DNA from: Litoreibacter roseus
Lineage (GTDB): Bacteria; Pseudomonadota; Alphaproteobacteria; Rhodobacterales; Rhodobacteraceae
Direction: 5' to 3'
Assembly (NCBI RefSeq): GCF_009811795.1
Contig: NZ_BLJE01000005.1
Location: 163,938-227,937, forward strand
DNA: 64,000 bases
The notes under the pieces were generated by a model. That model saw only the letters and a list, made by a program, of their open reading frames with translations. It did not search any database and was not told where the DNA came from. Positions 1 through 64,000 of this stretch are shown piece after piece; position 1 is the first letter of the stretch, and the number at the start of each line of letters is the position of its first letter. The position numbers were made by a program, and so were the translations under genes.

Positions 1-25
1 TATTACTGCGACGCCTCGATTTTTT

Positions 26-54
26 CTTGAAGGTGACACATAGCATCCCTATCT
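26..54 (+). promoter_or_regulatory. RpoH-like promoter candidate
   Basis: CTTGAA at 26-31 and CCTATCT at 48-54, about 18 bases after CTTG, resemble the alphaproteobacterial heat-shock sigma (RpoH) pattern CTTG-N17-CYTATNT. It lies just ahead of a short non-coding stretch that ends in a strong terminator. The match is by eye only. Confidence 0.4.
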
Positions 55-59
55 CAACA

Positions 60-131
60 GTCAGATGACGGCATGCCGTTGTCTACCTCCCTGTTGGACT
101 TTGGCCGAGCTTAGTGCTCGGCCTTTTTTTT
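60..131 (+). ncRNA. candidate small RNA with CCUCC motif
   Basis: No reading frame of useful length covers this stretch, yet it sits between an RpoH-like promoter and a perfect rho-independent terminator. The predicted transcript is about 70 nt. It holds a self-complementary segment (ACGGCATGCCGT near 68-80), then UACCUCCCUG, an anti-Shine-Dalgarno-like CCUCC, and then the terminator stem. Rhodobacteraceae have RpoH-dependent small RNAs with CCUCCUCCC motifs (CcsR family), so this may be a relative. That is inference, and the 5' end is a guess from the promoter position. Confidence 0.4.
103..131 (+). terminator. rho-independent terminator
   Basis: The stem GGCCGAGC (103-110) pairs perfectly with GCTCGGCC (116-123) across a 5-nt loop and is followed by eight T (124-131). 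Confidence 0.85.
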
Positions 132-199
132 CGCATTTGAGCTGAGCCGAAATAAAGGTATGACGCGACCGACACGTAAAGTGGTTTGAAGGGTTGCAA

Positions 200-1609
200 T
201 TGCCGATACCCAGTCAGTCAAATGTTCAGGCAGATGATATCCGTACGCTCGGTGCTATCTTCAGCTTCAAAACACCAGAGTTTACCGCAAGGCTGGTAAT
301 TCTAACGGTGTCGGCCATCCTGATGACATTCTTCATGGGCTATCCAATATTTGTATATTGGCTGCTCGCCTACACGCTTGCTCTGGCACTGACTGCCTAT
401 CTCGTCCATCGCCTGACAGTCGATCAGACCCGGAGGGTTTACCGTGCGGTGATCACATCAGAGCTTGTCTCGACCAGCATCTTCATCGCGTTGCCAATCT
501 ATCTCTGGTCCCAGCCCGGCGTCTTTCTCAACTTCGCCGGGACTGCCCTGATACTGGGTGCGCTTCTGAATTCGTTTACGCAGCGCTCCACCATTCGCGA
601 ACTTGCGATCATCGATGGTGTGACCAACTCAATCATCATCATATATCTCGGCGCGCTTTTTCTGGGCCCTCCCGAGATCGGTCACGTTCGCTGGGTCGGT
701 CCAATCATCGCCGCCGGTACGCTCGCCTATTACGTCACAGTTTTGCGGGACGTGTTCGGTCTGCGCCGCACGACGCTTGAAGTGAATCGACGCAGCCTCG
801 AGGCACAAAAGATGGAAGCCGTGGGCAGGCTCACCGGCGGCGTGGCACACGATTTCAACAACATCCTCACGGTCGTCATGGGAAATCTCGATCTGTACCG
901 CGAGATCAAGGATCAAAAGGAACGCGATGAACTTGTGGAAAGCTCTTTGGCTGCCGCGGGCAGAGCGTCCAAGCTCGTCTCTCACCTTTTGGCGTTCTCC
1001 CGGAAGTCCGTGCTGTTGTCCAAGGCCTTCGACATTCACGTGTTTCTGGACGAGTTCATGGATCTGGCACGTGGCATCTTGCCGGACGTGATAGAGGCGG
1101 ACGTCTTCATCTCGCCCGACACACCCGCCGTTAAGCTGGACCGAAACCAGCTTGAGAACGCCCTTCTGAATCTGGTGATCAATGCACGAGATGCGATGCC
1201 AGCCGGGGGCAAACTAACCATTTCTGTAAGACCTCTGAGCAAGGACGACTTCAAAGTCTTTGACCTGCCGAAAGGTCGGTATGTGACAATCGAGATCGCC
1301 GACACCGGTCGCGGCATTCCAAGTGATATCCTGTCTCGGGTGTTCGATCCATTCTTCACCACAAAACCCATCGGCGAGGGCTCCGGTCTGGGACTGTCGA
1401 TGGCTCACGGTTTTGTGGAACAGTCCGGCGGTCAGATCAGAATTGAAAGCGCCGTCGATCGCGGCACGAAGATCACCTTGATCCTGCCCGCGTTGGCGGA
1501 TGATGAGATGATCCACCCGACCGCGGGCGACGTAGAAATGCACACGCCCACCCTTTCGGTTAGCGCGGCACACGCCGCCCCCCTTCCCCATCGTGCGGAC
1601 CTGTCCTAA
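200..1609 (+). CDS. membrane-bound sensor histidine kinase
   Basis: Two-component sensor kinase. The first ~175 residues are hydrophobic, with several membrane segments and no recognisable periplasmic domain. They are followed by a HisKA dimerisation helix with the phosphoacceptor His in GGVAHDFNNIL (near residue 217), of the type seen in CckA-like and orphan hybrid kinases. The ATPase domain has an N-box (NLVINARDAM), a G1 box (DTGRGIP) and a G2 box (GEGSGLGLSM). There is no receiver domain, and a ~40-residue low-complexity tail ends the protein. The start is uncertain: a TTG at 200 is well spaced from GAAGGG, and an in-frame TTG lies at 194. No response regulator is adjacent, so the partner is unknown. 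Confidence 0.8.
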   Translation: MPIPSQSNVQADDIRTLGAIFSFKTPEFTARLVILTVSAILMTFFMGYPIFVYWLLAYTLALALTAYLVHRLTVDQTRRVYRAVITSELVSTSIFIALPIYLWSQPGVFLNFAGTALILGALLNSFTQRSTIRELAIIDGVTNSIIIIYLGALFLGPPEIGHVRWVGPIIAAGTLAYYVTVLRDVFGLRRTTLEVNRRSLEAQKMEAVGRLTGGVAHDFNNILTVVMGNLDLYREIKDQKERDELVESSLAAAGRASKLVSHLLAFSRKSVLLSKAFDIHVFLDEFMDLARGILPDVIEADVFISPDTPAVKLDRNQLENALLNLVINARDAMPAGGKLTISVRPLSKDDFKVFDLPKGRYVTIEIADTGRGIPSDILSRVFDPFFTTKPIGEGSGLGLSMAHGFVEQSGGQIRIESAVDRGTKITLILPALADDEMIHPTAGDVEMHTPTLSVSAAHAAPLPHRADLS

Positions 1610-1661
1610 AAGGTCTGCGAACTGACGCGCACCAGCGCTCTGCCCGGGGGACACAGACCAT

Positions 1662-3821
1662 ATGACCGAACCAGAACTGACCGATGGCCTCATCGCGGCA
1701 CACGGGCTGAGCCCCGACGAGTATCAGCGCATTTTGGACATCATCGGCAGGTCCCCCACGTTCACCGAGCTGGGCATTTTCTCGGCCATGTGGAACGAGC
1801 ACTGCTCTTACAAATCGTCCAAGAAATGGCTTCGAATCCTGCCAACAGACGGCCCTCAGGTTATCTGCGGCCCGGGGGAAAACGCGGGCGTTGTCGACAT
1901 TGGGGATGGGCAGGCCGTAGTCTTTAAGATGGAAAGCCACAACCACCCTTCGTATATCGAACCCTATCAAGGGGCGGCCACCGGTGTCGGGGGCATTTTG
2001 CGGGACGTGTTTACCATGGGCGCCCGGCCTATCGCTGCGATGAACGCGCTGAGTTTCGGCAGCCCGGATCATCCGAAAACCAAAAGCCTTGTCTCAGGTG
2101 TTGTGGCCGGGGTTGGCGGGTACGGGAACTGCTTTGGGGTTCCCACCGTTGGCGGCGAGGTCCGGTTTCACCCCGCCTACAATGGGAACTGTCTGGTAAA
2201 CGCTTTTGCCGCAGGTTTGGCAGATGCGGACAAGATCTTCTATTCGGCAGCATCGGGCGTCGGAATGCCCGTCGTCTACTTAGGTGCAAAGACCGGGCGC
2301 GATGGCGTCGGTGGTGCCACCATGGCCTCCGCCGAGTTCGACGACACGATCGAGGACAAGCGCCCAACCGTGCAGGTCGGTGATCCCTTCACGGAAAAGC
2401 GTCTGATGGAGGCGTGCCAGGAACTGATGCGCACGGGCGCCGTCATCTCGATTCAGGACATGGGTGCTGCAGGTCTGACCTGCTCCGCCGTAGAGATGGG
2501 GGACAAGGGCAATCTGGGCGTGAAGCTCAATTTGGACGACGTGCCGGTGCGCGAAGAAAACATGACTGCCTATGAGATGATGCTGAGCGAAAGCCAGGAA
2601 CGGATGCTTATGGTGCTCGATCCCGCCAAGGAAGATGCCGCGAAGGCGGTGTTCGAAAAGTGGGATCTGGACTTTGCCATCGTCGGAGAAACGATTGCAG
2701 AGGACCGTTTCCTGATTGAACACAACGGCAAGGTCATGGCAGACCTTCCGTTGAAGGCCCTGTCTGGCAATGCACCGGAATACGACCGACCATGGGTTGA
2801 GACGCCCGCCGCCGAGCCACTTGAGGACCTGCCGCAGGTTGACGGGATCGATGCACTGAAAGCCCTGCTCTCCAGCCCCAACTACGCGCGCAAGCAGTGG
2901 GTCTGGGAGCAATATGACAGTCAGGTCATGGCCGACACGCTCGTAGCGCCGGGCTCCGGCGCAGGCATCGTGCGGGTGCATGGCACGACGAAAGCTCTGG
3001 CTTTCACATCGGACGTCACGCCGCGCTACGTGAAAGCCAACCCGGTTGAGGGCGGCAAACAGGCCGTGGCAGAAGCCTACCGCAACCTGACCGCCGTGGG
3101 CGCCAAGCCGTTGGCCACGACCGACAATCTGAACTTTGGCAACCCAGAAAAGCCTGAGATCATGGGGCAGTTCGTGGGGGCGATCAAGGGGATCGGGGCT
3201 GCGGTTGCGGCCCTCGACATGCCAATCGTGTCGGGCAACGTCTCGCTTTACAACGAAACAGATGGGACCGGCATTCTACCGACTCCCACCATCGGGGCTG
3301 TCGGGTTGATTGACGATATCGACCATATCATCAGCGGCACGGTGCGCGACGGTCATTTGGCTATTCTGGTTGGGGATACGACCGGCCATCTGGGGCAGTC
3401 TGCGCTTTTGGCCGAGGTGTTCAACCGTGAGGACGGCGACGCCCCGGCCGTCGATCTGGATACCGAGAAACGAAATGGCGATTTCATCCGGGCGGAGCGC
3501 GACTGGATCGACGTTTGTACGGATATCAGCGACGGCGGCCTAGCGATGGCGGCCTTTGAGATGGCCTATGCGGGCGGTGTTGGCGTCTGCCTTGATGACG
3601 ATACGACGGCTTTTGCGTTTGGAGAGGATCAGGGTCGCTACCTGATCGGCTGTTCTTTCGATAAGGCGGAAGCACTTATGATCGCAGCTGGAAACGCAGG
3701 CGTGACCCTCAGCACCGTTGGCAAATTCACCGGCGATACCGTTCGCATCGGACGGTCCGAGGCCCCCTTGGCTGACCTGTCGCATCTCTTTGAGACCAGT
3801 TTTGAGGCAGCTTTGGCCTAG
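1662..3821 (+). CDS. purL: phosphoribosylformylglycinamidine synthase subunit II
   Basis: Catalyses the ATP-dependent conversion of FGAR to FGAM in de novo purine synthesis, with ammonia delivered by PurQ and help from PurS. At 719 residues it is the small PurL of the PurSQL system, not the ~1300-residue fused form. Family hallmarks are [13 protein letters not shown] near the N-terminus, the ESHNHPS and [12 protein letters not shown] substrate/metal motifs, and duplicated AIRS-like halves, the second beginning around residue 400. The ATG is preceded by GGGGGA. It is followed by bolA and grxD, a frequent Rhodobacteraceae order. Confidence 0.97.
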
Positions 3822-3884
3822 ACGGGTTGTCTCAGGGCACCCCGAACCTTACCTTTTTGACAAATACACCAAGGAAGTCCGTAC

Positions 3885-4127
3885 ATGGCGATGCAAGCCC
3901 GAGAAATCGAAGATCTGATCCGAGAAACTTTTCCGGATGCGAAGATCACCATCACTGATCTGGCGGGCGATGGAAATCATTACGCGGCAGAGGTCATCGA
4001 CGAAAGTTTCCGGGGACAAAACCGTGTCCAGCAACAACGGGCGGTGTATGCCGCTTTGAAAGGCAAAATGGACGGGGCCCATGGCGAATTACACGCACTG
4101 GCCTTGACCACCAAAGCGCCGGAGTGA
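3885..4127 (+). CDS. bolA: BolA family protein
   Basis: Small (80-residue) BolA-type protein. Members bind monothiol glutaredoxins and share a [2Fe-2S] cluster, acting in iron sensing or Fe-S trafficking. The class II-KH-like fold is suggested by DLIRETFPDAKITITDLAGDG and the C-terminal VYAALKGKMDG..LHALAL pattern, with the conserved C-terminal His in GELHAL. A good Shine-Dalgarno (AAGGAAG) lies 8 nt before the ATG. Its stop overlaps the start of a tiny ORF (ATGA), which leads into the monothiol glutaredoxin gene. This context supports a BolA-Grx pair. Confidence 0.93.
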   Translation: MAMQAREIEDLIRETFPDAKITITDLAGDGNHYAAEVIDESFRGQNRVQQQRAVYAALKGKMDGAHGELHALALTTKAPE

Positions 4128-4246
4128 TGGACGCGCTTTTCGGACTTTTTTATCTCTCGGCAGAAGCCGTCAATGGCTGGATCGACGGCGGTCGGCCAAA
4201 TCCAAAGAAAAACACTTCGCGACAGAAGGACCATAAAAATGACTGA
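4127..4246 (+). CDS. small hypothetical protein, 39 residues
   Basis: A short frame whose ATG overlaps the bolA stop (ATGA) and whose own stop lies inside the first codons of grxD. It would thus couple translation of both genes. The product has a hydrophobic aromatic start ([18 protein letters not shown]) and a basic C-terminal half rich in Lys, Arg and Asn. It resembles no family I know. The AGAAGGA ribosome site for grxD lies inside it. It may be a real micro-protein, a coupling device or chance. Confidence 0.4.
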
Positions 4247-4601
4247 CGCAAACACACAGATCAAAGAAACCGTTACGGCCAACGACGTCGTGTTGTTCAT
4301 GAAAGGCACGAAAGAGATGCCCCAATGCGGCTTCTCGTCAAAGGTCGCAGGCGTGCTGAACTACATGGGCGTCGGATATCAGGACGTGAACGTTCTGGCC
4401 GATGACGGCATCCGTCAAGGGATCAAGGACTACTCTGACTGGCCGACGATCCCGCAGCTTTATGTGAAGGGCGAATTTGTCGGAGGGTGTGACATCATCA
4501 CCGAAATGACCTTGTCGGGCGAGTTAGACACGCTCTTTGACGACAAAGGTGTGAGTTACAACAAGGAAGCCGCCGACAAAATTCGCGAAGCTAACGCCTA
4601 A
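4239..4601 (+). CDS. grxD: monothiol glutaredoxin, Grx4 type
   Basis: CGFS-type monothiol glutaredoxin that binds a bridging [2Fe-2S] cluster with glutathione and partners BolA. The signature CGFS lies at about residues 30-33 ([17 protein letters not shown]). The glutathione-binding [19 protein letters not shown] follows. At 120 residues it is slightly long, with a C-terminal tail. The ATG at 4239 was chosen because AGAAGGA precedes it and because [12 protein letters not shown] matches the usual short N-terminus. A longer in-frame start upstream lacks support. Confidence 0.95.
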
Positions 4602-4657
4602 CGCATCGCTCGGCAATTTAGGTATGAAACGGTCGCTTTATGCGGCAGACAAAATGC

Positions 4658-4685
4658 AAAGCTCCGGCCACCAAGCCGGAGCTTT
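4658..4685. terminator. bidirectional terminator between grxD and tkt
   Basis: AAAGCTCCGGC (4658-4668) pairs perfectly with GCCGGAGCTTT (4675-4685) across a 6-nt loop. A-rich and T-rich flanks allow termination of both the plus-strand grxD transcript and the minus-strand tkt transcript. Confidence 0.85.
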
Positions 4686-4705
4686 TCCGTTAAAAAACAG
4701 TGTAC

Positions 4706-6724
4706 TCAGGAGAGCAACTTACGAACCTTATGAGCCACTGCCTCTGCCGTGATGCCGAAGTGATCGTAAAGCACATTTGCCGGAGCCGACGCGCCGAAAC
4801 TGTCCATTCCAACAAAATCTGCTTTCCCCGGCTTGCCCCGTTCACCTAACAACCATTGATCCCAGCCGAACCGGACACCTGCTTCGACGGCGACCCTTAC
4901 AGGTCCCGGTGGCAGCACTTTGCGCCGATAACTTTCGTCCTGCTGGGCAAACAATTCCCAGCATGGCATGGACACGACGCGCGTGCCGATGCCGTCTTCT
5001 TCAAGCAATGCTTTCGCGTCCATCGCGATGTGCACCTCAGAGCCCGTCGCCATCAGAACCGCCTGCCGCTTCGCGACGGCTTCGGACAGAACATAGGCAC
5101 CGCGCGCAACCTCGTTGCGCATGGTGTGCTCGGTCCGAACCGTGGGCAGACCTTGACGGGACAGTGCCAGAACGGACGGCGCGTCTTTCGCCCCCAATGC
5201 AACCTCCCACGCCTCTGCCGTTTCGACAGCGTCTGCCGGACGGATGACATTCATGTTGGGCGTCGCCCGTAACATGGCGAGATGCTCGACCGGCTGGTGA
5301 GTGGGACCGTCTTCCCCCAAACCGATGGAGTCGTGGGTCATCACATACGTCACCGGAACACCCATCAGTGCCGACAGGCGCATCGCACCACGGGCATAAT
5401 CGGTGAAACACATGAACGTGCCGCCATAAGCTTTTACGCCCCCATGCAGCGCCAGACCATTCATCGCGGCGGCCATGCCATGTTCGCGGATGCCGTAATA
5501 CATGTAACGGCCCTTGCGGTTGTCGGGCGAGAACACACCCAAATCCGACGTCAGCGTATTGTTGGACCCGGTGAGGTCAGCGGACCCCCCGAACGTCTCG
5601 CCCATGATTGGGTTGATCACCTCAAGCGCCATCTCGGAGGCCTTGCGTGTGGCAACCTTCGGGCTCGTCTCGGTCATCTGCTTTTTCAGTGCCTTAACCG
5701 TGGCGGACAGTTTCTTCGGCACCTCGCCTGCCATGATGCGCTCAAATTCGCGCTGGCGCCCGGCGGAAGCGGCTGCGAACCGCTCTTCCCACTCGGTGCG
5801 CTCCGTGGCACCGCGTGCGCCGATCTCTTCCCATGCCGATTTCACGTCTGCAGGAATTTCGAACGGGCCGTAGGACCAGCCGTAGGCCGCCTTCGTATCC
5901 CGGATAAGCTCTTCGCTGGTCAGCGCGCCGTGACCCTTTGATGTGTCCTGCGCAGACGAGCCAAGGGCGATGTGCGTTTTACAGGCTATCATGGACGGGC
6001 GGCGGGTTTTCTTTGCCTTCTCGATGGCTAGATCAATTGCCTCGGGATCGTGCCCGTCGATTTCCTGCACATGCCAACCCGACGCCTTGAAGCGCTGCAC
6101 CTGATCGGTTTTGTCAGCCAGATCCACCGTGCCGTCGATCGTGATGTTATTGTTGTCCCAGAAAACAACCAGCCGTCCCAGTTCGTGCTTACCAGCCAGC
6201 CCGATTGCCTCTTGGCTGACGCCTTCCATCAAGCAACCATCACCGGCGATCACATAGGTATAGTGATCGACCAGCTTCTTGCCGAACTTCGCGCGTTGCA
6301 GTTCCTCGGCGATTGCAAAACCCACCGAGTTGGCGATCCCCTGACCTAGCGGACCCGTCGTCGTCTCGATGCCGGAGGCGTGACCATATTCCGGATGACC
6401 TGCGGTTTTGGCGCCCAGCTGGCGGAAGTTCTTGATCTCTTCCAGCGTCATGTCTGCGTAGCCCGTCAGGTGCAACAGCGCATAGAGCAGCATGGAACCA
6501 TGGCCCGCAGACAGGATAAACCGGTCCCGATCCGGCCAGTTCGGCGCGCTGGCGTCAAATTTCAGGTGCTTCTCGTAGAGTACGGTCGCCACGTCCGCCA
6601 TTCCCATCGGCATGCCCGAGTGGCCGGAATTGGCAGCGGCAACCGCATCCAAGGTCAGCGTGCGGATTGCACATGCTTTCTTCCAATGGTCAGGATGCGC
6701 CCCGCGCAAGCTGGCTATATCCAC
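4706..6724 (-). CDS. tkt: transketolase
   Basis: Thiamine-diphosphate enzyme moving two-carbon ketol units in the non-oxidative pentose phosphate pathway. The 672-residue product carries the family N-terminus ([20 protein letters not shown]), the ThDP/Mg motif [22 protein letters not shown], and the pyrimidine domain with [19 protein letters not shown]. The frame is open further upstream, but a GTG at 6724 gives the expected [14 protein letters not shown] start and has a GGGGGAT ribosome site, so I prefer it. It is transcribed away from the zapA cluster and belongs functionally with the gap-pgk-fba genes nearby. Confidence 0.95.
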
Positions 6725-6938
6725 GTAATTATCCCCCGAAATTTGGCTAAATGTCCGTTGGACAGCGGTGATATCAGGCCAGAAGCGAAGTTCAAGCAAA
6801 TGTGGCTCTTAAAAACAAAGCGATGAGTCGCGCGGGCGGCGTCAGATGTGTATGTCCTTTTGCGCCCCTGCACCTTACGGCCTATCTTTCGGTAACGGCG
6901 AGCGATTCGACCGATAAAAACACTCTGTGGGGAGCAGC

Positions 6939-7403
6939 ATGGCCGATCTTTCTCAACTTGAGCAGCGCATAACGCAGGCGCTGGATAAAATTGCCGCGGG
7001 CGTCGAAGCGGGTTTGAACAAGCCGGCACCGGATCCGGCCTCGGTCAGCCTCTCTGATCTCACGGAAGAACTTGAGATTGAGCGCGCCACAAACGAACGT
7101 CTCGTGGCAGGGCGTGAGAAAACCACTGCGCAGATCGAACGGCTTGATATCCGCGTCGAACGTCTGACCAAACGGCTTGAGGCCGCAGACACCGAGAACA
7201 AGCGACTGGAAGCCGTGATCGAAGCCCTCAGCGAGAACAATTCGGCCTTGCGCGAGGCCAATGCGGCCCATCAGCCCGCCGATGTTGTTGTGGACGCAAG
7301 TCTGAGCGCGCAACTGGCGGACCTAAAAGCCAGCCGTAAAGCCGATCTGGACGAACTTGATGATATTCTGGCCGAACTGGCCCCGCTCGTGAAGGAGGCT
7401 TGA
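6939..7403 (+). CDS. coiled-coil protein upstream of zapA
   Basis: A 154-residue soluble protein without membrane segments. Residues ~45-110 form a heptad-like coiled coil rich in Glu, Arg and Leu. The ATG has a GGGGAG ribosome site. It ends at TGA 3 nt before the zapA start, which shares the AAGGAGG at its 3' end, so the two are surely co-translated. Small coiled-coil proteins directly before zapA are common in alphaproteobacteria. A cell-division-related role is inferred from context only. Confidence 0.7.
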   Translation: MADLSQLEQRITQALDKIAAGVEAGLNKPAPDPASVSLSDLTEELEIERATNERLVAGREKTTAQIERLDIRVERLTKRLEAADTENKRLEAVIEALSENNSALREANAAHQPADVVVDASLSAQLADLKASRKADLDELDDILAELAPLVKEA

Positions 7404-7405
7404 AG

Positions 7406-7789
7406 ATGCCCGAAGTTGACATCGAAATTGGTGGACGGACATTTCAGGTCGCGTGTCAGGCCGGTGAAGAACACTTTCTGCAAACCGCCGCAAAGCTTTT
7501 GGACAACGAAGCGTCAGTTCTGGCGCAACAAATCGGGCGGATGCCCGAGCCGCGCATGTTGCTGATGGCCGGTTTGATGCTGGCGGACAAAACAGCCGGC
7601 CTCGAGGACGAGTTGCGCACGGCCGAAGAGCGGATCGAGGAACTCGGCAAAGAGGTTGCGACCCTGAAAGCAACACCAGCCGAAAAGGTACAGGTTGCCG
7701 TCATTCCGCAATCCGTGACTGACAGCCTGGCGGAAATCGCTGCCCGTGCGGAAGCCCTTGCCGACCGGATTACCCCGCCTGCCGCTTAG
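7406..7789 (+). CDS. zapA: cell division protein ZapA
   Basis: ZapA binds FtsZ and promotes protofilament bundling in the Z-ring. The sequence begins PEVDIEIGGRTFQVACQAGEE, the typical ZapA head. It continues with the LDNEASVLAQQIGRMPEPRMLLMAGLMLAD segment of the dimerisation helix and a C-terminal coiled coil. At 127 residues it is slightly longer than the usual ~100-110. The ATG at 7406 lies 7 nt after AAGGAGG. An overlapping TTG at 7400 is a weaker alternative. Confidence 0.9.
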   Translation: MPEVDIEIGGRTFQVACQAGEEHFLQTAAKLLDNEASVLAQQIGRMPEPRMLLMAGLMLADKTAGLEDELRTAEERIEELGKEVATLKATPAEKVQVAVIPQSVTDSLAEIAARAEALADRITPPAA

Positions 7790-7847
7790 ATCGGGTGCGA
7801 CTCAGTCGCGCCGGGTTTCCGTGGCCTTCGAGATGTGAGCGGAAACA

Positions 7848-7901
7848 GTTACCGCTAACGGTGAATATTGCGGCGGGCGATCTCGACTGTTAACGCTAAC
7901 A
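7848..7901 (+). promoter_or_regulatory. two LacI-type palindromes before gap1
   Basis: GTTACCGCTAAC at 7848-7859 and TGTTAACGCTAACA at 7888-7901 are two GTTA-N4-TAAC palindromes with a CG-containing centre, 41 bp apart centre to centre (about four helical turns). The first is the exact reverse complement of the site before gap2. The form fits LacI-family regulators. CceR, known to control central carbon genes in Rhodobacter, is the obvious candidate, but this is inference. Confidence 0.6.
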
Positions 7902-7981
7902 CATTGCAAAATAAGTCAAATCCGGCTTCTCCGACGTTGTATACATCTGTATAAGGCAGGTGACATAGCAGGAGAGCGATG

Positions 7982-8980
7982 ATGACCACCACTGTTGCGA
8001 TAAACGGATTTGGACGTATCGGACGTTGCACCTTGGCCCACATTGCCGAGAGCGGGCGCAACGACGTTCAAGTGGTGGCGATCAATGCGACGGGGCCGAT
8101 TGAAACGAACGCGCATCTTCTGCGCTATGACAGTGTTCATGGCCGGTTTAGCGGCAACGTCAATGTCAGTGGCGACACCATGGATCTGGGCCGAGGCCCG
8201 ATGAAAGTATTCTCGACCTACGATCCGGAAGAACTGGACTGGCAAGGCGTGGATGTTGTGTTGGAATGTACCGGCAAGTTCAACTCCAAGGAACAATCGA
8301 GCGTTCACCTCAGCCGCGGAGCCGAGCGAGTTCTGGTGTCTGCGCCTGCAAAGAATGTCGATAAGACAATTGTCTATGGTGTGAACCACCGCGAGTTGGA
8401 GGCTGCGAATACCGTCGTGTCCAACGGGTCTTGCACAACGAACTGCCTGGCCCCGCTGGCGAAGGTCCTGAATGACGCGATCGGGATTGAGCGCGGGATC
8501 ATGACGACGATCCACAGTTACACGGGCGACCAGCCGACACTCGACCGCCGCCACAAAGATCTCTATCGCGCGCGGGCTGCCGCGATGGCGATGATCCCGA
8601 CTTCGACCGGCGCCGCAAAGGCCTTGGGCGAAGTGTTGCCCGAGCTCAGCGGTAAGCTGGATGGCACGGCGATCCGGGTACCGACGCCGAATGTATCTGC
8701 GGTCGATCTGACTTTTGAAGCCGCGAAAGACGTAACGGTGGATGACGTGAATGCTGTCGTCCAAGAAGCCGCTCAGGGTCATATGGGGGCTGTGCTGGCC
8801 TACGACCCTGAGCCCAAAGTCTCGATCGATTTCAACCATACAAACCACTCCTCGATTTTTGCGCCTGACCAGACTAAGGTCGTTGGCGGGCGCACCGTGC
8901 GGGTGTTGGCCTGGTATGACAATGAATGGGGCTTTTCCTGCCGCATGGCCGATGTGGCCGCTGCAATGGGACGCCTCTAA
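7982..8980 (+). CDS. gap: glyceraldehyde-3-phosphate dehydrogenase, GapB-like
   Basis: Phosphorylating GAPDH linking glyceraldehyde-3-phosphate and 1,3-bisphosphoglycerate. The Rossmann motif [10 protein letters not shown] starts the protein and the catalytic Cys is residue 151 in SNGSCTTNC. At the cofactor-discriminating position it has Ala36 (INATGPIETN), where NAD-specific enzymes, including the second copy in this window, have Asp. Bacillus GapB-type NADP-using enzymes also have Ala there, so an NADP or dual preference and a gluconeogenic role are likely. The second of two adjacent ATGs (7982) has better spacing from AGGAG. Two LacI-type palindromes lie upstream. Confidence 0.93.
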   Translation: MTTTVAINGFGRIGRCTLAHIAESGRNDVQVVAINATGPIETNAHLLRYDSVHGRFSGNVNVSGDTMDLGRGPMKVFSTYDPEELDWQGVDVVLECTGKFNSKEQSSVHLSRGAERVLVSAPAKNVDKTIVYGVNHRELEAANTVVSNGSCTTNCLAPLAKVLNDAIGIERGIMTTIHSYTGDQPTLDRRHKDLYRARAAAMAMIPTSTGAAKALGEVLPELSGKLDGTAIRVPTPNVSAVDLTFEAAKDVTVDDVNAVVQEAAQGHMGAVLAYDPEPKVSIDFNHTNHSSIFAPDQTKVVGGRTVRVLAWYDNEWGFSCRMADVAAAMGRL

Positions 8981-9002
8981 AAGACCGAGGCGCCCTGCCC
9001 CC

Positions 9003-9146
9003 ATGACCAATCGTCTTGCCCTTGTTCTCGGGGCAATTATCGTCGCTGTAATTGCGGCCGATCTGCTGATCTTCAATTGGAACTTGCACCTCTTTCTGGG
9101 GGCAAAACTCGTTGATCTGATCGAGTACCTCGCCTTCTGGCGATAA
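9003..9146 (+). CDS. small single-pass membrane protein
   Basis: A 47-residue frame 22 nt after gap1. The N-terminal hydrophobic helix (LALVLGAIIVAVIAADLLIF) is followed by a second amphipathic/hydrophobic stretch ending EYLAFWR, giving one clear membrane segment and perhaps two. It follows gap1 closely and would be co-transcribed. The composition is clearly that of a membrane peptide and not random. I recognise no family name. Similar short proteins after GAPDH genes in Rhodobacteraceae are my recollection and unchecked. Confidence 0.6.
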   Translation: MTNRLALVLGAIIVAVIAADLLIFNWNLHLFLGAKLVDLIEYLAFWR

Positions 9147-9271
9147 TCAGAGACGGCCTGCGGAAGCTTCCCTCTTTACGTCACCGGCGTGCTCCGGTCG
9201 GGCCGTACAGGGTTGCCGCCGAGCGGAACACAACTGCATCGCCTCTGTTGACCTTTAGTCGCAAATCGATT

Positions 9272-9285
9272 TGTTAGCGGTAACA
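9272..9285 (+). promoter_or_regulatory. LacI-type palindrome before gap2
   Basis: TGTTAGCGGTAACA contains the same 12-base core, in reverse orientation, as the first site ahead of gap1. It sits about 23 bases before the gap2 AAAGGAG ribosome site, where a repressor would overlap the promoter or early leader. Confidence 0.6.
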
Positions 9286-9321
9286 GTCTTCCGCTGCGTC
9301 AAAACCTAAAGGAGCGCCACG

Positions 9322-10323
9322 ATGTCTACCAAAGTTGCAATCAATGGATTTGGCCGGATTGGCCGAAATATTCTGAGAGCGATCATTGAGACTGAGCGCA
9401 CCGATATTGAAGTCATCGCAATCAACGATCTTGGACCCGTCGAGACGAACGCACATCTCTTGCAATATGACAGCGTGCATGGACGCTTCCCGCAAGAGGT
9501 CACTGTCAGCGGCGACAGCATCGATGTTGGGCGCGGCCCCATCGCAGTCACCGCGATCCGCAATCCGGCCGATTTACCGTGGTCGGACGTGGACGTTGTT
9601 CTGGAATGCACCGGGATTTTCACATCCAAGGACGCCTGTCAGGCCCACCTGGAAAACGGATCTTCTCGCGTCTTGATCTCCGCCCCCGGCAAAGACGCGG
9701 ACAAAACCATTGTTTTCGGCGTGAACGACAAGACACTTACCAAAGACGATATCGTGGTGTCGAACGCATCCTGCACGACGAACTGCCTGACACCTGTGGC
9801 CAAAGTTCTGAACGATCAGCTCGGGATCACGAAAGGTTTCATGACCACAATTCACAGCTATACCGGCGACCAGCCAACTCTGGATACGATGCACAAGGAT
9901 CTCTATCGCGCCCGCGCAGCAGCGCTCAGCATGATCCCGACCTCAACCGGTGCAGCCAAGGCCGTGGGGCTTGTGATGCCCGAACTTGATGGCAAGCTGG
10001 ATGGTGTCGCCATCCGCGTGCCCACACCAAACGTCTCTTGCGTTGATCTGACCATCGAAGCAGGTCGAGATACGAGCGTTGAGGAAATCAACGAGATGAT
10101 GAAATCGGCAGCGGACGGCGCGTTGAAAGGTGTGCTGGGCTACACAGACAAGAAACTGGTTTCGACCGATTTCAATCACGACGCCCATTCGTCGATCTTC
10201 GCCTCAGATCAGACCAAGGTTCTGGGCGGCAATATGGTTCGCATTCTGTCCTGGTATGACAATGAATGGGGCTTTTCCAACCGGATGGCGGACACCGCTG
10301 TTGCCATGGGCAAGCTGATCTGA
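9322..10323 (+). CDS. gap: glyceraldehyde-3-phosphate dehydrogenase, NAD type
   Basis: Second GAPDH, 333 residues, aligning without gaps to the first copy. The catalytic Cys151 lies in SNASCTTNC. Asp36 in [10 protein letters not shown] is the ribose-binding Asp of NAD-specific enzymes, so this copy is the probable glycolytic enzyme. It is followed 47 nt later by pgk, giving a gap-pgk unit for successive steps. The LacI-type palindrome upstream suggests shared control with gap1. Confidence 0.95.
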
Positions 10324-10370
10324 TCCTTAAGCAGCCATGACACGGTACGCCTGAAAAGACGGAGATCGCG

Positions 10371-11549
10371 ATGGCTTGGAAAACGCTGGATGACATGGAC
10401 CTTGCGGGCAAGCGGGTTCTGACACGGGTCGATATCAACGTCCCGATGGAAGATGGTGTTGTGACCGACACAACGCGCATTGATCGGATCGTGCCGACCG
10501 TGAAAGATATCCTGGCGGCAGGCGGTATTCCGGTTCTTCTGGCTCATTACGGACGACCCAAAGGTCAGGTGGTGCCCGAGATGTCCTTGGGTCCGTTGGT
10601 CCCGGCCCTTGAGACAGCGTTTGATCAAAGTGTGACCTTCATCGACGGCAATTACGGCGCAGCTGTCGGGGACCTCAAGGAAGGCGATATCGCGCTTCTG
10701 GAAAACCTGCGGTTCAATCCGGGCGAAGAAAAGAATGATGAAGGCTTCGCGGACCGCCTCGCCCGTCTTGGGGATATCTACGTCAATGACGCGTTCTCTG
10801 CCGCGCACCGGGCCCATTCGTCGACTGAGGCTTTGGCCCGCAAGCTGCCCGCTTGTGCGGGACGTTTGATGCAGGCAGAACTGAGTGCGCTCGAGGGGGC
10901 GTTGTCCTCACCAAAACGGCCTGTGGTCGCCGTCGTCGGCGGCGCCAAAGTGTCTACAAAATTGGATCTTCTGGAAAATCTTATTGAGAAAGTCGATCAT
11001 CTGGTGATCGGCGGCGGCATGGCTAATACCTTCCTGGCCGCTCAGGGCAAAGCCGTCGGCACGTCACTTGCCGAGCATGATATGGCCGACACTGCTCGGC
11101 GGATCATGGATAAAGCCGAAGGTATTTCTTGTGTGATCCATCTGCCAAGCGATGTGGTCGTGGCGACAGAGTTCAAGGCACACGCCGAGAACAAAATCGT
11201 GTCTGCGGACGCGTGTCCGGACGACATGATGATCCTCGACGCTGGACCGGAGACGATCAAAGCGATTGCTGGTGTTTTTGAGGCGAGCGAGACATTGATC
11301 TGGAATGGGCCCCTTGGCGCGTTCGAAATCAAGCCGTTTGACACAGCAACGAACGCCGCTGCGGCCCATGCTGCAATGCTGACGAAATCTGGTAAACTGA
11401 TCAGCGTTGCGGGTGGGGGCGATACGGTTGCGGCCCTGAATGGCGCAGATGCTGCGGAGGACTTCACCTACATCTCGACCGCCGGTGGGGCCTTCCTTGA
11501 GTGGATGGAAGGCAAAACACTGCCCGGTGTTGCAGCCTTGGACAGCTGA
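10371..11549 (+). CDS. pgk: phosphoglycerate kinase
   Basis: Transfers phosphate between 1,3-bisphosphoglycerate and ADP, forming ATP in glycolysis. The 392-residue product shows the N-terminal substrate motifs RVDINVPM and [23 protein letters not shown], and the C-terminal nucleotide site ([22 protein letters not shown]). It lies directly after gap2 with no terminator between and is likely co-transcribed. Confidence 0.96.
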
Positions 11550-11600
11550 CGGAACCGACGCCACACCATATCTGTTTGATGCCATATAAGGAGATTGCCC

Positions 11601-12380
11601 ATGACCCAGACCTTCACCCTGATCACCGGCGCGTCCGAGGGCATCGGTAAAGAACTTGCGAAATGCGCGGCCAAGGACGGTCGCAACGTTATTCTGTCGG
11701 CGAGATCCGAGGACAAGCTGAACGCGCTGGCGGACGAGTTGAAAGGCACTTACGAGATCGAGGCCGTGGTGATCCCTGCGGACCTTAGCAAACCGGAGGA
11801 AGCCGATGCGCTGTGGACAAAGGCAACGGACGGCCGGGTGATCGACCGTCTGGTCAACAACGCGGGTCTCGGCAGCAACGGTCCCTTCGCCGAAAATGAC
11901 TGGGATCGCGAACTGGCGATGATCAATGTCAACATGGTGTCGTTGACCCTTTTGATGAAACGCGCAGTCCAAGACATGGTCGAACGGGACGACGGCAAGA
12001 TCCTGAATGTCGCATCAACCGCCGCCTTCATCCCCGGTCCGAAGATGGCAATCTATCATGCAACAAAGGCATACGTGCTTTACCTCAGTGAAGCCGTGGC
12101 CGAAGAACTGGAAGATACCGACGTTTCTGTTACAGCGCTTTGCCCCGGCGCGACGCGGACGGATTTCTTTGACGGGGCGGATATGAAGAATGTCCGCCTG
12201 GTCAATATGAACATGATGGCGCCCGCCAAGGATGTGGCCGAAGCTGGGTGGGCCGCGATGCGCGCCCGACGTCGGATCGAGGTGCCCGGCGGCATGAACA
12301 AATTCTTCGCCTTCCTGCCACGGATCATGCCAAGATTTGGTGTGACAAAGCTGGTCAAGCAGTTCTACGCGCGGAATTAG
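11601..12380 (+). CDS. short-chain dehydrogenase/reductase (SDR)
   Basis: Classical SDR of 259 residues. The Rossmann motif TGASEGIGKE is at the N-terminus, followed by NNAG (LVNNAGLGSNGPF) and the active-site Ser and YxxxK (YHATK). The substrate is unknown; the sequence is closest in style to DltE/YdfG-like oxidoreductases. ATG at 11601 was chosen for its AAGGAG 8 nt upstream; a TTG at 11595 is too close. It sits 51 nt after pgk, between pgk and fba, but nothing shows a role in glycolysis. Confidence 0.85.
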   Translation: MTQTFTLITGASEGIGKELAKCAAKDGRNVILSARSEDKLNALADELKGTYEIEAVVIPADLSKPEEADALWTKATDGRVIDRLVNNAGLGSNGPFAENDWDRELAMINVNMVSLTLLMKRAVQDMVERDDGKILNVASTAAFIPGPKMAIYHATKAYVLYLSEAVAEELEDTDVSVTALCPGATRTDFFDGADMKNVRLVNMNMMAPAKDVAEAGWAAMRARRRIEVPGGMNKFFAFLPRIMPRFGVTKLVKQFYARN

Positions 12381-12416
12381 CAGGCCTTACTACGTGCAGT
12401 CCGCCCAATAACCGAC

Positions 12417-12430
12417 TGTTAGCGCAACCA
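12417..12430 (+). promoter_or_regulatory. degenerate LacI-type half-site before fba
   Basis: TGTTAGCGCAACCA keeps the left half of the palindrome seen before both gap genes, but the right half is degraded. It lies about 85 nt before the fba start. It may be a weaker site of the same regulator. Confidence 0.3.
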
Positions 12431-12513
12431 AAGTTGCATCGCCCAAACGGCTCGCCTAGACATTCGATGCGGGGGCGCTTCATCCTGTTCAATTCATTGC
12501 AGTAGAGCCAGAT

Positions 12514-13407
12514 ATGTCCAAACAAAACCAAGCAGACCAGATGCGTAAGGGTGCGGGCTTCATCGCCGCACTGGATCAGAGCGGGGGATCAACGCCGAAG
12601 GCGCTGCGGCTCTATGGGATCGAGGAAGATGCCTATGACGGCGACGCCCAGATGTATGACCTGATCCACGACATGCGGTCGCGCATTGCGAAGGCCGAGG
12701 CTTTTACAGGCGACAAGGTAATCGGCGCGATCCTGTTTGAAAAAACCATGGACCGGGAGATCGGCGGGAAACCCGCAGGTGAGTACCTTTGGACTGAAAA
12801 GCATGTCGTGCCGTTTTTGAAAGTCGATAAAGGCCTCGAAGAGGAATCCCGCGGCGTCCGCTTGATGAAACCTATCGACGGGTTGGATGCGACGCTGGAG
12901 CGCGCCGTAAAGGCGGGCATGTTCGGCACGAAAATGCGCTCTGTCATCGATGCGGCTTCCCGCAGTGGCATTGCAGCGAACGTTGCGCAGCAATTCGAAA
13001 TCGGGAAAACGATCTTATCCCACGGGCTGGTGCCAATCATTGAGCCGGAAGTGACGATCTCGATCTCCGACAAGGCCGAGGCTGAAGACCTGCTGCTGGA
13101 GGCAATCAAGGTGGAACTCGACGCCCTGCCCGATGATCAAGAGGTCATGCTGAAGCTCACGTTGCCCGAGACACCAAACCACTATAAACCGCTTGTCGAT
13201 CACCCCCGCGTCATGCGCGTGGTTGCGCTGTCGGGTGGCTATTCCAGAGACGAGGCGAATGCGCGGCTGGCCAAGAACGCTGGCGTGATCGCCAGTTTCT
13301 CTCGCGCGCTGACAGAAGGCCTGTCTGCGCAACAAGGCGACGAGGCCTTCGAAAAGACCATCGGAAGCACCATTGACAGCATCTACAAAGCCTCGGTTGC
13401 GGGATAA
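12514..13407 (+). CDS. fba: class I fructose-bisphosphate aldolase
   Basis: Cleaves fructose-1,6-bisphosphate to two triose phosphates through a Schiff-base lysine. The sequence begins like bacterial class I aldolases (GAGFIAALDQSGGSTPKAL) and contains GLVPIIEPEV. The segment EVMLKLTLPE matches the active-site strand, and Lys214 is the probable Schiff-base residue. The length of 297 is normal for this short bacterial class I form. No class II metal motifs are present. A terminator follows 38 nt after the stop. Confidence 0.93.
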   Translation: MSKQNQADQMRKGAGFIAALDQSGGSTPKALRLYGIEEDAYDGDAQMYDLIHDMRSRIAKAEAFTGDKVIGAILFEKTMDREIGGKPAGEYLWTEKHVVPFLKVDKGLEEESRGVRLMKPIDGLDATLERAVKAGMFGTKMRSVIDAASRSGIAANVAQQFEIGKTILSHGLVPIIEPEVTISISDKAEAEDLLLEAIKVELDALPDDQEVMLKLTLPETPNHYKPLVDHPRVMRVVALSGGYSRDEANARLAKNAGVIASFSRALTEGLSAQQGDEAFEKTIGSTIDSIYKASVAG

Positions 13408-13444
13408 TCGGACGATGCCCCGAAAGTCTTAACACAATCGGCGA

Positions 13445-13479
13445 AAAACGGCAGCTTTGTTCAGAAAACCTGCCGTTTT
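13445..13479 (+). terminator. rho-independent terminator after fba
   Basis: AAAACGGCAG (13445-13454) pairs with CTGCCGTTTT (13470-13479) across a 15-nt loop, with the T-run forming the end of the stem. Confidence 0.75.
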
Positions 13480-13566
13480 AACTAAAAAACGATTCACATC
13501 GCGAATCACTTGTGACAGTGTCTTTTTCAAGCCGCCCGGGATGAGGCGGCAGTGAGGCACCTGCAG

Positions 13567-13869
13567 ATGACACGCACGGCGAATGCACCCGGACTGACGA
13601 CGCTTTTGATATGCTCCCTTCTTTTTGTGTTGGGCGCATATTTCACGTTTGCGGCGGTGCAAGGCGATTTCGGAATTTTCCGGCGTGTTCAGGTGGAAGC
13701 TGAAATCGACACCCTTCGCGCTGAGCGAGACGCTTTGGCCATTGAGTTGAAGGTCATGCGCAACAAGACACGTCGGTTGTCGGATGACTATCTTGACCTC
13801 GACTTGCTTGAAACGCAGGCGCGGTCTGTCTTGGGCCTGATCCGCGCGGACGAAATTCTCATTCACTGA
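13567..13869 (+). CDS. FtsB/DivIC-type septum formation initiator
   Basis: A 100-residue protein with one N-terminal membrane helix (LICSLLFVLGAYFTFAAVQGDFG) followed by a coiled coil (RVQVEAEIDTLRAERDALAIEL) and a short C-terminal region. This is the architecture of FtsB/DivIC divisome proteins, which join FtsL and FtsQ at the septum. Location just before the pdh genes is usual in alphaproteobacteria. ATG at 13567 was preferred to a GTG at 13552; neither has a strong ribosome site. Confidence 0.8.
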   Translation: MTRTANAPGLTTLLICSLLFVLGAYFTFAAVQGDFGIFRRVQVEAEIDTLRAERDALAIELKVMRNKTRRLSDDYLDLDLLETQARSVLGLIRADEILIH

Positions 13870-13951
13870 GAAACCAATTCTCATCTTCTGCGTTGTCGCC
13901 CCCAAGGGGCATTCAAAATTTACGTGAAATCCGCGAAATGCTCTGCTAGAG

Positions 13952-13973
13952 AATAGTTTAACGTTAAACTATT
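13952..13973 (+). promoter_or_regulatory. perfect 22-bp palindrome before pdhA
   Basis: AATAGTTTAAC at 13952-13962 is followed at once by its exact reverse complement (13963-13973), with a CG centre. It lies 27 nt before pdhA. The geometry suits a dimeric repressor. The GTTTAACGTTAAAC core resembles LacI-family sites, though the PdhR-type GntR motif is not evident. The true regulator is unknown. Confidence 0.7.
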
Positions 13974-13999
13974 TCTTCAAACGGGGGGAGTGTCGCCAA

Positions 14000-15010
14000 A
14001 TGGCAGCCAGAAAAACCACGAAGAAGCCGAACGTCTCGAAAGAGGAATTGCTCCAATATTACCGTGACATGCTGTTGATCCGCCGGTTCGAGGAAAAGGC
14101 CGGACAGCTTTACGGCATGGGTCTGATTGGCGGCTTCTGTCACCTCTACATTGGGCAAGAGGCCGTTGTTGTGGGTCTGGAAGCCGCCGCTGAAGAAGGC
14201 GACAAACGCATAACGTCGTACCGTGATCACGGGCACATGCTGGCATGTGGAATGGACCCCAAGGGTGTCATGGCAGAGCTGACCGGCCGCGAAGGTGGAT
14301 ACTCTAAAGGCAAAGGCGGCTCCATGCACATGTTCTCGAAAGAGAAACACTTCTATGGTGGGCATGGAATTGTGGCCGCTCAAGTACCTCTGGGTGCCGG
14401 ACTGGCATTCGCTGATAAATACAAAGAAAACGGCCGCGTGACCTTCACTTATTTCGGCGACGGGGCCGCGAACCAAGGTCAGGTTTACGAAACCTACAAC
14501 ATGGCAGAACTCTGGGACCTGCCCGTAGTGTTCGTCATCGAAAACAACCAGTATGCCATGGGGACCAGCGTACAGCGGTCAACGAAATCGCCATCCTTGT
14601 GGGAGCGCGGTGCGGCCTACGGGATTGAAGGGGAAGAAGTCGACGGCATGGATGTGCTGGCAGTGAAAGCCGCAGGCGAAAAAGCCGTCGCGTACTGCCG
14701 GGCGGGGAAAGGTCCCTACATCCTTGAAATCAAGACATATCGGTATCGCGGGCACTCCATGTCCGATCCGGCGAAGTACCGAACCCGGGAAGAAGTCCAG
14801 AAAATGCGGGAAGAGCGTGACGCGATTGAGCACGTGCGCGAAATGCTCCTAACGGGCAAGCACGCCACGGAAGACGACCTGAAAGAGATCGACAAAGAGA
14901 TCAAGGGCATCGTGAACGACGCCGCAGAATTCTCAAAGGAAAGTCCGGAGCCGTCACTCGACGAACTTTACACCGATATCTACGCAGACGTCGTCCCGCA
15001 GGAGGCTTAA
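14000..15010 (+). CDS. pdhA: pyruvate dehydrogenase E1 component, alpha subunit
   Basis: Alpha subunit of the heterotetrameric ThDP-dependent E1, decarboxylating pyruvate and acetylating the lipoyl arm. The 336-residue sequence shows the ThDP motif (GDGAANQGQVYETYN..ENNQYAMGTS) and the YRGHSMSDP regulatory loop. The N-terminus has a short Lys-rich tail. A GGGGGGAG ribosome site precedes the ATG. It is first in pdhA-pdhB-pdhC, spaced 3 nt from pdhB. Confidence 0.96.
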   Translation: MAARKTTKKPNVSKEELLQYYRDMLLIRRFEEKAGQLYGMGLIGGFCHLYIGQEAVVVGLEAAAEEGDKRITSYRDHGHMLACGMDPKGVMAELTGREGGYSKGKGGSMHMFSKEKHFYGGHGIVAAQVPLGAGLAFADKYKENGRVTFTYFGDGAANQGQVYETYNMAELWDLPVVFVIENNQYAMGTSVQRSTKSPSLWERGAAYGIEGEEVDGMDVLAVKAAGEKAVAYCRAGKGPYILEIKTYRYRGHSMSDPAKYRTREEVQKMREERDAIEHVREMLLTGKHATEDDLKEIDKEIKGIVNDAAEFSKESPEPSLDELYTDIYADVVPQEA

Positions 15011-15013
15011 GAC

Positions 15014-16393
15014 ATGGCAACAGAAATTCTCATGCCCGCCCTCTCGCCTACGATGGAAGAAGGCACGCTCGCAAAATGGTTGGTGAAGGAGGGGGATGAC
15101 GTCTCTTCTGGTGACATCATCGCCGAGATTGAAACCGACAAAGCCACGATGGAGTTTGAAGCCGTCGATGAAGGCAAGATCGGGAAAATACTGGTCGATG
15201 AAGGTTCGGAAGGGGTCAAGGTGAACACTCCGATTGCCGTTCTGGTCGAAGACGGCGAAAGCGTCGGTGACATCGACAGCGCATCAGCAGCTGCCCCGGC
15301 GGACAAAGAACAAAGCTCTGAGACTGCACCGGCTGACGGGAAAGAGCATCCGACCCCCGCCGCACCAAAATCCCAGAGGGCAATTGAGCCTGAGGTTCCT
15401 GAAGGAACCGAGATGAAATCGACCACCGTCCGGGAAGCATTGCGCGACGCGATGGCCGAAGAAATGCGGCGCAGCGAAGACGTTTTTCTGATGGGGGAAG
15501 AGGTCGCCGAATATCAGGGCGCCTACAAAATCAGCCAAGGTCTGCTGGACGAATTCGGCGCAAAGCGTGTTATCGATACGCCGATCACTGAACACGGTTT
15601 CGCAGGCATTGGCGTCGGCGCTGCGTTTGGCGGCTTGCGCCCTATCGTGGAATTCATGACGTTTAACTTCGCCATGCAAGCCATTGATCAAATTATTAAC
15701 TCTGCCGCCAAGACACTGTATATGTCCGGCGGGCAAATGGGGTGCCCGATCGTCTTTCGCGGTCCGAATGGTGCCGCCGCCCGTGTGGGCGCTCAACATA
15801 GTCAAGACTACGCGGCCTGGTATTCAAGCGTACCGGGCCTGAAAGTTGCGCAGCCCTATTCGGCCGCCGACGCGAAGGGACTATTGAAATCTGCAATCCG
15901 AGATCCGAACCCTGTCATCTTTCTTGAAAACGAAATTCTCTATGGGCAGTCTTTCGATGTTCCCGTTATGGACGATTTCACCGTTCCGTTTGGGAAGGCA
16001 AAGATCTGGCGCGAAGGTTCTGACGTGACCATCGTGAGTTTCGGAATAGGTATGACCTACGCCCTTGAAGCCGCCGACAAGTTGGCTGGAGAGGGGATCG
16101 AAGCAGAGGTAATTGACCTACGGACCCTTCGTCCGCTCGATACTGAAACACTGATCGAGAGTGTCAAAAAAACGAACCGCTGCGTTACCGTGGAAGAGGG
16201 TTTCCCGGTCTGCTCGATGGGCAGTTACCTGAGCTCAGTCATTATGCAGGAAGCGTTCGACTATCTGGATGCTCCGGTAATCAACTGCACGGGCAAGGAT
16301 GTTCCAATGCCCTACGCGGCGAACCTTGAAAAGCTGGCGCTGACCACGACCAAAGAGGTCATGGACGCTGTCAAGCAAGTGACTTACCGGTAA
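15014..16393 (+). CDS. pdhB: pyruvate dehydrogenase E1 beta with lipoyl domain
   Basis: Residues 1-80 form a lipoyl domain, with the lipoylated Lys in [10 protein letters not shown]. An Ala/Pro/Glu-rich linker (about 85-135) follows, then the E1-beta catalytic domain ([25 protein letters not shown]). E1-beta carrying its own lipoyl domain is characteristic of many alphaproteobacteria. The lipoyl domain is very similar to that of the next gene, pointing to duplication of that domain between neighbours. Total length 459. Confidence 0.95.
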
Positions 16394-16405
16394 GGAGATC
16401 GGGAT

Positions 16406-17725
16406 ATGCCCACAGAAGTTCTGATGCCCGCCCTGTCTCCCACAATGGAGGAAGGAACCCTCGCGAAATGGTTGGTCAAGGAAGGTGATACCGTCAATTC
16501 CGGTGATCTGCTCGCCGAAATTGAAACAGACAAAGCAACCATGGAATTCGAAGCCGTGGACGAAGGGACGGTCGGCAAAATCCTCGTGTCCGAGGGCAGC
16601 GAGGGTGTAAAGGTCAATACGCCTATCGCGGTTCTCCTGGAAGACGGAGAAAGCGCGGATGATATCGGGGAAGCCTCGACGGCATCGGAACCCGCATCAT
16701 CAAATGCAGCGCCGGCGGACGCGTCAGAAAAGACAGAACCTGCGACCGGATACGGACGTGGTGAGGACAGTCCATCGAACGAAGCAACACAAGGAGACAA
16801 AGGTGACCGCATCTTCGCGTCGCCTCTCGCCAGACGTATTGCAAAGGACAAAGGACTCGATCTGTCTGCAATAAAGGGCAGTGGACCCAAGGGCCGTATC
16901 ATCAAGTCAGATGTGGAGAATGCAAAGCCTCAGGAAAAAACGGAAAGCCCTACCCCATCTGGCGAAACCGCAAAACCCGCATCCGCATCGACGGGTCCTT
17001 CGACAGAGGCGGTTCTGAAAACATACGAGAATCGTGAGACGGAAGAAGTTGCGCTGGACGGCATGCGGAAAACCATTGCTGCTCGCCTATCGGAGGCAAA
17101 ACAGACCGTTCCGCACTTTTACTTGCGCCGAGACATTCATCTCGATGCGCTCTTGAAGTTCCGCAGCCAGTTGAACAAGACGCTGGAACCTCGCGAGATC
17201 AAGCTGAGCGTCAATGACTTCATCATCAAAGCCTGTGCCCTGGCCTTACAGCAAGTTCCCGACGCGAACGCGGTCTGGGCCGGCGATCGGATGTTGAAGT
17301 TAAAACCATCTGACGTTGCTGTCGCTGTGGCGATCGAAGGCGGTCTGTTTACCCCGGTTTTAAAAGACGCTGAAATGAAGTCATTGTCCGCTCTCTCAAC
17401 CGAAATGAAAGATCTGGCCGCACGTGCGCGCGAACGTAAACTGGCACCCCATGAATACCAGGGAGGCAGCTTCGCAATCTCGAACCTCGGAATGTTCGGG
17501 ATTGATAATTTTGATGCGATTATTAATCCGCCCCATGCCGCCATCCTTGCGGTCGGCGCAGGAACGAAGAAACCTGTAGTGGGTGAAGATGGAGAATTGG
17601 CGGTTGCAACTGTCATGTCCACAACACTCAGCGTGGATCATCGCGTAATTGATGGGGCGCTCGGGGCAAATCTTTTGCAGGCCATCAAGGATAACTTGGA
17701 AAATCCGATGGGCATGCTCGCTTAA
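16406..17725 (+). CDS. pdhC: pyruvate dehydrogenase E2, dihydrolipoamide acetyltransferase
   Basis: Core of the complex, transferring acetyl from lipoate to CoA. One lipoyl domain (residues ~1-80, Lys in [10 protein letters not shown]), a linker, a peripheral-subunit binding domain (~130-165, FASPLARRIAKDKGLDL), a second linker, and the catalytic domain ending in DHRVIDGALGA. Length 439. No lipoamide dehydrogenase (E3) gene follows: a terminator and then cysE come next, so E3 must be encoded elsewhere. Confidence 0.96.
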   Translation: MPTEVLMPALSPTMEEGTLAKWLVKEGDTVNSGDLLAEIETDKATMEFEAVDEGTVGKILVSEGSEGVKVNTPIAVLLEDGESADDIGEASTASEPASSNAAPADASEKTEPATGYGRGEDSPSNEATQGDKGDRIFASPLARRIAKDKGLDLSAIKGSGPKGRIIKSDVENAKPQEKTESPTPSGETAKPASASTGPSTEAVLKTYENRETEEVALDGMRKTIAARLSEAKQTVPHFYLRRDIHLDALLKFRSQLNKTLEPREIKLSVNDFIIKACALALQQVPDANAVWAGDRMLKLKPSDVAVAVAIEGGLFTPVLKDAEMKSLSALSTEMKDLAARARERKLAPHEYQGGSFAISNLGMFGIDNFDAIINPPHAAILAVGAGTKKPVVGEDGELAVATVMSTTLSVDHRVIDGALGANLLQAIKDNLENPMGMLA

Positions 17726-17730
17726 AAAGT

Positions 17731-17758
17731 CTCAAGGCCCAAGCGGCCTTGAGTTCTT
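17731..17758. terminator. terminator between pdhC and cysE
   Basis: CTCAAGGCC (17731-17739) pairs with GGCCTTGAG (17745-17753) across 5 nt. A TTCTT tract follows on the plus strand and A-rich sequence precedes, so it may serve the convergent cysE too. Confidence 0.7.
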
Positions 17759-17764
17759 ACTTAG

Positions 17765-18574
17765 CTAAAGCTCTCCGCGCAAAAGCTGATCCATCATTAT
17801 TGACGGCTGGGAACAACCAGCCTCTCCAACGATTCTAGCGGGAACGCCCGCGACCGTTTTCATTGGCGGCACCGGCTCAAGCACGACCGACCCTGCTGCG
17901 ATGCGGGAACAGTGACCGATGCGAATATTTCCCAGCACTTTTGCTCCGGCACCGATCAGCACACCATTGTCGATTTTCGGATGACGATCGTCATCTTCTT
18001 TGCCGGTCCCGCCAAGCGTTACCGAATGCAGCATGGAAACGTTGTCACCAACGACAGCAGTCTCACCGATCACGATAGAATGCGCATGATCGATCATGAT
18101 TCCGCGACCGACAACAGCCGCCGGATGGATGTCCACCCCAAACGCCTCGCTCACCCGCATTTGAATGAAGTAAGAGAGGTCCTTGCGGCCCTGCTCCCAA
18201 AGCCAATGGCCAACGCGATAAGCTTGGATCGCTTGGAAACCCTTGAAATAGAGAAGCGGTTGGATGAAGCGATGGCACGCGGCATCGCGCTCAAAGACAG
18301 CAACAATATCCGCACGAGCGGCCGCTCCAAGCTCCGGTTCTTTCGCATAGGCATCATCCGCGATCTCACGGATAATCTGCTCTGACATTTCACCTGATGC
18401 GAGCTTCTGCGACATACGATAGGCCAAGGCCCGCTCTAAATTCTTGTGGTGTAGAACGGAGCTGTGGATCAAACCGCCAAGAAGAGGTTCTTCTTCAATG
18501 GCTGTCTTAGCCTCACTTATGATGCGTTGCCAGACTGGATCAAACTCTGCCAAATGAGTTTTCGTTTGCGCCAT
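17765..18574 (-). CDS. cysE: serine O-acetyltransferase
   Basis: Makes O-acetylserine from serine and acetyl-CoA, the entry to cysteine synthesis. It has the N-terminal helical SAT domain, and left-handed beta-helix hexapeptide repeats from about residue 150. The catalytic His/Asp region is IMIDHAHSIVIGETAVVGDN, and the LHSVTLGGTG loop follows. The 269-residue length is normal. It flanks the distal end of the GTA cluster, as in other Rhodobacterales. A small palindrome, CGTCTTTAGACG (18603-18614), lies in its upstream region. The C-terminus lacks the classic Ile end; the last residues are LRGEL. Confidence 0.94.
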   Translation of the reverse strand: MAQTKTHLAEFDPVWQRIISEAKTAIEEEPLLGGLIHSSVLHHKNLERALAYRMSQKLASGEMSEQIIREIADDAYAKEPELGAAARADIVAVFERDAACHRFIQPLLYFKGFQAIQAYRVGHWLWEQGRKDLSYFIQMRVSEAFGVDIHPAAVVGRGIMIDHAHSIVIGETAVVGDNVSMLHSVTLGGTGKEDDDRHPKIDNGVLIGAGAKVLGNIRIGHCSRIAAGSVVLEPVPPMKTVAGVPARIVGEAGCSQPSIMMDQLLRGEL

Positions 18575-18720
18575 GAAAGTATCCTTTCTGCCGACAGTGT
18601 AACGTCTTTAGACGATACATAATCGCCAAATCAGAAACTGAAAGCATTAAAATACTTGCCCCGGACAATCGCGAAGACGTGAACGGCGCCCAAAACTTCA
18701 TCCGAGAGTCCCAAAGGCGG

Positions 18721-19437
18721 CTACAGTGGATCTGGAAGATCAAACTGGATTGTGTGAGCGCAGAGCCGGACGACACCAGATCCCAGCGCGCCGGTTGCCG
18801 CCGTAATCCGCAATGGCGTATCCTCGTAGTAAGCGACCGGCTGACCGGTTACCCCCTTTAAAAATGCCCCGGTATCAACACCATATCCTGAACCATACCG
18901 TGTCTCAGCGCCGTCCACACCAAGGGACCAATCCGTCGCATCGCCATCGAAGCCCGACAACACTCGTCCGGTGACAGCAAGGACTGAACATCCCGCCGGA
19001 ATGAGCGGTGTCGTCTCAGAAACCGCGGGAGCAGCAGAAAATACGTGATCAATCTCTATCACTTCCGTCCGCGTCGCCGCCCCGCCGCGCGACAGTGAAA
19101 GAATGTTTGATCGCCATGATGTGCCATCGAAGGTGACCTTTACGGCTTCGTCCTGAATAAAGACGCTCCATCCGATCTGCGGGGATAGGAACTCCCAGCC
19201 ACCATTCAGAAAAACGGCCAGCAGGCTGGTTTGCCCCAACCAATCTTCGGCCGCGCCATCAGCCACAAGGTATGTATCGCCATCCTGCGCCGCGCTTGGT
19301 GGATTGGTAATCGATCGACTGATCGCACTCAGATGAAGCGCCGCATCAATACGTGCGAGCGCTTCGTTCATGGTTACGTGTTTTTGGGCCTGCGCCGCGG
19401 CGATGAGCGGTAGCTTCAAATGCGTTGTGTTAGTCAT
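18721..19437 (-). CDS. DUF2793 protein, GTA-associated
   Basis: A 238-residue protein whose first ~100 residues match the DUF2793 pattern (LPLIAAAQAQKHVTMNEALARIDA and DGDTYLVADGAAEDW). This is found next to GTA clusters and in phage tail or appendage genes. The C-terminal half is beta-rich and Gly/Thr-rich, as in fibre or receptor-binding domains. It overlaps the end of g15 by 8 nt, so it is the last gene of the GTA operon. A surface-binding role is inference. Confidence 0.75.
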   Translation of the reverse strand: MTNTTHLKLPLIAAAQAQKHVTMNEALARIDAALHLSAISRSITNPPSAAQDGDTYLVADGAAEDWLGQTSLLAVFLNGGWEFLSPQIGWSVFIQDEAVKVTFDGTSWRSNILSLSRGGAATRTEVIEIDHVFSAAPAVSETTPLIPAGCSVLAVTGRVLSGFDGDATDWSLGVDGAETRYGSGYGVDTGAFLKGVTGQPVAYYEDTPLRITAATGALGSGVVRLCAHTIQFDLPDPL

Positions 19438-22400
19438 TAATCTCTATCCTTGCGAAAACGCCGGGGCCAAAGCTTTGCGAAAGCTGAGCCACCTCAATTG
19501 AAAAATTTGATCCTGCCTGATCCGCAAAACGTTCAGCTGCGGAATAGGTCCATGCTGGGCTATTCAAAATCTCTTCGCGCAAGACGGTGCCGCTCTTGAT
19601 CACGCGCAGCAGATAAGCCTCTGTATCCTCGGCAAGAGGCACCTCCACAGAAAGCCAACTGTCCCCATCATATCTGGTCCGTCTTATCCAGCTAACGTCC
19701 AAATCGTCTGATACGCGACGCGCTTTCAGATGTACCGGTGCATAGGGTCGCAAACCGATACCAGAGAACTCTTCCACGAAGTACCGAAACGACGGATCGT
19801 CGTAGGGTTTCGTCCCCGGTCCGACACGAAAGTGTCGCTCCAATCCTCGCGCGGACCTGTCCATAACGATTTGCTGTGGTGCGCCGTCGAGCAGAATAAA
19901 TCTGCTTCCTGTCGGCCAGCTTTCTTCGGCAAGATGTTCTGTACCAGCCTGACCGCGTAGGAGATTACGGAGCACATAGGTCTGAGGCGCCACCAGCTCC
20001 ACGTCAGAGAACTGCAAGACTTCCCAGTTAGACGTCGACCCATCCCCAAGCAATGCAACGTTCGCACCATTCAGAACAGCGCCCTTAGTCTCGGAGCGAA
20101 GAGCCCCGCGCGAGATCTGGACTGTAACGCTCCGCCGATCCCAAAGGTAAGATTTTGCCGCGCCAAGATCAGTTTGTGTGATACCCAAGACGGACGGGTT
20201 CTGAACACTCGTATTAAGTTGGTAGTCCGTATCTTGCGCACTGCTGTAAACAGCTGCCGCACCGTTCCATGGATCACTTGTGACCGCGATGTAAGGAGCA
20301 TGTGGGACTTCATCGCCTTTAAGAAGCGGCAGGTCCATGAATTGCGTGGTGACAGGTATGACAGATGCAAACGGCTTAAGGACCGGCGGCTCTTCGACGC
20401 CAAGACCCGGAATATATACATGCGGCTCGACCCGTACGGCTTCGACATACCTCCCGCCCCGATCCTCGACCCTGTCTACACGATAGAGTGCTTTAGTTCC
20501 GTTTTTCTCTTGGATGTATGCAAGATCGCCTGCGTGAACCTCTCCTCGAGAAGGCGGAAGAGCGAACCGCACCCCGTCCCGCGCGACGCGGGCCTCGGAC
20601 AACCAGCGCTCAGTTATTGCTTTCGCCTCCGCATCCGTGAGAGCGATAGCAATATCGTTTTGGGTAGCGTCCGCCGTTGCGGAGTCGGGAAATTCGGACT
20701 TTGCAACTCGCGCTGCAAACTCACCTTCGGCTTCGGTATACCCCAGGCGAACTTCACCTGCGACCTCTGCCGCAGGCGCTCTCGTCTGCTCGAATACGGG
20801 ATCACCGCTGTCATCCAAAACAAGTTGGTCCGAAGAGACGTCGAAGTCCTTGGCCAGCTGACGATTGCGGAAGATGATTTTTCCGCCACGCTCGACTGCA
20901 TCAAAACCATGCGACAACATGAGCGACTGGATTGATGCTCGACCTGTTTCAACATCGCCCAATGCGAAACCACGCACCACGCCATGCAGATCACGAACAT
21001 CATAGTCTACGAGACCGGCGGCCTCACAGATTTCGGCCACCACAAATGCCAAGGGCTGGACAGCCGTTCGCCCGGTCAACCAATGCCCCTTGAGATGGTT
21101 TTCTCCATCGCTCCAGACGTTCAGCTTGGCCGGAAATTCAGGCCAAGGCCGTGCATCCCATGCCCAGACAAATGCCTTCGACATGTCGACCATCTCTGCG
21201 CCATAGACATCTGAGACCGGATTATTTTCAAGCTGATTAAAGTGGTAGGTGTATGCCCGGATGTACTGCCCTTGAATATAATCGTCACGCGCACCCGTTG
21301 AAAAATACGGCAATGCGCTTTCACTCGATTTGGGGTCCAGAAACTTGTTCGGTTGATTGGTACCCTTATCGATCGCCGCACAACCGAGTTCCGTAAACCA
21401 GATCGGTTTGGACTGCGGAATCCATGGGGATGGCGTAGCCTGGCGCACGCCATCAATGCGATCGTGGTGCGGTTGCGACCACCAACTTTTCAAATCCTTG
21501 TAGCGATAGACCCAAGGCTCTCCGTGTGCGCCGTCTTCAATCGGAACGCGGATCTGTTCCTTGCGCGATGCCTCGTCGGGATAGAACCAGTCATAGCCCT
21601 CACCACCTGCGATGTTTCCGCTGAGGTAATCCAGGTCGTAGAGCGTGCCCGCATCCGCATCGAGATGATCGGGGTCATCGCGCCAGTCAGAGATCGGCAT
21701 GTAGTTATCGATGCCGACATAGTCGATCGCATCATCAGCCCAAAGGCTATCAAGATGAAAACGGACATCGCCAGATCCGTCATCCGGCCGGTAGCCGAAG
21801 TACTCAGACCAGTCCGCAGCGTAACCGATTTTCGTTCCAGACCCTAGAATATCCTTCACTTCGCGGGCTAGAAGCCGCAGCGCGTTCACAGCAGGAAATT
21901 CCCCCGTCGCATCCCGTATCTGAGTAAACGCGCGCATTTCCGACCCAACGCAGAACGCCTTTACTCCACCCGCTGCCTTGCACAGATGCGCATAGTGCAG
22001 GATGAATCTTCGGTAGCTCCACTCATTTGGACCGCTATAGCGAACAGTAGATCCAACGATCTTAAAGTGACGCGGTTCGGCGGTCCCCATGAAAGCGGCC
22101 ACTTCTTCCGCCGCAGCTTCGGTCTTGTCCTCTGATGCGCTCGTGATACGCCCTCGCCAAGGCAGTGGCGGTTGAGTTGGGGCGCCGTTCCAGGGGTTGG
22201 TCAGCGTGTTACCTTCGAGGATCTCCATCAGAATGAAGGGGTAAAACATCACATCCTGACCAGCGACCTTCAGCGCCTGAATGGCTTGTACGACGGAAGC
22301 ATCGGTTGGTGTTCCACCATATACCGGACGACCGTCGACCCGTTTGACGACCTCAGCCTGATTGCGGCGGATGCCGGCCACCTCCCAAGTCATGGATGCC

Positions 22401-23362
22401 GAGCCTATGTAGGCGCTCCCAAGTGTCTTTGAATCTCTAGGTCCGTTTTCGACCTTCGGAAGTACGCGACAACTGCCAGCACGCAGATCATCACCGAACC
22501 AGCTGACAACCAGAGAAGTCGCTTTGCAGTTAGGCAACTCACCATTCAGAGCCTCGAGAGATGAAGCAAAATCAGTTTTTCCTGAAGCGGAGTTGACGTT
22601 CATAACTACGTCGTTGCCGTATTTATTGGTCTTATAAACTGGCTTTGTGGCCAGCGCGTATTCTCCGGTCCCGGGCATCAATGCAACGCCCCTTACCGCG
22701 TCCGACATCGCTGGTGCTTGCGAGACATTGTCGGCGACCGCCGGTCGTACAACTTCGAAAGCGAACTGCGGCACACGGTTTCCAAAAGGGCCAAGTTCGA
22801 GATCCTCGAACACGACATAAGAAAGTCCCCGATAGGCGGGAACATTGCTAGAGCCTTCAATTGCGCTGATCACAGGATCAGGCAACTGATCCTGCTTTCC
22901 CTTGTAAACCCGCATATTCAGGCCGCGCTGCGACACAAGTGAGCCGTCCGCCCAGATCCGGCCAACCCGCGTGATCTCCCCGTCTGCAACAGCAACAGCC
23001 AAATTGATCTTGTACTTGTATTCTTTGGTCGAAGGTCCTTTCGGAGCCCCCTTTCCGCCGCTTGACTCCGTAACGATGACTTCCTCGGTATACTGCGACG
23101 ACCAGATCACGTTGCCAGCGGTCCGCATACGACCGTAGACGCGGGGGACACCACCGCCCTCACTCGCCCCCATCAGCCGCAGTCGGTCAGTCCGTCCGAC
23201 CTCAACCGTTTCCGATCCGGCTCCCATCAATCGTGCATCAATAACACGTCCGATCGTTGCACCAACTGCGCGCCCGATGACGGCGGATGAAATACCAAGC
23301 AGGCCGCCACCAAGCGCACCGCCAGCGGCGCCGCCAGCTGCAGAAAGTAAAATCGTGGCCAT
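19430..23362 (-). CDS. GTA g15, tail-tip megatron protein
   Basis: Very large (1310-residue) baseplate/tail-tip protein, the counterpart of Rhodobacter capsulatus GTA g15. The N-terminus is a Gly/Ala-rich hydrophobic stretch (SAAGGAAGGALGGGLLG). A TIM-barrel glycoside-hydrolase-like domain occupies the middle (~400-800; FCVGSEMRAFTQIRD, YVGIDNYMPISDW, ELGCAAIDKGTNQPNKF). Phage-tail-like and fibronectin-like regions follow. It forms the distal spike that meets and locally digests the cell surface. Its start overlaps the g14 stop and its end overlaps the DUF2793 start. Confidence 0.92.
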   Translation of the reverse strand: MATILLSAAGGAAGGALGGGLLGISSAVIGRAVGATIGRVIDARLMGAGSETVEVGRTDRLRLMGASEGGGVPRVYGRMRTAGNVIWSSQYTEEVIVTESSGGKGAPKGPSTKEYKYKINLAVAVADGEITRVGRIWADGSLVSQRGLNMRVYKGKQDQLPDPVISAIEGSSNVPAYRGLSYVVFEDLELGPFGNRVPQFAFEVVRPAVADNVSQAPAMSDAVRGVALMPGTGEYALATKPVYKTNKYGNDVVMNVNSASGKTDFASSLEALNGELPNCKATSLVVSWFGDDLRAGSCRVLPKVENGPRDSKTLGSAYIGSASMTWEVAGIRRNQAEVVKRVDGRPVYGGTPTDASVVQAIQALKVAGQDVMFYPFILMEILEGNTLTNPWNGAPTQPPLPWRGRITSASEDKTEAAAEEVAAFMGTAEPRHFKIVGSTVRYSGPNEWSYRRFILHYAHLCKAAGGVKAFCVGSEMRAFTQIRDATGEFPAVNALRLLAREVKDILGSGTKIGYAADWSEYFGYRPDDGSGDVRFHLDSLWADDAIDYVGIDNYMPISDWRDDPDHLDADAGTLYDLDYLSGNIAGGEGYDWFYPDEASRKEQIRVPIEDGAHGEPWVYRYKDLKSWWSQPHHDRIDGVRQATPSPWIPQSKPIWFTELGCAAIDKGTNQPNKFLDPKSSESALPYFSTGARDDYIQGQYIRAYTYHFNQLENNPVSDVYGAEMVDMSKAFVWAWDARPWPEFPAKLNVWSDGENHLKGHWLTGRTAVQPLAFVVAEICEAAGLVDYDVRDLHGVVRGFALGDVETGRASIQSLMLSHGFDAVERGGKIIFRNRQLAKDFDVSSDQLVLDDSGDPVFEQTRAPAAEVAGEVRLGYTEAEGEFAARVAKSEFPDSATADATQNDIAIALTDAEAKAITERWLSEARVARDGVRFALPPSRGEVHAGDLAYIQEKNGTKALYRVDRVEDRGGRYVEAVRVEPHVYIPGLGVEEPPVLKPFASVIPVTTQFMDLPLLKGDEVPHAPYIAVTSDPWNGAAAVYSSAQDTDYQLNTSVQNPSVLGITQTDLGAAKSYLWDRRSVTVQISRGALRSETKGAVLNGANVALLGDGSTSNWEVLQFSDVELVAPQTYVLRNLLRGQAGTEHLAEESWPTGSRFILLDGAPQQIVMDRSARGLERHFRVGPGTKPYDDPSFRYFVEEFSGIGLRPYAPVHLKARRVSDDLDVSWIRRTRYDGDSWLSVEVPLAEDTEAYLLRVIKSGTVLREEILNSPAWTYSAAERFADQAGSNFSIEVAQLSQSFGPGVFARIEIND

Positions 23363-23823
23363 CAGTTTTGGCTCCCCGTGACATCAGATATCTCTGGAAA
23401 GGCGAAGCAGGCGACGAGCCTGTGCGCCCAAGGCTCAGAGAAGGGCGACTCGACAACCCCGTATTTTGAATAGGAATGGATGAATGTACCCGGCGAGACC
23501 GAGCTCAGTATACCAACGTGCTTGGCAACGGACCCCTCTCTCATCCGAAAGAGCAATACGTCACCCGCTGCGATATCACCCATCGGTTTGGAGATCATGT
23601 GACGCTCGGCACCGTCCCAAAGTGTTTCTTCACCCTGCGGTTCGGACCAATCTGGCGTGTAAGTAGGTATATCTTGTGGTTCCCGGCCATAAAGCGCCCG
23701 CCAAACACCCCTAAGCAATCCCAGGCAATCCGCACCGGCCTGGCAGCAGGAGGCCTGATGACGGTATGGTGTACCAAGCCAAAGGCGGGCCTCTGCGAGC
23801 GCATCGTCAACCAGCGCGCTCAT
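23362..23823 (-). CDS. GTA g14, NlpC/P60 peptidase
   Basis: A 153-residue cell-wall peptidase of the tail tip. Catalytic Cys lies in GADCLGLLRGVW and the His in AKHVGILSS, the NlpC/P60 pattern with a later His (FIHSY) as third residue. In the R. capsulatus particle this protein cleaves peptidoglycan during DNA entry. It overlaps g13 by 4 nt at its start and g15 at its end. Confidence 0.92.
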   Translation of the reverse strand: MSALVDDALAEARLWLGTPYRHQASCCQAGADCLGLLRGVWRALYGREPQDIPTYTPDWSEPQGEETLWDGAERHMISKPMGDIAAGDVLLFRMREGSVAKHVGILSSVSPGTFIHSYSKYGVVESPFSEPWAHRLVACFAFPEISDVTGSQN

Positions 23824-24698
23824 TTAAAAAGGCTCCCGCCACGGTTGCGACCGTCGTCTTGTGGATATGCCATCAGCCAATCTTCACCGGGTATATGAGG
23901 AAATCCGCGGAAATTGATGACGTTGGCAAACTTCGTACGACAAGTGGCCAGACGTTTGTCACAGCCAACTTGAAGCCTGATTAGATCCCCTGATTGGATG
24001 GGTTCCTTGATCTCTTCCCAGAGCTCGATAATCCGTTGCCCGTCATCACCGTCGCGGTCATTTTTGATTGCGCCGACCAGCCCTTTGGCTGCGCCATCCA
24101 AGACCTCAAACCTGCCACGTTCGAACCAGCGCGGCGCATAAGCGTCCAACCCGATCAGTGTAAAAATCCGCGCGTCTTTGATCTCGCCTGCTGCAAGATC
24201 AATCCGGTACTTCGGCAGTGAGACATCAACCCCGCAAGCAGTATCGCCAAGTATAGCCTGACATGGCTTCTGGAAGACCTTGCCAACGGGCGTATTCAGC
24301 TTTTCCGACAAACCACGAAGTTCTGCGTGAAATGCGCCGTCCGACCTTTTCAGTTCCCCAATTGTCCCCGCGAAGCGCAATTCCCGCTCCTCAGGATTTC
24401 GCCAGTTCACCAACCATGACTTCACCTCGGCGCCGTCGAACCGACCAGCAGCAATATCGCGCTCGGTGATCGCCGCGTCCGAAAGCGCACCCACCGCTTC
24501 GCTGTTGTCCACGGCAAGTCCCGTGACCTGTTGCAACGCGCTCGCGGTGAGGCCCGTATCCGCTTTGAACATAATCTCGTCAAAGGACAGCAACCCGTCG
24601 TGATCTGTAAATCCAAAGACCCGCCCATCTTTTCGGGTAATCGACCAACACCGGCAAATCGTCGTCGTTCCCGTTTTCAAATGATCTTGGAGGCTCAT
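23820..24698 (-). CDS. GTA g13, DUF2163 tail hub protein
   Basis: A 292-residue hub protein of the DUF2163/BR0599 family. Conserved cysteines cluster in PCQAILGDTACG and VGCDKRLATCRTKFAN, and the C-terminal FRGFPHIPGEDWL is typical. The R. capsulatus hub binds an iron-sulphur cluster with such cysteines, so the same is likely here. It overlaps g12 at its start and g14 at its end by 4 nt each. Confidence 0.92.
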   Translation of the reverse strand: MSLQDHLKTGTTTICRCWSITRKDGRVFGFTDHDGLLSFDEIMFKADTGLTASALQQVTGLAVDNSEAVGALSDAAITERDIAAGRFDGAEVKSWLVNWRNPEERELRFAGTIGELKRSDGAFHAELRGLSEKLNTPVGKVFQKPCQAILGDTACGVDVSLPKYRIDLAAGEIKDARIFTLIGLDAYAPRWFERGRFEVLDGAAKGLVGAIKNDRDGDDGQRIIELWEEIKEPIQSGDLIRLQVGCDKRLATCRTKFANVINFRGFPHIPGEDWLMAYPQDDGRNRGGSLFK

Positions 24699-25327
24699 AC
24701 GCGCACCTCGAGAACCGGAATATTCGGGACATCACCCGCCTGAAAACTCGCGACGCTGGTCTGAATCGTATCAACGGTAAATCTAACAGGAACGTCGAAC
24801 TCGTAACCCGCAGTCACACGCTCCCCGGGGGCCGGGGCCTCGTTTAACGTGACAAGACCAGTGACCGGGTCACAGATCCAGTCGTCACCTTCGGAAAGTT
24901 CTGTGCCGTCTCGACCAACCTTGATGCTATTCTCAACGGGCTTTGCGACCGGACGCTGATAGCTGTGAGGACCAGAGACGTAGTTTTTAACCAACTGAAA
25001 CTTAGTCGTTGTCCCGTCCCCTTCTGCCAACAATTGATCGTCGCAGGTCACAGCACCAGAGGCACGGCAGGACCTGTAATCCGACCAGTCCTTCCAGCGA
25101 AATCCGTAAAGCTGTCCCTGACGCGCCTCAAAAAAAGCGATCATTGCCTCAACATCATCAAGTGATCGCATCCCGACCCCGGCATCGTAGCGACGGCGAG
25201 AATGTTGCCAGGGCGTGTTCCGCTCTTCGAACCCGTTTGCCAGCGTAACCACCTCGGTCCGCCGCTCAGGCCCGCCAAGCGAGCCAAAAGAGAGAGCGGT
25301 CGGGAACCGCACTTCATGAAAATCCAT
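24695..25327 (-). CDS. GTA g12, DUF2460 distal tail protein
   Basis: A 210-residue distal tail protein (TIGR02217/DUF2460 type). The N-terminus MDFHEVRFPTALSFGS and the VVTLANGFEERNTPW segment are family marks. It forms the ring joining tail tube and hub. Ribosome site GGAGGAAG precedes the ATG. It follows g11 by 26 nt. Confidence 0.92.
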   Translation of the reverse strand: MDFHEVRFPTALSFGSLGGPERRTEVVTLANGFEERNTPWQHSRRRYDAGVGMRSLDDVEAMIAFFEARQGQLYGFRWKDWSDYRSCRASGAVTCDDQLLAEGDGTTTKFQLVKNYVSGPHSYQRPVAKPVENSIKVGRDGTELSEGDDWICDPVTGLVTLNEAPAPGERVTAGYEFDVPVRFTVDTIQTSVASFQAGDVPNIPVLEVRV

Positions 25328-25353
25328 AAGTCTTCCTCCGGGATCGCGTAAAA

Positions 25354-26019
25354 TCAGCGGTTACGTTGACCACGAGACAGCGCGCGGCTCATCTGCGCGG
25401 CGATTTGGCTTTGCGATTTTTGAAAACCGGCAACGTCTGGCGTTGATACGTTCATGACGATTTGCACAGGACGCCCGCCGCCACCGGCAGCCTGGACCCC
25501 CAACTTTCCATCGGCGCCGCGGGTCAACGGCATAATGGCCTCCGGTCCAGCCTCGCCCATCAAACCCACGCCCCCTCGCATTGGGAAATTTGTAGGGCCA
25601 GAAACGACGCCACCTTTTGCAAATGCGGTAACCCGGCCTTGACTGAAAGCGCCGCCATTTTCGAAAGGCAGAATACCTGAAACGATGCCATTCACACCGT
25701 TGGCAATCGCATCACCCAGACCGCGCTGGACCGGTTTCACCGCACTGTTGTAAGCAGCGTTTGCCATGCTTTCGCCGACCGTACGCAGAGCGTCGGATAA
25801 TTTGATGCCGTCGAAGACCAAACCGTCAAACGCTTTACGAAGCCCGCCTCCAATCGACAACGAGAGCGATGCGACCTCTTTCGAAGTATAGAGCATTGTA
25901 GACCGCATCGAGGCGAGTTCCGCCTCAAAGGTGTTAACAACGACCTCGGCACCCCCGAGAGAAGTTTCGAGGCCATCGATTTGAGCCTCCAAGCCGTCAA
26001 GATCATCCAAAATCGCCAT
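25354..26019 (-). CDS. GTA g11, short tail tape measure protein
   Basis: A 221-residue tape measure protein. The N-terminal ~60 residues are a coiled coil (DDLDGLEAQIDGLETSLGGAE), the middle is Gly-rich with GLGDAIANGVNGIVSG, and the C-terminal half carries PGPTNFPMRGG-like tape-measure motifs (GGVGLMGEAGPEAIMPLTRG). It is far shorter than in free siphophages, matching the short GTA tail. ATG at 26019 shares one base with the g10.1 stop (TGATG). Confidence 0.9.
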   Translation of the reverse strand: MAILDDLDGLEAQIDGLETSLGGAEVVVNTFEAELASMRSTMLYTSKEVASLSLSIGGGLRKAFDGLVFDGIKLSDALRTVGESMANAAYNSAVKPVQRGLGDAIANGVNGIVSGILPFENGGAFSQGRVTAFAKGGVVSGPTNFPMRGGVGLMGEAGPEAIMPLTRGADGKLGVQAAGGGGRPVQIVMNVSTPDVAGFQKSQSQIAAQMSRALSRGQRNR

Positions 26020-26225
26020 CACATTGACCTCTCTTTTGTGGAATAAAGTCGTTCAAGCTCAGCCAAGCGAGCGCGGTTGAGCGGTTTCTCGACGGCGTCG
26101 AGACCCAGAAAAAGCACAAGTTCAGCTGGCGTCAGGCGCCAGAACTCCCACGGTTTCAGGCCCGCATCCTGAACAGCAACCTTCAACAACGCAGGCCAGT
26201 CGAACCCGGGCGCCGAAATGCTCAA
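26019..26225 (-). CDS. GTA g10.1, tail assembly chaperone
   Basis: A 68-residue protein with LKPWEFWRLTPAELVLFLG, the signature of the small phage tail assembly chaperone encoded before the GTA tape measure. It is coupled by overlap to g10 (4 nt) and g11 (1 nt). In siphophages such proteins arise by frameshift from the preceding gene; here it is a separate frame. Confidence 0.85.
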   Translation of the reverse strand: MSISAPGFDWPALLKVAVQDAGLKPWEFWRLTPAELVLFLGLDAVEKPLNRARLAELERLYSTKERSM

Positions 26226-26539
26226 GTCTCACCCATCACGAATGCGCGGGCCAACAACTGTGCGGCGACCTTCGTGGCTTCCATCAAACCGCCTGTGATT
26301 TCAACGGAAAGCAGATCTTTCGCTGTTCCAGCCCAACCGCCCCCGCGCAGCCCGGCGACAATCAGCGCCAACACATCGCGGGTTGAAAATTTACCGGTCT
26401 CGAAACGCTCAATGAGATCAAGAACCGTTTCGTTATCCAACTCCCCCTCAAGCTCCGCGAGTGCACCGAGCGTGAGCTTGAGATCGTGCGGCTGTCCATC
26501 CAGCTGCAGCCGCACTTCGCCGCTCCAAGGATTTGCCAT
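26222..26539 (-). CDS. GTA g10, tail chaperone-like protein
   Basis: A 105-residue protein of the GTA-specific gp10 family (VRLQLDGQPHDLKLTLGALAELE). Its predicted beta hairpin followed by helices, with LLARAFVMGET at the C-terminus, fits a tail assembly chaperone partner. The start abuts the g9 stop and the end overlaps g10.1. Confidence 0.85.
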   Translation of the reverse strand: MANPWSGEVRLQLDGQPHDLKLTLGALAELEGELDNETVLDLIERFETGKFSTRDVLALIVAGLRGGGWAGTAKDLLSVEITGGLMEATKVAAQLLARAFVMGET

Positions 26540-26958
26540 CAGACTGAAAGCGGCTCAAAGTTCAAAACACCGCCCGATGCCATCGACATGTCATACGTCG
26601 CCTCGCCTTCGACGGATCCTGAATATTCAATCGATGTGATCTGAAAAGCTCCTCGAACGATACCAAAGTCAGGAATTACGATCTCGAAATTTGGCATTTC
26701 TCCGTCAAAGAAGATCTGACGCGCGCGCTCGTCTGTTGCGTCATCCCGGAACACGCCGGATCCCGACAGCGATGCGGACTTCACGCCGGCCCCTGCGAGC
26801 AATTCACGCCAGCCGCCCTGGGACTCCAGAGAGGTCACGTCAACCTGTTCGGCATTGAAGCTGATCTTGGTGGCACGCAGGCCAGCCAGAACTTCGTAAG
26901 TCCCATCCCCGGTCAGGTCGATTTTCAGCAGAAGGTCTTTACCCCGTTGAACCGTCAT
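26539..26958 (-). CDS. GTA g9, major tail protein
   Basis: Major tail tube protein of the TP901-1 type, 139 residues. The start TVQRGKDLLLKIDLTGDG, then the VDVTSLESQGGWRELL motif and the FQITSIEYSGSVEGEATYDMS segment, are typical. It polymerises in hexameric rings to form the tail tube. A terminator-like hairpin lies between g8 and this gene. Confidence 0.92.
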   Translation of the reverse strand: MTVQRGKDLLLKIDLTGDGTYEVLAGLRATKISFNAEQVDVTSLESQGGWRELLAGAGVKSASLSGSGVFRDDATDERARQIFFDGEMPNFEIVIPDFGIVRGAFQITSIEYSGSVEGEATYDMSMASGGVLNFEPLSV

Positions 26959-26976
26959 CTCGTATCTCCATATCTC

Positions 26977-27004
26977 AAAAAACAGCCTCCGGCGATGCCG
27001 GGGG
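26977..27004 (-). terminator. terminator-like hairpin between g8 and g9
   Basis: On the minus strand CCCCCGGC pairs with GCCGGAGG around ATC with one mismatch, and CTG then six T follow (plus-strand A at 26977-26982). It begins about 30 nt after the g8 stop and ends about 19 nt before g9. This is unexpected inside a structural operon. Confidence 0.55.
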
Positions 27005-27033
27005 TCCGCTCAAAATCTGTTGGTCAAATGTTT

Positions 27034-27444
27034 TCAGGCGTCATCAACGATGGCACGAAACGTGAGATCGACGCGGCGGCCCCCTCCGTTTTGAACGCGT
27101 GCGGCCCGCGCCTTGTAAAAGCGGCAGGTCACAAGACGACCCCGGGCCAGGTTCATGTCAGCATCAATCAGAATATCTGTGATACGTCCGGCGACCCGTT
27201 TCGCCACCGCAAATCCAGCGGTATCGCTCACGACGCTCAACGTGAATTCATGAAGAGCACCCGCACCCGAGGCGTCCGAGCGCGTTTTAACCGTTTCAGG
27301 ACCGATAGCGACGTAGAGCGGGGGAACGGCACCAGCGGGTTCAGCATCAAAGATCGAAGCCCCCACAAGCATTCCAAGCTCGGCATCTGTCGAAAGCGCA
27401 TTGTAGACAGCAGTCTGCAGCGCCTCGGAAATGGCATAGCTCAT
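27034..27444 (-). CDS. GTA g8, DUF3168 tail terminator
   Basis: A 136-residue DUF3168 protein, the tail terminator that caps the tail tube at the head interface. It contains ALQTAVYNALSTDAELGMLVG, the VPPLYVAIGPETV strand and LHEFTLSVVSDTAGFAVAKR. It overlaps g7 by 4 nt at its start. Confidence 0.9.
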   Translation of the reverse strand: MSYAISEALQTAVYNALSTDAELGMLVGASIFDAEPAGAVPPLYVAIGPETVKTRSDASGAGALHEFTLSVVSDTAGFAVAKRVAGRITDILIDADMNLARGRLVTCRFYKARAARVQNGGGRRVDLTFRAIVDDA

Positions 27445-27782
27445 CCCGCCACCTCTTCGATTGCAAAGCAGGTTAGATACCGCGCATCCCGATCATACTC
27501 GGTTACGCCAATGATCCGAAAAATGCGCGTCTCGTCCCGCAGCCGCTGTTCCGCTCTTGGCCGTGATGGCGCGCCAACCGGGGCGCCGCGAACCACGATC
27601 CGGTACGGCACCTGAGAAACGGTGACCTCTTGGCCAAAGCGTTCACGACCGCTTCCCGGCGTAATTTCGGCCCACAACTCGCCCACCGCATTCCAAGTCT
27701 CGGTAAAGCCACCCGCACCGTCAGAGACACGCATCGCGTCCTCCAAAACCAGCCTCCGGGTCAGGGAAATCGCCTTGCTCAT
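27441..27782 (-). CDS. GTA g7, head-tail adaptor (head closure)
   Basis: A 113-residue phage head-tail joining protein: RRLVLEDAMRVSDGAGGFTETW with VPYRIVVRGAPVGAPSRPRAEQR and the FRIIGVTEYDRDARYL core is the standard head-closure fold. Overlaps of 4 nt with both g6 and g8 show tight coupling. Confidence 0.9.
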   Translation of the reverse strand: MSKAISLTRRLVLEDAMRVSDGAGGFTETWNAVGELWAEITPGSGRERFGQEVTVSQVPYRIVVRGAPVGAPSRPRAEQRLRDETRIFRIIGVTEYDRDARYLTCFAIEEVAG

Positions 27783-28375
27783 GACCGGGCCTCAAAAATT
27801 CTGATGTTGCGATGAGGATCAAGCAGCGACATCACACCGAACGGCATGAGGCCACCGGCGCCGGATGTATCCCTCCGGTTTTCGTAGTAGTGCGCTGCCA
27901 GCATCAGAACCGCTTGACGCAGTTCCGATGGCACCGCGGACCAGTCAGCGCCGTAACCGGCGTCAAAAATGATCGTCGCTGATCCACCATTCGAGATAAC
28001 CGGCAGCGTAGAACTGTAGGCGAAAACTCTGGGTCTATGGGTGTCACGCTCGAGATCATAAGACCCAGCGTCGACTGTCGTTTCGGTTCCTGCACGATCC
28101 ATCAGCGAGATGGACTGAATTGCTGTTACCGGTGCAACCGGCAAGGGTTGCGATCCCGAGTGGGCCCAGCGCGTGATCGTCCACGAGACGCGACGCGACA
28201 GCATCATCTTGCCAATGCGCGCTTCGATCGCGCCGATCGCGGCTCTTAAAAAGCTTTCCAGCACTTCGTTTTGCAGCCCGTCATCGGAAAATCCAGTACC
28301 CAACCGCAGATGGGCCTTGAAGGCCTCGATTGGCAGATCTTCCGTAGGCGTTGAGGTCAACTCAACCAGCATCAT
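27779..28375 (-). CDS. GTA g6, head-tail connector
   Basis: A 198-residue head-tail connector (gp6-like adaptor). The N-terminal LPIEAFKAHLRLGTGFSDD and the RDTHRPRVFAYSS region followed by ELRQAVLMLAAHYYENR are family marks. It follows the capsid gene after an 87-nt gap with two strong hairpins. GGAGG lies ahead of the ATG. Confidence 0.88.
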   Translation of the reverse strand: MMLVELTSTPTEDLPIEAFKAHLRLGTGFSDDGLQNEVLESFLRAAIGAIEARIGKMMLSRRVSWTITRWAHSGSQPLPVAPVTAIQSISLMDRAGTETTVDAGSYDLERDTHRPRVFAYSSTLPVISNGGSATIIFDAGYGADWSAVPSELRQAVLMLAAHYYENRRDTSGAGGLMPFGVMSLLDPHRNIRIFEARS

Positions 28376-28401
28376 GTTCCACCTCCCCGAAAAGAGAACA
28401 C

Positions 28402-28453
28402 GTCGGGCCAGCCCCCGACAGGCAACCGCCGCGCCTTAGAAAAAGCGCGGCGG
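28402..28453 (-). other. two tandem hairpins after the capsid gene
   Basis: CCGCCGCGC (28426-28434) pairs perfectly with GCGCGGCGG (28445-28453), loop 10 nt, starting 10 nt after the capsid stop. GTCGGG (28402-28407) pairs with CCCGAC (28414-28419). Neither has a U-run, so they look like 3'-end stabilisers or partial attenuators and not full terminators. Confidence 0.6.
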
Positions 28454-28462
28454 TCCAACAAT

Positions 28463-29668
28463 TTAGGAGGTCGAGAACTTCAGAAGCTTGATCGCAGCGA
28501 AATCGCTAACATCGCCGCCAACACGCTTGGTCGCATAGAACAGAACGTGTGGCTTGGCGCTGAACGGATCACGCAGGATACGCAGGTCAGGACGTTCCGC
28601 GATGGTGTAGCCTTTTGTGAAATCACCAAACGCAATCGCAGTGCTGTCGCTGCCGATATCAGGCATGTCTTCCGCGATCAGGACCGGATAGCCCATCAGG
28701 CGTGCAGGCTCACCGGCCGCCAGACCATCGGACCACAGGAAGCGGCCGTCCGCGTCTTTCATCTTGCGAACTGCACCGGCAGTCTTGGAATTCATGACGA
28801 AGGCGGCATTTGCGCGGTAACGAGCACCCAGCGAATAGACCAGATCGACAATTGCATCGGCAGCGGCACCGGATGCAAACTCACCGTCTGCGCCTGTCGC
28901 AATGTAGCCAAGCGAACCCCAGGACCATGTGTCATCTGACACGGTCGGATGCGTCAGGAAACCTTTAGGCTTGTCAACACCGTCGCCTGAAACGAACGCT
29001 GCGGCTTCCGCAGTCGCAAACTTGTCGGCAATGCGGCCAGCCAACCAGCTCTCGATGTCGAAGGCACTGTCGTCAAGCAGACGCTGGGACGCTTTCGGCA
29101 ATGCGGACAGTTCGTGCAAGGGCACAGAGATGCGCTCGAACTGAGGCGTTCCGGTTTCGACGGCATCCGCAGTTTCGGTGGCCCAACCGGAGCCCAGATC
29201 GGACCGGTCAACGAGAACTTCATAGGCCGTCGCTTCGACATTTACGACATTCGAAATGGCCCGCAGAGACGCGGAGGATTTCAAAACGGTCGAGATGGTA
29301 TCAGACGTCTGTGGATCGACCAGGTAGCCGCCATCCGCTGCAACAGCGGTTGTCATGCCCTTGGCATCCAGTTCCAGACCGCGCAGACCGTCATCATCAC
29401 CGGACCGCAGGTAAGCCTGAAATGCCTTTTGATGCGGTGCATCCGCGTCCATCGCGTTGGACAGGGCGGGGCGTGCAGCACGCGCGAAATTCTTGCGATC
29501 CAGATGGGTCATACGTTCTTCCTGTTGTTGAAACTTGGATTTGATATCAGCTTGGAATTCATTGAAATCGCTCAAGAACCCGGCCATCTCGGTCGTGAGG
29601 TCCAAAGCTGCGTCTTGGGTCTGAGGCACACCGTCCTCAGCCCGGGACTTTGTCTCGGGAGTCTTCAT
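28463..29668 (-). CDS. GTA g5, HK97-family major capsid protein
   Basis: Major capsid protein, 401 residues. The N-terminal ~100 residues contain a charged coiled coil (the delta domain removed by g4 protease). The HK97 core begins about residue 105, with GGYLVDPQTSDTI, VEATAYEVLVDRSD, and the C-terminal FGDFTKGYTIAERPDLRILRDPF. In the GTA it builds a small head with little room for DNA. Confidence 0.95.
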   Translation of the reverse strand: MKTPETKSRAEDGVPQTQDAALDLTTEMAGFLSDFNEFQADIKSKFQQQEERMTHLDRKNFARAARPALSNAMDADAPHQKAFQAYLRSGDDDGLRGLELDAKGMTTAVAADGGYLVDPQTSDTISTVLKSSASLRAISNVVNVEATAYEVLVDRSDLGSGWATETADAVETGTPQFERISVPLHELSALPKASQRLLDDSAFDIESWLAGRIADKFATAEAAAFVSGDGVDKPKGFLTHPTVSDDTWSWGSLGYIATGADGEFASGAAADAIVDLVYSLGARYRANAAFVMNSKTAGAVRKMKDADGRFLWSDGLAAGEPARLMGYPVLIAEDMPDIGSDSTAIAFGDFTKGYTIAERPDLRILRDPFSAKPHVLFYATKRVGGDVSDFAAIKLLKFSTS

Positions 29669-29703
29669 GTGTCATCCTGACATTGTTGTGTGAGAGAAAC
29701 GGA

Positions 29704-30276
29704 TCAGCCGACCGCAGGACCCGCCTTCAAGGACCGCCGCAGCGTGCGAAGCACACCGGCCAGATCCTGACCCGGATCTGCCGCCAGCGCTTCCGCCTTT
29801 GCGCCGACCCGCGCCTGCTGGAGCATCGGGAACGTGACCAAAGACACCTCCCAAAGCTCCAATTCTGCCAATTGCCTGCGGCCGTTGGCGTCCCGGTCGG
29901 CCTTGACCGTCCGGTATCCGATAGAAAGACCATCAATAGCGCCCGCCTCAATCAGCGCCGCTGCCTCACGTCCTTTCTGCGTTTCAGTGAGAAGGCGGCC
30001 CTTTACAAACAGGCCACGTTCATCTTCATAGACATCGTCCCAGACACCGATCGGCGTTGCGGGATCGTGCTGCCACAACAGCTTCACCGAAATACCCTGC
30101 ATCTTCAGGGTGTCCAGTGATTTAGCATAGGCACCGCGCTGTACGATGTCCCCGCCCTGGTCCTCGGCGCCAAACAGCGACGCATAGCCCGAGATGGTTG
30201 CATCAGAGCCCAGTTCGATATGGTCCGAAATCTGGCAATACTTCCGCTCTAACTCTGGCCCGTAATATGCTGTCAT
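29704..30276 (-). CDS. GTA g4, prohead protease
   Basis: HK97-type serine protease of 190 residues that trims the capsid protein. The N-terminal GYASLFGAEDQGGDIVQRGAY and the catalytic-region LLWQHDPATPIGVW (His) with DGLSIGYR (Ser) fit the family. The ATG at 30276 with AAAGGA upstream was chosen; the open frame extends further but without a ribosome site. Located as expected immediately before the capsid gene. Confidence 0.93.
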   Translation of the reverse strand: MTAYYGPELERKYCQISDHIELGSDATISGYASLFGAEDQGGDIVQRGAYAKSLDTLKMQGISVKLLWQHDPATPIGVWDDVYEDERGLFVKGRLLTETQKGREAAALIEAGAIDGLSIGYRTVKADRDANGRRQLAELELWEVSLVTFPMLQQARVGAKAEALAADPGQDLAGVLRTLRRSLKAGPAVG

Positions 30277-30296
30277 GATTGTCTTTTCCTTTTGTA

Positions 30297-30533
30297 TCAT
30301 GGCACCAGAAATCCGGTGACCGTCTCGCTTAGGATCGCGGCAGAAACGCCAAAAATTGTGAGCCAAACCCGTTTTTCCAGTCGCTCGATGCCCTGCTCAA
30401 TCAGGCCCAGCCGATATTCGAGACCTTTCCAGCGCTCTTGCTGGACCCGTTCGTTGGCCTCAACCGTATGAGCCGGTGCGTATTCGAACGGCTCATAAAG
30501 ATATCGCGACCCGCCGGCCTTGCGGGTCGACAT
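30297..30533 (-). CDS. GTA g3.5, small membrane/head protein
   Basis: A 78-residue protein between portal and protease, positional counterpart of R. capsulatus g3.5. A charged N-terminal half with a probable helix (ERWKGLEYRLGLIEQGIERLE) is followed by a C-terminal hydrophobic segment (VWLTIFGVSAAILSETVTGF). Its function is not established. It abuts the portal stop codon. Confidence 0.75.
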   Translation of the reverse strand: MSTRKAGGSRYLYEPFEYAPAHTVEANERVQQERWKGLEYRLGLIEQGIERLEKRVWLTIFGVSAAILSETVTGFLVP

Positions 30534-31708
30534 CAGCTCGCAGCCTCAGGGGGCAGGCCCAGCAAAACACGCTTTTCCGCCGTACTCAGAAATTCAGCAG
30601 CAGCGACCCGTGACCACTGCGCCTCACGTTCTGCCGAAAGCGCCGCGATCTGGTCCAGATCGGGCGCCAGCGCCACATCTTCACCCGCGATCTCGCCCAG
30701 CCAATGCGAGACTGCCCCCAAGACCTTGCCAGCCAAGGGCAGAACCGTCAGGCGATAGAAGGCACGGTTGGCCTCCTGATAATTCGCGTAGGTCGCGTCA
30801 CCCGGAATACCCAGAAGCATCGGCGGAACACCGAACGCCTGCGCGATCTCGCGGGCAGCAGCCTCTTTGGTTTTTTGGAACTCCATGTCGCTGGGGCTGA
30901 ACCCCATGGGCTTCCAGTCCAGACCACCTTCCAGAAGCATCGGGCGTCCGGCATTTCGCGCACCCTGATGGTGTGCCTCCATCTCGTTTTGCAGGCGTTC
31001 ATACTGATCGTTTGTCATGGCGCCCTGACCGTCAGAACCCTTGTAGACAATCGCGCCAGACGGACGCGCTGCGTTGTCGAGCAAGGATTTGGACCAGCGG
31101 GACGCGCTGTTGTGGACGTCAATGGCAGAAGCAGCAGCCTGAAGCGGTGAGAACCCGTAGTGGTCATCCTGAGGATGAAACGACCTGATATGGCAGATCG
31201 GGGCAACGTCGCCGGTCATATCAAAACGATGTTTTTTCCCGCCAACACGGTAGTCATACGCAACAGGCCAACCATCGCCGCCGGGAACAAGGTTCATTCG
31301 GTCCGACCGCAGAACGTGCAGTTCCACCGGAACACCCAAATCAGCACCAACCGCTTCTAAATATCCATTGCCCGACAACAGAAGCTGGCCATAAAGCGCT
31401 TCCAACAACTCGGCGCGCCCTTGGGCGGCATTGGGCCGGGACACCAAGGACAGCAGCGGGTGGGTCTCATAGCGCTGCCCCGCGTCCTGCAACACCAATG
31501 GCAGCGCGGCAGCAGCCTCGGCGATCATCTTGACAGACCGGAAGCCCACCGGGTTGCCGGAAAACCCTGCCTTCGTCAGCGACACCGTATCCCGCGGTGA
31601 CCAGGCAACGCGACCCGTGCCGTGATAGGCGATCACCCGCCCCGTCGCGGAGGCTTTGACCTCCGGCACGTCCTGCGTATCGCCCCGTTTTAGAAAATCG
31701 AACACCAT
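30533..31708 (-). CDS. GTA g3, portal protein
   Basis: HK97-type portal protein, 391 residues, forming the dodecameric DNA gate. Signature segments are SVKMIAEAAAALPLVL, YGQLLLSGNGYLE, SPLQAAASAIDVHNSASRW and FGVPPMLLGIPGDATYANYQEA. The ATG at 31708 has GAGGAG 6 nt upstream; seven to eight further upstream codons are open but less likely to be used. It abuts g3.5. Confidence 0.94.
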   Translation of the reverse strand: MVFDFLKRGDTQDVPEVKASATGRVIAYHGTGRVAWSPRDTVSLTKAGFSGNPVGFRSVKMIAEAAAALPLVLQDAGQRYETHPLLSLVSRPNAAQGRAELLEALYGQLLLSGNGYLEAVGADLGVPVELHVLRSDRMNLVPGGDGWPVAYDYRVGGKKHRFDMTGDVAPICHIRSFHPQDDHYGFSPLQAAASAIDVHNSASRWSKSLLDNAARPSGAIVYKGSDGQGAMTNDQYERLQNEMEAHHQGARNAGRPMLLEGGLDWKPMGFSPSDMEFQKTKEAAAREIAQAFGVPPMLLGIPGDATYANYQEANRAFYRLTVLPLAGKVLGAVSHWLGEIAGEDVALAPDLDQIAALSAEREAQWSRVAAAEFLSTAEKRVLLGLPPEAAS

Positions 31709-31730
31709 CTTCCGCTCCTCAAATCCCATC

Positions 31731-31762
31731 AAAAAAGGCCCTCGGATCGCGTCCGTGAGCCT
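31731..31762 (-). terminator. terminator-like hairpin between g2 and g3
   Basis: On the minus strand AGGCTCACGGA (31762-31752) pairs with TCCGAGGGCCT (31746-31736), ten of eleven pairs with a CGCGA loop, followed by TTTTTT (31736-31731). It sits in the 81-nt gap after the g2 stop, 22 nt before g3. By shape it is a good rho-independent terminator in the middle of the operon. Confidence 0.65.
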
Positions 31763-31789
31763 GAATTCTCTGTTTACTGTTATGTCGGG

Positions 31790-33190
31790 TCAGAGTGTCC
31801 GGACACTCGGACGTTCTGCGGGGCCGCCCATCAATTCCGTCAGCGCCCAGACCAATGCATCGACCCGGTCCGGCGACCCTCGGCCCACGTACCCTTGGGT
31901 GGTCATGTTGCACATCTGATCTTCCAACGCGCCCAGATCACTGTAATGCGCGACCCGGCCCTGCTCATAGAGCGCCGCAATCGGTTCCGCCCGCGCGATC
32001 TTACCACGCGTCGCCCGCACCGACTTGTAGGGTGTCATCGGAGATACCTGCCGCAACAAAGTCTCGACCAGATCTCCGCCTTGATTAACCTCAGCGACCA
32101 CGCGGTCGGCTCCGTGACGCTCATAGGCGGCGACCACGGCTTCCGCCCAGCCCTGTGGCGACGCCCCCTGGATGGTCGCATCTTCGATCACCACCGCGCG
32201 CCAGTCTTTCCGGGCGCCCTTCGTCTGCGCGCCGACCACCATAATCCCGCAGGCATCAGAGGCCTTGCCAGACGACACCGCAGGATCAACCGCAACCACG
32301 ATCCGGTCAAACTCGGGCAATTCGCTCACGCGCGTCCGTTCCAGCATGCTGGTTTTCCAAAGCGCACCTTCTGCATCGTCCAAGAGAACGCCATCCAGTT
32401 CCTGACGGCCCAGTCGGGTGCCGCCGTAGCGGTTCCGAACCTCCTCAAGAAAGTTCGATGCCAGGTAGGCCCGGTTTGCCTCGGTCGGTGCTGAAGTCCG
32501 CACGGTCGAGGACGCCTGCAATAATTGCTTGAGCACCTGAACATTGCGCGGGGTAGTCGTCACGACCTGCTGCGGGCGCTCCCCCAGACGCAAACCGAAC
32601 TGAAGCATGTCCCATGCCTCCTCGGCCTTTTTCCATTTCGCCAACTCATCGACCCAAGCCGCATCGAATTGCGGCCCACGCAGCGCTTCCGGAGAGGACG
32701 CGGAATGCGCTTCGGCAACCGCGCCGTTAGCCCAGACCAACCTGCGACGGGACGCTTCCCATTTGGGGCGGCGATCCGGCGGCGAACACGCAAGAATTCC
32801 GCTATCGCCAAAGATCATCACGTCGCGGACCTGATCGAAGGTTTCGCCCACCAGCGCGACCCGTTTGGCCCGCCCTGGATCCATGGGCATATCGCCTTCA
32901 ACCATCGAGCGAACCCACTCGGATCCGGCCCGCGTCTTGCCTGCGCCGCGACCGCCCATGATCACCCATGTGCGCCAGTCGCCCTCGGGGGCCAGTTGAT
33001 GGTCCAATGCCCAGAAATCAAACATCCACGGCAGCGCCGCCAATTCATGTTCGTCAAGACTGTCCAGAAACTGGTCCTGCACCGTTTGCGGCGCGGAGCT
33101 GAGCCAGGCGGCCCCCGATGACAGATCGTGCTCTTCCAAAATCGAGGGCGTACTCAGCGGCTTTGCCTGCCCGTTCTGACGTGAAATCAT
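31790..33190 (-). CDS. GTA g2, terminase large subunit
   Basis: DNA-packaging ATPase/nuclease. Walker A is GGRGAGKTRAG about residue 77-87, a Walker B-like segment is FDAAWVDELAKW, the TTTPRNVQVLK coupling motif follows, and the RNaseH-like nuclease begins at VAVDPAVSSGKASD. I chose the ATG at 33190 (GAGGG upstream), giving 466 residues; a TTG at 33211 is also in frame. Either start lies far inside g1 in another frame, so the two genes overlap by ~137 nt. Confidence 0.92.
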   Translation of the reverse strand: MISRQNGQAKPLSTPSILEEHDLSSGAAWLSSAPQTVQDQFLDSLDEHELAALPWMFDFWALDHQLAPEGDWRTWVIMGGRGAGKTRAGSEWVRSMVEGDMPMDPGRAKRVALVGETFDQVRDVMIFGDSGILACSPPDRRPKWEASRRRLVWANGAVAEAHSASSPEALRGPQFDAAWVDELAKWKKAEEAWDMLQFGLRLGERPQQVVTTTPRNVQVLKQLLQASSTVRTSAPTEANRAYLASNFLEEVRNRYGGTRLGRQELDGVLLDDAEGALWKTSMLERTRVSELPEFDRIVVAVDPAVSSGKASDACGIMVVGAQTKGARKDWRAVVIEDATIQGASPQGWAEAVVAAYERHGADRVVAEVNQGGDLVETLLRQVSPMTPYKSVRATRGKIARAEPIAALYEQGRVAHYSDLGALEDQMCNMTTQGYVGRGSPDRVDALVWALTELMGGPAERPSVRTL

Positions 33191-33425
33191 GTAATTTGCC
33201 CTCGTATTCAATCGTTAGCCGCAACAGGGCACCAACATCGCCCTTTATAATCTTTGCAATGTCGCCCGCCGTGGTCTCGCCGTCCCGAAGGCGATCACGT
33301 TCCCGCATTAAGTCCCTTTTGAGGTCCGTCATCATATCAAGAAGCGCGCCGAGATTTTCGTCTACGTTCTTCCGGAAATCGACGACGTCCCCCGCATCAC
33401 TTCCGTGGTGCGTTTGTCCATCCAT
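33054..33425 (-). CDS. GTA g1, terminase small subunit
   Basis: A 123-residue small terminase-like protein, first gene of the GTA operon. A central coiled coil (NLGALLDMMTDLKRDLMRER) and a helical region with GDVGALLRLTIEYEGKLHDF are seen; the known GTA TerS is an atypical short form without a clear cos/pac-specific DNA-binding domain. The start is uncertain between ATG 33425 and GTG 33446. The last ~45 codons overlap g2 in another frame. Confidence 0.85.
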   Translation of the reverse strand: MDGQTHHGSDAGDVVDFRKNVDENLGALLDMMTDLKRDLMRERDRLRDGETTAGDIAKIIKGDVGALLRLTIEYEGKLHDFTSERAGKAAEYALDFGRARSVIGGRLAQLRAANGAGPVSGQS

Positions 33426-33459
33426 CTCGTTTTCCCCGACAGTCACAGTGGTGGCAGTG

Positions 33460-33480
33460 TGTCTGACTTCCGTTCAGACA
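33460..33480 (-). other. hairpin just ahead of g1
   Basis: TGTCTGA (33460-33466) and TCAGACA (33474-33480) form a 7-bp stem with a 7-nt loop between the leader terminator and the g1 start. It could hide or present the g1 ribosome site. Confidence 0.4.
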
Positions 33481-33481
33481 T

Positions 33482-33516
33482 AAAAAAACGGCCCCGGATC
33501 ATCATGATCCGTGCCG
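33482..33516 (-). terminator. terminator in the GTA operon leader
   Basis: On the minus strand CGGC-A-CGGATC pairs with GATCCG-GG-GCCG around ATGAT, followed by seven T (33488-33482). It lies ~170 nt after mltG and only ~57 nt before g1. It can end mltG transcripts, but any GTA promoter located further upstream must read through it. Confidence 0.7.
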
Positions 33517-33532
33517 CTCGCCCAGTTCTTCC

Positions 33533-33605
33533 AGCTTGACAAAACCTATGCCTTAGACCGTTCGCAAAGTCAAGCTTATTCGCCACCCAAGGCAGCGAAC
33601 GGTCT
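33533..33605 (-). promoter_or_regulatory. interlocking inverted repeats in GTA leader
   Basis: AGACCGTTCGC (33555-33565) has its exact reverse complement at 33595-33605. AGCTTGAC (33533-33540) has its exact reverse complement at 33569-33576. The arms alternate, so the two stems cannot form together except as a pseudoknot. They lie directly before the leader terminator. Possible roles are alternative RNA folds of an attenuator, or paired binding sites for a regulator such as GafA. Confidence 0.5.
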
Positions 33606-33608
33606 TTA

Positions 33609-33623
33609 TTAACAAGCACTTAA
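33609..33623 (-). promoter_or_regulatory. CtrA-type site before GTA operon
   Basis: TTAA at 33609-33612 and TTAA at 33620-33623 with exactly 7 bases between match the full CtrA recognition pattern TTAA-N7-TTAA. It is placed where the GTA promoter is expected, between mltG and the leader structures. CtrA is known to govern GTA production in Rhodobacter. Confidence 0.5.
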
Positions 33624-33684
33624 CGTAACAGTGCGAAATCTCAACAAACAGTAAAGGACGGCCGGAAGCGTCAAGGAAACAAGG

Positions 33685-34845
33685 CTATTGGCTCTCGTTT
33701 CGCTGGGCCTCGATCTCACGCCAACGCGCGACATTCTCATTATGCTCACCGATTGTCTCTGCGAACGCATGCCCGCCAGTGCCGTCCGCCACAAAGAAGA
33801 TGTATGGCGTTTCGTCCGGATTAAGCGCCGCTTCGATAGAGGCACGCCCCGGATTCGCAATCGGCGTCGGTGGAAGCGCAGGGATCACGTAGGTGTTGTA
33901 GGGTGTGCGCGTCCGCAATTCGGATCGCCGCAAGCCACGACCTAGCCCGTTACTCTCCCCTTTTGTGATCCCGTAGATCACTGTGGGATCCGTCTGCAGC
34001 TTCATGCCTTGACGCAGTCTATTGGTAAAGACAGAGGCCACCTGCCCCCGCTCCTCCGGCATGCCCGTCTCCTTTTCCACAATAGAAGCCAGGATAAGCG
34101 CCTCTTCCGGTGTCTCAAGCGGCACTTCGGGATCGCGTGCAGCCCAGGCTTCCGCCAGAATGGATTTCTGCGCTGCTTCCATACGCTGCAAAATCTCGCC
34201 CCGGTTGGTACCGCGCGCGACCTCATAGGTGTCCGGCGCAAGGGAACCCTCTGCAGGCACCCCAATCAACTCCCCGGTCAGGAACTCGGCATTCTTCAGA
34301 CCTTCGACAATTTGCCAGCTCGACAGACCTTCCGCGACGGAGACCCGGTAGACAATCGGCACTTCGGCCGCAATCGCCTCGCTATAGGCCTCTGGCACGT
34401 CCTCACCTGCGGCAAACGCGGCAAGGATCGTCTCCTCACCCGTTCCGGGCGTACGCTCCCGAAAACGAGTCTCGGCGCCGGAATTCCGGATGATGTAGTT
34501 GACGACATAGCGGAACGTGCTGGGACCACCTGCTGTCAGAATATCCATGATCTCCGCCATCGAAGCGCCTGCCGGCAGCTCGTAACTGCCAAACTTCAGA
34601 TCACTTGCCGTGTCTGCATACTCTGCACCAATCCGAAAGAGCATGGGTGATGTGATCGCACCCGTTGCCTCAAGCCGCTGACTGACAACTCGCAATGACG
34701 CACCCCTTGGCACCTCAAAGAATGTTGCCGTCTCCAGCGGGCCTTCCGATGTATATTGAGATTGCCCCCATCCAACCGCGATCCCAAGGCCGACGAGCAG
34801 CACAATAAAAACGCTCAGCGCGTTTGAGGCGATGGATTTCCACAT
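33685..34845 (-). CDS. mltG: endolytic transglycosylase MltG
   Basis: Inner-membrane lytic transglycosylase that cuts nascent peptidoglycan strands. An N-terminal signal-anchor (ALSVFIVLLVGLGIAVGW) is followed by a LysM-like domain and the YceG/MltG catalytic domain. The catalytic Glu lies in ILASIVEKETG, and RLRQGMKLQTDPTVIYG is the family block. The length of 386 is normal. Its ATG overlaps the fabF stop (ATGA), so translation is coupled. It flanks the GTA operon on the promoter side. Confidence 0.95.
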   Translation of the reverse strand: MWKSIASNALSVFIVLLVGLGIAVGWGQSQYTSEGPLETATFFEVPRGASLRVVSQRLEATGAITSPMLFRIGAEYADTASDLKFGSYELPAGASMAEIMDILTAGGPSTFRYVVNYIIRNSGAETRFRERTPGTGEETILAAFAAGEDVPEAYSEAIAAEVPIVYRVSVAEGLSSWQIVEGLKNAEFLTGELIGVPAEGSLAPDTYEVARGTNRGEILQRMEAAQKSILAEAWAARDPEVPLETPEEALILASIVEKETGMPEERGQVASVFTNRLRQGMKLQTDPTVIYGITKGESNGLGRGLRRSELRTRTPYNTYVIPALPPTPIANPGRASIEAALNPDETPYIFFVADGTGGHAFAETIGEHNENVARWREIEAQRNESQ

Positions 34846-36107
34846 CAGCCGTCAACCTTGCGCATGATCAGGCAGGCATTTGTGCCACCAAAGCCGAAAG
34901 AGTTCGACAAAACCACATTGATCTCGCGCTCAACCTTCTGCTTCGCACATAGGTTGATCTCGGTCTCCGCGGCGGGCGTCTCCAGATTGATTGTGGGCGG
35001 CGCGACCTGATCCCGGATCGCCAGAATGCAGAAGATCGCTTCAATCGCGCCAGCAGCCCCCAAAAGGTGCCCGGTCGCTGACTTGGTCGAAGACATGGCC
35101 GTCGAGCTTGCCGCGTCTCCCAGCAAGCGCTCTACTGCGCCAAGCTCAATCGTATCAGCCATGGTGGAGGTGCCGTGGGCGTTCACGTAATCGATCTCGG
35201 ACACATCAATGCCGGCACGCTTGACTGCGGCACGCATGGCGCGCTCTGCGCCTTCATGATCGGGCGGTGGTGCCGTGATGTGATGGGCGTCGCCGGACAG
35301 CCCGTAGCCGATCACTTCCGCATAAATCTTTGCACCGCGGGCCTTGGCATGCTCGTATTCTTCGAGAACCACGACGCCAGCGCCCTCACCCATGACAAAA
35401 CCATCGCTGTCTGCATCCCACGGGCGGCTTGCCTTCTCGGGCTCATCGCTGCGCTTGGTCGACAGCGCCTTGCACGCGTTGAAGCCTGCAATCCCGATTT
35501 CGCAAATCGGGCTTTCCGCGCCGCCTGCAATCATCACATCCGCATCGTCCAGCATGATAAGCCGCGATGCGTCACCTATGGCATGCGCCCCGGTGGAACA
35601 CGCCGTGACGACCGCGTGGTTTGGTCCCTTGAAGCCGTATCGAATACCCACCTGCCCGGAGACGAGGTTGATCAGAGAGGCCGGGATAAAAAATGGCGAA
35701 ACCCGGCGAGGACCGCGTTCCTTGATCAAAACGGCAGTATCTGCAATCGAGGAAAGCCCCCCGATGCCAGATCCGATCATGACGCCGGTCCGCTCAAGGC
35801 TTTCCGCATCTTCTGGGGTCCATTTGGCATCTTTCACGGCCATGTCGGCCGCAGCCATCCCGTAAAGAATAAAGTCGTCGACCTTGCGCTGCTCTTTCGG
35901 CTCCATCCAGTCGTCAGGGTTGAACGTGCCATCCGATCCGTCCCCACGCGGGATTTCACAGGCGTAATCCGTGCCAAGGTGGGACGCATCAAATCGGGTA
36001 ATCGTGCCCGCACCGGACTGTCCCGCCAAAAGGCGTTGCCACGTGTCTTCGACACCGCTGGCCAAAGGCGTCACCATGCCCAGACCTGTCACCACCACTC
36101 GCCGCAT
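34845..36107 (-). CDS. fabF: 3-oxoacyl-ACP synthase II
   Basis: KAS II condensing enzyme, elongating acyl-ACP with malonyl-ACP. Catalytic Cys lies in TACSTGAHAIGDA, and the two His lie in NAHGTSTMADTIELG and KSATGHLLGAAG. The FGFGGTNACL end is canonical. The ATG at 36107 gives MRRVVVTGLGMVTPL, the family start, and 420 residues; upstream open codons are not expected to be used. It is co-transcribed with mltG. acpP, normally its neighbour, is separated by two plus-strand genes here. Confidence 0.96.
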   Translation of the reverse strand: MRRVVVTGLGMVTPLASGVEDTWQRLLAGQSGAGTITRFDASHLGTDYACEIPRGDGSDGTFNPDDWMEPKEQRKVDDFILYGMAAADMAVKDAKWTPEDAESLERTGVMIGSGIGGLSSIADTAVLIKERGPRRVSPFFIPASLINLVSGQVGIRYGFKGPNHAVVTACSTGAHAIGDASRLIMLDDADVMIAGGAESPICEIGIAGFNACKALSTKRSDEPEKASRPWDADSDGFVMGEGAGVVVLEEYEHAKARGAKIYAEVIGYGLSGDAHHITAPPPDHEGAERAMRAAVKRAGIDVSEIDYVNAHGTSTMADTIELGAVERLLGDAASSTAMSSTKSATGHLLGAAGAIEAIFCILAIRDQVAPPTINLETPAAETEINLCAKQKVEREINVVLSNSFGFGGTNACLIMRKVDG

Positions 36108-36380
36108 ACCCCACCCCTTTTCTTTCACGTTCCAAAGGTTCCAGCAGGTCTTACACGTGCCGCCCCCCGAGGGGCAAGCCTCTCGCGGTGTCACCGGAAC
36201 CTCGAAGCGCCCAGTACGGGTGCAAATTCCCGCCTATCTTCTCCACGAACTGACGTCATCGCGCACCAAGCAATCAAATCTTAGAACTTACGATGTCCTA
36301 TGACGCAATTGCGCTGGACGGCTCGACAATTCTGACACAGTCTGAGCTTGGGATGATGTCGAAAAGACACGTTGGGACAC

Positions 36381-37436
36381 ATGGACGATCTGAGTAACGC
36401 AAAACGCGTGGTGCGTGATTTCACGACCCGGTTTGATTTAGAAACAGCAGACGCACGGATTGATATCTGCGCGCAGCATTGCGCGGCAGACTACAGGTGG
36501 CGCGGGGTTCACCCGTTTCACGAACAGCCCGATGCGGCGGGTGCCATTCGGGCGTTCTGGTCCCCCTTCCTGACCTCTTTTTCAAACGTCCAACGTCGGG
36601 AAGATGTCTTTTTCGCAGGCCTTAATGATTGTGACGACCAGAGCTCTGTATGGACCTGCTCGATGGGGCACCTCATGGCGCTTTTCGATCACTCGTGGCT
36701 GGGTATCCCCGCCACGCGCAAGATCGCCATGCTCCCCTACGCGGAATTTCACCGGATCGAAAACGGCAAAATCGCAGAGACGGCTTTTTTCTGCGATATC
36801 CTGCGGGTCGCAGGACAAGCGGGCCTCTACCCGCTGCCGCAGCAAACCGCCGCTGATATGGTTAATCCCGGCCCGCGAACAAATGACGGTCTGCTTTTGG
36901 GACATCATGATCCCGCAGAGGGCGCCCAGACACTTGCGCTAGTCAACCGGATGGCCGCTGACATCTCCCGCGCAAACCGGCTGCTGAACGGTGAGATCGA
37001 GCTGACAAATTTCACCCCGCGAGACGAGTTGGCCGCCAACTGGCACGAGGATATGGCATGGTACGGCCCGACCGGCATCGGGGCGACCTACACAATCGAC
37101 CGGTATATCGAACAGCATCAGCAGCCGTTCCGCAAACATCTGGCAAACCGGATTTTTCACGGTCACGTCGCCCGAGTTGCGGAAGGCAACTATTGCGGTT
37201 TCTTCGGCTGGCCAAATCTGAGCGTCACGCCCATTGGCGGCTATATGGGTCTACCTGCGACGGGGAAACCTGCGCCCATGCGAGTGGTTGATGTGTACCG
37301 CCGCGACGGGGACAAGCTGGCGGAGAACTGGGTCTTTATTGATTTGCTGCATTGGCTGAACGTTCAGGGATTGGACGTACTGGGCCGGATTGCGGCGATG
37401 AACTCTGAAAATTTGATGCAAATACGCAGGGCCTGA
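36381..37436 (+). CDS. NTF2/SnoaL-like protein with two domains
   Basis: A 351-residue cytoplasmic protein that looks like a tandem of two SnoaL/NTF2-like alpha+beta barrels (about residues 5-155 and 190-345). Each has a conserved start such as HCAADYRWRGVHPFHE or WHEDMAWYGPTGIGATY and ends in a beta strand. Such proteins include polyketide cyclases, ester cyclases and dehydratases; the substrate cannot be told. ATG at 36381 was chosen over a TTG at 36372. It runs opposite to the flanking fab genes and so appears inserted into the fab region. Confidence 0.65.
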   Translation: MDDLSNAKRVVRDFTTRFDLETADARIDICAQHCAADYRWRGVHPFHEQPDAAGAIRAFWSPFLTSFSNVQRREDVFFAGLNDCDDQSSVWTCSMGHLMALFDHSWLGIPATRKIAMLPYAEFHRIENGKIAETAFFCDILRVAGQAGLYPLPQQTAADMVNPGPRTNDGLLLGHHDPAEGAQTLALVNRMAADISRANRLLNGEIELTNFTPRDELAANWHEDMAWYGPTGIGATYTIDRYIEQHQQPFRKHLANRIFHGHVARVAEGNYCGFFGWPNLSVTPIGGYMGLPATGKPAPMRVVDVYRRDGDKLAENWVFIDLLHWLNVQGLDVLGRIAAMNSENLMQIRRA

Positions 37437-37517
37437 AAACGGCTTGGCGAAGAGATCACACTGAAAATTAAGACCTGCCGCACCATCATGGGATGATTGT
37501 CTTTCATATGGTGACCC

Positions 37518-38417
37518 ATGTCGTCGTTCCGCACGCGCTTTGCTGGCTTGTTCATACTGCTCTTTCTGAGTGGGTGGACGACGTCTGCCGGGGCCGCCTG
37601 TCATTTCCTGCCTCACTTCTCGGAACTGGTACGAACGTCAGAGGCTGTGTTCAGTCCGGGTCACATCATTTCGGATGCGGATATCAAGCATCTGGATAAG
37701 CTTACCAGAGCGGTGGATCGCAAGCGGTTGCGGCAAGCGCTTGATCATCTGGGACAAGGGTACCGCTTTAGCGACGCCAGCTATTTTGTGTCGGATGTGA
37801 CTGTTCTGGTCTCTATCGGAACACGCAGTGGATCGCGGGCCGCCCAAGGCTACACCCAGCGCTCAGGTTTTCACGAACGACTTGGCCGAGTGTCTGAACT
37901 GGTGGCAAAGGCGTGTTCCGTCAGCCACCGCGTCACCCAGCGGCTCCAGCATCTGGCCAAGGTCTTGGCGGGCGGCAGCGAAACGCAGCCGGGCGGAACA
38001 GTACCGGAGGGCAAACCGGTTCTCTTTGCCTTGATCATTTTTGCAATATGCGTGTTCGGTCTGATTGTCGCCGGCGCCCTTTGGCTGGCACAGCGGTTCG
38101 GTTTTGTGAGCGGCGGACGCGGTCTGACTCGCGTATCCTTCAAAACGATCCTGAACATCGAGAACGCGGATGTTACCGTGACGCTCACAGGCATCGGAAA
38201 ATCCGGTGTGGATATCGAACCGCTCGCTTCCCTGTCACAAGACGCATTGGGAACGATCAATCTTGGCGGTGAAAGCGTCGTCGTGCGCGTGGAAGAACAT
38301 TCCAAGAAAGCGACGCATCTAAAGTTCCGCCAACCGCTGGGTGCTGACAAACTGGCGGAATATGTAGGATCGCTGTCCCCGCGCAAAGCGGCTGCCGGAA
38401 CAACGCAGCCAGCCTAG
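37518..38417 (+). CDS. secreted-anchored protein of unknown function
   Basis: A 299-residue protein with an N-terminal signal sequence (GLFILLFLSGWTTSAGA), a helical extracytoplasmic region (~30-170; RAVDRKRLRQALDHLGQGYRF), one membrane segment (~172-195; VLFALIIFAICVFGLIVAGA), and a beta-rich cytoplasmic C-terminal domain. That domain (ILNIENADVTVTLTGIGKSG to THLKFRQPL) faintly recalls PilZ but lacks the RxxxR motif, so I do not assign it. It lies 81 nt after the NTF2-like gene on the same strand, convergent with acpP. A sensor or signalling adaptor is a guess. Confidence 0.6.
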   Translation: MSSFRTRFAGLFILLFLSGWTTSAGAACHFLPHFSELVRTSEAVFSPGHIISDADIKHLDKLTRAVDRKRLRQALDHLGQGYRFSDASYFVSDVTVLVSIGTRSGSRAAQGYTQRSGFHERLGRVSELVAKACSVSHRVTQRLQHLAKVLAGGSETQPGGTVPEGKPVLFALIIFAICVFGLIVAGALWLAQRFGFVSGGRGLTRVSFKTILNIENADVTVTLTGIGKSGVDIEPLASLSQDALGTINLGGESVVVRVEEHSKKATHLKFRQPLGADKLAEYVGSLSPRKAAAGTTQPA

Positions 38418-38474
38418 CGGCACGGGACGTTTTGAAACGGACCACCTCACTGAAAACGAAGGCCCCAACGAAAA

Positions 38475-38500
38475 ACGGCACCCCGAACCTGAGATGCCGC
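38475..38500 (-). terminator. probable terminator after acpP
   Basis: On the minus strand GCGGCA and TGCCGT form the base of an imperfect stem around a large inner loop, followed by TTTTTC (38475-38470). It starts ~29 nt after the acpP stop. Confidence 0.5.
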
Positions 38501-38528
38501 TCTCCAAAACTGACTTAAGGAAAAAGGC

Positions 38529-38762
38529 TTACGCCGCTTCCTTGATGAATTTGACTGCATCACCAAATGTCTGGATCGTTTCCGCCGCGTCGTCGGGGAT
38601 TTCGATGCCAAATTCTTCTTCGAACGCCATTACCAGCTCAACTGTGTCCAAGCTGTCAGCGCCAAGATCGTCGATGAAGGAGGCGTTTTCAACGACCTTG
38701 TCTTCTTCCACGCCCAGGTGCTCGACAACGATCTTTTTCACGCGATCTGCGATGTCGCTCAT
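38529..38762 (-). CDS. acpP: acyl carrier protein
   Basis: A 77-residue acidic four-helix carrier for fatty acid synthesis. The phosphopantetheine Ser lies in [18 protein letters not shown]. It lies 174 nt after fabG. The spacer may carry its own promoter, since ACP is needed in large amounts. Confidence 0.97.
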
Positions 38763-38936
38763 GATGAGGTTCCTTGTATTTTGATCGGGACTGTCCCGCT
38801 TGTGATGGTGGCCATTTGGCCTGTTATATGCCGCTCATGCGACTGCCAAAAGCCCGTGCCCCCAGCAAATCTGCGCCGCCTATAGCATACCAGATGGGGA
38901 ACGCAAACGCTTATGCAACCCCGGATATTTGTCCGC

Positions 38937-39674
38937 TCAAAGCATCGCCATACCGCCATTTACGTGCAAAGTGGTACCGGTAACATAACCCGCATCCATA
39001 CTTGCAAGATACCGGACAGCCGCCGCGATATCATCCGGCGCGCCCATGGCACCGGCAGGAATTTGCCCGAGGATCGCAGACTTCTGGTCATCCGTCAGCT
39101 TGTCTGTCATCGCAGTCGAGATGAACCCCGGCGCTACACAATTGACGGTAATGCCCCGGCTTGCGACCTCGTAGGCCAGCGATTTCGACATGCCAACCAT
39201 CCCCGCCTTGGAGGCCGCATAGTTGGCCTGACCGGGATTGCCTGTTGCGCCGACAACGCTGGTGATATTGACGATCCGCCCCCAGCGCGCCTTCATCATG
39301 CCGCGCATCACAGCTTTGCACAGCTTGAAGCTCGCCGTCAGGTTCACATTGATGACGCTCTGCCAATCCTCATCCGACATGCGCATAAACAAATTGTCGC
39401 GCGTGATCCCTGCGTTGTTCACGAGGATATCAACCGACCCCATCGCCTCGGCTGCCTGTTTCGGCAAAGCCTCGACGGCCTCCATATCACTGAGGTTGCA
39501 GGGCAACACATGAGCCCGATCTCCCAGTTCACCTGCAAGCGCCTCTAGCGGTTCAACCCGCGTGCCGGACAAGCCGACAACTGCGCCCGCGCCATGCAAG
39601 GCCGTCGCGATCGCGCCGCCAATACCGCCAGACGCCCCTGTAATCAGCGCCGTTTTTCCTGTCAGGTCCGTCAT
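38937..39674 (-). CDS. fabG: 3-oxoacyl-ACP reductase
   Basis: NADPH-dependent SDR reducing beta-ketoacyl-ACP. TGASGGIGGAIA is the Rossmann loop, NNAGITRDNLFMRM is the FabG-specific block, and YAASKAGMVGM holds the Tyr/Lys pair. ATG at 39674 gives the standard MTDLTGKTALITG start and 245 residues; earlier in-frame starts are possible. It is 39 nt after fabD and surely co-transcribed. Confidence 0.96.
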   Translation of the reverse strand: MTDLTGKTALITGASGGIGGAIATALHGAGAVVGLSGTRVEPLEALAGELGDRAHVLPCNLSDMEAVEALPKQAAEAMGSVDILVNNAGITRDNLFMRMSDEDWQSVINVNLTASFKLCKAVMRGMMKARWGRIVNITSVVGATGNPGQANYAASKAGMVGMSKSLAYEVASRGITVNCVAPGFISTAMTDKLTDDQKSAILGQIPAGAMGAPDDIAAAVRYLASMDAGYVTGTTLHVNGGMAML

Positions 39675-39713
39675 AAAATCCCGTGTCCTCATTCCGCTCA
39701 ATCAAAGGTTGGT

Positions 39714-40646
39714 TTACAGGCTGCCTGCCGCCGCCTTTACGTCATCGGCCGTGCCAACGGCCCGCGTCTCGACGCTGCGATCAATCCGGCGCACCATGCC
39801 GGACAGCGCCTTTCCAGCACCGATTTCCCACATCTCTGTCACACCCTGCCCGGCCATGTAGGCCACGCTCTCGCGCCAGCGTACCGCGCCTGTCACCTGC
39901 TCGACCAGCAAACTGAGCAGCGTCGCGGGATCACTGCAGGCCGACGCCCGCACGTTCGAGACGACAGGCACCTTGGGTTCCTCAAAATCCACGTGAGACA
40001 GCGCATCCGCCATGACACGCGCGGCCGGCTCCATAAGCGCACAGTGAAATGGCGCGCTGACAGGCAGCATCACCGCCCGCTTGGCCCCAGCTTCTTTTGC
40101 CAGATCGGCGGCACGCTCGACCGCGGCCTTATGGCCAGACACAACCACCTGCCCCGGATCGTTGTCATTTGCAGCCTGACAGACGTCCCCCTGGGCGGCC
40201 TTGTGCGCAATGTCCTGAACCGCATCGAACCCCAGTCCCAGAACAGCGGCCATCGCACCGACCCCCACGGGCACGGCCTCCTGCATGGCCTGCCCCCGCG
40301 TCCGCAGCAGCCGTGCGGTATCCTCGATAGACAGGGCGCCAGCGGCTGCCAATGCCGAGTATTCTCCCAGAGAATGACCCGCTACGAAAGACGCAGCATC
40401 AATCGTCACGCCCTCTGCCTCCAAGGCTGCCATTGCCGCCAGAGAGGTCGCCATCAGCGCGGGTTGGGCATTCTGGGTCAGGGTCAGCGTATCTGCGTCC
40501 CCCTCCCAAATAAGATCTGACAGCTTCTCGCCCAATGCATCGTCAACGCGGTCAAACACATCGCGTGCCGCCGGGTAGGCCTCAGCCAAGTCTTTGCCCA
40601 TACCAATCGTCTGTGCGCCCTGCCCCGGGAAAATAAATGCGCGCAT
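39714..40646 (-). CDS. fabD: malonyl-CoA:ACP transacylase
   Basis: Loads malonyl onto ACP. The nucleophile lies in GHSLGEYSALAAAG, FPGQGAQTIGMGKDL opens the protein, and SAPFHCALM holds the catalytic His. The length of 310 is standard. It is the first gene of the minus-strand fabD-fabG-acpP series and is divergent from the cytochrome b561-YceI gene. Confidence 0.96.
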   Translation of the reverse strand: MRAFIFPGQGAQTIGMGKDLAEAYPAARDVFDRVDDALGEKLSDLIWEGDADTLTLTQNAQPALMATSLAAMAALEAEGVTIDAASFVAGHSLGEYSALAAAGALSIEDTARLLRTRGQAMQEAVPVGVGAMAAVLGLGFDAVQDIAHKAAQGDVCQAANDNDPGQVVVSGHKAAVERAADLAKEAGAKRAVMLPVSAPFHCALMEPAARVMADALSHVDFEEPKVPVVSNVRASACSDPATLLSLLVEQVTGAVRWRESVAYMAGQGVTEMWEIGAGKALSGMVRRIDRSVETRAVGTADDVKAAAGSL

Positions 40647-40818
40647 GTGCCCCTCCGATATTTTGCGTTTTGTTAAGCTCTAGCGCCTTGCCCGGCGCCT
40701 CACAAGTGGAGCACCGCTCCGCAGACCTTGAACAGGACCTGTGCGCAATACAGGGCTTTCGAGCGCCGAGAAATACGTTACATCTTTGAAATCAAGCGCC
40801 ACAGACCGGGATCAGACC

Positions 40819-42024
40819 ATGCTCACAAACTCGCGCAGCACCTATGGCGGTGTGACGAAAACCTTCCACTGGCTCACAGCCTTACTGATCCTGACGCTGA
40901 TCCCTCTGGGCATCTACGCCAACGGTCTGCCCTATGAGACAGGTGAGCAATTGGCGTTCAAGGCGCAGGTGTTCTCCATCCATAAGACACTGGGTGTGAC
41001 CGTCTTTTTCGTGGCCTTGACCCGCATTCTCTGGGCAATCAGCCAGCCCAAGCCGGCCCCCTTGCACGGCGATCAGAAGGTTCAGCATTTTCTGGCGGAG
41101 ACAGTGCATTGGCTGCTCTACGCCTCGCTGATCGTGGTTCCGCTGTCCGGTTGGATTCATCACGCCGCAACCACGGGGTTCGCCCCGATCTGGTGGCCGT
41201 TCGGTCAATCCCTGCCTTTCGTACCGAAGGATGATGGCCTGGCCCATACCTTTGCCAGCCTGCATATCATTTTCGAGCGCGTTCTGTTGGTGGCGTTCCT
41301 CCTACATTTCGCGGGGGCGATGAAGCACCATGTCATCGACAAGGACGCAACGTTGCGTCGGATGCTCCCCGGCCGAACGGAACCGTCGGCGGAACTTGCA
41401 ATGCCGAAATCCTCCATGCTGCCCGTGGTCGGCGCGCTGGGCGCTTACGCTGTCGCACTGGTGATCGGGTCCAGTCTTGGACTGTTTGCATCCAAGGACG
41501 CGGATGCCCCGGCCGTGCCAACACTTGCGGCGGTCGAGACCGGCTGGCAGGTCACCGACGGCACACTTGGGATTTCGGTGACCCAGCTTGGCAGCGCTGT
41601 TGAAGGCGGATTTGAGGACTGGACCGCCGCGATCAATTTCTCCGAAGAGGCTGACGCAGATGGGCGCCACGGCGATGTGGAAGTCACGATTTCGATCCCG
41701 TCGCTTACTCTGGGATCGGTCACCTCCCAAGCGCTGGAGCCTGATTTCTTCGACGCAAACAGCTTCCAAACTGCGACCTTTACGGCCGATATCATGGCAG
41801 ATGGGGAGGCTTATGTGGCCGAGGGAACCCTGACGCTGAAAGGCAGCACCCAGCCCGTGACCCTGCCCTTCACACTGACCATCGACGGCGACACCGCGAC
41901 GATGTCCGGCCAAACGCAACTCAACCGCACGAACTACAACATCGGCGAAAGCTACCCCGACGAAAGCTCCGTTGCGTTCCCGGTGGATGTCACGGTGAAC
42001 CTGACGGCGGTCCGACAGGAATAG
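40819..42024 (+). CDS. cytochrome b561-YceI fusion protein
   Basis: A 401-residue two-domain protein. Residues ~10-190 are a four-helix cytochrome b561 membrane domain with haem-ligand His in KTFHWLTALL, FSIHKTLGVTVFF, AETVHWLLYA and LLHFAGAMKHH. A further membrane segment (GALGAYAVALVIGSSLG) leads to a periplasmic YceI lipocalin-like domain (~235-401), which binds isoprenoid lipids such as ubiquinone precursors. The pairing suggests quinone-linked electron transfer. ATG at 40819 was chosen because upstream codons do not match the family. A separate YceI gene lies nearby on the other strand. Confidence 0.85.
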   Translation: MLTNSRSTYGGVTKTFHWLTALLILTLIPLGIYANGLPYETGEQLAFKAQVFSIHKTLGVTVFFVALTRILWAISQPKPAPLHGDQKVQHFLAETVHWLLYASLIVVPLSGWIHHAATTGFAPIWWPFGQSLPFVPKDDGLAHTFASLHIIFERVLLVAFLLHFAGAMKHHVIDKDATLRRMLPGRTEPSAELAMPKSSMLPVVGALGAYAVALVIGSSLGLFASKDADAPAVPTLAAVETGWQVTDGTLGISVTQLGSAVEGGFEDWTAAINFSEEADADGRHGDVEVTISIPSLTLGSVTSQALEPDFFDANSFQTATFTADIMADGEAYVAEGTLTLKGSTQPVTLPFTLTIDGDTATMSGQTQLNRTNYNIGESYPDESSVAFPVDVTVNLTAVRQE

Positions 42025-42109
42025 CCTTTTGCTTTAATGTCCGCTTAGAGCCCAAACCCACGACCCTGAAGTATTGTCGGCCACGGTGGAAAATGCGATC
42101 CAAGCTTCC

Positions 42110-42493
42110 ATGATTGATTTCTATTCAACTGAGGCCGACTTCGAGGCAGAAATCACGATTCTCACAGCAGAACAGAGCGGTCGAAGAAGCGCTCCGCACA
42201 ACTTTATTCGGTGGGATTTTGGCTATGCCGAAGACAATTCGCTCGAACCGGAGCGCAACTTGGCTGCGACTATTTATATGATCTACCCTAATTTTTTGGA
42301 CGAATATGGCACACCTATCCAGAGAGGGATTCCGCTTTGTGGTACTTACAAAGCTCGGATGCACATAGTTGTCAAAGAGATGATGGAGGACCACCGGGAA
42401 CGGCTGTCAGTCGGGGTCAAATTCAACTGCCATGAAGGTAGTCGAGTAGTAGCGAGAGGTGTAGTAACTAGGCTATGCGCTATTTCGACTTAA
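42110..42493 (+). CDS. EF-Tu-domain-like hypothetical protein
   Basis: A ~127-residue protein with the pattern of stand-alone EF-Tu C-terminal-like beta-barrel proteins: DFEAEITILTAEQSGRRSAP, an internal FGYAED, and an end LSVGVKFNCHEGSRVVARGV. Its role is unknown. The start is uncertain: ATG 42110 has no good ribosome site, and in-frame GTG 42086 and TTG 42074 are alternatives. Its GC content is about 49%, clearly below its neighbours, with many A/T-ending codons, suggesting recent acquisition. Confidence 0.55.
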   Translation: MIDFYSTEADFEAEITILTAEQSGRRSAPHNFIRWDFGYAEDNSLEPERNLAATIYMIYPNFLDEYGTPIQRGIPLCGTYKARMHIVVKEMMEDHRERLSVGVKFNCHEGSRVVARGVVTRLCAIST

Positions 42494-42545
42494 CGGCAGC
42501 AAAGTCCGCTTTGCAGTTGTTCGCTAACCGCCCCAACCAAGCAGA

Positions 42546-42574
42546 GGGCCACCCGATTTGTCTTCGGGCGGCCC
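42546..42574. other. strong hairpin between EF-Tu-like ORF and yceI
   Basis: GGGCC-A-CCCGA (42546-42556) pairs with TCGGG-C-GGCCC (42564-42574) around TTTGTCT, ten pairs with one mismatch. There is no clear U-run on either strand. It lies downstream of both convergent genes, so it may end or stabilise both transcripts. Confidence 0.5.
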
Positions 42575-42594
42575 GGTCCTGAAGGTTAGACCTT

Positions 42595-43164
42595 CTACTC
42601 GGCTTTTTCAGCCTCGATAGAGATGGCGACCTCAATCTCGTCGCTGACGGCAGGCGCGAAGGCGCCGACGCCGAAGTCGCTGCGCTTCAGGGTCGTGGTG
42701 GCATCAAAGCCAAGCCATGCCTTGTTGCGCATCGGATGCTCGGCCGCCTTATTCAGGACGGCATCCAGAACGACCGATTGCGTGATGTCGTTCATGGTCA
42801 GGTCGCCCGTGATCAGGGCCGTGTTGTCGCCCGTCACTTCGATACCGGTCGAGGTGAAGGTCACCATGTCGCCTTCCTGGGCGCCGAAGAAGTCATCTGC
42901 CATAAAGTGCTCTTCGCGGGCTTCCCAGCCGGTGAACATGCTTTGAAGCGGCATGGATACGGTAACGGAAGAATTCGCGGGTTCGGCCTCGTCGAACATG
43001 ATCTCGCCCTCAAAGCCCGAGAACATGCCGTAGGTCGTCGAGAACCCCAGGTGATTGTAATTGAAAATCACCTGCGAGTGGCTGGCATCGAGCGTGTATT
43101 TCTCGGCGGCAAACGCGGTCGAGGCGGCGAGTGCCAGGCCAGCGGCCAAAGCGAAGGTCTTCAT
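42595..43164 (-). CDS. periplasmic YceI family protein
   Basis: A 189-residue YceI protein with signal peptide (FALAAGLALAASTAFAA) and lipocalin-like barrel (YTLDASHSQVIFNYNHLG, FSGFEGEIMFDE, RSDFGVG). Members bind long polyisoprenoids. The ATG at 43164 with AAAGGA upstream is clear; the frame is open far further up only as a shadow of the ribosomal genes. It probably works with the b561-YceI fusion. Confidence 0.9.
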   Translation of the reverse strand: MKTFALAAGLALAASTAFAAEKYTLDASHSQVIFNYNHLGFSTTYGMFSGFEGEIMFDEAEPANSSVTVSMPLQSMFTGWEAREEHFMADDFFGAQEGDMVTFTSTGIEVTGDNTALITGDLTMNDITQSVVLDAVLNKAAEHPMRNKAWLGFDATTTLKRSDFGVGAFAPAVSDEIEVAISIEAEKAE

Positions 43165-43449
43165 GATCTGTATCCTTTCAGACTGTGACGGTACGTAGCG
43201 TAACATCGTCTTCTTCCAGATAATGGCAATCCGCGATCCCTCAACAATTTGTGTGCGCAGACAGGGAGCACGCTGCGATAGGCCCTGCCGATGAGACGAA
43301 CCGGACAAGCGGGCTTGCATCGGGATACGGCCCAAGCTATACGCGCGCATCCTCCGTGACAGCTTTAATCGCGGTGCCCCTCGTGAACGGGTCGGAGGAC
43401 GTGTTGCCCGTTCTTTGAAGCACGCCTGAACATATGAAAAGGAATGCCC

Positions 43450-43800
43450 ATGCCGCTGTACGAGCATGTGTTTATTTCGCGTCAGGACCTTTCGAACACG
43501 CAAGCCGAAGGTCTGGTTGAACATTTTGGCACCGTCCTCAGCGACAATGGTGGCCAGGTTGTGGACACGGAATACTGGGGCCTCAAGACGATGGCCTACA
43601 AGATCAACAAGAACCGCAAGGGTCACTACGCGTTCATGCGCTCTGACGCACCCGCACCTGCCGTGCAGGAAATGGAACGCCTGATGCGTCTTCATGACGA
43701 CGTGATGCGTGTTTTGACCATCAAGGTCGACACCCACGAAGAAGGCCCCTCGGCTCAAATGCAAAAGCGTGACGACCGCGAACGTCGCCCGCGCAACTGA
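43450..43800 (+). CDS. rpsF: 30S ribosomal protein S6
   Basis: A 116-residue S6, starting [14 protein letters not shown], with [19 protein letters not shown] and a charged C-terminal tail. The second of two ATGs (43450) is spaced correctly from AAAAGGA. It heads rpsF-rpsR-rplI. Confidence 0.96.
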
Positions 43801-43821
43801 TCTTTGGAAAGGACCTGATCC

Positions 43822-44049
43822 ATGGCTGCTAAACCATTTTTCCGCCGTCGCAAGTCTGACCCGTTTGCGGGCGACAACGCGCCGAAAATCGATTACAAAG
43901 ACACCCGTCTTCTGCAGCGCTACATCTCTGAGCGTGGCAAGATCGTTCCATCCCGTATCACGGCAGTCGGTGCCAAGAACCAAAGGGCTCTGGCCCGCGC
44001 GATCAAACGTGCTCGGTTCCTGGCCCTCCTGCCCTATGCTGTGAAGTAA
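43822..44049 (+). CDS. rpsR: 30S ribosomal protein S18
   Basis: A 75-residue S18 with [30 protein letters not shown] and the basic [17 protein letters not shown] end (here [20 protein letters not shown]). It binds S6 in the 30S platform. It sits between rpsF and rplI with short gaps. Confidence 0.96.
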
Positions 44050-44059
44050 GGAGAGACCG

Positions 44060-44713
44060 ATGCAAGTCATCCTGCTTGAGCGCGTCGCGAAACTTGGCCA
44101 GATGGGCGAAGTCGTTGACGTCAAACCGGGTTACGCCCGCAACTTCCTCTTGCCACAGGGCAAGGCGATGAACGCGACTGACGCCAACATGGCGCAGTTC
44201 GAGGACCAGAAAGCGCAGCTTGAAGCACGCAACCTGGAAACCAAGAAAGAAGCGGACGCGCTGGCCGAGAAACTGAATGGCCAGCAGTTCATCGTGATCC
44301 GTCAGGCTTCTGACGCGGGGGCGCTCTATGGCTCCGTCACCACCCGTGACGCCGCCGACGCTGCAACCGAAGAAGGCTTCACAATTGAACGGGGTCAGGT
44401 TGTTCTCGACCGCCCGATCAAGGAGCTGGGTCTGCATGAGGTCATGGTGTCGCTTCACCCCGAGGTCGACGCGACCTTTACGCTGAACGTCGCACGGTCC
44501 AACGAGGAAGCGGAACTTCAGGCTTCCGGCAAATCCATTCAGGAATTGGCCGCCGAGGAAGAAGCTGAAGCCGAATTCGAGATCGCGGAACTGTTCGACG
44601 ATATCGGTGCGGCACAGCTTGATGAGCTGGAAACCGAATCCGAACAGCGCACTGGTGATCCTGCGGTTCAGGAAAAATCCGAACTGGACGAAAAGCTCGA
44701 CAACGAGAGCTGA
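44060..44713 (+). CDS. rplI: 50S ribosomal protein L9, extended C-terminus
   Basis: L9 with the N-terminal rRNA-binding domain ([30 protein letters not shown] split by normal spacing), the long central helix and the C-terminal domain ([15 protein letters not shown]). At 217 residues it is ~70 longer than the classic ~149. The extra C-terminal part is very acidic ([16 protein letters not shown]). A strong terminator follows. Confidence 0.95.
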
Positions 44714-44737
44714 TCGTCCCACGCAGTTCCAAACGCC

Positions 44738-44776
44738 AGAAGGCCGCAGCACTCTTGCCTGCGGCCTTCTTTTTTT
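44738..44776 (+). terminator. rho-independent terminator after rplI
   Basis: AGAAGGCCGCAG (44738-44749) pairs perfectly with CTGCGGCCTTCT (44759-44770), loop 9 nt, followed by TTTTTT. Its A-rich opposite flank is short, so it mainly serves the ribosomal operon. Confidence 0.9.
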
Positions 44777-44790
44777 GGATCGAACACAGC

Positions 44791-46245
44791 CTACCCGCTG
44801 TGGATCGCCATCAGATCCCGTGTGTCGATACGGATCTCTTTTGTGATTGGACCGTTCACGCCTACAATGGTCCGATGATCCTGTGCCTGCAGGACGATGC
44901 GCAGGACGTGTTGCCCGGCGGGCAGATCACCCAACGACACGACGGGCGCATAGGCCGCGGCAACCTTTTTGCCCTCTATATAAATATGGGCATGGCCGAT
45001 TGATCCGCTTTCTGCGTCAGTCGTGCAGACAGCGCTGAACGTGAAGTGACGCGCATCGATGTGCAGGTCCCATGTTTTGCCATCAGCCTTGGTCAGATGC
45101 ACGTCAATCTGCGGTTCTGGCTGGTCGGGCGGCAGCTGAACTGTAAGGGCTTTTGGCGGCGCGATTGCGCTGGTCGACAGGACGGGCGCCCGCAGCCCAG
45201 TGTGGAAGGCCGCCAGCTGGTTTATGGATGCATCGCTATAGATCAGAGCCTGAAGGCCATAGTAGCCCCCCAGAAACAGTGCAAGACAAATAGGCTTGAG
45301 CGGCACCAGCGCCCAGCGGGGCAAAATCACTGCACCAGAGGGGCTTCCGAATACAGTGATCGCAAGGATCAACAAGATCATCAGGTGACCTATCGCATCC
45401 ACTCGACCAAAGGGGATGATGGCCGCAGCGATCATGCCACCAAGGGCAAGTGCTGCCAGTTTCCGGACGACAGGTGTGCAGATCAAACCGAAGCCCAAGG
45501 CGAACTCGACAAGGCCGGCCAGCTTCATGAACATCAACTGATGCATTCCGAACGTCAGGAATGAAAGCTGCTCAAGGATTGGAAACGACCATTCGGGGTA
45601 AGCGAACTTCTCTATGCTGGCCCACATCATGGTGATTGCGACGCCCCACCGCAAAACATCGAAGCGGTAGCGGTGAAAGCGGCTTGCCGGCCATGCGCAC
45701 AGACCGAAATACAGCGCAACCGCCAGGAATATGGGATAGTCGAGCAGATGAAAAATACCGAACTGCGCCACGGCAATCACCCACAGGGCAACGATGCCCA
45801 CCGCCGAGAGAGTGCGCGTCACACGAAAGAAAAGACCCACGGCAATCGCCAGTTGCAGCCAGGACACCCACACCAGATCGGTATGCAGTTCGGGGGTCAG
45901 CAACACGCCACCAGTGGCCCAAAGCGAGACGAAGAACATCGCCGTGCCGATCCTCATGACATCGTCAAGTTTCAGATGATCCACGGTAATGGCCGAGATC
46001 ACCCGACCGCCGATCCGCTGGCCCACGGCCGACGCCTCAAGCACCGTGACGGCCGTCAGAACCAACAGCCCTAGGGCAAGAATTCCGAAGAAAGACGGTG
46101 ACAGAACCTGATGGAGCGCAGCGGGGGTCGCAAACAGATCATAGGGCTCGAACCATTTGACATGGGCTGCCGCTGACTGAGGCATATGACTGATCAGGAG
46201 CGCGGGTAAGACGTGCCGCGCAACACGTAAATGGCCGGAAAACAT
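44791..46245 (-). CDS. polytopic membrane protein, DoxX-like with soluble tail
   Basis: A 484-residue protein with a signal-like N-terminus followed by AAHVKWF, a sequence that often marks the mature start of DoxX-like membrane proteins. About ten membrane helices follow (to ~350). A C-terminal soluble domain (~375-484) contains GHAHIYIEGKKVAAAY and LPAGQHVLRIVLQAQDHRTI, a beta-sandwich pattern with His residues seen in metal-related exported proteins. Substrate and role are unknown. A CtrA-type site lies ~40 nt upstream. Confidence 0.6.
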   Translation of the reverse strand: MFSGHLRVARHVLPALLISHMPQSAAAHVKWFEPYDLFATPAALHQVLSPSFFGILALGLLVLTAVTVLEASAVGQRIGGRVISAITVDHLKLDDVMRIGTAMFFVSLWATGGVLLTPELHTDLVWVSWLQLAIAVGLFFRVTRTLSAVGIVALWVIAVAQFGIFHLLDYPIFLAVALYFGLCAWPASRFHRYRFDVLRWGVAITMMWASIEKFAYPEWSFPILEQLSFLTFGMHQLMFMKLAGLVEFALGFGLICTPVVRKLAALALGGMIAAAIIPFGRVDAIGHLMILLILAITVFGSPSGAVILPRWALVPLKPICLALFLGGYYGLQALIYSDASINQLAAFHTGLRAPVLSTSAIAPPKALTVQLPPDQPEPQIDVHLTKADGKTWDLHIDARHFTFSAVCTTDAESGSIGHAHIYIEGKKVAAAYAPVVSLGDLPAGQHVLRIVLQAQDHRTIVGVNGPITKEIRIDTRDLMAIHSG

Positions 46246-46283
46246 GGCGGAACTCCGTTAAAATACAATCGTTTAAAAACAGG

Positions 46284-46298
46284 TTAACTGTACCTTAA
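46284..46298 (-). promoter_or_regulatory. CtrA-type site before the membrane protein gene
   Basis: TTAA at 46284-46287 and TTAA at 46295-46298 with exactly 7 bases between, followed closely by a further GTTAAC. It lies ~40 nt ahead of the ATG at 46245, in a promoter position. Confidence 0.4.
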
Positions 46299-46388
46299 TT
46301 GTTAACGGTCGCTCCGTGAGTTTTGCGTGAGCTTCCGTAAAAACGAAAATGCCCTTCGTCAAAATCACGTTTCACCCATGAAAAACGG

Positions 46389-46413
46389 AAAAAAGGCCGC
46401 CCGCAGGCGACCT
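46389..46413 (-). terminator. rho-independent terminator after tig
   Basis: On the minus strand AGG-T-CGCC pairs with GGCG-G-CCT around TGCG and is followed by TTTTTT (46394-46389). It begins ~29 nt after the tig stop. Confidence 0.75.
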
Positions 46414-46441
46414 CTTCCCTATTCAATGGCGGTGGATCGGC

Positions 46442-47788
46442 TTAGCCGTTGGACGGCTCGTCGGCTTCCAAAGCCTCGACGGCCTTCTCCAACTCATCCT
46501 TTGTCGCCTCTTTGTCGCTGACTTTCGCCAATTCGAAGACGTAGTCCACAACTTTGTCTTCGAAGATCGGCGCGCGCATTTGCTGCTGCATCTGCGCATT
46601 CTTCTGGACAAATTCGAAGAACTGACGCTCCTGACCGGGATACTGACGGGCCTGGTTCATCATGGCTTGCGTCATCTCGGCGTCGGTCACCTCGATCTCA
46701 TTTTTCCGGCCAAGTTCCGCCAGAAGCAGACCAAGGCGTACGCGGCGTTCGGCCAGACTTTTGTGCTCATCGGTTGGCTCGATTTCCGGGTGGTCGTGAC
46801 CTTCAACATCCGGATTGTCCTCGTGCCACAGCTGATGTGCGATCTGGCCCGCCTCGGCGTCGACCAGCGACGGGGGCAGATCGAACTTCACCATGCCGTC
46901 CAACTCATCGAGCAGCTTGCGCTTCATGACCGCGCGGGACGCATTGGCGAACTCCGCCTCAAGACGCTCTGCTATCTGACCTTTCAGACCGGCAAGATCT
47001 TCGGCCCCGTATTGCTTGGCCAGCTCGTCGTTGATCTCGGCTGCTGCAGGCGCTTTCACGGCCTTGACCGTACATTCGAAGACGGCTGCCTTGCCTGCCA
47101 GATGCTCGGCCTGATAGTCGGCAGGGAACTCGACGTTCACTTCGACCTCTTCACCGGCCTTCACACCAACAAGCTGATCCTCGAACCCGGGGATGAAGGA
47201 GTTAGAGCCCAATACCAGCGGATAGTCCTCGGCAGCGCCCCCCTCAAAGGGCTCACCGTCAACCTTGCCAAGGAAGTCGATTACCACCTGGTCGCCATCT
47301 TTCGCCTTGGAGCCTTTTTTACGATCTTCAAAGTTCTGCGCGCTTTCGGCCAGATTCTTCAGCGCGTCTTCGACCTCGCTGTCATCTGCCTTCACGACCA
47401 TCTTTTCCAACTTGATCTTGCCAAGATCCACATCCGGGATCTCGGGCAGCGCTTCGTAGGAAATGGCAACCTCGACATCGTCGCCCGGCTTCCAGTCTTC
47501 GTTGGTCATTTTCATTTCAGGCTGCATCGCAGGACGGTCGCCGCTGTCTTCCAGATGCTTGCTCATGGCGCCATCAATGCTTTCCTGCATCGCTTCGCCC
47601 AGCACACGCTCGCCGAACTGTTTTTTCAACAGCGCCAGCGGCACCTTCCCCTTCCGGAACCCCTTCATCTCGACATCGGGCTGGGCCTCAAGCAACTTGT
47701 CGTTGACCTTTTCGTCAAGCTCCGCGGCCGTTACGGTTATGCTGTAGCCGCGCTTCAGGCCTTCGTTCAGGGTCTCAGTGACCTGCAT
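46442..47788 (-). CDS. tig: trigger factor
   Basis: Ribosome-bound chaperone with peptidyl-prolyl isomerase activity. The N-terminal ribosome-binding tail contains [17 protein letters not shown] (signature GFRxGKxP). The FKBP-like domain (~165-245) has [20 protein letters not shown], and a long helical C-terminal substrate cradle follows. The 448-residue length is normal. The ATG at 47788 has GAGG 6 nt upstream. A Leu tRNA lies upstream on the same strand. Confidence 0.96.
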
Positions 47789-47937
47789 GTGTGTCCTCAT
47801 ATCTGAAAGTGCCGCAAGAGGTGCGACGGGTCCGTTCTAAATCAGACGCCCTTCTAGGTGCGGCCCCTTTCGGACGCAAGCAGAAAGGCCCATGAAATAA
47901 AGAAGTCCGGGGCCAAGAGCTGACACAGGGAAGGGTG

Positions 47938-48022
47938 TGGTGCGGGTGAAGGGACTTGAACCCCCACGCCTTGCGGCGCCAGAACCTAAATCTGGTGCGT
48001 CTACCAATTCCGCCACACCCGC
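47938..48022 (-). tRNA. tRNA-Leu (anticodon UAG)
   Basis: The minus strand reads GCGGGTGTGGCGGAATTGG at its 5' end, with acceptor arms GCGGGTG/CACCCGC and discriminator A. The anticodon stem CCAGA/TCTGG encloses TTTAGGT, giving anticodon TAG. A long variable arm (class II) and the T-arm GGGGGTTCAAGTCCC follow. CCA is encoded (47938-47940). Confidence 0.95.
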
Positions 48023-48117
48023 AAACCGGTTCGCCACGAGACAGACTCACGCACCGAACGGGTGCGGGATAGCAAAGCACGCCCGCCCGCGCCATCGGAA
48101 ATTTTCGCAACCGTTAC

Positions 48118-48141
48118 AAAAAAGGTAAGGCTATCCTTACC
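48118..48141 (-). terminator. orphan terminator upstream of tRNA-Leu
   Basis: GGTAAGG (48124-48130) and CCTTACC (48135-48141) form a perfect 7-bp stem with a 4-nt loop. On the minus strand it is followed by TTTTTT (48123-48118). No minus-strand gene ends here, so it may close an unannotated small RNA lying in 48142-48268. Confidence 0.55.
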
Positions 48142-48268
48142 CCGTCATGTATTCGGCTTTGCATGGTCTTGGGCTGACCCCAGAGCGGTCGCTTTTTCGC
48201 CATAGTTAACATTGCATATTTAGCCATCGAAGACGCAGCCCCGACGTTGGGGATGCAGGAGAACCGCG

Positions 48269-48778
48269 ATGTCTGTCAGCTCTAAATCCTTCACATCTTC
48301 CGCTCATGCGGCGCTCGCTACACACGAGCCCTTGGCGGGCCTTCTGCCGGGAACGTCCGTTCTCACCCTCGCGGGACCCCGGCGGGTTGAAGAGCTGACA
48401 GACGGCACGCGCATGATCACGCGCAAAGGCACGCGAACCCTTTTGTCCATCACCAGCACCGTCAGGTCTGTCCGGGCCATCCGGGTCGCCCGCGAAACAC
48501 TGGGCGACGAGATCCCCACGTCGGATTGTCTGATGATGCCCGAACAACGCGTGCTCTTGCGCGGCTGGCGGGCAGAACTGTTCTTCGGTCAAGATCAGGT
48601 CGTGACACCAATAAGCAGGCTGGTGGACGAACTGCGCATCTCGCAAGATACCGAACTCTCTGAAGTTCGGGCCTACACTCTTCAGTTCGAAACTGCAGAG
48701 GTGATCTACGCGGATGGCATGGAAGTCGTGTGCGCGGATTCAAAGACGCAGCGCATGGCGACATCGAAAGCGGCATAA
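48269..48778 (+). CDS. stand-alone Hint-domain protein
   Basis: A 169-residue protein that is almost wholly a Hint (hedgehog/intein-like) domain: GLLPGTSVLTLAGPRRVEEL is the start, an MPEQRVLLRGWRAELFFG block the middle, and TLQFETAEVIYADGMEVVCA the end. In this Rhodobacteraceae group the usual self-splicing Cys/Ser at the Hint start appears replaced (PGTSV), so autoprocessing is not assured. Function unknown. No signal peptide is evident. Confidence 0.75.
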   Translation: MSVSSKSFTSSAHAALATHEPLAGLLPGTSVLTLAGPRRVEELTDGTRMITRKGTRTLLSITSTVRSVRAIRVARETLGDEIPTSDCLMMPEQRVLLRGWRAELFFGQDQVVTPISRLVDELRISQDTELSEVRAYTLQFETAEVIYADGMEVVCADSKTQRMATSKAA

Positions 48779-48796
48779 GAGCAGCGCCGCACCTGA

Positions 48797-50329
48797 TCAA
48801 ACGTCAAGAGTGCGGAAGACCATCGGAAGCTGTTCCGGCAGGTCTTCCGCAATCAATCCTGGCCCGAACTGACGTGCACATTCCACATGGAGCCACGCGG
48901 CACCTTCCGCGGCAGCCATCGCATCCAGCCCTCGTGCCATCAGTCCTGTGATAAACCCGGACAACACATCCCCGGCCCCCGCCGTCGCCAGCCATGGGAC
49001 AGCGCGCTCATTATATGCCGAATTGATGCTGCATCGCCCATCCGGCGTTGCGATAACAGTGTCCGGCCCTTTGAACAGCACGACACATCCGGTACGCATG
49101 GCGGCGGCGCGCGTTGCATCCACCTTCGAATAGGCAGGCCCGCGCGTGGCAGGCTGCTTTAGTTTTTCTGCGATATCAGAGAACAGGCGGCTGAATTCGC
49201 CTCCATGTGGCGTCAGCACACAGCCTTCATGCAACTGGTCAAAAAGCTGCGCAGGATCTTCCGTGAAGGCGGTCAGAGCGTCCGCATCCAGAACCGTAGC
49301 GCGCTGCGTGGTCAATGTTTCAGCAACCAGTTCGCGGGTGGGTTGCCCGGTGCCCAGCCCCGGACCAATGCAGAGCGCATTCAGCCGCTCGTCTTCTAAT
49401 ACTGCAGCAAGATCAACGACGGCGTCGACGGGCTCCAGCATGATCGCCGTCAACTGCGCTGCACAGTCCTGCAAAGCGGCGCTTGGGCACGCGACTGTCA
49501 CCAGCCCGGCCCCAACCCGCAACGCCCCCCTTGCCGCCAACCGCGCTGCGCCCGTCTTGCCGGGACCACCCGAAAGAATAAGCGCATGGCCGTGGTTGTA
49601 TTTGTGTTCGGACGCCTGCCCTTTTCGAAGCGCTAAGCGATCAGGATACACGCCAGACGCGATGGACGGGTCCGCCTTCAGATCAGCCGGCAATCCGATA
49701 TCAACGACCTTGATCCGCCCACTTGCCACGGGGCCCTGAGCCAGGACATGGCCAAGCTTTGTCCGATGAAACGTGACCGTCAACGCGGCGCTCGCAGCTT
49801 GCTGCTCACCAAGCATACGTCCGCTGTCCGCACACAGACCTGACTGGATATCTACGCAGACCAATCGGTCCTCGTGGTACCCCAGTGATGCCAGAACCCG
49901 AGCGGGATGGCCGTCCACCGGTCGCCCAAGTCCCGTCCCGAAGAGCGCATCTATATAGATGTCATGGACCGTATCGCCATCGGTGTAATTTGACAGCGCC
50001 GCTACTTGCCCAAGTTTGCACCAGCGGTCATGGTTGGTTTTCGCATCCGGCGGCAATTTCGCGGGATCGCCATAAAGGAAGACATCGACGTCCCACCCCC
50101 AGTCCTTCAGCAGCCGCGCAATAACAAAGCCATCACCGCCATTGTTGCCGGGGCCGCATAGGACCACCGCGCGATGGGCGGTCTTTGCAAGGTCGGGCCA
50201 TTCTTCGAAAATCGCATCGACCACGCCGCGCCCGGCACGTTCCATCAGCTCGAGGCCTGTCACCAGATCACTGTCTATGGCGGCACGCTCCGTGGTGCGC
50301 ATCTGCGCGGCGGTCAGTCGCTCGGTCAT
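48797..50329 (-). CDS. nnr: bifunctional NAD(P)H-hydrate epimerase/dehydratase
   Basis: Repairs damaged NAD(P)HX. The N-terminal epimerase domain (YjeF_N, ~1-215) has GLELMERAGRGV and GPGNNGGDGFVIARLL. The C-terminal ribokinase-like dehydratase domain (~225-500) has HGHALILSGGPGKTGAA, GPGLGTG and the end signature ATAGAGDVLSGFITGL. ATG at 50329 with AGAGG upstream gives 510 residues; an earlier ATG at 50353 is possible. It is divergent from glnB. Confidence 0.95.
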   Translation of the reverse strand: MTERLTAAQMRTTERAAIDSDLVTGLELMERAGRGVVDAIFEEWPDLAKTAHRAVVLCGPGNNGGDGFVIARLLKDWGWDVDVFLYGDPAKLPPDAKTNHDRWCKLGQVAALSNYTDGDTVHDIYIDALFGTGLGRPVDGHPARVLASLGYHEDRLVCVDIQSGLCADSGRMLGEQQAASAALTVTFHRTKLGHVLAQGPVASGRIKVVDIGLPADLKADPSIASGVYPDRLALRKGQASEHKYNHGHALILSGGPGKTGAARLAARGALRVGAGLVTVACPSAALQDCAAQLTAIMLEPVDAVVDLAAVLEDERLNALCIGPGLGTGQPTRELVAETLTTQRATVLDADALTAFTEDPAQLFDQLHEGCVLTPHGGEFSRLFSDIAEKLKQPATRGPAYSKVDATRAAAMRTGCVVLFKGPDTVIATPDGRCSINSAYNERAVPWLATAGAGDVLSGFITGLMARGLDAMAAAEGAAWLHVECARQFGPGLIAEDLPEQLPMVFRTLDV

Positions 50330-50348
50330 TCTCGACCTCTTTTCATTT

Positions 50349-50832
<484 letters not shown>

Positions 50833-50885
50833 AGCGCCACCCTTTACCCGAACTTCAGAGTAACTATCAGAGAGGACAAGGTCCC

Positions 50886-52292
50886 ATGAGCAAGACCGAG
50901 ATGCTTAAGACCATCAAAGACGAAGATATCGAGTACGTCGATATCCGGTTCACAGACCCGCGCGGCAAGCTGCAGCACGTCACGGTCATGGCCGATCAGG
51001 TTGACGAGGATTTTCTCGACGAAGGCTTCATGTTCGATGGCTCCTCCATCGCCGGTTGGAAATCGATCGACCAGTCGGACATGAAACTGATGCCCGACAC
51101 CGACAGCGCCTATGTCGATCCGTTCTACGCGGAAAAGACGATCTGCGTTCACTGCACCGTTGTCGAACCTGACACGGGCGAAAGCTACGACCGCGACCCC
51201 CGCGGCACAGCGGAACGTGCCGAAGCTTACCTGAAATCGTCGGGTATCGGCGACACGGCCTACTTTGGTCCGGAAGCCGAGTTCTTCCTGTTCGACGACG
51301 TCCGTTTCTCGGTCGAGATGAACAAAGTGTCCTACGAGGTCGACGCAAACGACGCCTCCTGGAACAGCGACGCTGAGTACGAGATGGGCAATATGGGTCA
51401 TCGCCCCGGCATCAAGGGCGGCTATTTCCCCGTGAACCCAACGGACGCGGCGCAGGATTTGCGGTCGGAAATGCTGTCTACGATGAAGCGGATCGGCATG
51501 AAGGTCGACAAGCATCACCACGAGGTGGCGTCCTGTCAGCACGAACTGGGCTTGATCTTTGACAGCCTGACCAAGCAGGCGGACGAGCTGCAGAAATACA
51601 AGTATGTGATCCACAATGTGGCCCACGCCTACGGCAAGTCAGCCACATTCATGCCAAAGCCAATCGCAGGCGACAACGGTACGGGTATGCACGTGAACAT
51701 GTCCATCTGGAAAGACGGCAAGCCGCTGTTTGCAGGCGACAAATACGCCGATCTGAGCCAGGAAGCGCTCTACTTCATCGGTGGTGTTCTGAAGCATGCA
51801 AAAGCGCTGAACGCGTTCACTAACCCGTCGACCAACAGTTACAAGCGCCTGATCCCCGGCTTTGAAGCCCCTGTTCTGCGTGCGTATTCCGCACGCAACC
51901 GGTCGGGTTGCGTCCGGATCCCATGGGCCGAAAGCCCCAAGGCAAAGCGCGTGGAAGCTCGCTTCCCCGACCCTGCGGCGAACCCGTACCTCTGCTTCGC
52001 GGCCCTGCTGATGGCTGGCCTCGACGGTATCAAGAACAAGATCGACCCGGGCCCGTCTTCGGACAAGGACCTCTACGATCTGCCGCCGGAAGAGCTGGCC
52101 GATATTCCGACCGTCTGCGCGTCGCTGCGTGAGGCCTTGGAGGAACTGGAAGCCGATCACGAGTTCCTTCTGGCAGGCGACGTATTCAGCAAGGACCAGA
52201 TCGAAGGCTACATGGAGCTAAAATGGGAAGAAGTGTATGCCTACGAGCACACACCGCACCCGATGGAATACAAGCTCTACTACAGCTGCTGA
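50886..52292 (+). CDS. glnA: glutamine synthetase, type I
   Basis: Makes glutamine from glutamate, ammonia and ATP; dodecameric GSI-beta. [19 protein letters not shown], the [20 protein letters not shown] loop and the NRSGCVRIP region are diagnostic. The adenylylated Tyr lies in [11 protein letters not shown], so it is under GlnE control. Length 468 is standard. A terminator follows. Confidence 0.97.
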
Positions 52293-52311
52293 TCTTTACT
52301 GACAGTTCTCG

Positions 52312-52340
52312 AAGGGGCGTCCCACAGGGGCGCCCTTTTT
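52312..52340 (+). terminator. rho-independent terminator after glnA
   Basis: AAGGGGCGTCCC pairs with GGGGCGCCCTT (one bulged base, one wobble) around ACA, followed by TTT. It begins ~20 nt after the glnA stop. Confidence 0.75.
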
Positions 52341-52353
52341 CTTTGGTCCGCTG

Positions 52354-53538
52354 TCAAGGTTGCTGCATCGCCATTGGAACGGTCTCAAGCGGTTCAATCG
52401 TCTCTTCAAGCGACGGCGCATCTTCCAGCGCCTTGAGCGGGATGGACGCATCTTGTTCAGGCGCGCCAGCGGGCAAAGCCGTGGCGTTTGTATTGAAAGG
52501 CTCGCCCAGCATCGGGCTTTCTGCAGACGCGGGCGACCCGTCACTGGCGTCGCGTTCGGGCTGCCCTGCCAGATGAGTAACACGCACAGCGCGATCGCCG
52601 TAAAGCTGCCCAAGCCGCCCGGTTCCAATCGACTTCCCGCCGGGCGCGCAAAGATGCACGTCAGCCAGCATCGCCAGATCAACGGGAATGAGGGAGCCCG
52701 GCTCGAGTGAGATCAGATCCGTAAGCGGCAATCGCAGGCCGCGAATTTCGGCATTCAGTGGCGCAGTGACGTTGGACAAAAGCGAAGCGATGAACGGGTT
52801 TGTCTGCGGGATCGTTGCGGGTGCAACGGCGTCTACGGCGCCCGCTGGATACCAGATCCTCGCTTTGCCGGTTTTTATGCCAGGTCCCATATCAAGCGTC
52901 ACATCCAAAATGTCATAGGACGGGCTGGTCAATGCCAGGGACAGTGCGGCGCGGTCGAACTCCACCACCTTGATTGTGTAGCCCGCGTAGGACTGTGTGT
53001 GACTGTCCTTTGCATAAATCTTTTCAAACTGCGCGAGAACGGCCAGCACGAAACTCTGCGCCAGCTTAGCATCAATCCGTGTTACTGGTCTGTCCAGCCG
53101 GGGCGATTTTGCGACCCGCCCGAGCGTTTGCTGTTCGATCAACGCATCGATCAACATCCCGTCCAGAACAAAGAGACCTTCCTCACCCGCAGGCCCGGCG
53201 AGGCGGAAAATCAGCGTGACCTCTTCGAGGCTTTCAAGGGCCGCGTCCCGAACAAGGGCGTCAGCGTGAACGTCCGCGAGCTTGAGATCCATGTCGAACA
53301 GGGTCTTGGCAGTGTTGCGAAAGCCCGCATCTGCGCTTTCTTCCAGAAGATCATGACGGCGGGCACGGACTGGCGCACGGGTTCGCAGCTTCTTGCGCAT
53401 GACAGCGACATGGCCCGCGGGATCGCGGGCGGCTGTGTCCGGTGCCGTCTGATCTGTATCTGCCAACTGCGTGTCTCGCGATCTTGAGGCCTGTTGTCCA
53501 ATTTGGTCTGCACAGATCAAACTGCTCAGGCGCCCCAA
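52354..53538 (-). CDS. FliM/FliN family motor-switch-like protein
   Basis: Up to 394 residues. A central region resembles FliM (MRKKLRTRAP near residue 47 as in the MRRK start of Rhodobacterales FliM; LFDMDLKLADV). The SpoA-like C-terminal domain is LNAEIRGLRLPLTDLISLEPGS and GRLGQLYGDRAVRVTHL at about 265-330. An acidic Pro-rich tail follows. No other flagellar gene is nearby, so it may be an orphan switch protein or a divergent FliM. The start is unclear: TTG 53538 is the longest, and ATG 53400 is the first Met. Confidence 0.7.
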   Translation of the reverse strand: MGRLSSLICADQIGQQASRSRDTQLADTDQTAPDTAARDPAGHVAVMRKKLRTRAPVRARRHDLLEESADAGFRNTAKTLFDMDLKLADVHADALVRDAALESLEEVTLIFRLAGPAGEEGLFVLDGMLIDALIEQQTLGRVAKSPRLDRPVTRIDAKLAQSFVLAVLAQFEKIYAKDSHTQSYAGYTIKVVEFDRAALSLALTSPSYDILDVTLDMGPGIKTGKARIWYPAGAVDAVAPATIPQTNPFIASLLSNVTAPLNAEIRGLRLPLTDLISLEPGSLIPVDLAMLADVHLCAPGGKSIGTGRLGQLYGDRAVRVTHLAGQPERDASDGSPASAESPMLGEPFNTNATALPAGAPEQDASIPLKALEDAPSLEETIEPLETVPMAMQQP

Positions 53539-53590
53539 AGTCTTAATCGGTTAATTCTGAAGAATGTATTTACAAACGGGCAGATAGAGG

Positions 53591-56284
53591 TCAGGCGCGC
53601 AGTTTTTCCACGCTTCCAAGTCGCTGAGGGACCTGAATGCGGAACCCTGCGCCTTGTTGATCTGCAAGATAGGTGATCTCGCCCCCCAAACGGGCCATAA
53701 CCTCACGGCAGATCGCCAGACCCAAACCTGCCGAGCCCGCGGCGGCCTGATCGCTGAGGCGTGCGAATTTCTCAAATATCAGCGCCTGTTGGGCGGCTGG
53801 GATGCCCGCGCCATTGTCGACAAAATCAATCTCGATCATCGTTCCGCTTACCCGCGCTGTGATGGCAAGCTCGGGCGATGCCGCCGTACAATATTTGCCC
53901 GCATTGGTGATCACGTTGATGAAAACTTGTACCAGCCGGTCGGGGTCAGTGAAAAGACTAAGGTCTTCGGCAGATCTGTCGCGTTTCAGGATCAGTTTAC
54001 CGTCAGCGCCGGCCGATGCCACGGCGCGGTCTATCAGGTCGCGCAAGTTCGTCCACGCCTCATTCAATTGCCCCTGCCCGCTTTCCAGAACGCTGAGGTC
54101 CAAAAGATCATCCAGAAGACGCGTCAGGCGCAAGCTCTCGTCGTGGATGATGGTGCTGTAGCGAGTCCGCTCGGCCGGGGTCATGCCATCTTCCATCATA
54201 AATTCCGAGAAGCTTCGGATCGAGGTCATGGGTGTGCGCAACTCGTGGCTCACCTGACTGAGAAACGCGTCTTTCTGAACCGAAAGCGCGGTCAGTTTTT
54301 CGTTGGCAAGCCGCAATTGCCGAGCCGTTTGCTGCAGTTCTTCCGATTTCGCTTCAAGCTGACTTGAGTGTTCCAGCATCTGAGCAGATTCGTCCGCTAC
54401 AGCCAGAAGGTCGTCTACTGAGATAACCGCGTCCCCGTTGATCTGGCCGATCATGGCATGGGCCGTGGCCGCCCCCACGGACCCCGCAAGCTCGCGCTCC
54501 AGCAACTCGACGAAGGCGGGTGTCGGATCGGGGAGCCCGTCGGGTTTGCCTTGACGCGCCGCCTCGTGCTGGAACAGGGCCTGTGCCTGACGCGCGCCAA
54601 GCAAGCGTTGGGTCATGACCAGAAGGTCCTCGCTCTCAACGGTGCCACTGACCCATCCCCGCTGGGCGTCTGTGCCGTCGAAGGCGTTGACAAAGCTGAC
54701 CCCTTGCAACCGCTCCATCGGGCTGGGGAACGTCATGAGAGAGACGAGGAGAAACAATACGGTGTTCACAGAGATCGACCACAGGATCGAGTGCACCAAG
54801 GGATCAAGAGACGACACACCGAAGAGCGCTTGCGGCCGTAACAGCGACGTTCCGAAGAGACCGTCCTGCAACGTGTCCGGCCCGAAGAGCCCCACCGCAG
54901 GCAGCGCCAATGTGATGGACCAGAGCGCGAATCCCGCGCACAGCCCGGCCATCGCCCCGGCCCGCGTGGCACCGCGCCAGAACAGCGCGCCGAGAAGCGC
55001 TGGCAGCACTTGTGCCACGCCTGCGAAACTGACCAGCCCGATGGCGGAGAGCGCGTTCGAGCCGCCTGTGACCCTGAAATAGATGTAGCCCAGCCCGAGG
55101 ATGCCGATGATGGCCAAGCGCCGGGAGGTGATCACCACCTGCCGCAGATCGCCCGAGACCGTGGCGCCCTTGGGGCGGCTGGACAGCCAAAGAGGTACGA
55201 CAATGTGGTTCGAAATCATGGTGCTGAGCGCAATGGCCGCGACAATTACCATGGATGTGGCCGAGGAAAATCCACCGAGGAATGCGAGCACCGCCAACCC
55301 CTCCTGATCTAGCTCCAGCGGCAAGGTCAGAACGAAGAGATCAGGGTTCGCGCCGTCGGGCAGAACGGCAAGCCCGACGACTGCGATGGGCAGCACAAAG
55401 AGGCTCATCGCCAGCAGATAGAGCGGAAACGCCCAGCTTGCCGCACTTAGATGGCGTTCGTCGGAATATTCCACCACCATGACCTGAAACATGCGCGGCA
55501 GGCAGATGATGGCCGCTGCCGACAGGAAGGTCATCCCGATCCAGCGACTGGGTTGGGGTTGCCACTCCGCCACCGGGCTTGCGGCGATGATCTGCAGCGT
55601 GTCACCGATGCCGCCGCTGACACCCCACACAACGAAAACACCGACCGCGAGCAATGCGACCAGCTTGACGACGGCCTCCAGCGCGATGGCTGTGACAACG
55701 CCGTGGTGCCGCTCGTTCGTATCGAGGTTGCGCGTGCCAAAGAGAATGGTGAAAAGTGCTAGCCCGGAGGCGACCCAGAACGCTGTGGTCTGCAAGTCCG
55801 ACTGATCCCATCGCGCCACCCCGGCATCCGCCGACGCATTCGCAAAAACGGCGAAGGACAGGGTCACCGATTGCAACTGAAGCGCGATATAAGGTGTCGT
55901 CCCAGCCAGAGCCAGAAGCGTGACCAGCACAGCCAAGGCGCTCGACTTGCCATAACGGCTGGAGATCAGGTCCGCGATAGAGGTGATGCGTCTGGCCCGG
56001 CCGATCCGCACCAGTTTGCGCAGAATCCACCACCAGCCCAGAAAAACCAGAGTGGGGCCTAGATAGATGGTCAGGTATTCGAGGCCCGAGCGCGCTGCGT
56101 TCCCGACCGCACCGTAGAAGGTCCACGCCGTGCAGTAGACGCTGAGGGACAACGTGTAGGTGAGCGGGCTGCGCAGCCACCGCGCCCCACCCCGACTTGC
56201 CCGCGCATCGGCCCAGAACGCGACAACAAAGAGCAGCGCCACGTAGGCAAGTGCGGTCAGGACGAGGAAGTTGAACGTCACCAT
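53591..56284 (-). CDS. SLC5 transporter-histidine kinase, CrbS-like
   Basis: An 897-residue fusion. Residues ~1-500 are a sodium:solute symporter (SLC5) domain with about 13 helices (SVYCTAWTFYGAVGNAARSG, ISSRYGKSSALAV). A STAC-like linker (~520-620) and a coiled coil follow. The kinase has HisKA with His680 (SQVSHELRTPMTSIRSFSEF), an N-box (NVITNAGKYC) and G-boxes (DNGAGIP, AGLGLAI). CbrA/CrbS kinases of this design control carbon-source use; CrbS governs acetate uptake and acs. It follows the small membrane gene with TAATG overlap. Confidence 0.88.
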   Translation of the reverse strand: MVTFNFLVLTALAYVALLFVVAFWADARASRGGARWLRSPLTYTLSLSVYCTAWTFYGAVGNAARSGLEYLTIYLGPTLVFLGWWWILRKLVRIGRARRITSIADLISSRYGKSSALAVLVTLLALAGTTPYIALQLQSVTLSFAVFANASADAGVARWDQSDLQTTAFWVASGLALFTILFGTRNLDTNERHHGVVTAIALEAVVKLVALLAVGVFVVWGVSGGIGDTLQIIAASPVAEWQPQPSRWIGMTFLSAAAIICLPRMFQVMVVEYSDERHLSAASWAFPLYLLAMSLFVLPIAVVGLAVLPDGANPDLFVLTLPLELDQEGLAVLAFLGGFSSATSMVIVAAIALSTMISNHIVVPLWLSSRPKGATVSGDLRQVVITSRRLAIIGILGLGYIYFRVTGGSNALSAIGLVSFAGVAQVLPALLGALFWRGATRAGAMAGLCAGFALWSITLALPAVGLFGPDTLQDGLFGTSLLRPQALFGVSSLDPLVHSILWSISVNTVLFLLVSLMTFPSPMERLQGVSFVNAFDGTDAQRGWVSGTVESEDLLVMTQRLLGARQAQALFQHEAARQGKPDGLPDPTPAFVELLERELAGSVGAATAHAMIGQINGDAVISVDDLLAVADESAQMLEHSSQLEAKSEELQQTARQLRLANEKLTALSVQKDAFLSQVSHELRTPMTSIRSFSEFMMEDGMTPAERTRYSTIIHDESLRLTRLLDDLLDLSVLESGQGQLNEAWTNLRDLIDRAVASAGADGKLILKRDRSAEDLSLFTDPDRLVQVFINVITNAGKYCTAASPELAITARVSGTMIEIDFVDNGAGIPAAQQALIFEKFARLSDQAAAGSAGLGLAICREVMARLGGEITYLADQQGAGFRIQVPQRLGSVEKLRA

Positions 56285-56589
56285 TACTCAGCGGGTCCGA
56301 CTGGCGGTGTATCCTCTTCGCTTGTGTCTGCGCCTTCGCTGCGATGAAGGGCGTGGGACAGCCAGAGCGCCACAGCGATCAGCAATAGCCACGCGGCGAA
56401 GAAGTAAATCAGATGCGCGCTGGTCTGACCCGGTGCACCGTCATTGCCAGAAGACAGCCATGCGGGGATCAAAAAGAGTGCCATCGCGAGAAAAGGCAGC
56501 AACTTTGCTGCGTCAATCAACCTCCTGCGTCGGTAAACGCCCCGCTCCAGAAAAAGTGGCGTGCCCACACGGCGCGATGGACCTGTCAT
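56284..56589 (-). CDS. small two-helix membrane protein
   Basis: A 101-residue protein with two membrane segments (LLPFLAMALFLIPAW and YFFAAWLLLIAVALWLSHAL), a basic N-terminus and an acidic C-terminal tail. It overlaps the receiver gene by 4 nt and the kinase gene by 1-3 nt, so its product probably belongs to the same signalling unit. Small membrane subunits often accompany SLC5-like proteins (such as DUF4212 with ActP-like carriers); a clear match is not visible. Confidence 0.65.
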   Translation of the reverse strand: MTGPSRRVGTPLFLERGVYRRRRLIDAAKLLPFLAMALFLIPAWLSSGNDGAPGQTSAHLIYFFAAWLLLIAVALWLSHALHRSEGADTSEEDTPPVGPAE

Positions 56590-56963
56590 GCCCCGGCTCT
56601 TTCGGCCAGCGCACGTACGGTGTCCAGCATCTCGGTGTTTGAAAAAGGCTTAGTCATGAAGGCGCTGACCCCATAGCTTTCCGCCAGTTCACGGTCCTTT
56701 GTTTGACCCCGCGCGGTGAGCATCAGAATAGGCAAATCCTGAAGAGCCATGTCCTGCCTAAGCTCTTTCAGGATCTCAAACCCGCTGCGCCCCGGCAACA
56801 TCACGTCCAGCACGACGACATCGGGCTTTATGCGATAGACGGCAGAGACGGCATCCACCCCATCGGAATGAAGTCGGACCGTCCAGCCATCGCGCTCCAG
56901 AAGAAAGCTGATCGCCTCGATGATATTGGGTTCATCTTCGATCAGCAAAACGGTTCTGCCCAT
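56586..56963 (-). CDS. single-domain response regulator
   Basis: A receiver-only protein, 125 residues, no output domain. Acidic pocket IEDE (9-11), phospho-acceptor Asp53 in VVVLDVMLPGRSG, Thr in MLTARG, and Lys in TKPFSN. ATG at 56963 was chosen; TTG at 56975 is also possible. It probably takes phosphate from the SLC5 kinase two genes downstream. Output must come through another partner, unlike the LuxR-type CrbR of gammaproteobacteria. Confidence 0.85.
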   Translation of the reverse strand: MGRTVLLIEDEPNIIEAISFLLERDGWTVRLHSDGVDAVSAVYRIKPDVVVLDVMLPGRSGFEILKELRQDMALQDLPILMLTARGQTKDRELAESYGVSAFMTKPFSNTEMLDTVRALAERAGA

Positions 56964-57064
56964 CAGCCCTCCCAAGCCGTGTTTCCCCTTGCTGCGTCCA
57001 CTAAGCCAAAGAAACAGGGACGTGTCAAAATTTGTAGGATTTTTGCATGTGCTTGCCGGATGCT

Positions 57065-58351
57065 TCAGTCCACCTGCAAAATCGAAGGTTCGCGCCGCGC
57101 GACACAGTCGGGACGCGGACAGACCCGGCAGCTTGACCCAACAGGACGTGGGTTCTGCACCCCGTCCTCGTCGCTGATCAGCAGCATCGCCGCGTGATAG
57201 AGCGGTGGGCCTTCGAATGACGGCATCCCTACAGGGCTGGTCACGGCGTAGGTCCGGAACTTGCGGTTCTCGGTGCTTTCGACGTCACGGCGGATGGGCT
57301 GGCCCGGCGTAGACAGGGCGGAGAAAAGGGGCCAGAGCGGACAGGCCGCACCAAAACGAGGCAAACCAAACCCCGGCGGCGGTTTGCGGAACAGCATGGC
57401 ACCGGCGCTGTCACAGATCACCAGCCCCACCTCGGGCATGTCCGCAGCAATCGGCAAACTGGCCAAGCGTCGGAAGACGACCATCAGATCGACCTTGAAC
57501 TCGCGCGCCAAAGCTGCCGGGTCGAACCGAGTAGCGCGCGCGGCTGCACCAAACGTCACCAACGGCAAGCGTTCGACATCTCGGGCGTAGATCTTCAACG
57601 CGGTGCCAGCGACGCTGCGGGCCGCATCGGATTCAAACTCAGGACTGTTGGCAAGAATATCGGGGATGACCACCGGACCGTCCGCTTCGATTTCCGCGAT
57701 GTGATACCGTCGCCGCTCAAAGAACGCCGAGACCTGTTCCAATGGTGTCGCAAACCCGCTGTCTCGCCGTGCCAGTCTGTCGAAATGGCTTGCCATCCCG
57801 GCAGAGGTTTCCGCAAGCCTGCGGCTTTCGGCATCGATATTTGCGTGGAACCGTGCGCGCCAGTCCGCCCCGATATCCGGCGTCGTGACCAGAATAGACG
57901 CGGTCGACCGGATCGCGGAGACCGACCCCAGCACGTCATGCATCTTCTCGGACAGAACGGGATCGTGCGTCAGCCGGTCGTTGAGGCCGCCCACTGTCGC
58001 CTCCAACGCTGCGATCCGCTGGGCTTGCGCGGTGATCTTTTCGGCCCATCCGGGAAAGCGACCGACGAACTCTTCGATCTGGTCGATTTCGGCCCCGTCG
58101 GAGGGACCAGCAGCGTTCTGAAGACCTTCGATCAGGGCACTTTCGCCGCCCTGTGCCAACATGTTCGGATCGCGGCCCAGAACGCCCGCGATCGAGACCA
58201 GCAATTTGCCGCCGATTCTACGCTTGTTGTGTTCGATCAAATTAAGGTAGCTGGCGGAAATGCCCGTCTGGGCCGCCAAATCCGCCTGTTTCAATCCCAA
58301 AGCCATGCGGCTTTCGCGGATCCGGGTCCCGGCCAGTGCAGAGCGCGGCAT
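57065..58351 (-). CDS. short-chain acyl-CoA-type XRE regulator
   Basis: A ~428-residue regulator with an N-terminal XRE helix-turn-helix (RIRESRMALGLKQADLAAQTG..SYLNLIEHNKR), an IrrE/DUF2083-like middle and a C-terminal Cys-rich end (SSCRVCPRPDCVARREP). This layout matches the ScfR family (RamB, MccR, PccR), which sense short-chain acyl-CoAs and control acetate, propionate and glyoxylate genes. It is divergent from the ABC transporter operon; a 16-bp palindrome lies between. Start at M3 (58351) or the adjacent 58357. Confidence 0.8.
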   Translation of the reverse strand: MPRSALAGTRIRESRMALGLKQADLAAQTGISASYLNLIEHNKRRIGGKLLVSIAGVLGRDPNMLAQGGESALIEGLQNAAGPSDGAEIDQIEEFVGRFPGWAEKITAQAQRIAALEATVGGLNDRLTHDPVLSEKMHDVLGSVSAIRSTASILVTTPDIGADWRARFHANIDAESRRLAETSAGMASHFDRLARRDSGFATPLEQVSAFFERRRYHIAEIEADGPVVIPDILANSPEFESDAARSVAGTALKIYARDVERLPLVTFGAAARATRFDPAALAREFKVDLMVVFRRLASLPIAADMPEVGLVICDSAGAMLFRKPPPGFGLPRFGAACPLWPLFSALSTPGQPIRRDVESTENRKFRTYAVTSPVGMPSFEGPPLYHAAMLLISDEDGVQNPRPVGSSCRVCPRPDCVARREPSILQVD

Positions 58352-58390
58352 CGGCAACTTCCTGTTTTGTAACGCCTCAACATGGGAAAC

Positions 58391-58406
58391 AGTAAAGTAA
58401 TTTACT
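58391..58406. promoter_or_regulatory. palindrome between regulator and ABC operon
   Basis: AGTAAA (58391-58396) and TTTACT (58401-58406) form an inverted repeat with a 4-base centre (GTAA), about 40 nt ahead of the XRE regulator start. It is the likely operator of that regulator for self-control or control of the divergent operon. Confidence 0.5.
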
Positions 58407-58563
58407 CATTCTGCACCCGCATAGTCTAAGAATTTACAGAACTTTGCCTCTTTCTCAAGCACTTGTTGAACGATTTTCTAACACGCGGTGATATCTTACC
58501 AGTCCGAAAAGGACCGGGTGCGTCGGGAGGAGGCGTCGCCCAAAAAATCTTAGGGAGGATATA

Positions 58564-59928
58564 ATGTCCAAATCGAATTTCACCCGTCGGGGTGTACTCA
58601 AGACGTCTGTTCTGGCCGGCGGCGCCTTGGCTGTTCCCACAATTTTTGATGGTTCCGTCTGGGCTGACGGCCACACCGGTTTCACCAACGCGCCAGAGGG
58701 CGGCACGGTCACCCTGGGCTTCAACGTCCCGCAGAGCGGTCCCTATGCGGACGAGGGCGCCGATGAACTGCGCGCCTATGAGCTTGCGGTCGAACACCTG
58801 AATGGTGGTGGCGACGGAGGCATGTTGAATACCTTCACGTCGAAAACCCTCGACGGCACGGGCATCAACGGCAAGAAGGTCGAATACGTCACGGGCGACA
58901 CGCAAACGAAATCCGACGCCGCGCGTGCATCTGCTCGCTCGATGATCGAAAAAGACGGCGCAATCATGATAACCGGCGGCTCGTCGTCGGGCGTGGCTGT
59001 GGCTGTGCAGGCGCTCTGCCAAGAGGCAGGCGTTATCTTCATGGCGGGTCTGACCCACTCCAATGACACGACGGGTAAGGACCGGAAAGCCAATGGCTTC
59101 CGTCACTTCTTCAACTCCTACATGTCAGGCGCTGCACTCGCGCCGGTTTTGGCCGCCAACTACGGCACAGACCGCAAGGCGTACCACCTGACGGCTGACT
59201 ACAACTGGGGCTACACCACAGAAGAAGCCGTGCGCAGCTCGACCGAAGCCATGGGTTGGGAAACAGTAAACGCGGTCAAAACACCGCTGACACAGACCGA
59301 CTTCTCGTCCTACATTGCGCCGGTTCTGCAGTCGGGCGCGGATACGCTCATTCTGAACCACTACGGCGGCAACATGGTCAACTCGCTGACCAATGCCGTT
59401 CAGTTCGGTCTGCGCGACAAGCAGGTCAACGGCAAGGACTTCCAGATCGTCGTTCCGCTGTATTCCCGCCTGATGGCAAAAGGTGCCGGCGCGAACGTCA
59501 AAGGCATCTTCGGTTCCACGAACTGGCACTGGTCGCTGACCGACGAAGGCTCCAAAGCGTTCGTGAAGTCCTTCGGTACCAAATACGGCTTCCCACCCTC
59601 GCAGGCTGCACACACCTGCTATGTGCAAACGCTGCTTTATGCGGATGCGGTCAACCGTGCTGGAAGCTTCAACCCATGTGCGGTCGTCGAAGCGCTCGAA
59701 GGCTACGAGTTCGACGGTCTGGGCAATGGCCCAACGCTTTACCGCGCCGACGATCACCAGTGCTTCAAGGACGTGCTGGTCGTGAAAGGGAAAGAGAACC
59801 CGACATCCGAGTTCGACCTTCTGGAAATCGTGGAAATCACACCGCGGGCGCAGGTCGAGTACGCACCGGATCATCCACAGATGGGTGGCGCGGCTGCAAC
59901 GCTGGGCACCTGTAACCCGGGCGCTTAA
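58564..59928 (+). CDS. HAAT-family ABC substrate-binding protein
   Basis: A 454-residue periplasmic binding protein of the branched-chain amino acid/amide type (Peripla_BP_6). The N-terminus is Tat-like (FTRRGVLKTSVLAGGALAVP), then GFNVPQSGPYADEGADELRA at the lobe start, and GGSSSGVAVAVQALCQEAGV in the ligand cleft. It is the first gene of a five-gene transporter operon. The ligand is unknown. Neighbouring acyl-CoA synthetase and acyl-CoA-type regulator favour a short carboxylate over an amino acid. Confidence 0.88.
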   Translation: MSKSNFTRRGVLKTSVLAGGALAVPTIFDGSVWADGHTGFTNAPEGGTVTLGFNVPQSGPYADEGADELRAYELAVEHLNGGGDGGMLNTFTSKTLDGTGINGKKVEYVTGDTQTKSDAARASARSMIEKDGAIMITGGSSSGVAVAVQALCQEAGVIFMAGLTHSNDTTGKDRKANGFRHFFNSYMSGAALAPVLAANYGTDRKAYHLTADYNWGYTTEEAVRSSTEAMGWETVNAVKTPLTQTDFSSYIAPVLQSGADTLILNHYGGNMVNSLTNAVQFGLRDKQVNGKDFQIVVPLYSRLMAKGAGANVKGIFGSTNWHWSLTDEGSKAFVKSFGTKYGFPPSQAAHTCYVQTLLYADAVNRAGSFNPCAVVEALEGYEFDGLGNGPTLYRADDHQCFKDVLVVKGKENPTSEFDLLEIVEITPRAQVEYAPDHPQMGGAAATLGTCNPGA

Positions 59929-60027
59929 GCCAAACGTTTGCGGGGCGGGCTCCGGCCTGCCCCGCCTTCACGTATCGGACCGGCGCGCCTGACGCGCAAT
60001 TCTCGTCGCAACCTGCGAGGTGGGGAC

Positions 60028-61059
60028 ATGGAAGCCATTATTCTTCAAATTCTGAACGGACTGGACAAGGGCTCTGCCTATGCCCTGATCGCGCTCGGTC
60101 TTACTCTGATTTTCGGCACACTGGGTGTGGTCAACTTTGCCCACGGTGCGCTGTTCATGATCGGTGCTTTCTGCGCCGTCACCCTGCAACGCATCCTCAG
60201 CCTCAGCTACGAGGTTGTCGACGACACAAGGACTGATTTCCTTGGCAACCCGCTTAAGGTCGATGTGCCCTATGTCAACGGATGGTTCGGTCCGGAAATG
60301 GGGCAGACGATCATCGAATGGTCCGTGCCCTTGGCCATCTTGTTCGCGATCCCGGTGATGATGTTTGTCGGCTACGCGATGGAGCGCGGCCTGATCAAGC
60401 ATTTCTACAAACGGCCCCATGCGGACCAGATCCTTGTAACGTTCGGCCTTGCCATCGTCCTGCAAGAGGTCATCAAGGCCTTTTACGGCGCAAACCCTAT
60501 CCCCACACCTGCCCCGCCCGCCTTCACAGGTTCGTTCGATTTCGGCGCGCTGATCGGGTTTGACCCCAACCAGATCATCTATCCCTATTGGCGGCTGATC
60601 TATTTCACCTTTGCCGCATTCGTCATCACGGCTGTCTTCGCCTTCCTTCAATTCACGACCTTCGGCATGGTGGTGCGGGCAGGCATGGCGGACCGGGAGA
60701 CGGTCGGCCTTCTGGGCATCGACATCGACAAGCGCTTCACGATGATGTTTGCCATCGCCGCCGTCGTCGCGGGGTTGGCTGGTGTGATGTACACGCCGAT
60801 CAACTCGCCCAATTACCACATGGGGATGGATTTCCTTGTTCTCAGCTTCGTCGTGGTCGTCGTGGGCGGCATGGGGTCCCTGCCCGGCGCCGTTCTGGCC
60901 GGGTTTGTCCTTGGAATTCTCGAAAGCTTCGCCTCGATGGCCGAGGTGATCGATATCATCCCCGGTATCAACCAGATCATCATCTATCTCGTTGCAATCA
61001 TCATTCTGCTGACACGTCCGCGTGGCCTGATGGGCCGCCGTGGCGTGATGGAGGATTAA
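60028..61059 (+). CDS. HAAT ABC transporter permease (LivH type)
   Basis: A 343-residue LivH-type permease with about eight membrane helices. The start EAIILQILNGLDKGSAYALI and GTLGVVNFAHGALFMIG are typical, and the ABC-coupling loop is near RAGMADRETVGLLGID. The ATG at 60028 has CGAGGTGGGG upstream; the longer open frame to 59938 is not supported. It ends 3 nt before the second permease gene. Confidence 0.92.
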   Translation: MEAIILQILNGLDKGSAYALIALGLTLIFGTLGVVNFAHGALFMIGAFCAVTLQRILSLSYEVVDDTRTDFLGNPLKVDVPYVNGWFGPEMGQTIIEWSVPLAILFAIPVMMFVGYAMERGLIKHFYKRPHADQILVTFGLAIVLQEVIKAFYGANPIPTPAPPAFTGSFDFGALIGFDPNQIIYPYWRLIYFTFAAFVITAVFAFLQFTTFGMVVRAGMADRETVGLLGIDIDKRFTMMFAIAAVVAGLAGVMYTPINSPNYHMGMDFLVLSFVVVVVGGMGSLPGAVLAGFVLGILESFASMAEVIDIIPGINQIIIYLVAIIILLTRPRGLMGRRGVMED

Positions 61060-61062
61060 TCC

Positions 61063-62271
61063 ATGTTCGGCCTTAGTACCAAAGACACCACATTGTTGCT
61101 GTTCGTCGCGGCGCTGACCCTACTGGCCCCGTTTCTGCTGAACCCGTTCCCTGAGAATTCCGCCATGGCACAGTTCAACGCGGGCTATCCGGACTTGATG
61201 CAACGGTTCGTCATTTTCGGAACCTTTGCCATTGGGTTCAACATCCTCTTCGGATTGACAGGTTATCTCAGCTTCGGTCACGCCGCTTTCCTTGGCGTGG
61301 GCAGCTACGGCGCGATCTGGATGATGAAACTGCTGACGCTGAACGTAATCCCGGCGATTATCATGGGCGTCATCTTCGCGGGTCTCTTCGCCTTGTTGGT
61401 GGGATACATCTCTCTCCGGCGATCCGGGATATACTTCTCGATCCTGACATTGGCCTTCGCGCAGATGTCCTACGCACTGGCCTATTCCGTTCTCACACCG
61501 ATCACCGGCGGCGAGACAGGGCTGCAGCTAAAGGCCACGGATACGCCCTTGCTGTCCAACCTTGCCCCCGGCGAGATCGGACGCGCAAACCTCTTTGGCG
61601 TCGACATGCGATCAAGTTATGAACTGGTCATCGGTGATTGGCTCTTCACCTTCAACGCGGGCTATTACATCGCCGCCGTCTGCATGCTGATCGGCTTCTA
61701 CATCTCCATCCGCATTTTCCGCTCACCCTTCGGGATGATGCTACGGGCGGTGAAGTCCAACCAACAGCGGATGAACTACACCGGCCTGAACTCCAAACCC
61801 TACACGCTGGCCGCGTTTGTGATCTCCGGCATGTATGCCGGTCTGGCGGGGGGTTTGATGGTCGCCATGGACACGCAAGTGGGGCCCGAGCGCATGTTCT
61901 GGACGGCTTCCGGCGAGGTTGTACTGATGGCCATTCTCGGCGGCGTGGGCACATTGATCGGACCAGTCCTCGGCGCGGGCATGATCAAGTACATGGAAAA
62001 CATCCTGTCCAAGATCAACGACGCGATCCTGCACCAATGGTTCGCTTTCATGCCGGACGGCATCGAGAACCTGCTGGTCGCCATCTTCCATCCGTTCATC
62101 GGCAAAGGCTGGCACCTGACGCTCGGCATGCTCTTCATGTTGATCGTGATCTTCCTGCCAGGCGGTCTGGTCGAAGGCGGACAACGCATCGGTCGCATCT
62201 TTCGGCGGCGCGATCGCAAGGCGGACAGCGTCGAATCCGATGCCGCCAAACAACGCAAACCGGCAGAGTAA
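61063..62271 (+). CDS. HAAT ABC transporter permease (LivM type)
   Basis: A 402-residue LivM-type permease, about nine to ten helices: [20 protein letters not shown] is the family core, and [16 protein letters not shown] the coupling region. The C-terminal tail is charged ([12 protein letters not shown]). It pairs with the LivH-type protein to form the channel. Confidence 0.92.
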
Positions 62272-62283
62272 GGGAAGCAGGAC

Positions 62284-63042
62284 ATGGGAATTCTTGAGAT
62301 CAAGAATGTCGGCAAGCGCTTCGGCGGATTGCAGGCGCTGAGCGACGTCAATCTGAGCGTTGCCGAAAACACCGTCCACGCGATTATCGGGCCAAACGGC
62401 GCCGGAAAATCGACCTTGCTCAATTGCCTCGTGGGCAAACTGATCCCGGACACGGGGTCGGTCACCTTTCAGGGGCAAAGCCTGTTGGGCCGCAAGCCCC
62501 ACGAGATAAACCAGCTGGGCGTCAGCCGCGTGTTCCAGACACCTGAAATCTTTGCCGATCTGACCGTGTTGGAAAACGTCATGATCCCCTGCTTTGCGCA
62601 CCGGGATGGGGCCTTCCAGATGAACGCCTTGCGCGGCGTGCGGTCCGAGACCGACATACGTCAGAAGGCCGAGCAAATTCTGGAAGATGTCAGTATGCTC
62701 GAGAAAGAGAACATGCAGGCCTCGTCCCTGTCACGCGGTGACAAGCGACGCCTGGAAATGGCGATGTGTCTTGTGCAGGATCCCAAGCTTCTGCTGCTGG
62801 ACGAGCCCACCGCCGGGATGGCGCGGGCCGATACGAACAACACCATCGATCTGCTCAAGGAAATCAAGGACAAGCGTGACATCACGATGGCGATCATCGA
62901 GCATGACATGCATGTGGTCTTCAGCCTTGCCGAGCGGATTACGGTTCTGGCCCAAGGCACGCCCCTTGTGGAAGAGACGCCCGAAAACATCAAAGGCCAT
63001 CCCAAGGTGCGCGAAGCGTATCTGGGTGAGGCGCAGGTCTAA
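62284..63042 (+). CDS. HAAT ABC transporter ATPase (LivG type)
   Basis: A 252-residue ATPase. Walker A is GPNGAGKST (~39-47), the Q-loop is near VFQTPEIFADLTV, the signature is modified to SLSRGDKRRLEMA, Walker B is LLLLDEPTAGM, and the switch His is in IIEHDM. The signature is SRGDK in place of the usual SGGQ(Q), as in some LivG/UrtD proteins. It is 12 nt after the LivM-type gene. Confidence 0.92.
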   Translation: MGILEIKNVGKRFGGLQALSDVNLSVAENTVHAIIGPNGAGKSTLLNCLVGKLIPDTGSVTFQGQSLLGRKPHEINQLGVSRVFQTPEIFADLTVLENVMIPCFAHRDGAFQMNALRGVRSETDIRQKAEQILEDVSMLEKENMQASSLSRGDKRRLEMAMCLVQDPKLLLLDEPTAGMARADTNNTIDLLKEIKDKRDITMAIIEHDMHVVFSLAERITVLAQGTPLVEETPENIKGHPKVREAYLGEAQV

Positions 63043-63053
63043 GGAGCGGCCCG

Positions 63054-63809
63054 ATGAACGCGAAACCTGAGTTTAACAAGAACGCCAACAACGCGGCGAC
63101 CGCACCCGCCTTCCTCAGCGTCTGGGACGTGGAGGCCTACTACGGTGAAAGCTACATTGTGCAAGGCATCAGCTTCAACGTGCACGAGGGCGAAATCCTC
63201 GCCCTGCTGGGCCGCAACGGGGCGGGCAAGACCTCGACCCTGCGCACGATTGCCCGGCTGGGCGATCCGCAACTCAAACACGGTGAGATCTGGCTGGATC
63301 ATCAGCCCTTGCACAAGATGGCCAGCTATCAGGCGGCGCAGGCAGGCATTGGCCTTGTCCCCGAAGACCGTCGCATCATTCCTGGCCTGACGGTCGAAGA
63401 GAACCTGCAGCTTGCGCAGATCGCCCCGCCGATTGGCTGGTCCATCGAGCGGGTCTACGATCTGTTCCCCCGCCTCGGCGAACGTCGCAAGCAGGAGGGC
63501 GTGACCCTGTCCGGCGGCGAGCAGCAGATGCTGTCGATTGCCCGGGCCCTGTGTCGCGACATCAAGGTTTTGCTGCTGGACGAACCCTACGAAGGTCTCG
63601 CTCCTGTTATCGTGCAGGAAATTGCTAAAACCCTGAATGTCATCCGGGATCAGGGGATTACGACAATCATCGTGGAACAAAATGCCGTGGCTGCGTTGAA
63701 ACTGGCAGACCGCGCCGTGATCCTCGACACCGGATCGGTCGTCTATGACGGCTCCGCCCAAGAGGTTCTGGACGACGAAAAACTGCGCGCTGAATATCTG
63801 GCGATCTGA
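63054..63809 (+). CDS. HAAT ABC transporter ATPase (LivF type)
   Basis: A 251-residue ATPase. Walker A is GRNGAGKTS, the signature is LSGGEQQML, Walker B is LLLDEPYEGLAP, and the switch is IIVEQN (Asn in place of His, as in LivF). The N-terminus has an extra ~18 polar residues. It completes the transporter with the preceding four genes. Confidence 0.92.
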   Translation: MNAKPEFNKNANNAATAPAFLSVWDVEAYYGESYIVQGISFNVHEGEILALLGRNGAGKTSTLRTIARLGDPQLKHGEIWLDHQPLHKMASYQAAQAGIGLVPEDRRIIPGLTVEENLQLAQIAPPIGWSIERVYDLFPRLGERRKQEGVTLSGGEQQMLSIARALCRDIKVLLLDEPYEGLAPVIVQEIAKTLNVIRDQGITTIIVEQNAVAALKLADRAVILDTGSVVYDGSAQEVLDDEKLRAEYLAI

Positions 63810-63863
63810 GGTCCTGCTTGGGGGCCGGGGTCGCATTGAAACGACACAAATAGGAATATGCCC

Positions 63864-64000
63864 ATGTCCACCACGCACCCGCCGTCTTCTTCGTTTATTT
63901 CTGGGAGTTATGTTGATGCGTCTGGGTATGCGTCGATGTATTGGTCGTCTGTGTCTGATCCTGAGGCGTTTTGGGGGGAGCAGGGCAAGCGGCTGGACTG
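63864..64000 (+). CDS. acetyl/propionyl-CoA synthetase, N-terminal part
   Basis: The first 45 codons of a gene that continues beyond the window. The sequence YASMYWSSVSDPEAFWGEQG then KRLD is the ACS/PrpE N-terminus (xMYxxSVxDPexFW). ATG at 63864 has TAGGAA upstream. It follows the LivF-type gene by 54 nt in the same direction and is probably co-transcribed. Third codon positions here are mostly T or G, unlike the C-rich neighbours. Confidence 0.7.
   Translation, partial: MSTTHPPSSSFISGSYVDASGYASMYWSSVSDPEAFWGEQGKRLD

Follow-up and report, generated by a model that had tools for sequence, protein, structure and literature searches.

Antitermination reportedly integrates GTA expression in Bartonella (BaGTA), to judge by the title of a 2025 eLife paper by Korotaev et al. 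In the Caulobacter crescentus GafYZ/terGTA system (Tran and Le 2024, PMC11150451), terminators within the GTA cluster must be passed, and GafZ, acting from its own promoter, where it binds a palindromic element, allows terminators to be read through. The promoter-loaded antiterminators lambda Q, phage 21 Q, and AlpA work with a binding element in the promoter and a terminator that lies downstream of it (PMC11150451, PMC9371919), as is predicted for the locus described below. GafA is homologous to GafY and GafZ (PMC11150451). It has been published as an activator contacting the omega subunit, and GafA-C binds an RcGTA fragment carrying the −10, the −35, and the start site. In Fogg 2019 and in Sherlock and Fogg 2022, GafA is described as an activator; a search of the accessible text of these two papers for words beginning with "terminat" found none. 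Tran and Le raised the possibility that GafA of R. capsulatus has an antitermination activity so far overlooked (PMC11150451). A standing question for the model GTA system is what restricts production to a few cells, and our search of the open-access literature found no paper describing the cis element considered here, a GTA promoter with a leader hairpin.

We analyzed a 64,000-nt stretch of Litoreibacter roseus DNA ("the window"), in which the GTA features described below all lie on the minus strand. The first gene of the GTA operon, g1 (33054..33425), is an ORF with no Pfam match at 1e-5, named small terminase by position; it is followed by g2, the terminase large subunit (31790..33211; Terminase_6N/6C), and g3, the portal protein (30533..31732; Phage_portal, 2.9e-89). 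The tail tube gene, g9, is located at 26539..26958 (Phage_tail_2, 2e-46). A sequence-only reading of this region had noticed three minus-strand hairpins followed by U-runs, and we found them where it had placed them, with U-runs of 7 (leader), 6 (g2-g3), and 6 (g8-g9). Its stems, judged by eye, were borne out by RNA folding, with z-scores calculated against dinucleotide shuffles: −20.4 kcal/mol (z −3.1) for the predicted leader terminator (33482..33519; the hairpin at 33486-33519 overlaps the seven-U run at 33482-33488), −14.1 kcal/mol (z −2.7) for the predicted terminator in the terminase/portal gap between g2 and g3 (31731..31762), and −17.5 kcal/mol (z −2.9) for the terminator-like g8-g9 hairpin (26977..27011). 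The claim that these sites are among the few gaps of the operon was roughly right, but there are also gaps of 88 nt between g5 and g6 and of 200 nt ahead of g11.

A loose terminator scan of positions 17000-36500 returned 21 sites against 20.7 expected, with no excess in the operon, so a hairpin followed by a few U residues is not special by itself there. The fold of the whole leader was only slightly better than that of shuffled sequences (z −1.66). The evidence that places the predicted hairpins beyond chance is comparative. To judge by sequence, the GTA leader hairpin has the form of an intrinsic (Rho-independent) terminator, a G+C-rich stem-loop directly followed by a U-tract, and it is likely to be one.

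Strict sites, defined as at least 5 consecutive U residues with a stem of −12 kcal/mol or better, were counted in sense and antisense orientation across GTA loci. In the leader, they were present in 69/93 loci in sense and in 4/93 in antisense orientation; between g2 and g3, in 16/84 loci versus none; and between g8 and g9, in 3/72 loci versus one. Regions with at least one strict site occurred at 2.0 per kb in the leader compared to 0.084 in coding sequence. The leader site is therefore far beyond chance, the g2-g3 site is enriched, and the g8-g9 site is unconserved. Within the genus, with the window counted, 13/16 loci carry a hairpin between g2 and g3 that reaches −13 or better and is accompanied by a U-rich tract; its occurrence elsewhere was patchy. 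Between g8 and g9, only 4/14 same-genus loci had a hairpin of −13 kcal/mol or better, and in the other three, the sequence differs by eye from that in the window. Conservation of stems and U-runs in related clusters, which the sequence-only reading had named as a check, holds for the leader and, within the genus, for g2-g3, and fails for g8-g9. The equal weight that it gave to the three sites was dropped: the g8-g9 hairpin, though genuine in the window, lacks conservation among relatives.

Across the order Rhodobacterales, the leader hairpin belongs to a module with a set order of parts: a −35 element TTGAC, a spacer element, a weak −10, an initial transcribed region CAAGCTgGAAGAAgTGGGC, a G+C-rich hairpin, and a U-tract. 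In the window, the predicted −35 element TTGACT lies at 33568..33573; TTGAC stands at the module start in 76/77 distinct modules, a count that is partly by construction since TTGAC was what both seed and anchoring searched for. The predicted, weak −10 element CATAGG (33545..33550) follows at a spacing of 17 nt, and its second base, A, is invariant in the A1 alignment. Between the two lies the spacer element GCGAACGGTC (33556..33565; A1 columns 9-17, mean of 0.85 bits, with single columns reaching 1.4-1.5), whose conserved consensus, GCGNNCG[G/C]TC, is only partly palindromic. Transcription is predicted to start at ~33537, which puts the hairpin and U-tract at ~+18 to +55. The alignment from the −35 to the hairpin is nearly ungapped in 64 modules, and in 74/77 the leader place holds a hairpin that reaches −12 or better and has a U-rich tail. 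The initial transcribed region CAAGCTGGAAGAACTGGGC (33520..33538) has a mean of 1.38 bits per column, compared to 0.47 just upstream and 0.64 past the U-tract; it matches the stem arms in conservation.

The leader stem covaries. In 64 aligned loci, 88.3% of cells were paired, a value reached by 0/500 shuffles; two-sided changes were observed in 9/12 pairs (matched by 6/500 shuffles); and the number of cells with two-sided changes (58) and the covariation score (0.306) were each reached by 0/500 shuffles, with slid versions giving no more than 0.125. RNAalifold, run without a given structure, recovered 10 of the same 12 pairs and added three more extending into the U-tract. An RNA-based attenuator, in which the initial transcribed region would act as an antiterminator by pairing with the 3′ arm and U-tract, the choice of fold being made by a ligand, ribosome, or RNA, draws some support from inspection: pairing between GAAGAAGUGG and CCGCUUUUUC looks feasible in many sequences. 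However, the initial region paired with its own 3′ arm at −8.16 and with swapped arms at −8.25 (SD of 0.22, 40 swaps, 64 sequences), whereas the 5′ arm favored its own 3′ arm (−14.67 versus −12.55 with swapped arms, SD of 0.23). Because the initial region and the 3′ arm do not coevolve in these 64 sequences, the RNA antiterminator fold was dropped. At gathering score, Rfam families in the window were limited to SorX and a tRNA, both outside the operon, and none matched at the leader module, which also argues against an attenuator. We give this explanation only a very slight chance.

The leader structure could instead serve mRNA stability or g1 translation, the hairpin shielding the 5′ end and the U-tract acting as a binding site, with little termination. 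The hairpin does lie within the 5′ leader, and a second hairpin comes next in the fold of the window. Yet the U-tract, at 1.66 bits among the most conserved parts of the module, sits directly 3′ of the stem, an arrangement that marks intrinsic terminators, and by eye the sequence past it varies between clades. This makes a role in stability or translation quite improbable.

A further alternative is that the leader terminator is only an insulator that blocks read-through from upstream, so that GTA transcripts would pass it without a dedicated factor and GafA would act only at initiation, as fits its published role as an activator contacting omega. It is common for a terminator to separate operons, and in 57/77 modules the end of mltG, on the same strand, is no more than 500 nt upstream. 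An insulator would, however, be expected upstream of the promoter, and the hairpin begins ~18 nt past the predicted start at near-fixed spacing. The module is retained in the 20/77 cases where mltG either did not turn up in the upstream DNA fetched or is separated by more than 500 nt, and termination of mltG was dropped as the whole story of the leader hairpin. In 18/64 checked modules with mltG upstream, a separate predicted terminator (−7.6 or better) already lies between the end of mltG and the −35. Nor would an insulator call for an initial transcribed region as conserved as the stem arms. We regard this explanation as unlikely, though less so than the two above.

The module was found in 78/94 GTA loci of the order; in 16/94, the leader contained none at a score of 20, and by eye two loci (L109 and L026) show the promoter but lack a good stem and U-tract. 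A covariance model of the module, R1, matched in 145/195 genomes of the order, and of the 112 matches compared, 105 share the strand of the capsid gene and precede it by 3.6-10.7 kb. In the L. roseus genome, R1 gave one match at E ≤ 1 (150/1236 candidates scored). Viral contigs provided a test set picked by a 19-mer alone, with TTGAC not a criterion: among contigs with GTA genes, 43/45 had the hairpin and U-rich tail and 44/45 had TTGAC at the right distance, while neither was found among contigs without GTA genes (0/12). Since 42/174 capsid-bearing genomes (two match lists compared by reading) and 10/52 genomes of the family with both gafA and TerL have no R1 match, GafA can work without the exact module.

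GafA is encoded in the L. roseus genome as a 377–amino acid protein with DUF6456 (PF20057, 6.3e-61) at residues 231-367. PF20057 also matches in Caulobacter vibrioides; that it corresponds to the GafZ domain is probable from its position in GafA and from the homology stated in PMC11150451. An AlphaFold2 model of GafA (pLDDT 77.7, pTM 0.51) gave no Foldseek match at E ≤ 0.001. The VIA matches listed were of DnaA domain IV, winged helix, and sigma region 4 types at middling Z and are silent on antitermination; Q or AlpA structures were not among the 50 matches listed in either comparison, and the searches run brought up no relation of GafA to these proteins.

Overall, antitermination control is the best explanation of these data and, in our judgment, a fairly probable one: the leader hairpin likely stops polymerase unless GafA lets it read through. 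GafA is predicted to load at the GTA promoter, where GafA-C would recognize the spacer element and the initial transcribed region. Unless overridden, the leader hairpin would terminate polymerase; GafA-modified polymerase would pass it, then the weaker g2-g3 stop, and, in this strain, also g8-g9. The leader stop would in addition bar leaky initiation and upstream read-through from the operon, and expression would be limited to cells with enough GafA. The sequence-only reading had proposed antitermination by a GafA-type activator. In its favor are the order-wide leader module with its hairpin ~18 nt past the predicted start, in part the g2-g3 site, and the Caulobacter GafZ precedent (PMC11150451); the unconserved g8-g9 site adds nothing to this support.

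The likeness to Caulobacter (PMC11150451) extends to a GTA operon, a homologous Gaf protein, and an element between −10 and −35. The spacer element occupies the same relative place as the GafZ-binding element, although it is only partly palindromic. The single R1 match in the genome, together with a best hit in 30 gafA loci that was partial (E 3.7), echoes the single Caulobacter promoter target of GafZ. As in Caulobacter, predicted terminators, here in the leader and between g2 and g3, precede the bulk of the operon. In the accessible text, however, the Caulobacter terminator is described as three 150-bp GC-rich repeats after the first gene, whereas here a short intrinsic-type hairpin stands in the leader order-wide and a second hairpin lies between g2 and g3. 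GafA antitermination itself was already suggested by Tran and Le (PMC11150451); the predicted leader-placed stop at near-fixed spacing is what differs from their precedent. Antitermination was measured in Caulobacter (PMC11150451) and is inferred here from what we computed: a module of near-fixed spacing, with a covarying stem plus a U-tract, that precedes g1 across the order and matches once in the genome, and a GafA with a GafZ-like domain.

More tentatively, and with the balance slightly against it, the module may be a phage-style late-gene switch compressed into 100 bp, in which one GafA fires the promoter and, loaded via the spacer element and the 18 conserved bases transcribed first, changes polymerase so that it passes a terminator within the first 55 nt. 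If so, GTA production would require initiation and elongation together, as in an AND gate, and nonproducers firing the promoter would emit only RNAs of ~50 nt. The module names a test site, the ~35-bp hairpin, whose loss should free the operon from the elongation role of GafA. R1, for its part, marks GTA promoters order-wide and can aid in finding intact and decaying GTAs.

A phage ancestor of the module was sought and set aside: a DNA search of phages for distant similarity gave partial matches only, none of 139 covering at least 80% of the query and the ten listed covering at most one third. Around TerL of Roseobacter phage CRP-6, there is a terminator-like site where R1 matches are weak and fragmentary (best E 0.068). 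Occurrence of the module outside the order was likewise rejected, as R1 matched in 8/387 genomes of the class, two in the same family and six at weak E, with no clear match at GTA leaders outside the order. In another alphaproteobacterial genus (G072 and kin), a loose pattern present in 11/20 loci, and in 0/10 loci of other families, combines a diverged promoter and initial region CGCTGAAGAATTG with variable hairpins, many without a good U-tract; this is no more than suggestive.

The minus-strand GTA operon of the window encodes a terminase with Terminase_6N and Terminase_6C domains, portal, capsid, and tail tube proteins, and a g15 product with GTA_TIM and Rcc01698_C domains (Pfam); mltG (YceG) lies upstream. 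Genes are named g1 to g15 after the RcGTA order; g1 gave no Pfam match. The three minus-strand hairpins proposed by a sequence-only reading are present in the leader (33482–33519), between g2 and g3 (31731–31762), and between g8 and g9 (26977–27011). When folded, these sites yielded −20.4, −14.1, and −17.5 kcal/mol, with z scores of −3.1, −2.7, and −2.9, respectively. In a loose consensus scan, terminator-like sites were about as frequent in the operon region as expected (21 found versus 20.7 expected), and the case for terminators therefore rests on comparison between loci.

GTA loci were taken around the terminase (55 loci from named genomes and further loci from members of the window's genus, family, and class). 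The expectation that relatives hold stems in the same gaps was borne out for the leader and, within the genus, for the g2-g3 gap but not for the g8-g9 gap. By strict criteria (at least five U in a row and a stem of −12 kcal/mol or better), a leader terminator was found in 18 of 19 same-genus loci and in 69 of 93 loci overall. Of 16 same-genus loci, 13 (one of them the window) carry in the g2-g3 gap a hairpin that folds at −13 kcal/mol or better and is followed by a U-rich tract. By the strict criteria, just six same-genus sites remain here, since the tract is often TTTTCTTTT; across all loci, the strict scan gave 16 of 84, and none in antisense. For the g8-g9 gap, the strict count was 3 of 72 (one in antisense), and a hairpin reaching the −13 kcal/mol cutoff is present in 4 of 14 same-genus loci, namely, the window and three others that differ in sequence as judged by eye. 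Because of this poor recurrence, the g8-g9 hairpin is unfit as evidence for a conserved scheme.

Upstream of the leader hairpin are TTGAC (the predicted −35), a spacer of 17 nt that contains a GCGNNCG[G/C]TC element, a weak −10, and an initial transcribed region, CAAGCTgGAAGAAgTGGGC, that continues directly into the hairpin. The −10 is predicted at 33550–33545 (minus strand), which puts the predicted start of transcription at about 33537; the g1 ATG (33425) follows 112 nt later. Counted from this start, the hairpin would begin at about +18, and its U-tract would end near +55. In R. capsulatus, according to PMC6363796, GafA binds 76 to 125 bp upstream of g1, a stretch containing the −10 and the start site.

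A profile detected this module in 78 of 109 loci having enough upstream DNA; 15 of the 31 misses are outside the order or share only the class, and without them, the figure is 78 of 94 (an identical pair enters as two). In 74 of the 77 distinct modules, the standard place holds a hairpin whose folding energy is −12 kcal/mol or better and whose tail is U-rich. As judged by eye, three same-genus loci (L089, L097, and L098) have two predicted terminators past the promoter, the first in the standard position and the second closer to g1, while in L001, L002, L099, and L102, a first terminator with a poor U-tract or stem is followed by a good one. The reading of the module as a by-product of mltG was rejected: in 20 of 77 cases, mltG was either undetected in the upstream DNA retrieved or more than 500 nt away. 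It is also opposed by a separate predicted terminator between the mltG end and the −35 in 18 of 64 cases checked.

We aligned 64 modules, excluding 13 whose leaders are tandem, degenerate, or weak. The stretch from the −35 to the hairpin can be aligned nearly without gaps; since TTGAC served as the anchor, its conservation is partly by construction. Standard pairs occupy 88.3% of the cells of the named stem. Both sides are changed in 9 of its 12 pairs (reached by 6 of 500 shuffles), 58 cells have changes on both sides (0 of 500 shuffles), and its covariation score, 0.306, was beaten by no shuffle and no slid version; these contrasts are inflated by relatedness, the structure was read from the same sequences, and dropping 13 rows favors the stem. 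Without a given structure, RNAalifold recovered 10 of the 12 named pairs and three more extending into the U-tract. At 1.38 bits per column, the initial transcribed region equals the stem arms in conservation (1.40 and 1.48), while lower values were obtained for the bases just 5′ of it (0.47) and for those past the U-tract (0.64).

Data not used in building the module came from IMG/VR, where a search with a 19-base motif alone returned 57 contigs. GTA genes are present on 45 of them, which are not 45 independent events, since some repeat each other or an aligned species, as seen in L240 and L011, which share one module; a hairpin with a U-rich tail is located right behind the motif in 43 and TTGAC at the expected distance in 44. 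Neither was found in any of the 12 contigs lacking GTA genes.

In the window's own genome, a covariance model of the module had a single match at E ≤ 1 (E = 6.2e-20), with scores computed for 150 of 1236 candidates; it also matched 45 of 61 family genomes. Across the order, 145 of 195 genomes had a match at E ≤ 0.01 and 174 of 195 a capsid gene at 1e-30; comparing the two lists, the model matched 132 of the 174 capsid-bearing genomes and 13 of the 21 others. These 13, with no capsid gene at E ≤ 1e-30, are G101, G200, G496, G498, G516, G562, G566, G567, G623, G627, G635, G647, and G653 (matches in G101 and G562 are weak, and G653 was assigned by elimination); they are possibly GTA remnants or split clusters. 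In 105 of 112 genomes where positions were compared, the match precedes the capsid gene by 3.6 to 10.7 kb and shares its strand. Five of the seven exceptions are on other contigs and two on the opposite strand; five of the seven have E above 1e-4. Of 52 family genomes with both gafA and TerL, 10 had no match.

Five loci apparently represent decayed GTA clusters, and the leader module is still recognizable in all of them. In L100, L101, and L102, matches are limited to mltG, g1, TerL as far as residue 191, and g15, the TerL remnant lying within an open frame of 843 to 853 amino acids; in L093, g3.5 to g14 are missing, and for L143, only mltG, g2, and g15 gave matches. In the genome of L143 (G023), there is a stop within gafA.

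The existence of the module and the presence of a gafA gene are established; for the steps beyond, we infer the following as most likely. GafA, produced in few cells, would activate initiation at the GTA promoter and would remain on the polymerase via the spacer element, possibly also via the first transcribed bases. The GafA-bearing polymerase would then get past the stop in the leader and the weaker one inside the operon. Where GafA is absent, polymerase initiating at the promoter or coming from upstream would stop near +55. A promoter-proximal terminator combined with a promoter-loaded antiterminator is a known kind of arrangement; what is new is its place and its order-wide conservation. 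The open-access papers listed by our searches include the Caulobacter study (PMC11150451), and none of the listings describes a leader terminator in Rhodobacterales. A word search for the stem “terminat” gave no hit in Fogg 2019 or in Sherlock and Fogg 2022.

All 28 aligned GafA proteins have a final G, at least 90% end in IG, and the C-terminal stretch GWSARSGKIVLRIALQRL hardly varies. Upstream of the −35, the spacer element recurs in inverted orientation (33595–33605 and 33555–33565, minus strand); together, AGACCGTTCGC and GCGAACGGTCT make up an 11-bp inverted repeat without mismatches, and the copy is perhaps a second GafA contact. A palindrome resembling the spacer element, CACCGTACGGTG, occurs in the g2-g3 gap soon past the g2 stop in L088 and L090 to L093 (in L092 followed by C, not T) and, slightly further into the gap, in L086.

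An exact CtrA-like box, TTAA-N7-TTAA, is located at 33609–33623 (minus strand), 35 nt upstream of the GTA −35. Of 77 modules, 46 have such a box (at most one mismatch) in the 110 nt ahead of the −35, 22 of them an exact one, against 2.4 expected from base shuffles. According to a section heading in Fogg 2019, the RcGTA promoter is not bound by CtrA; the contrast may reflect a real lineage difference.

As judged by eye, an intergenic sequence of the type GCCTCCGGCGGGGATATTT, perhaps a dispersed repeat, recurs in several g2-g3 gaps of other Rhodobacterales loci, with a similar piece in the g8-g9 gap of some same-genus loci. At 56–129 (plus strand), Rfam places a SorX small RNA above the gathering score.
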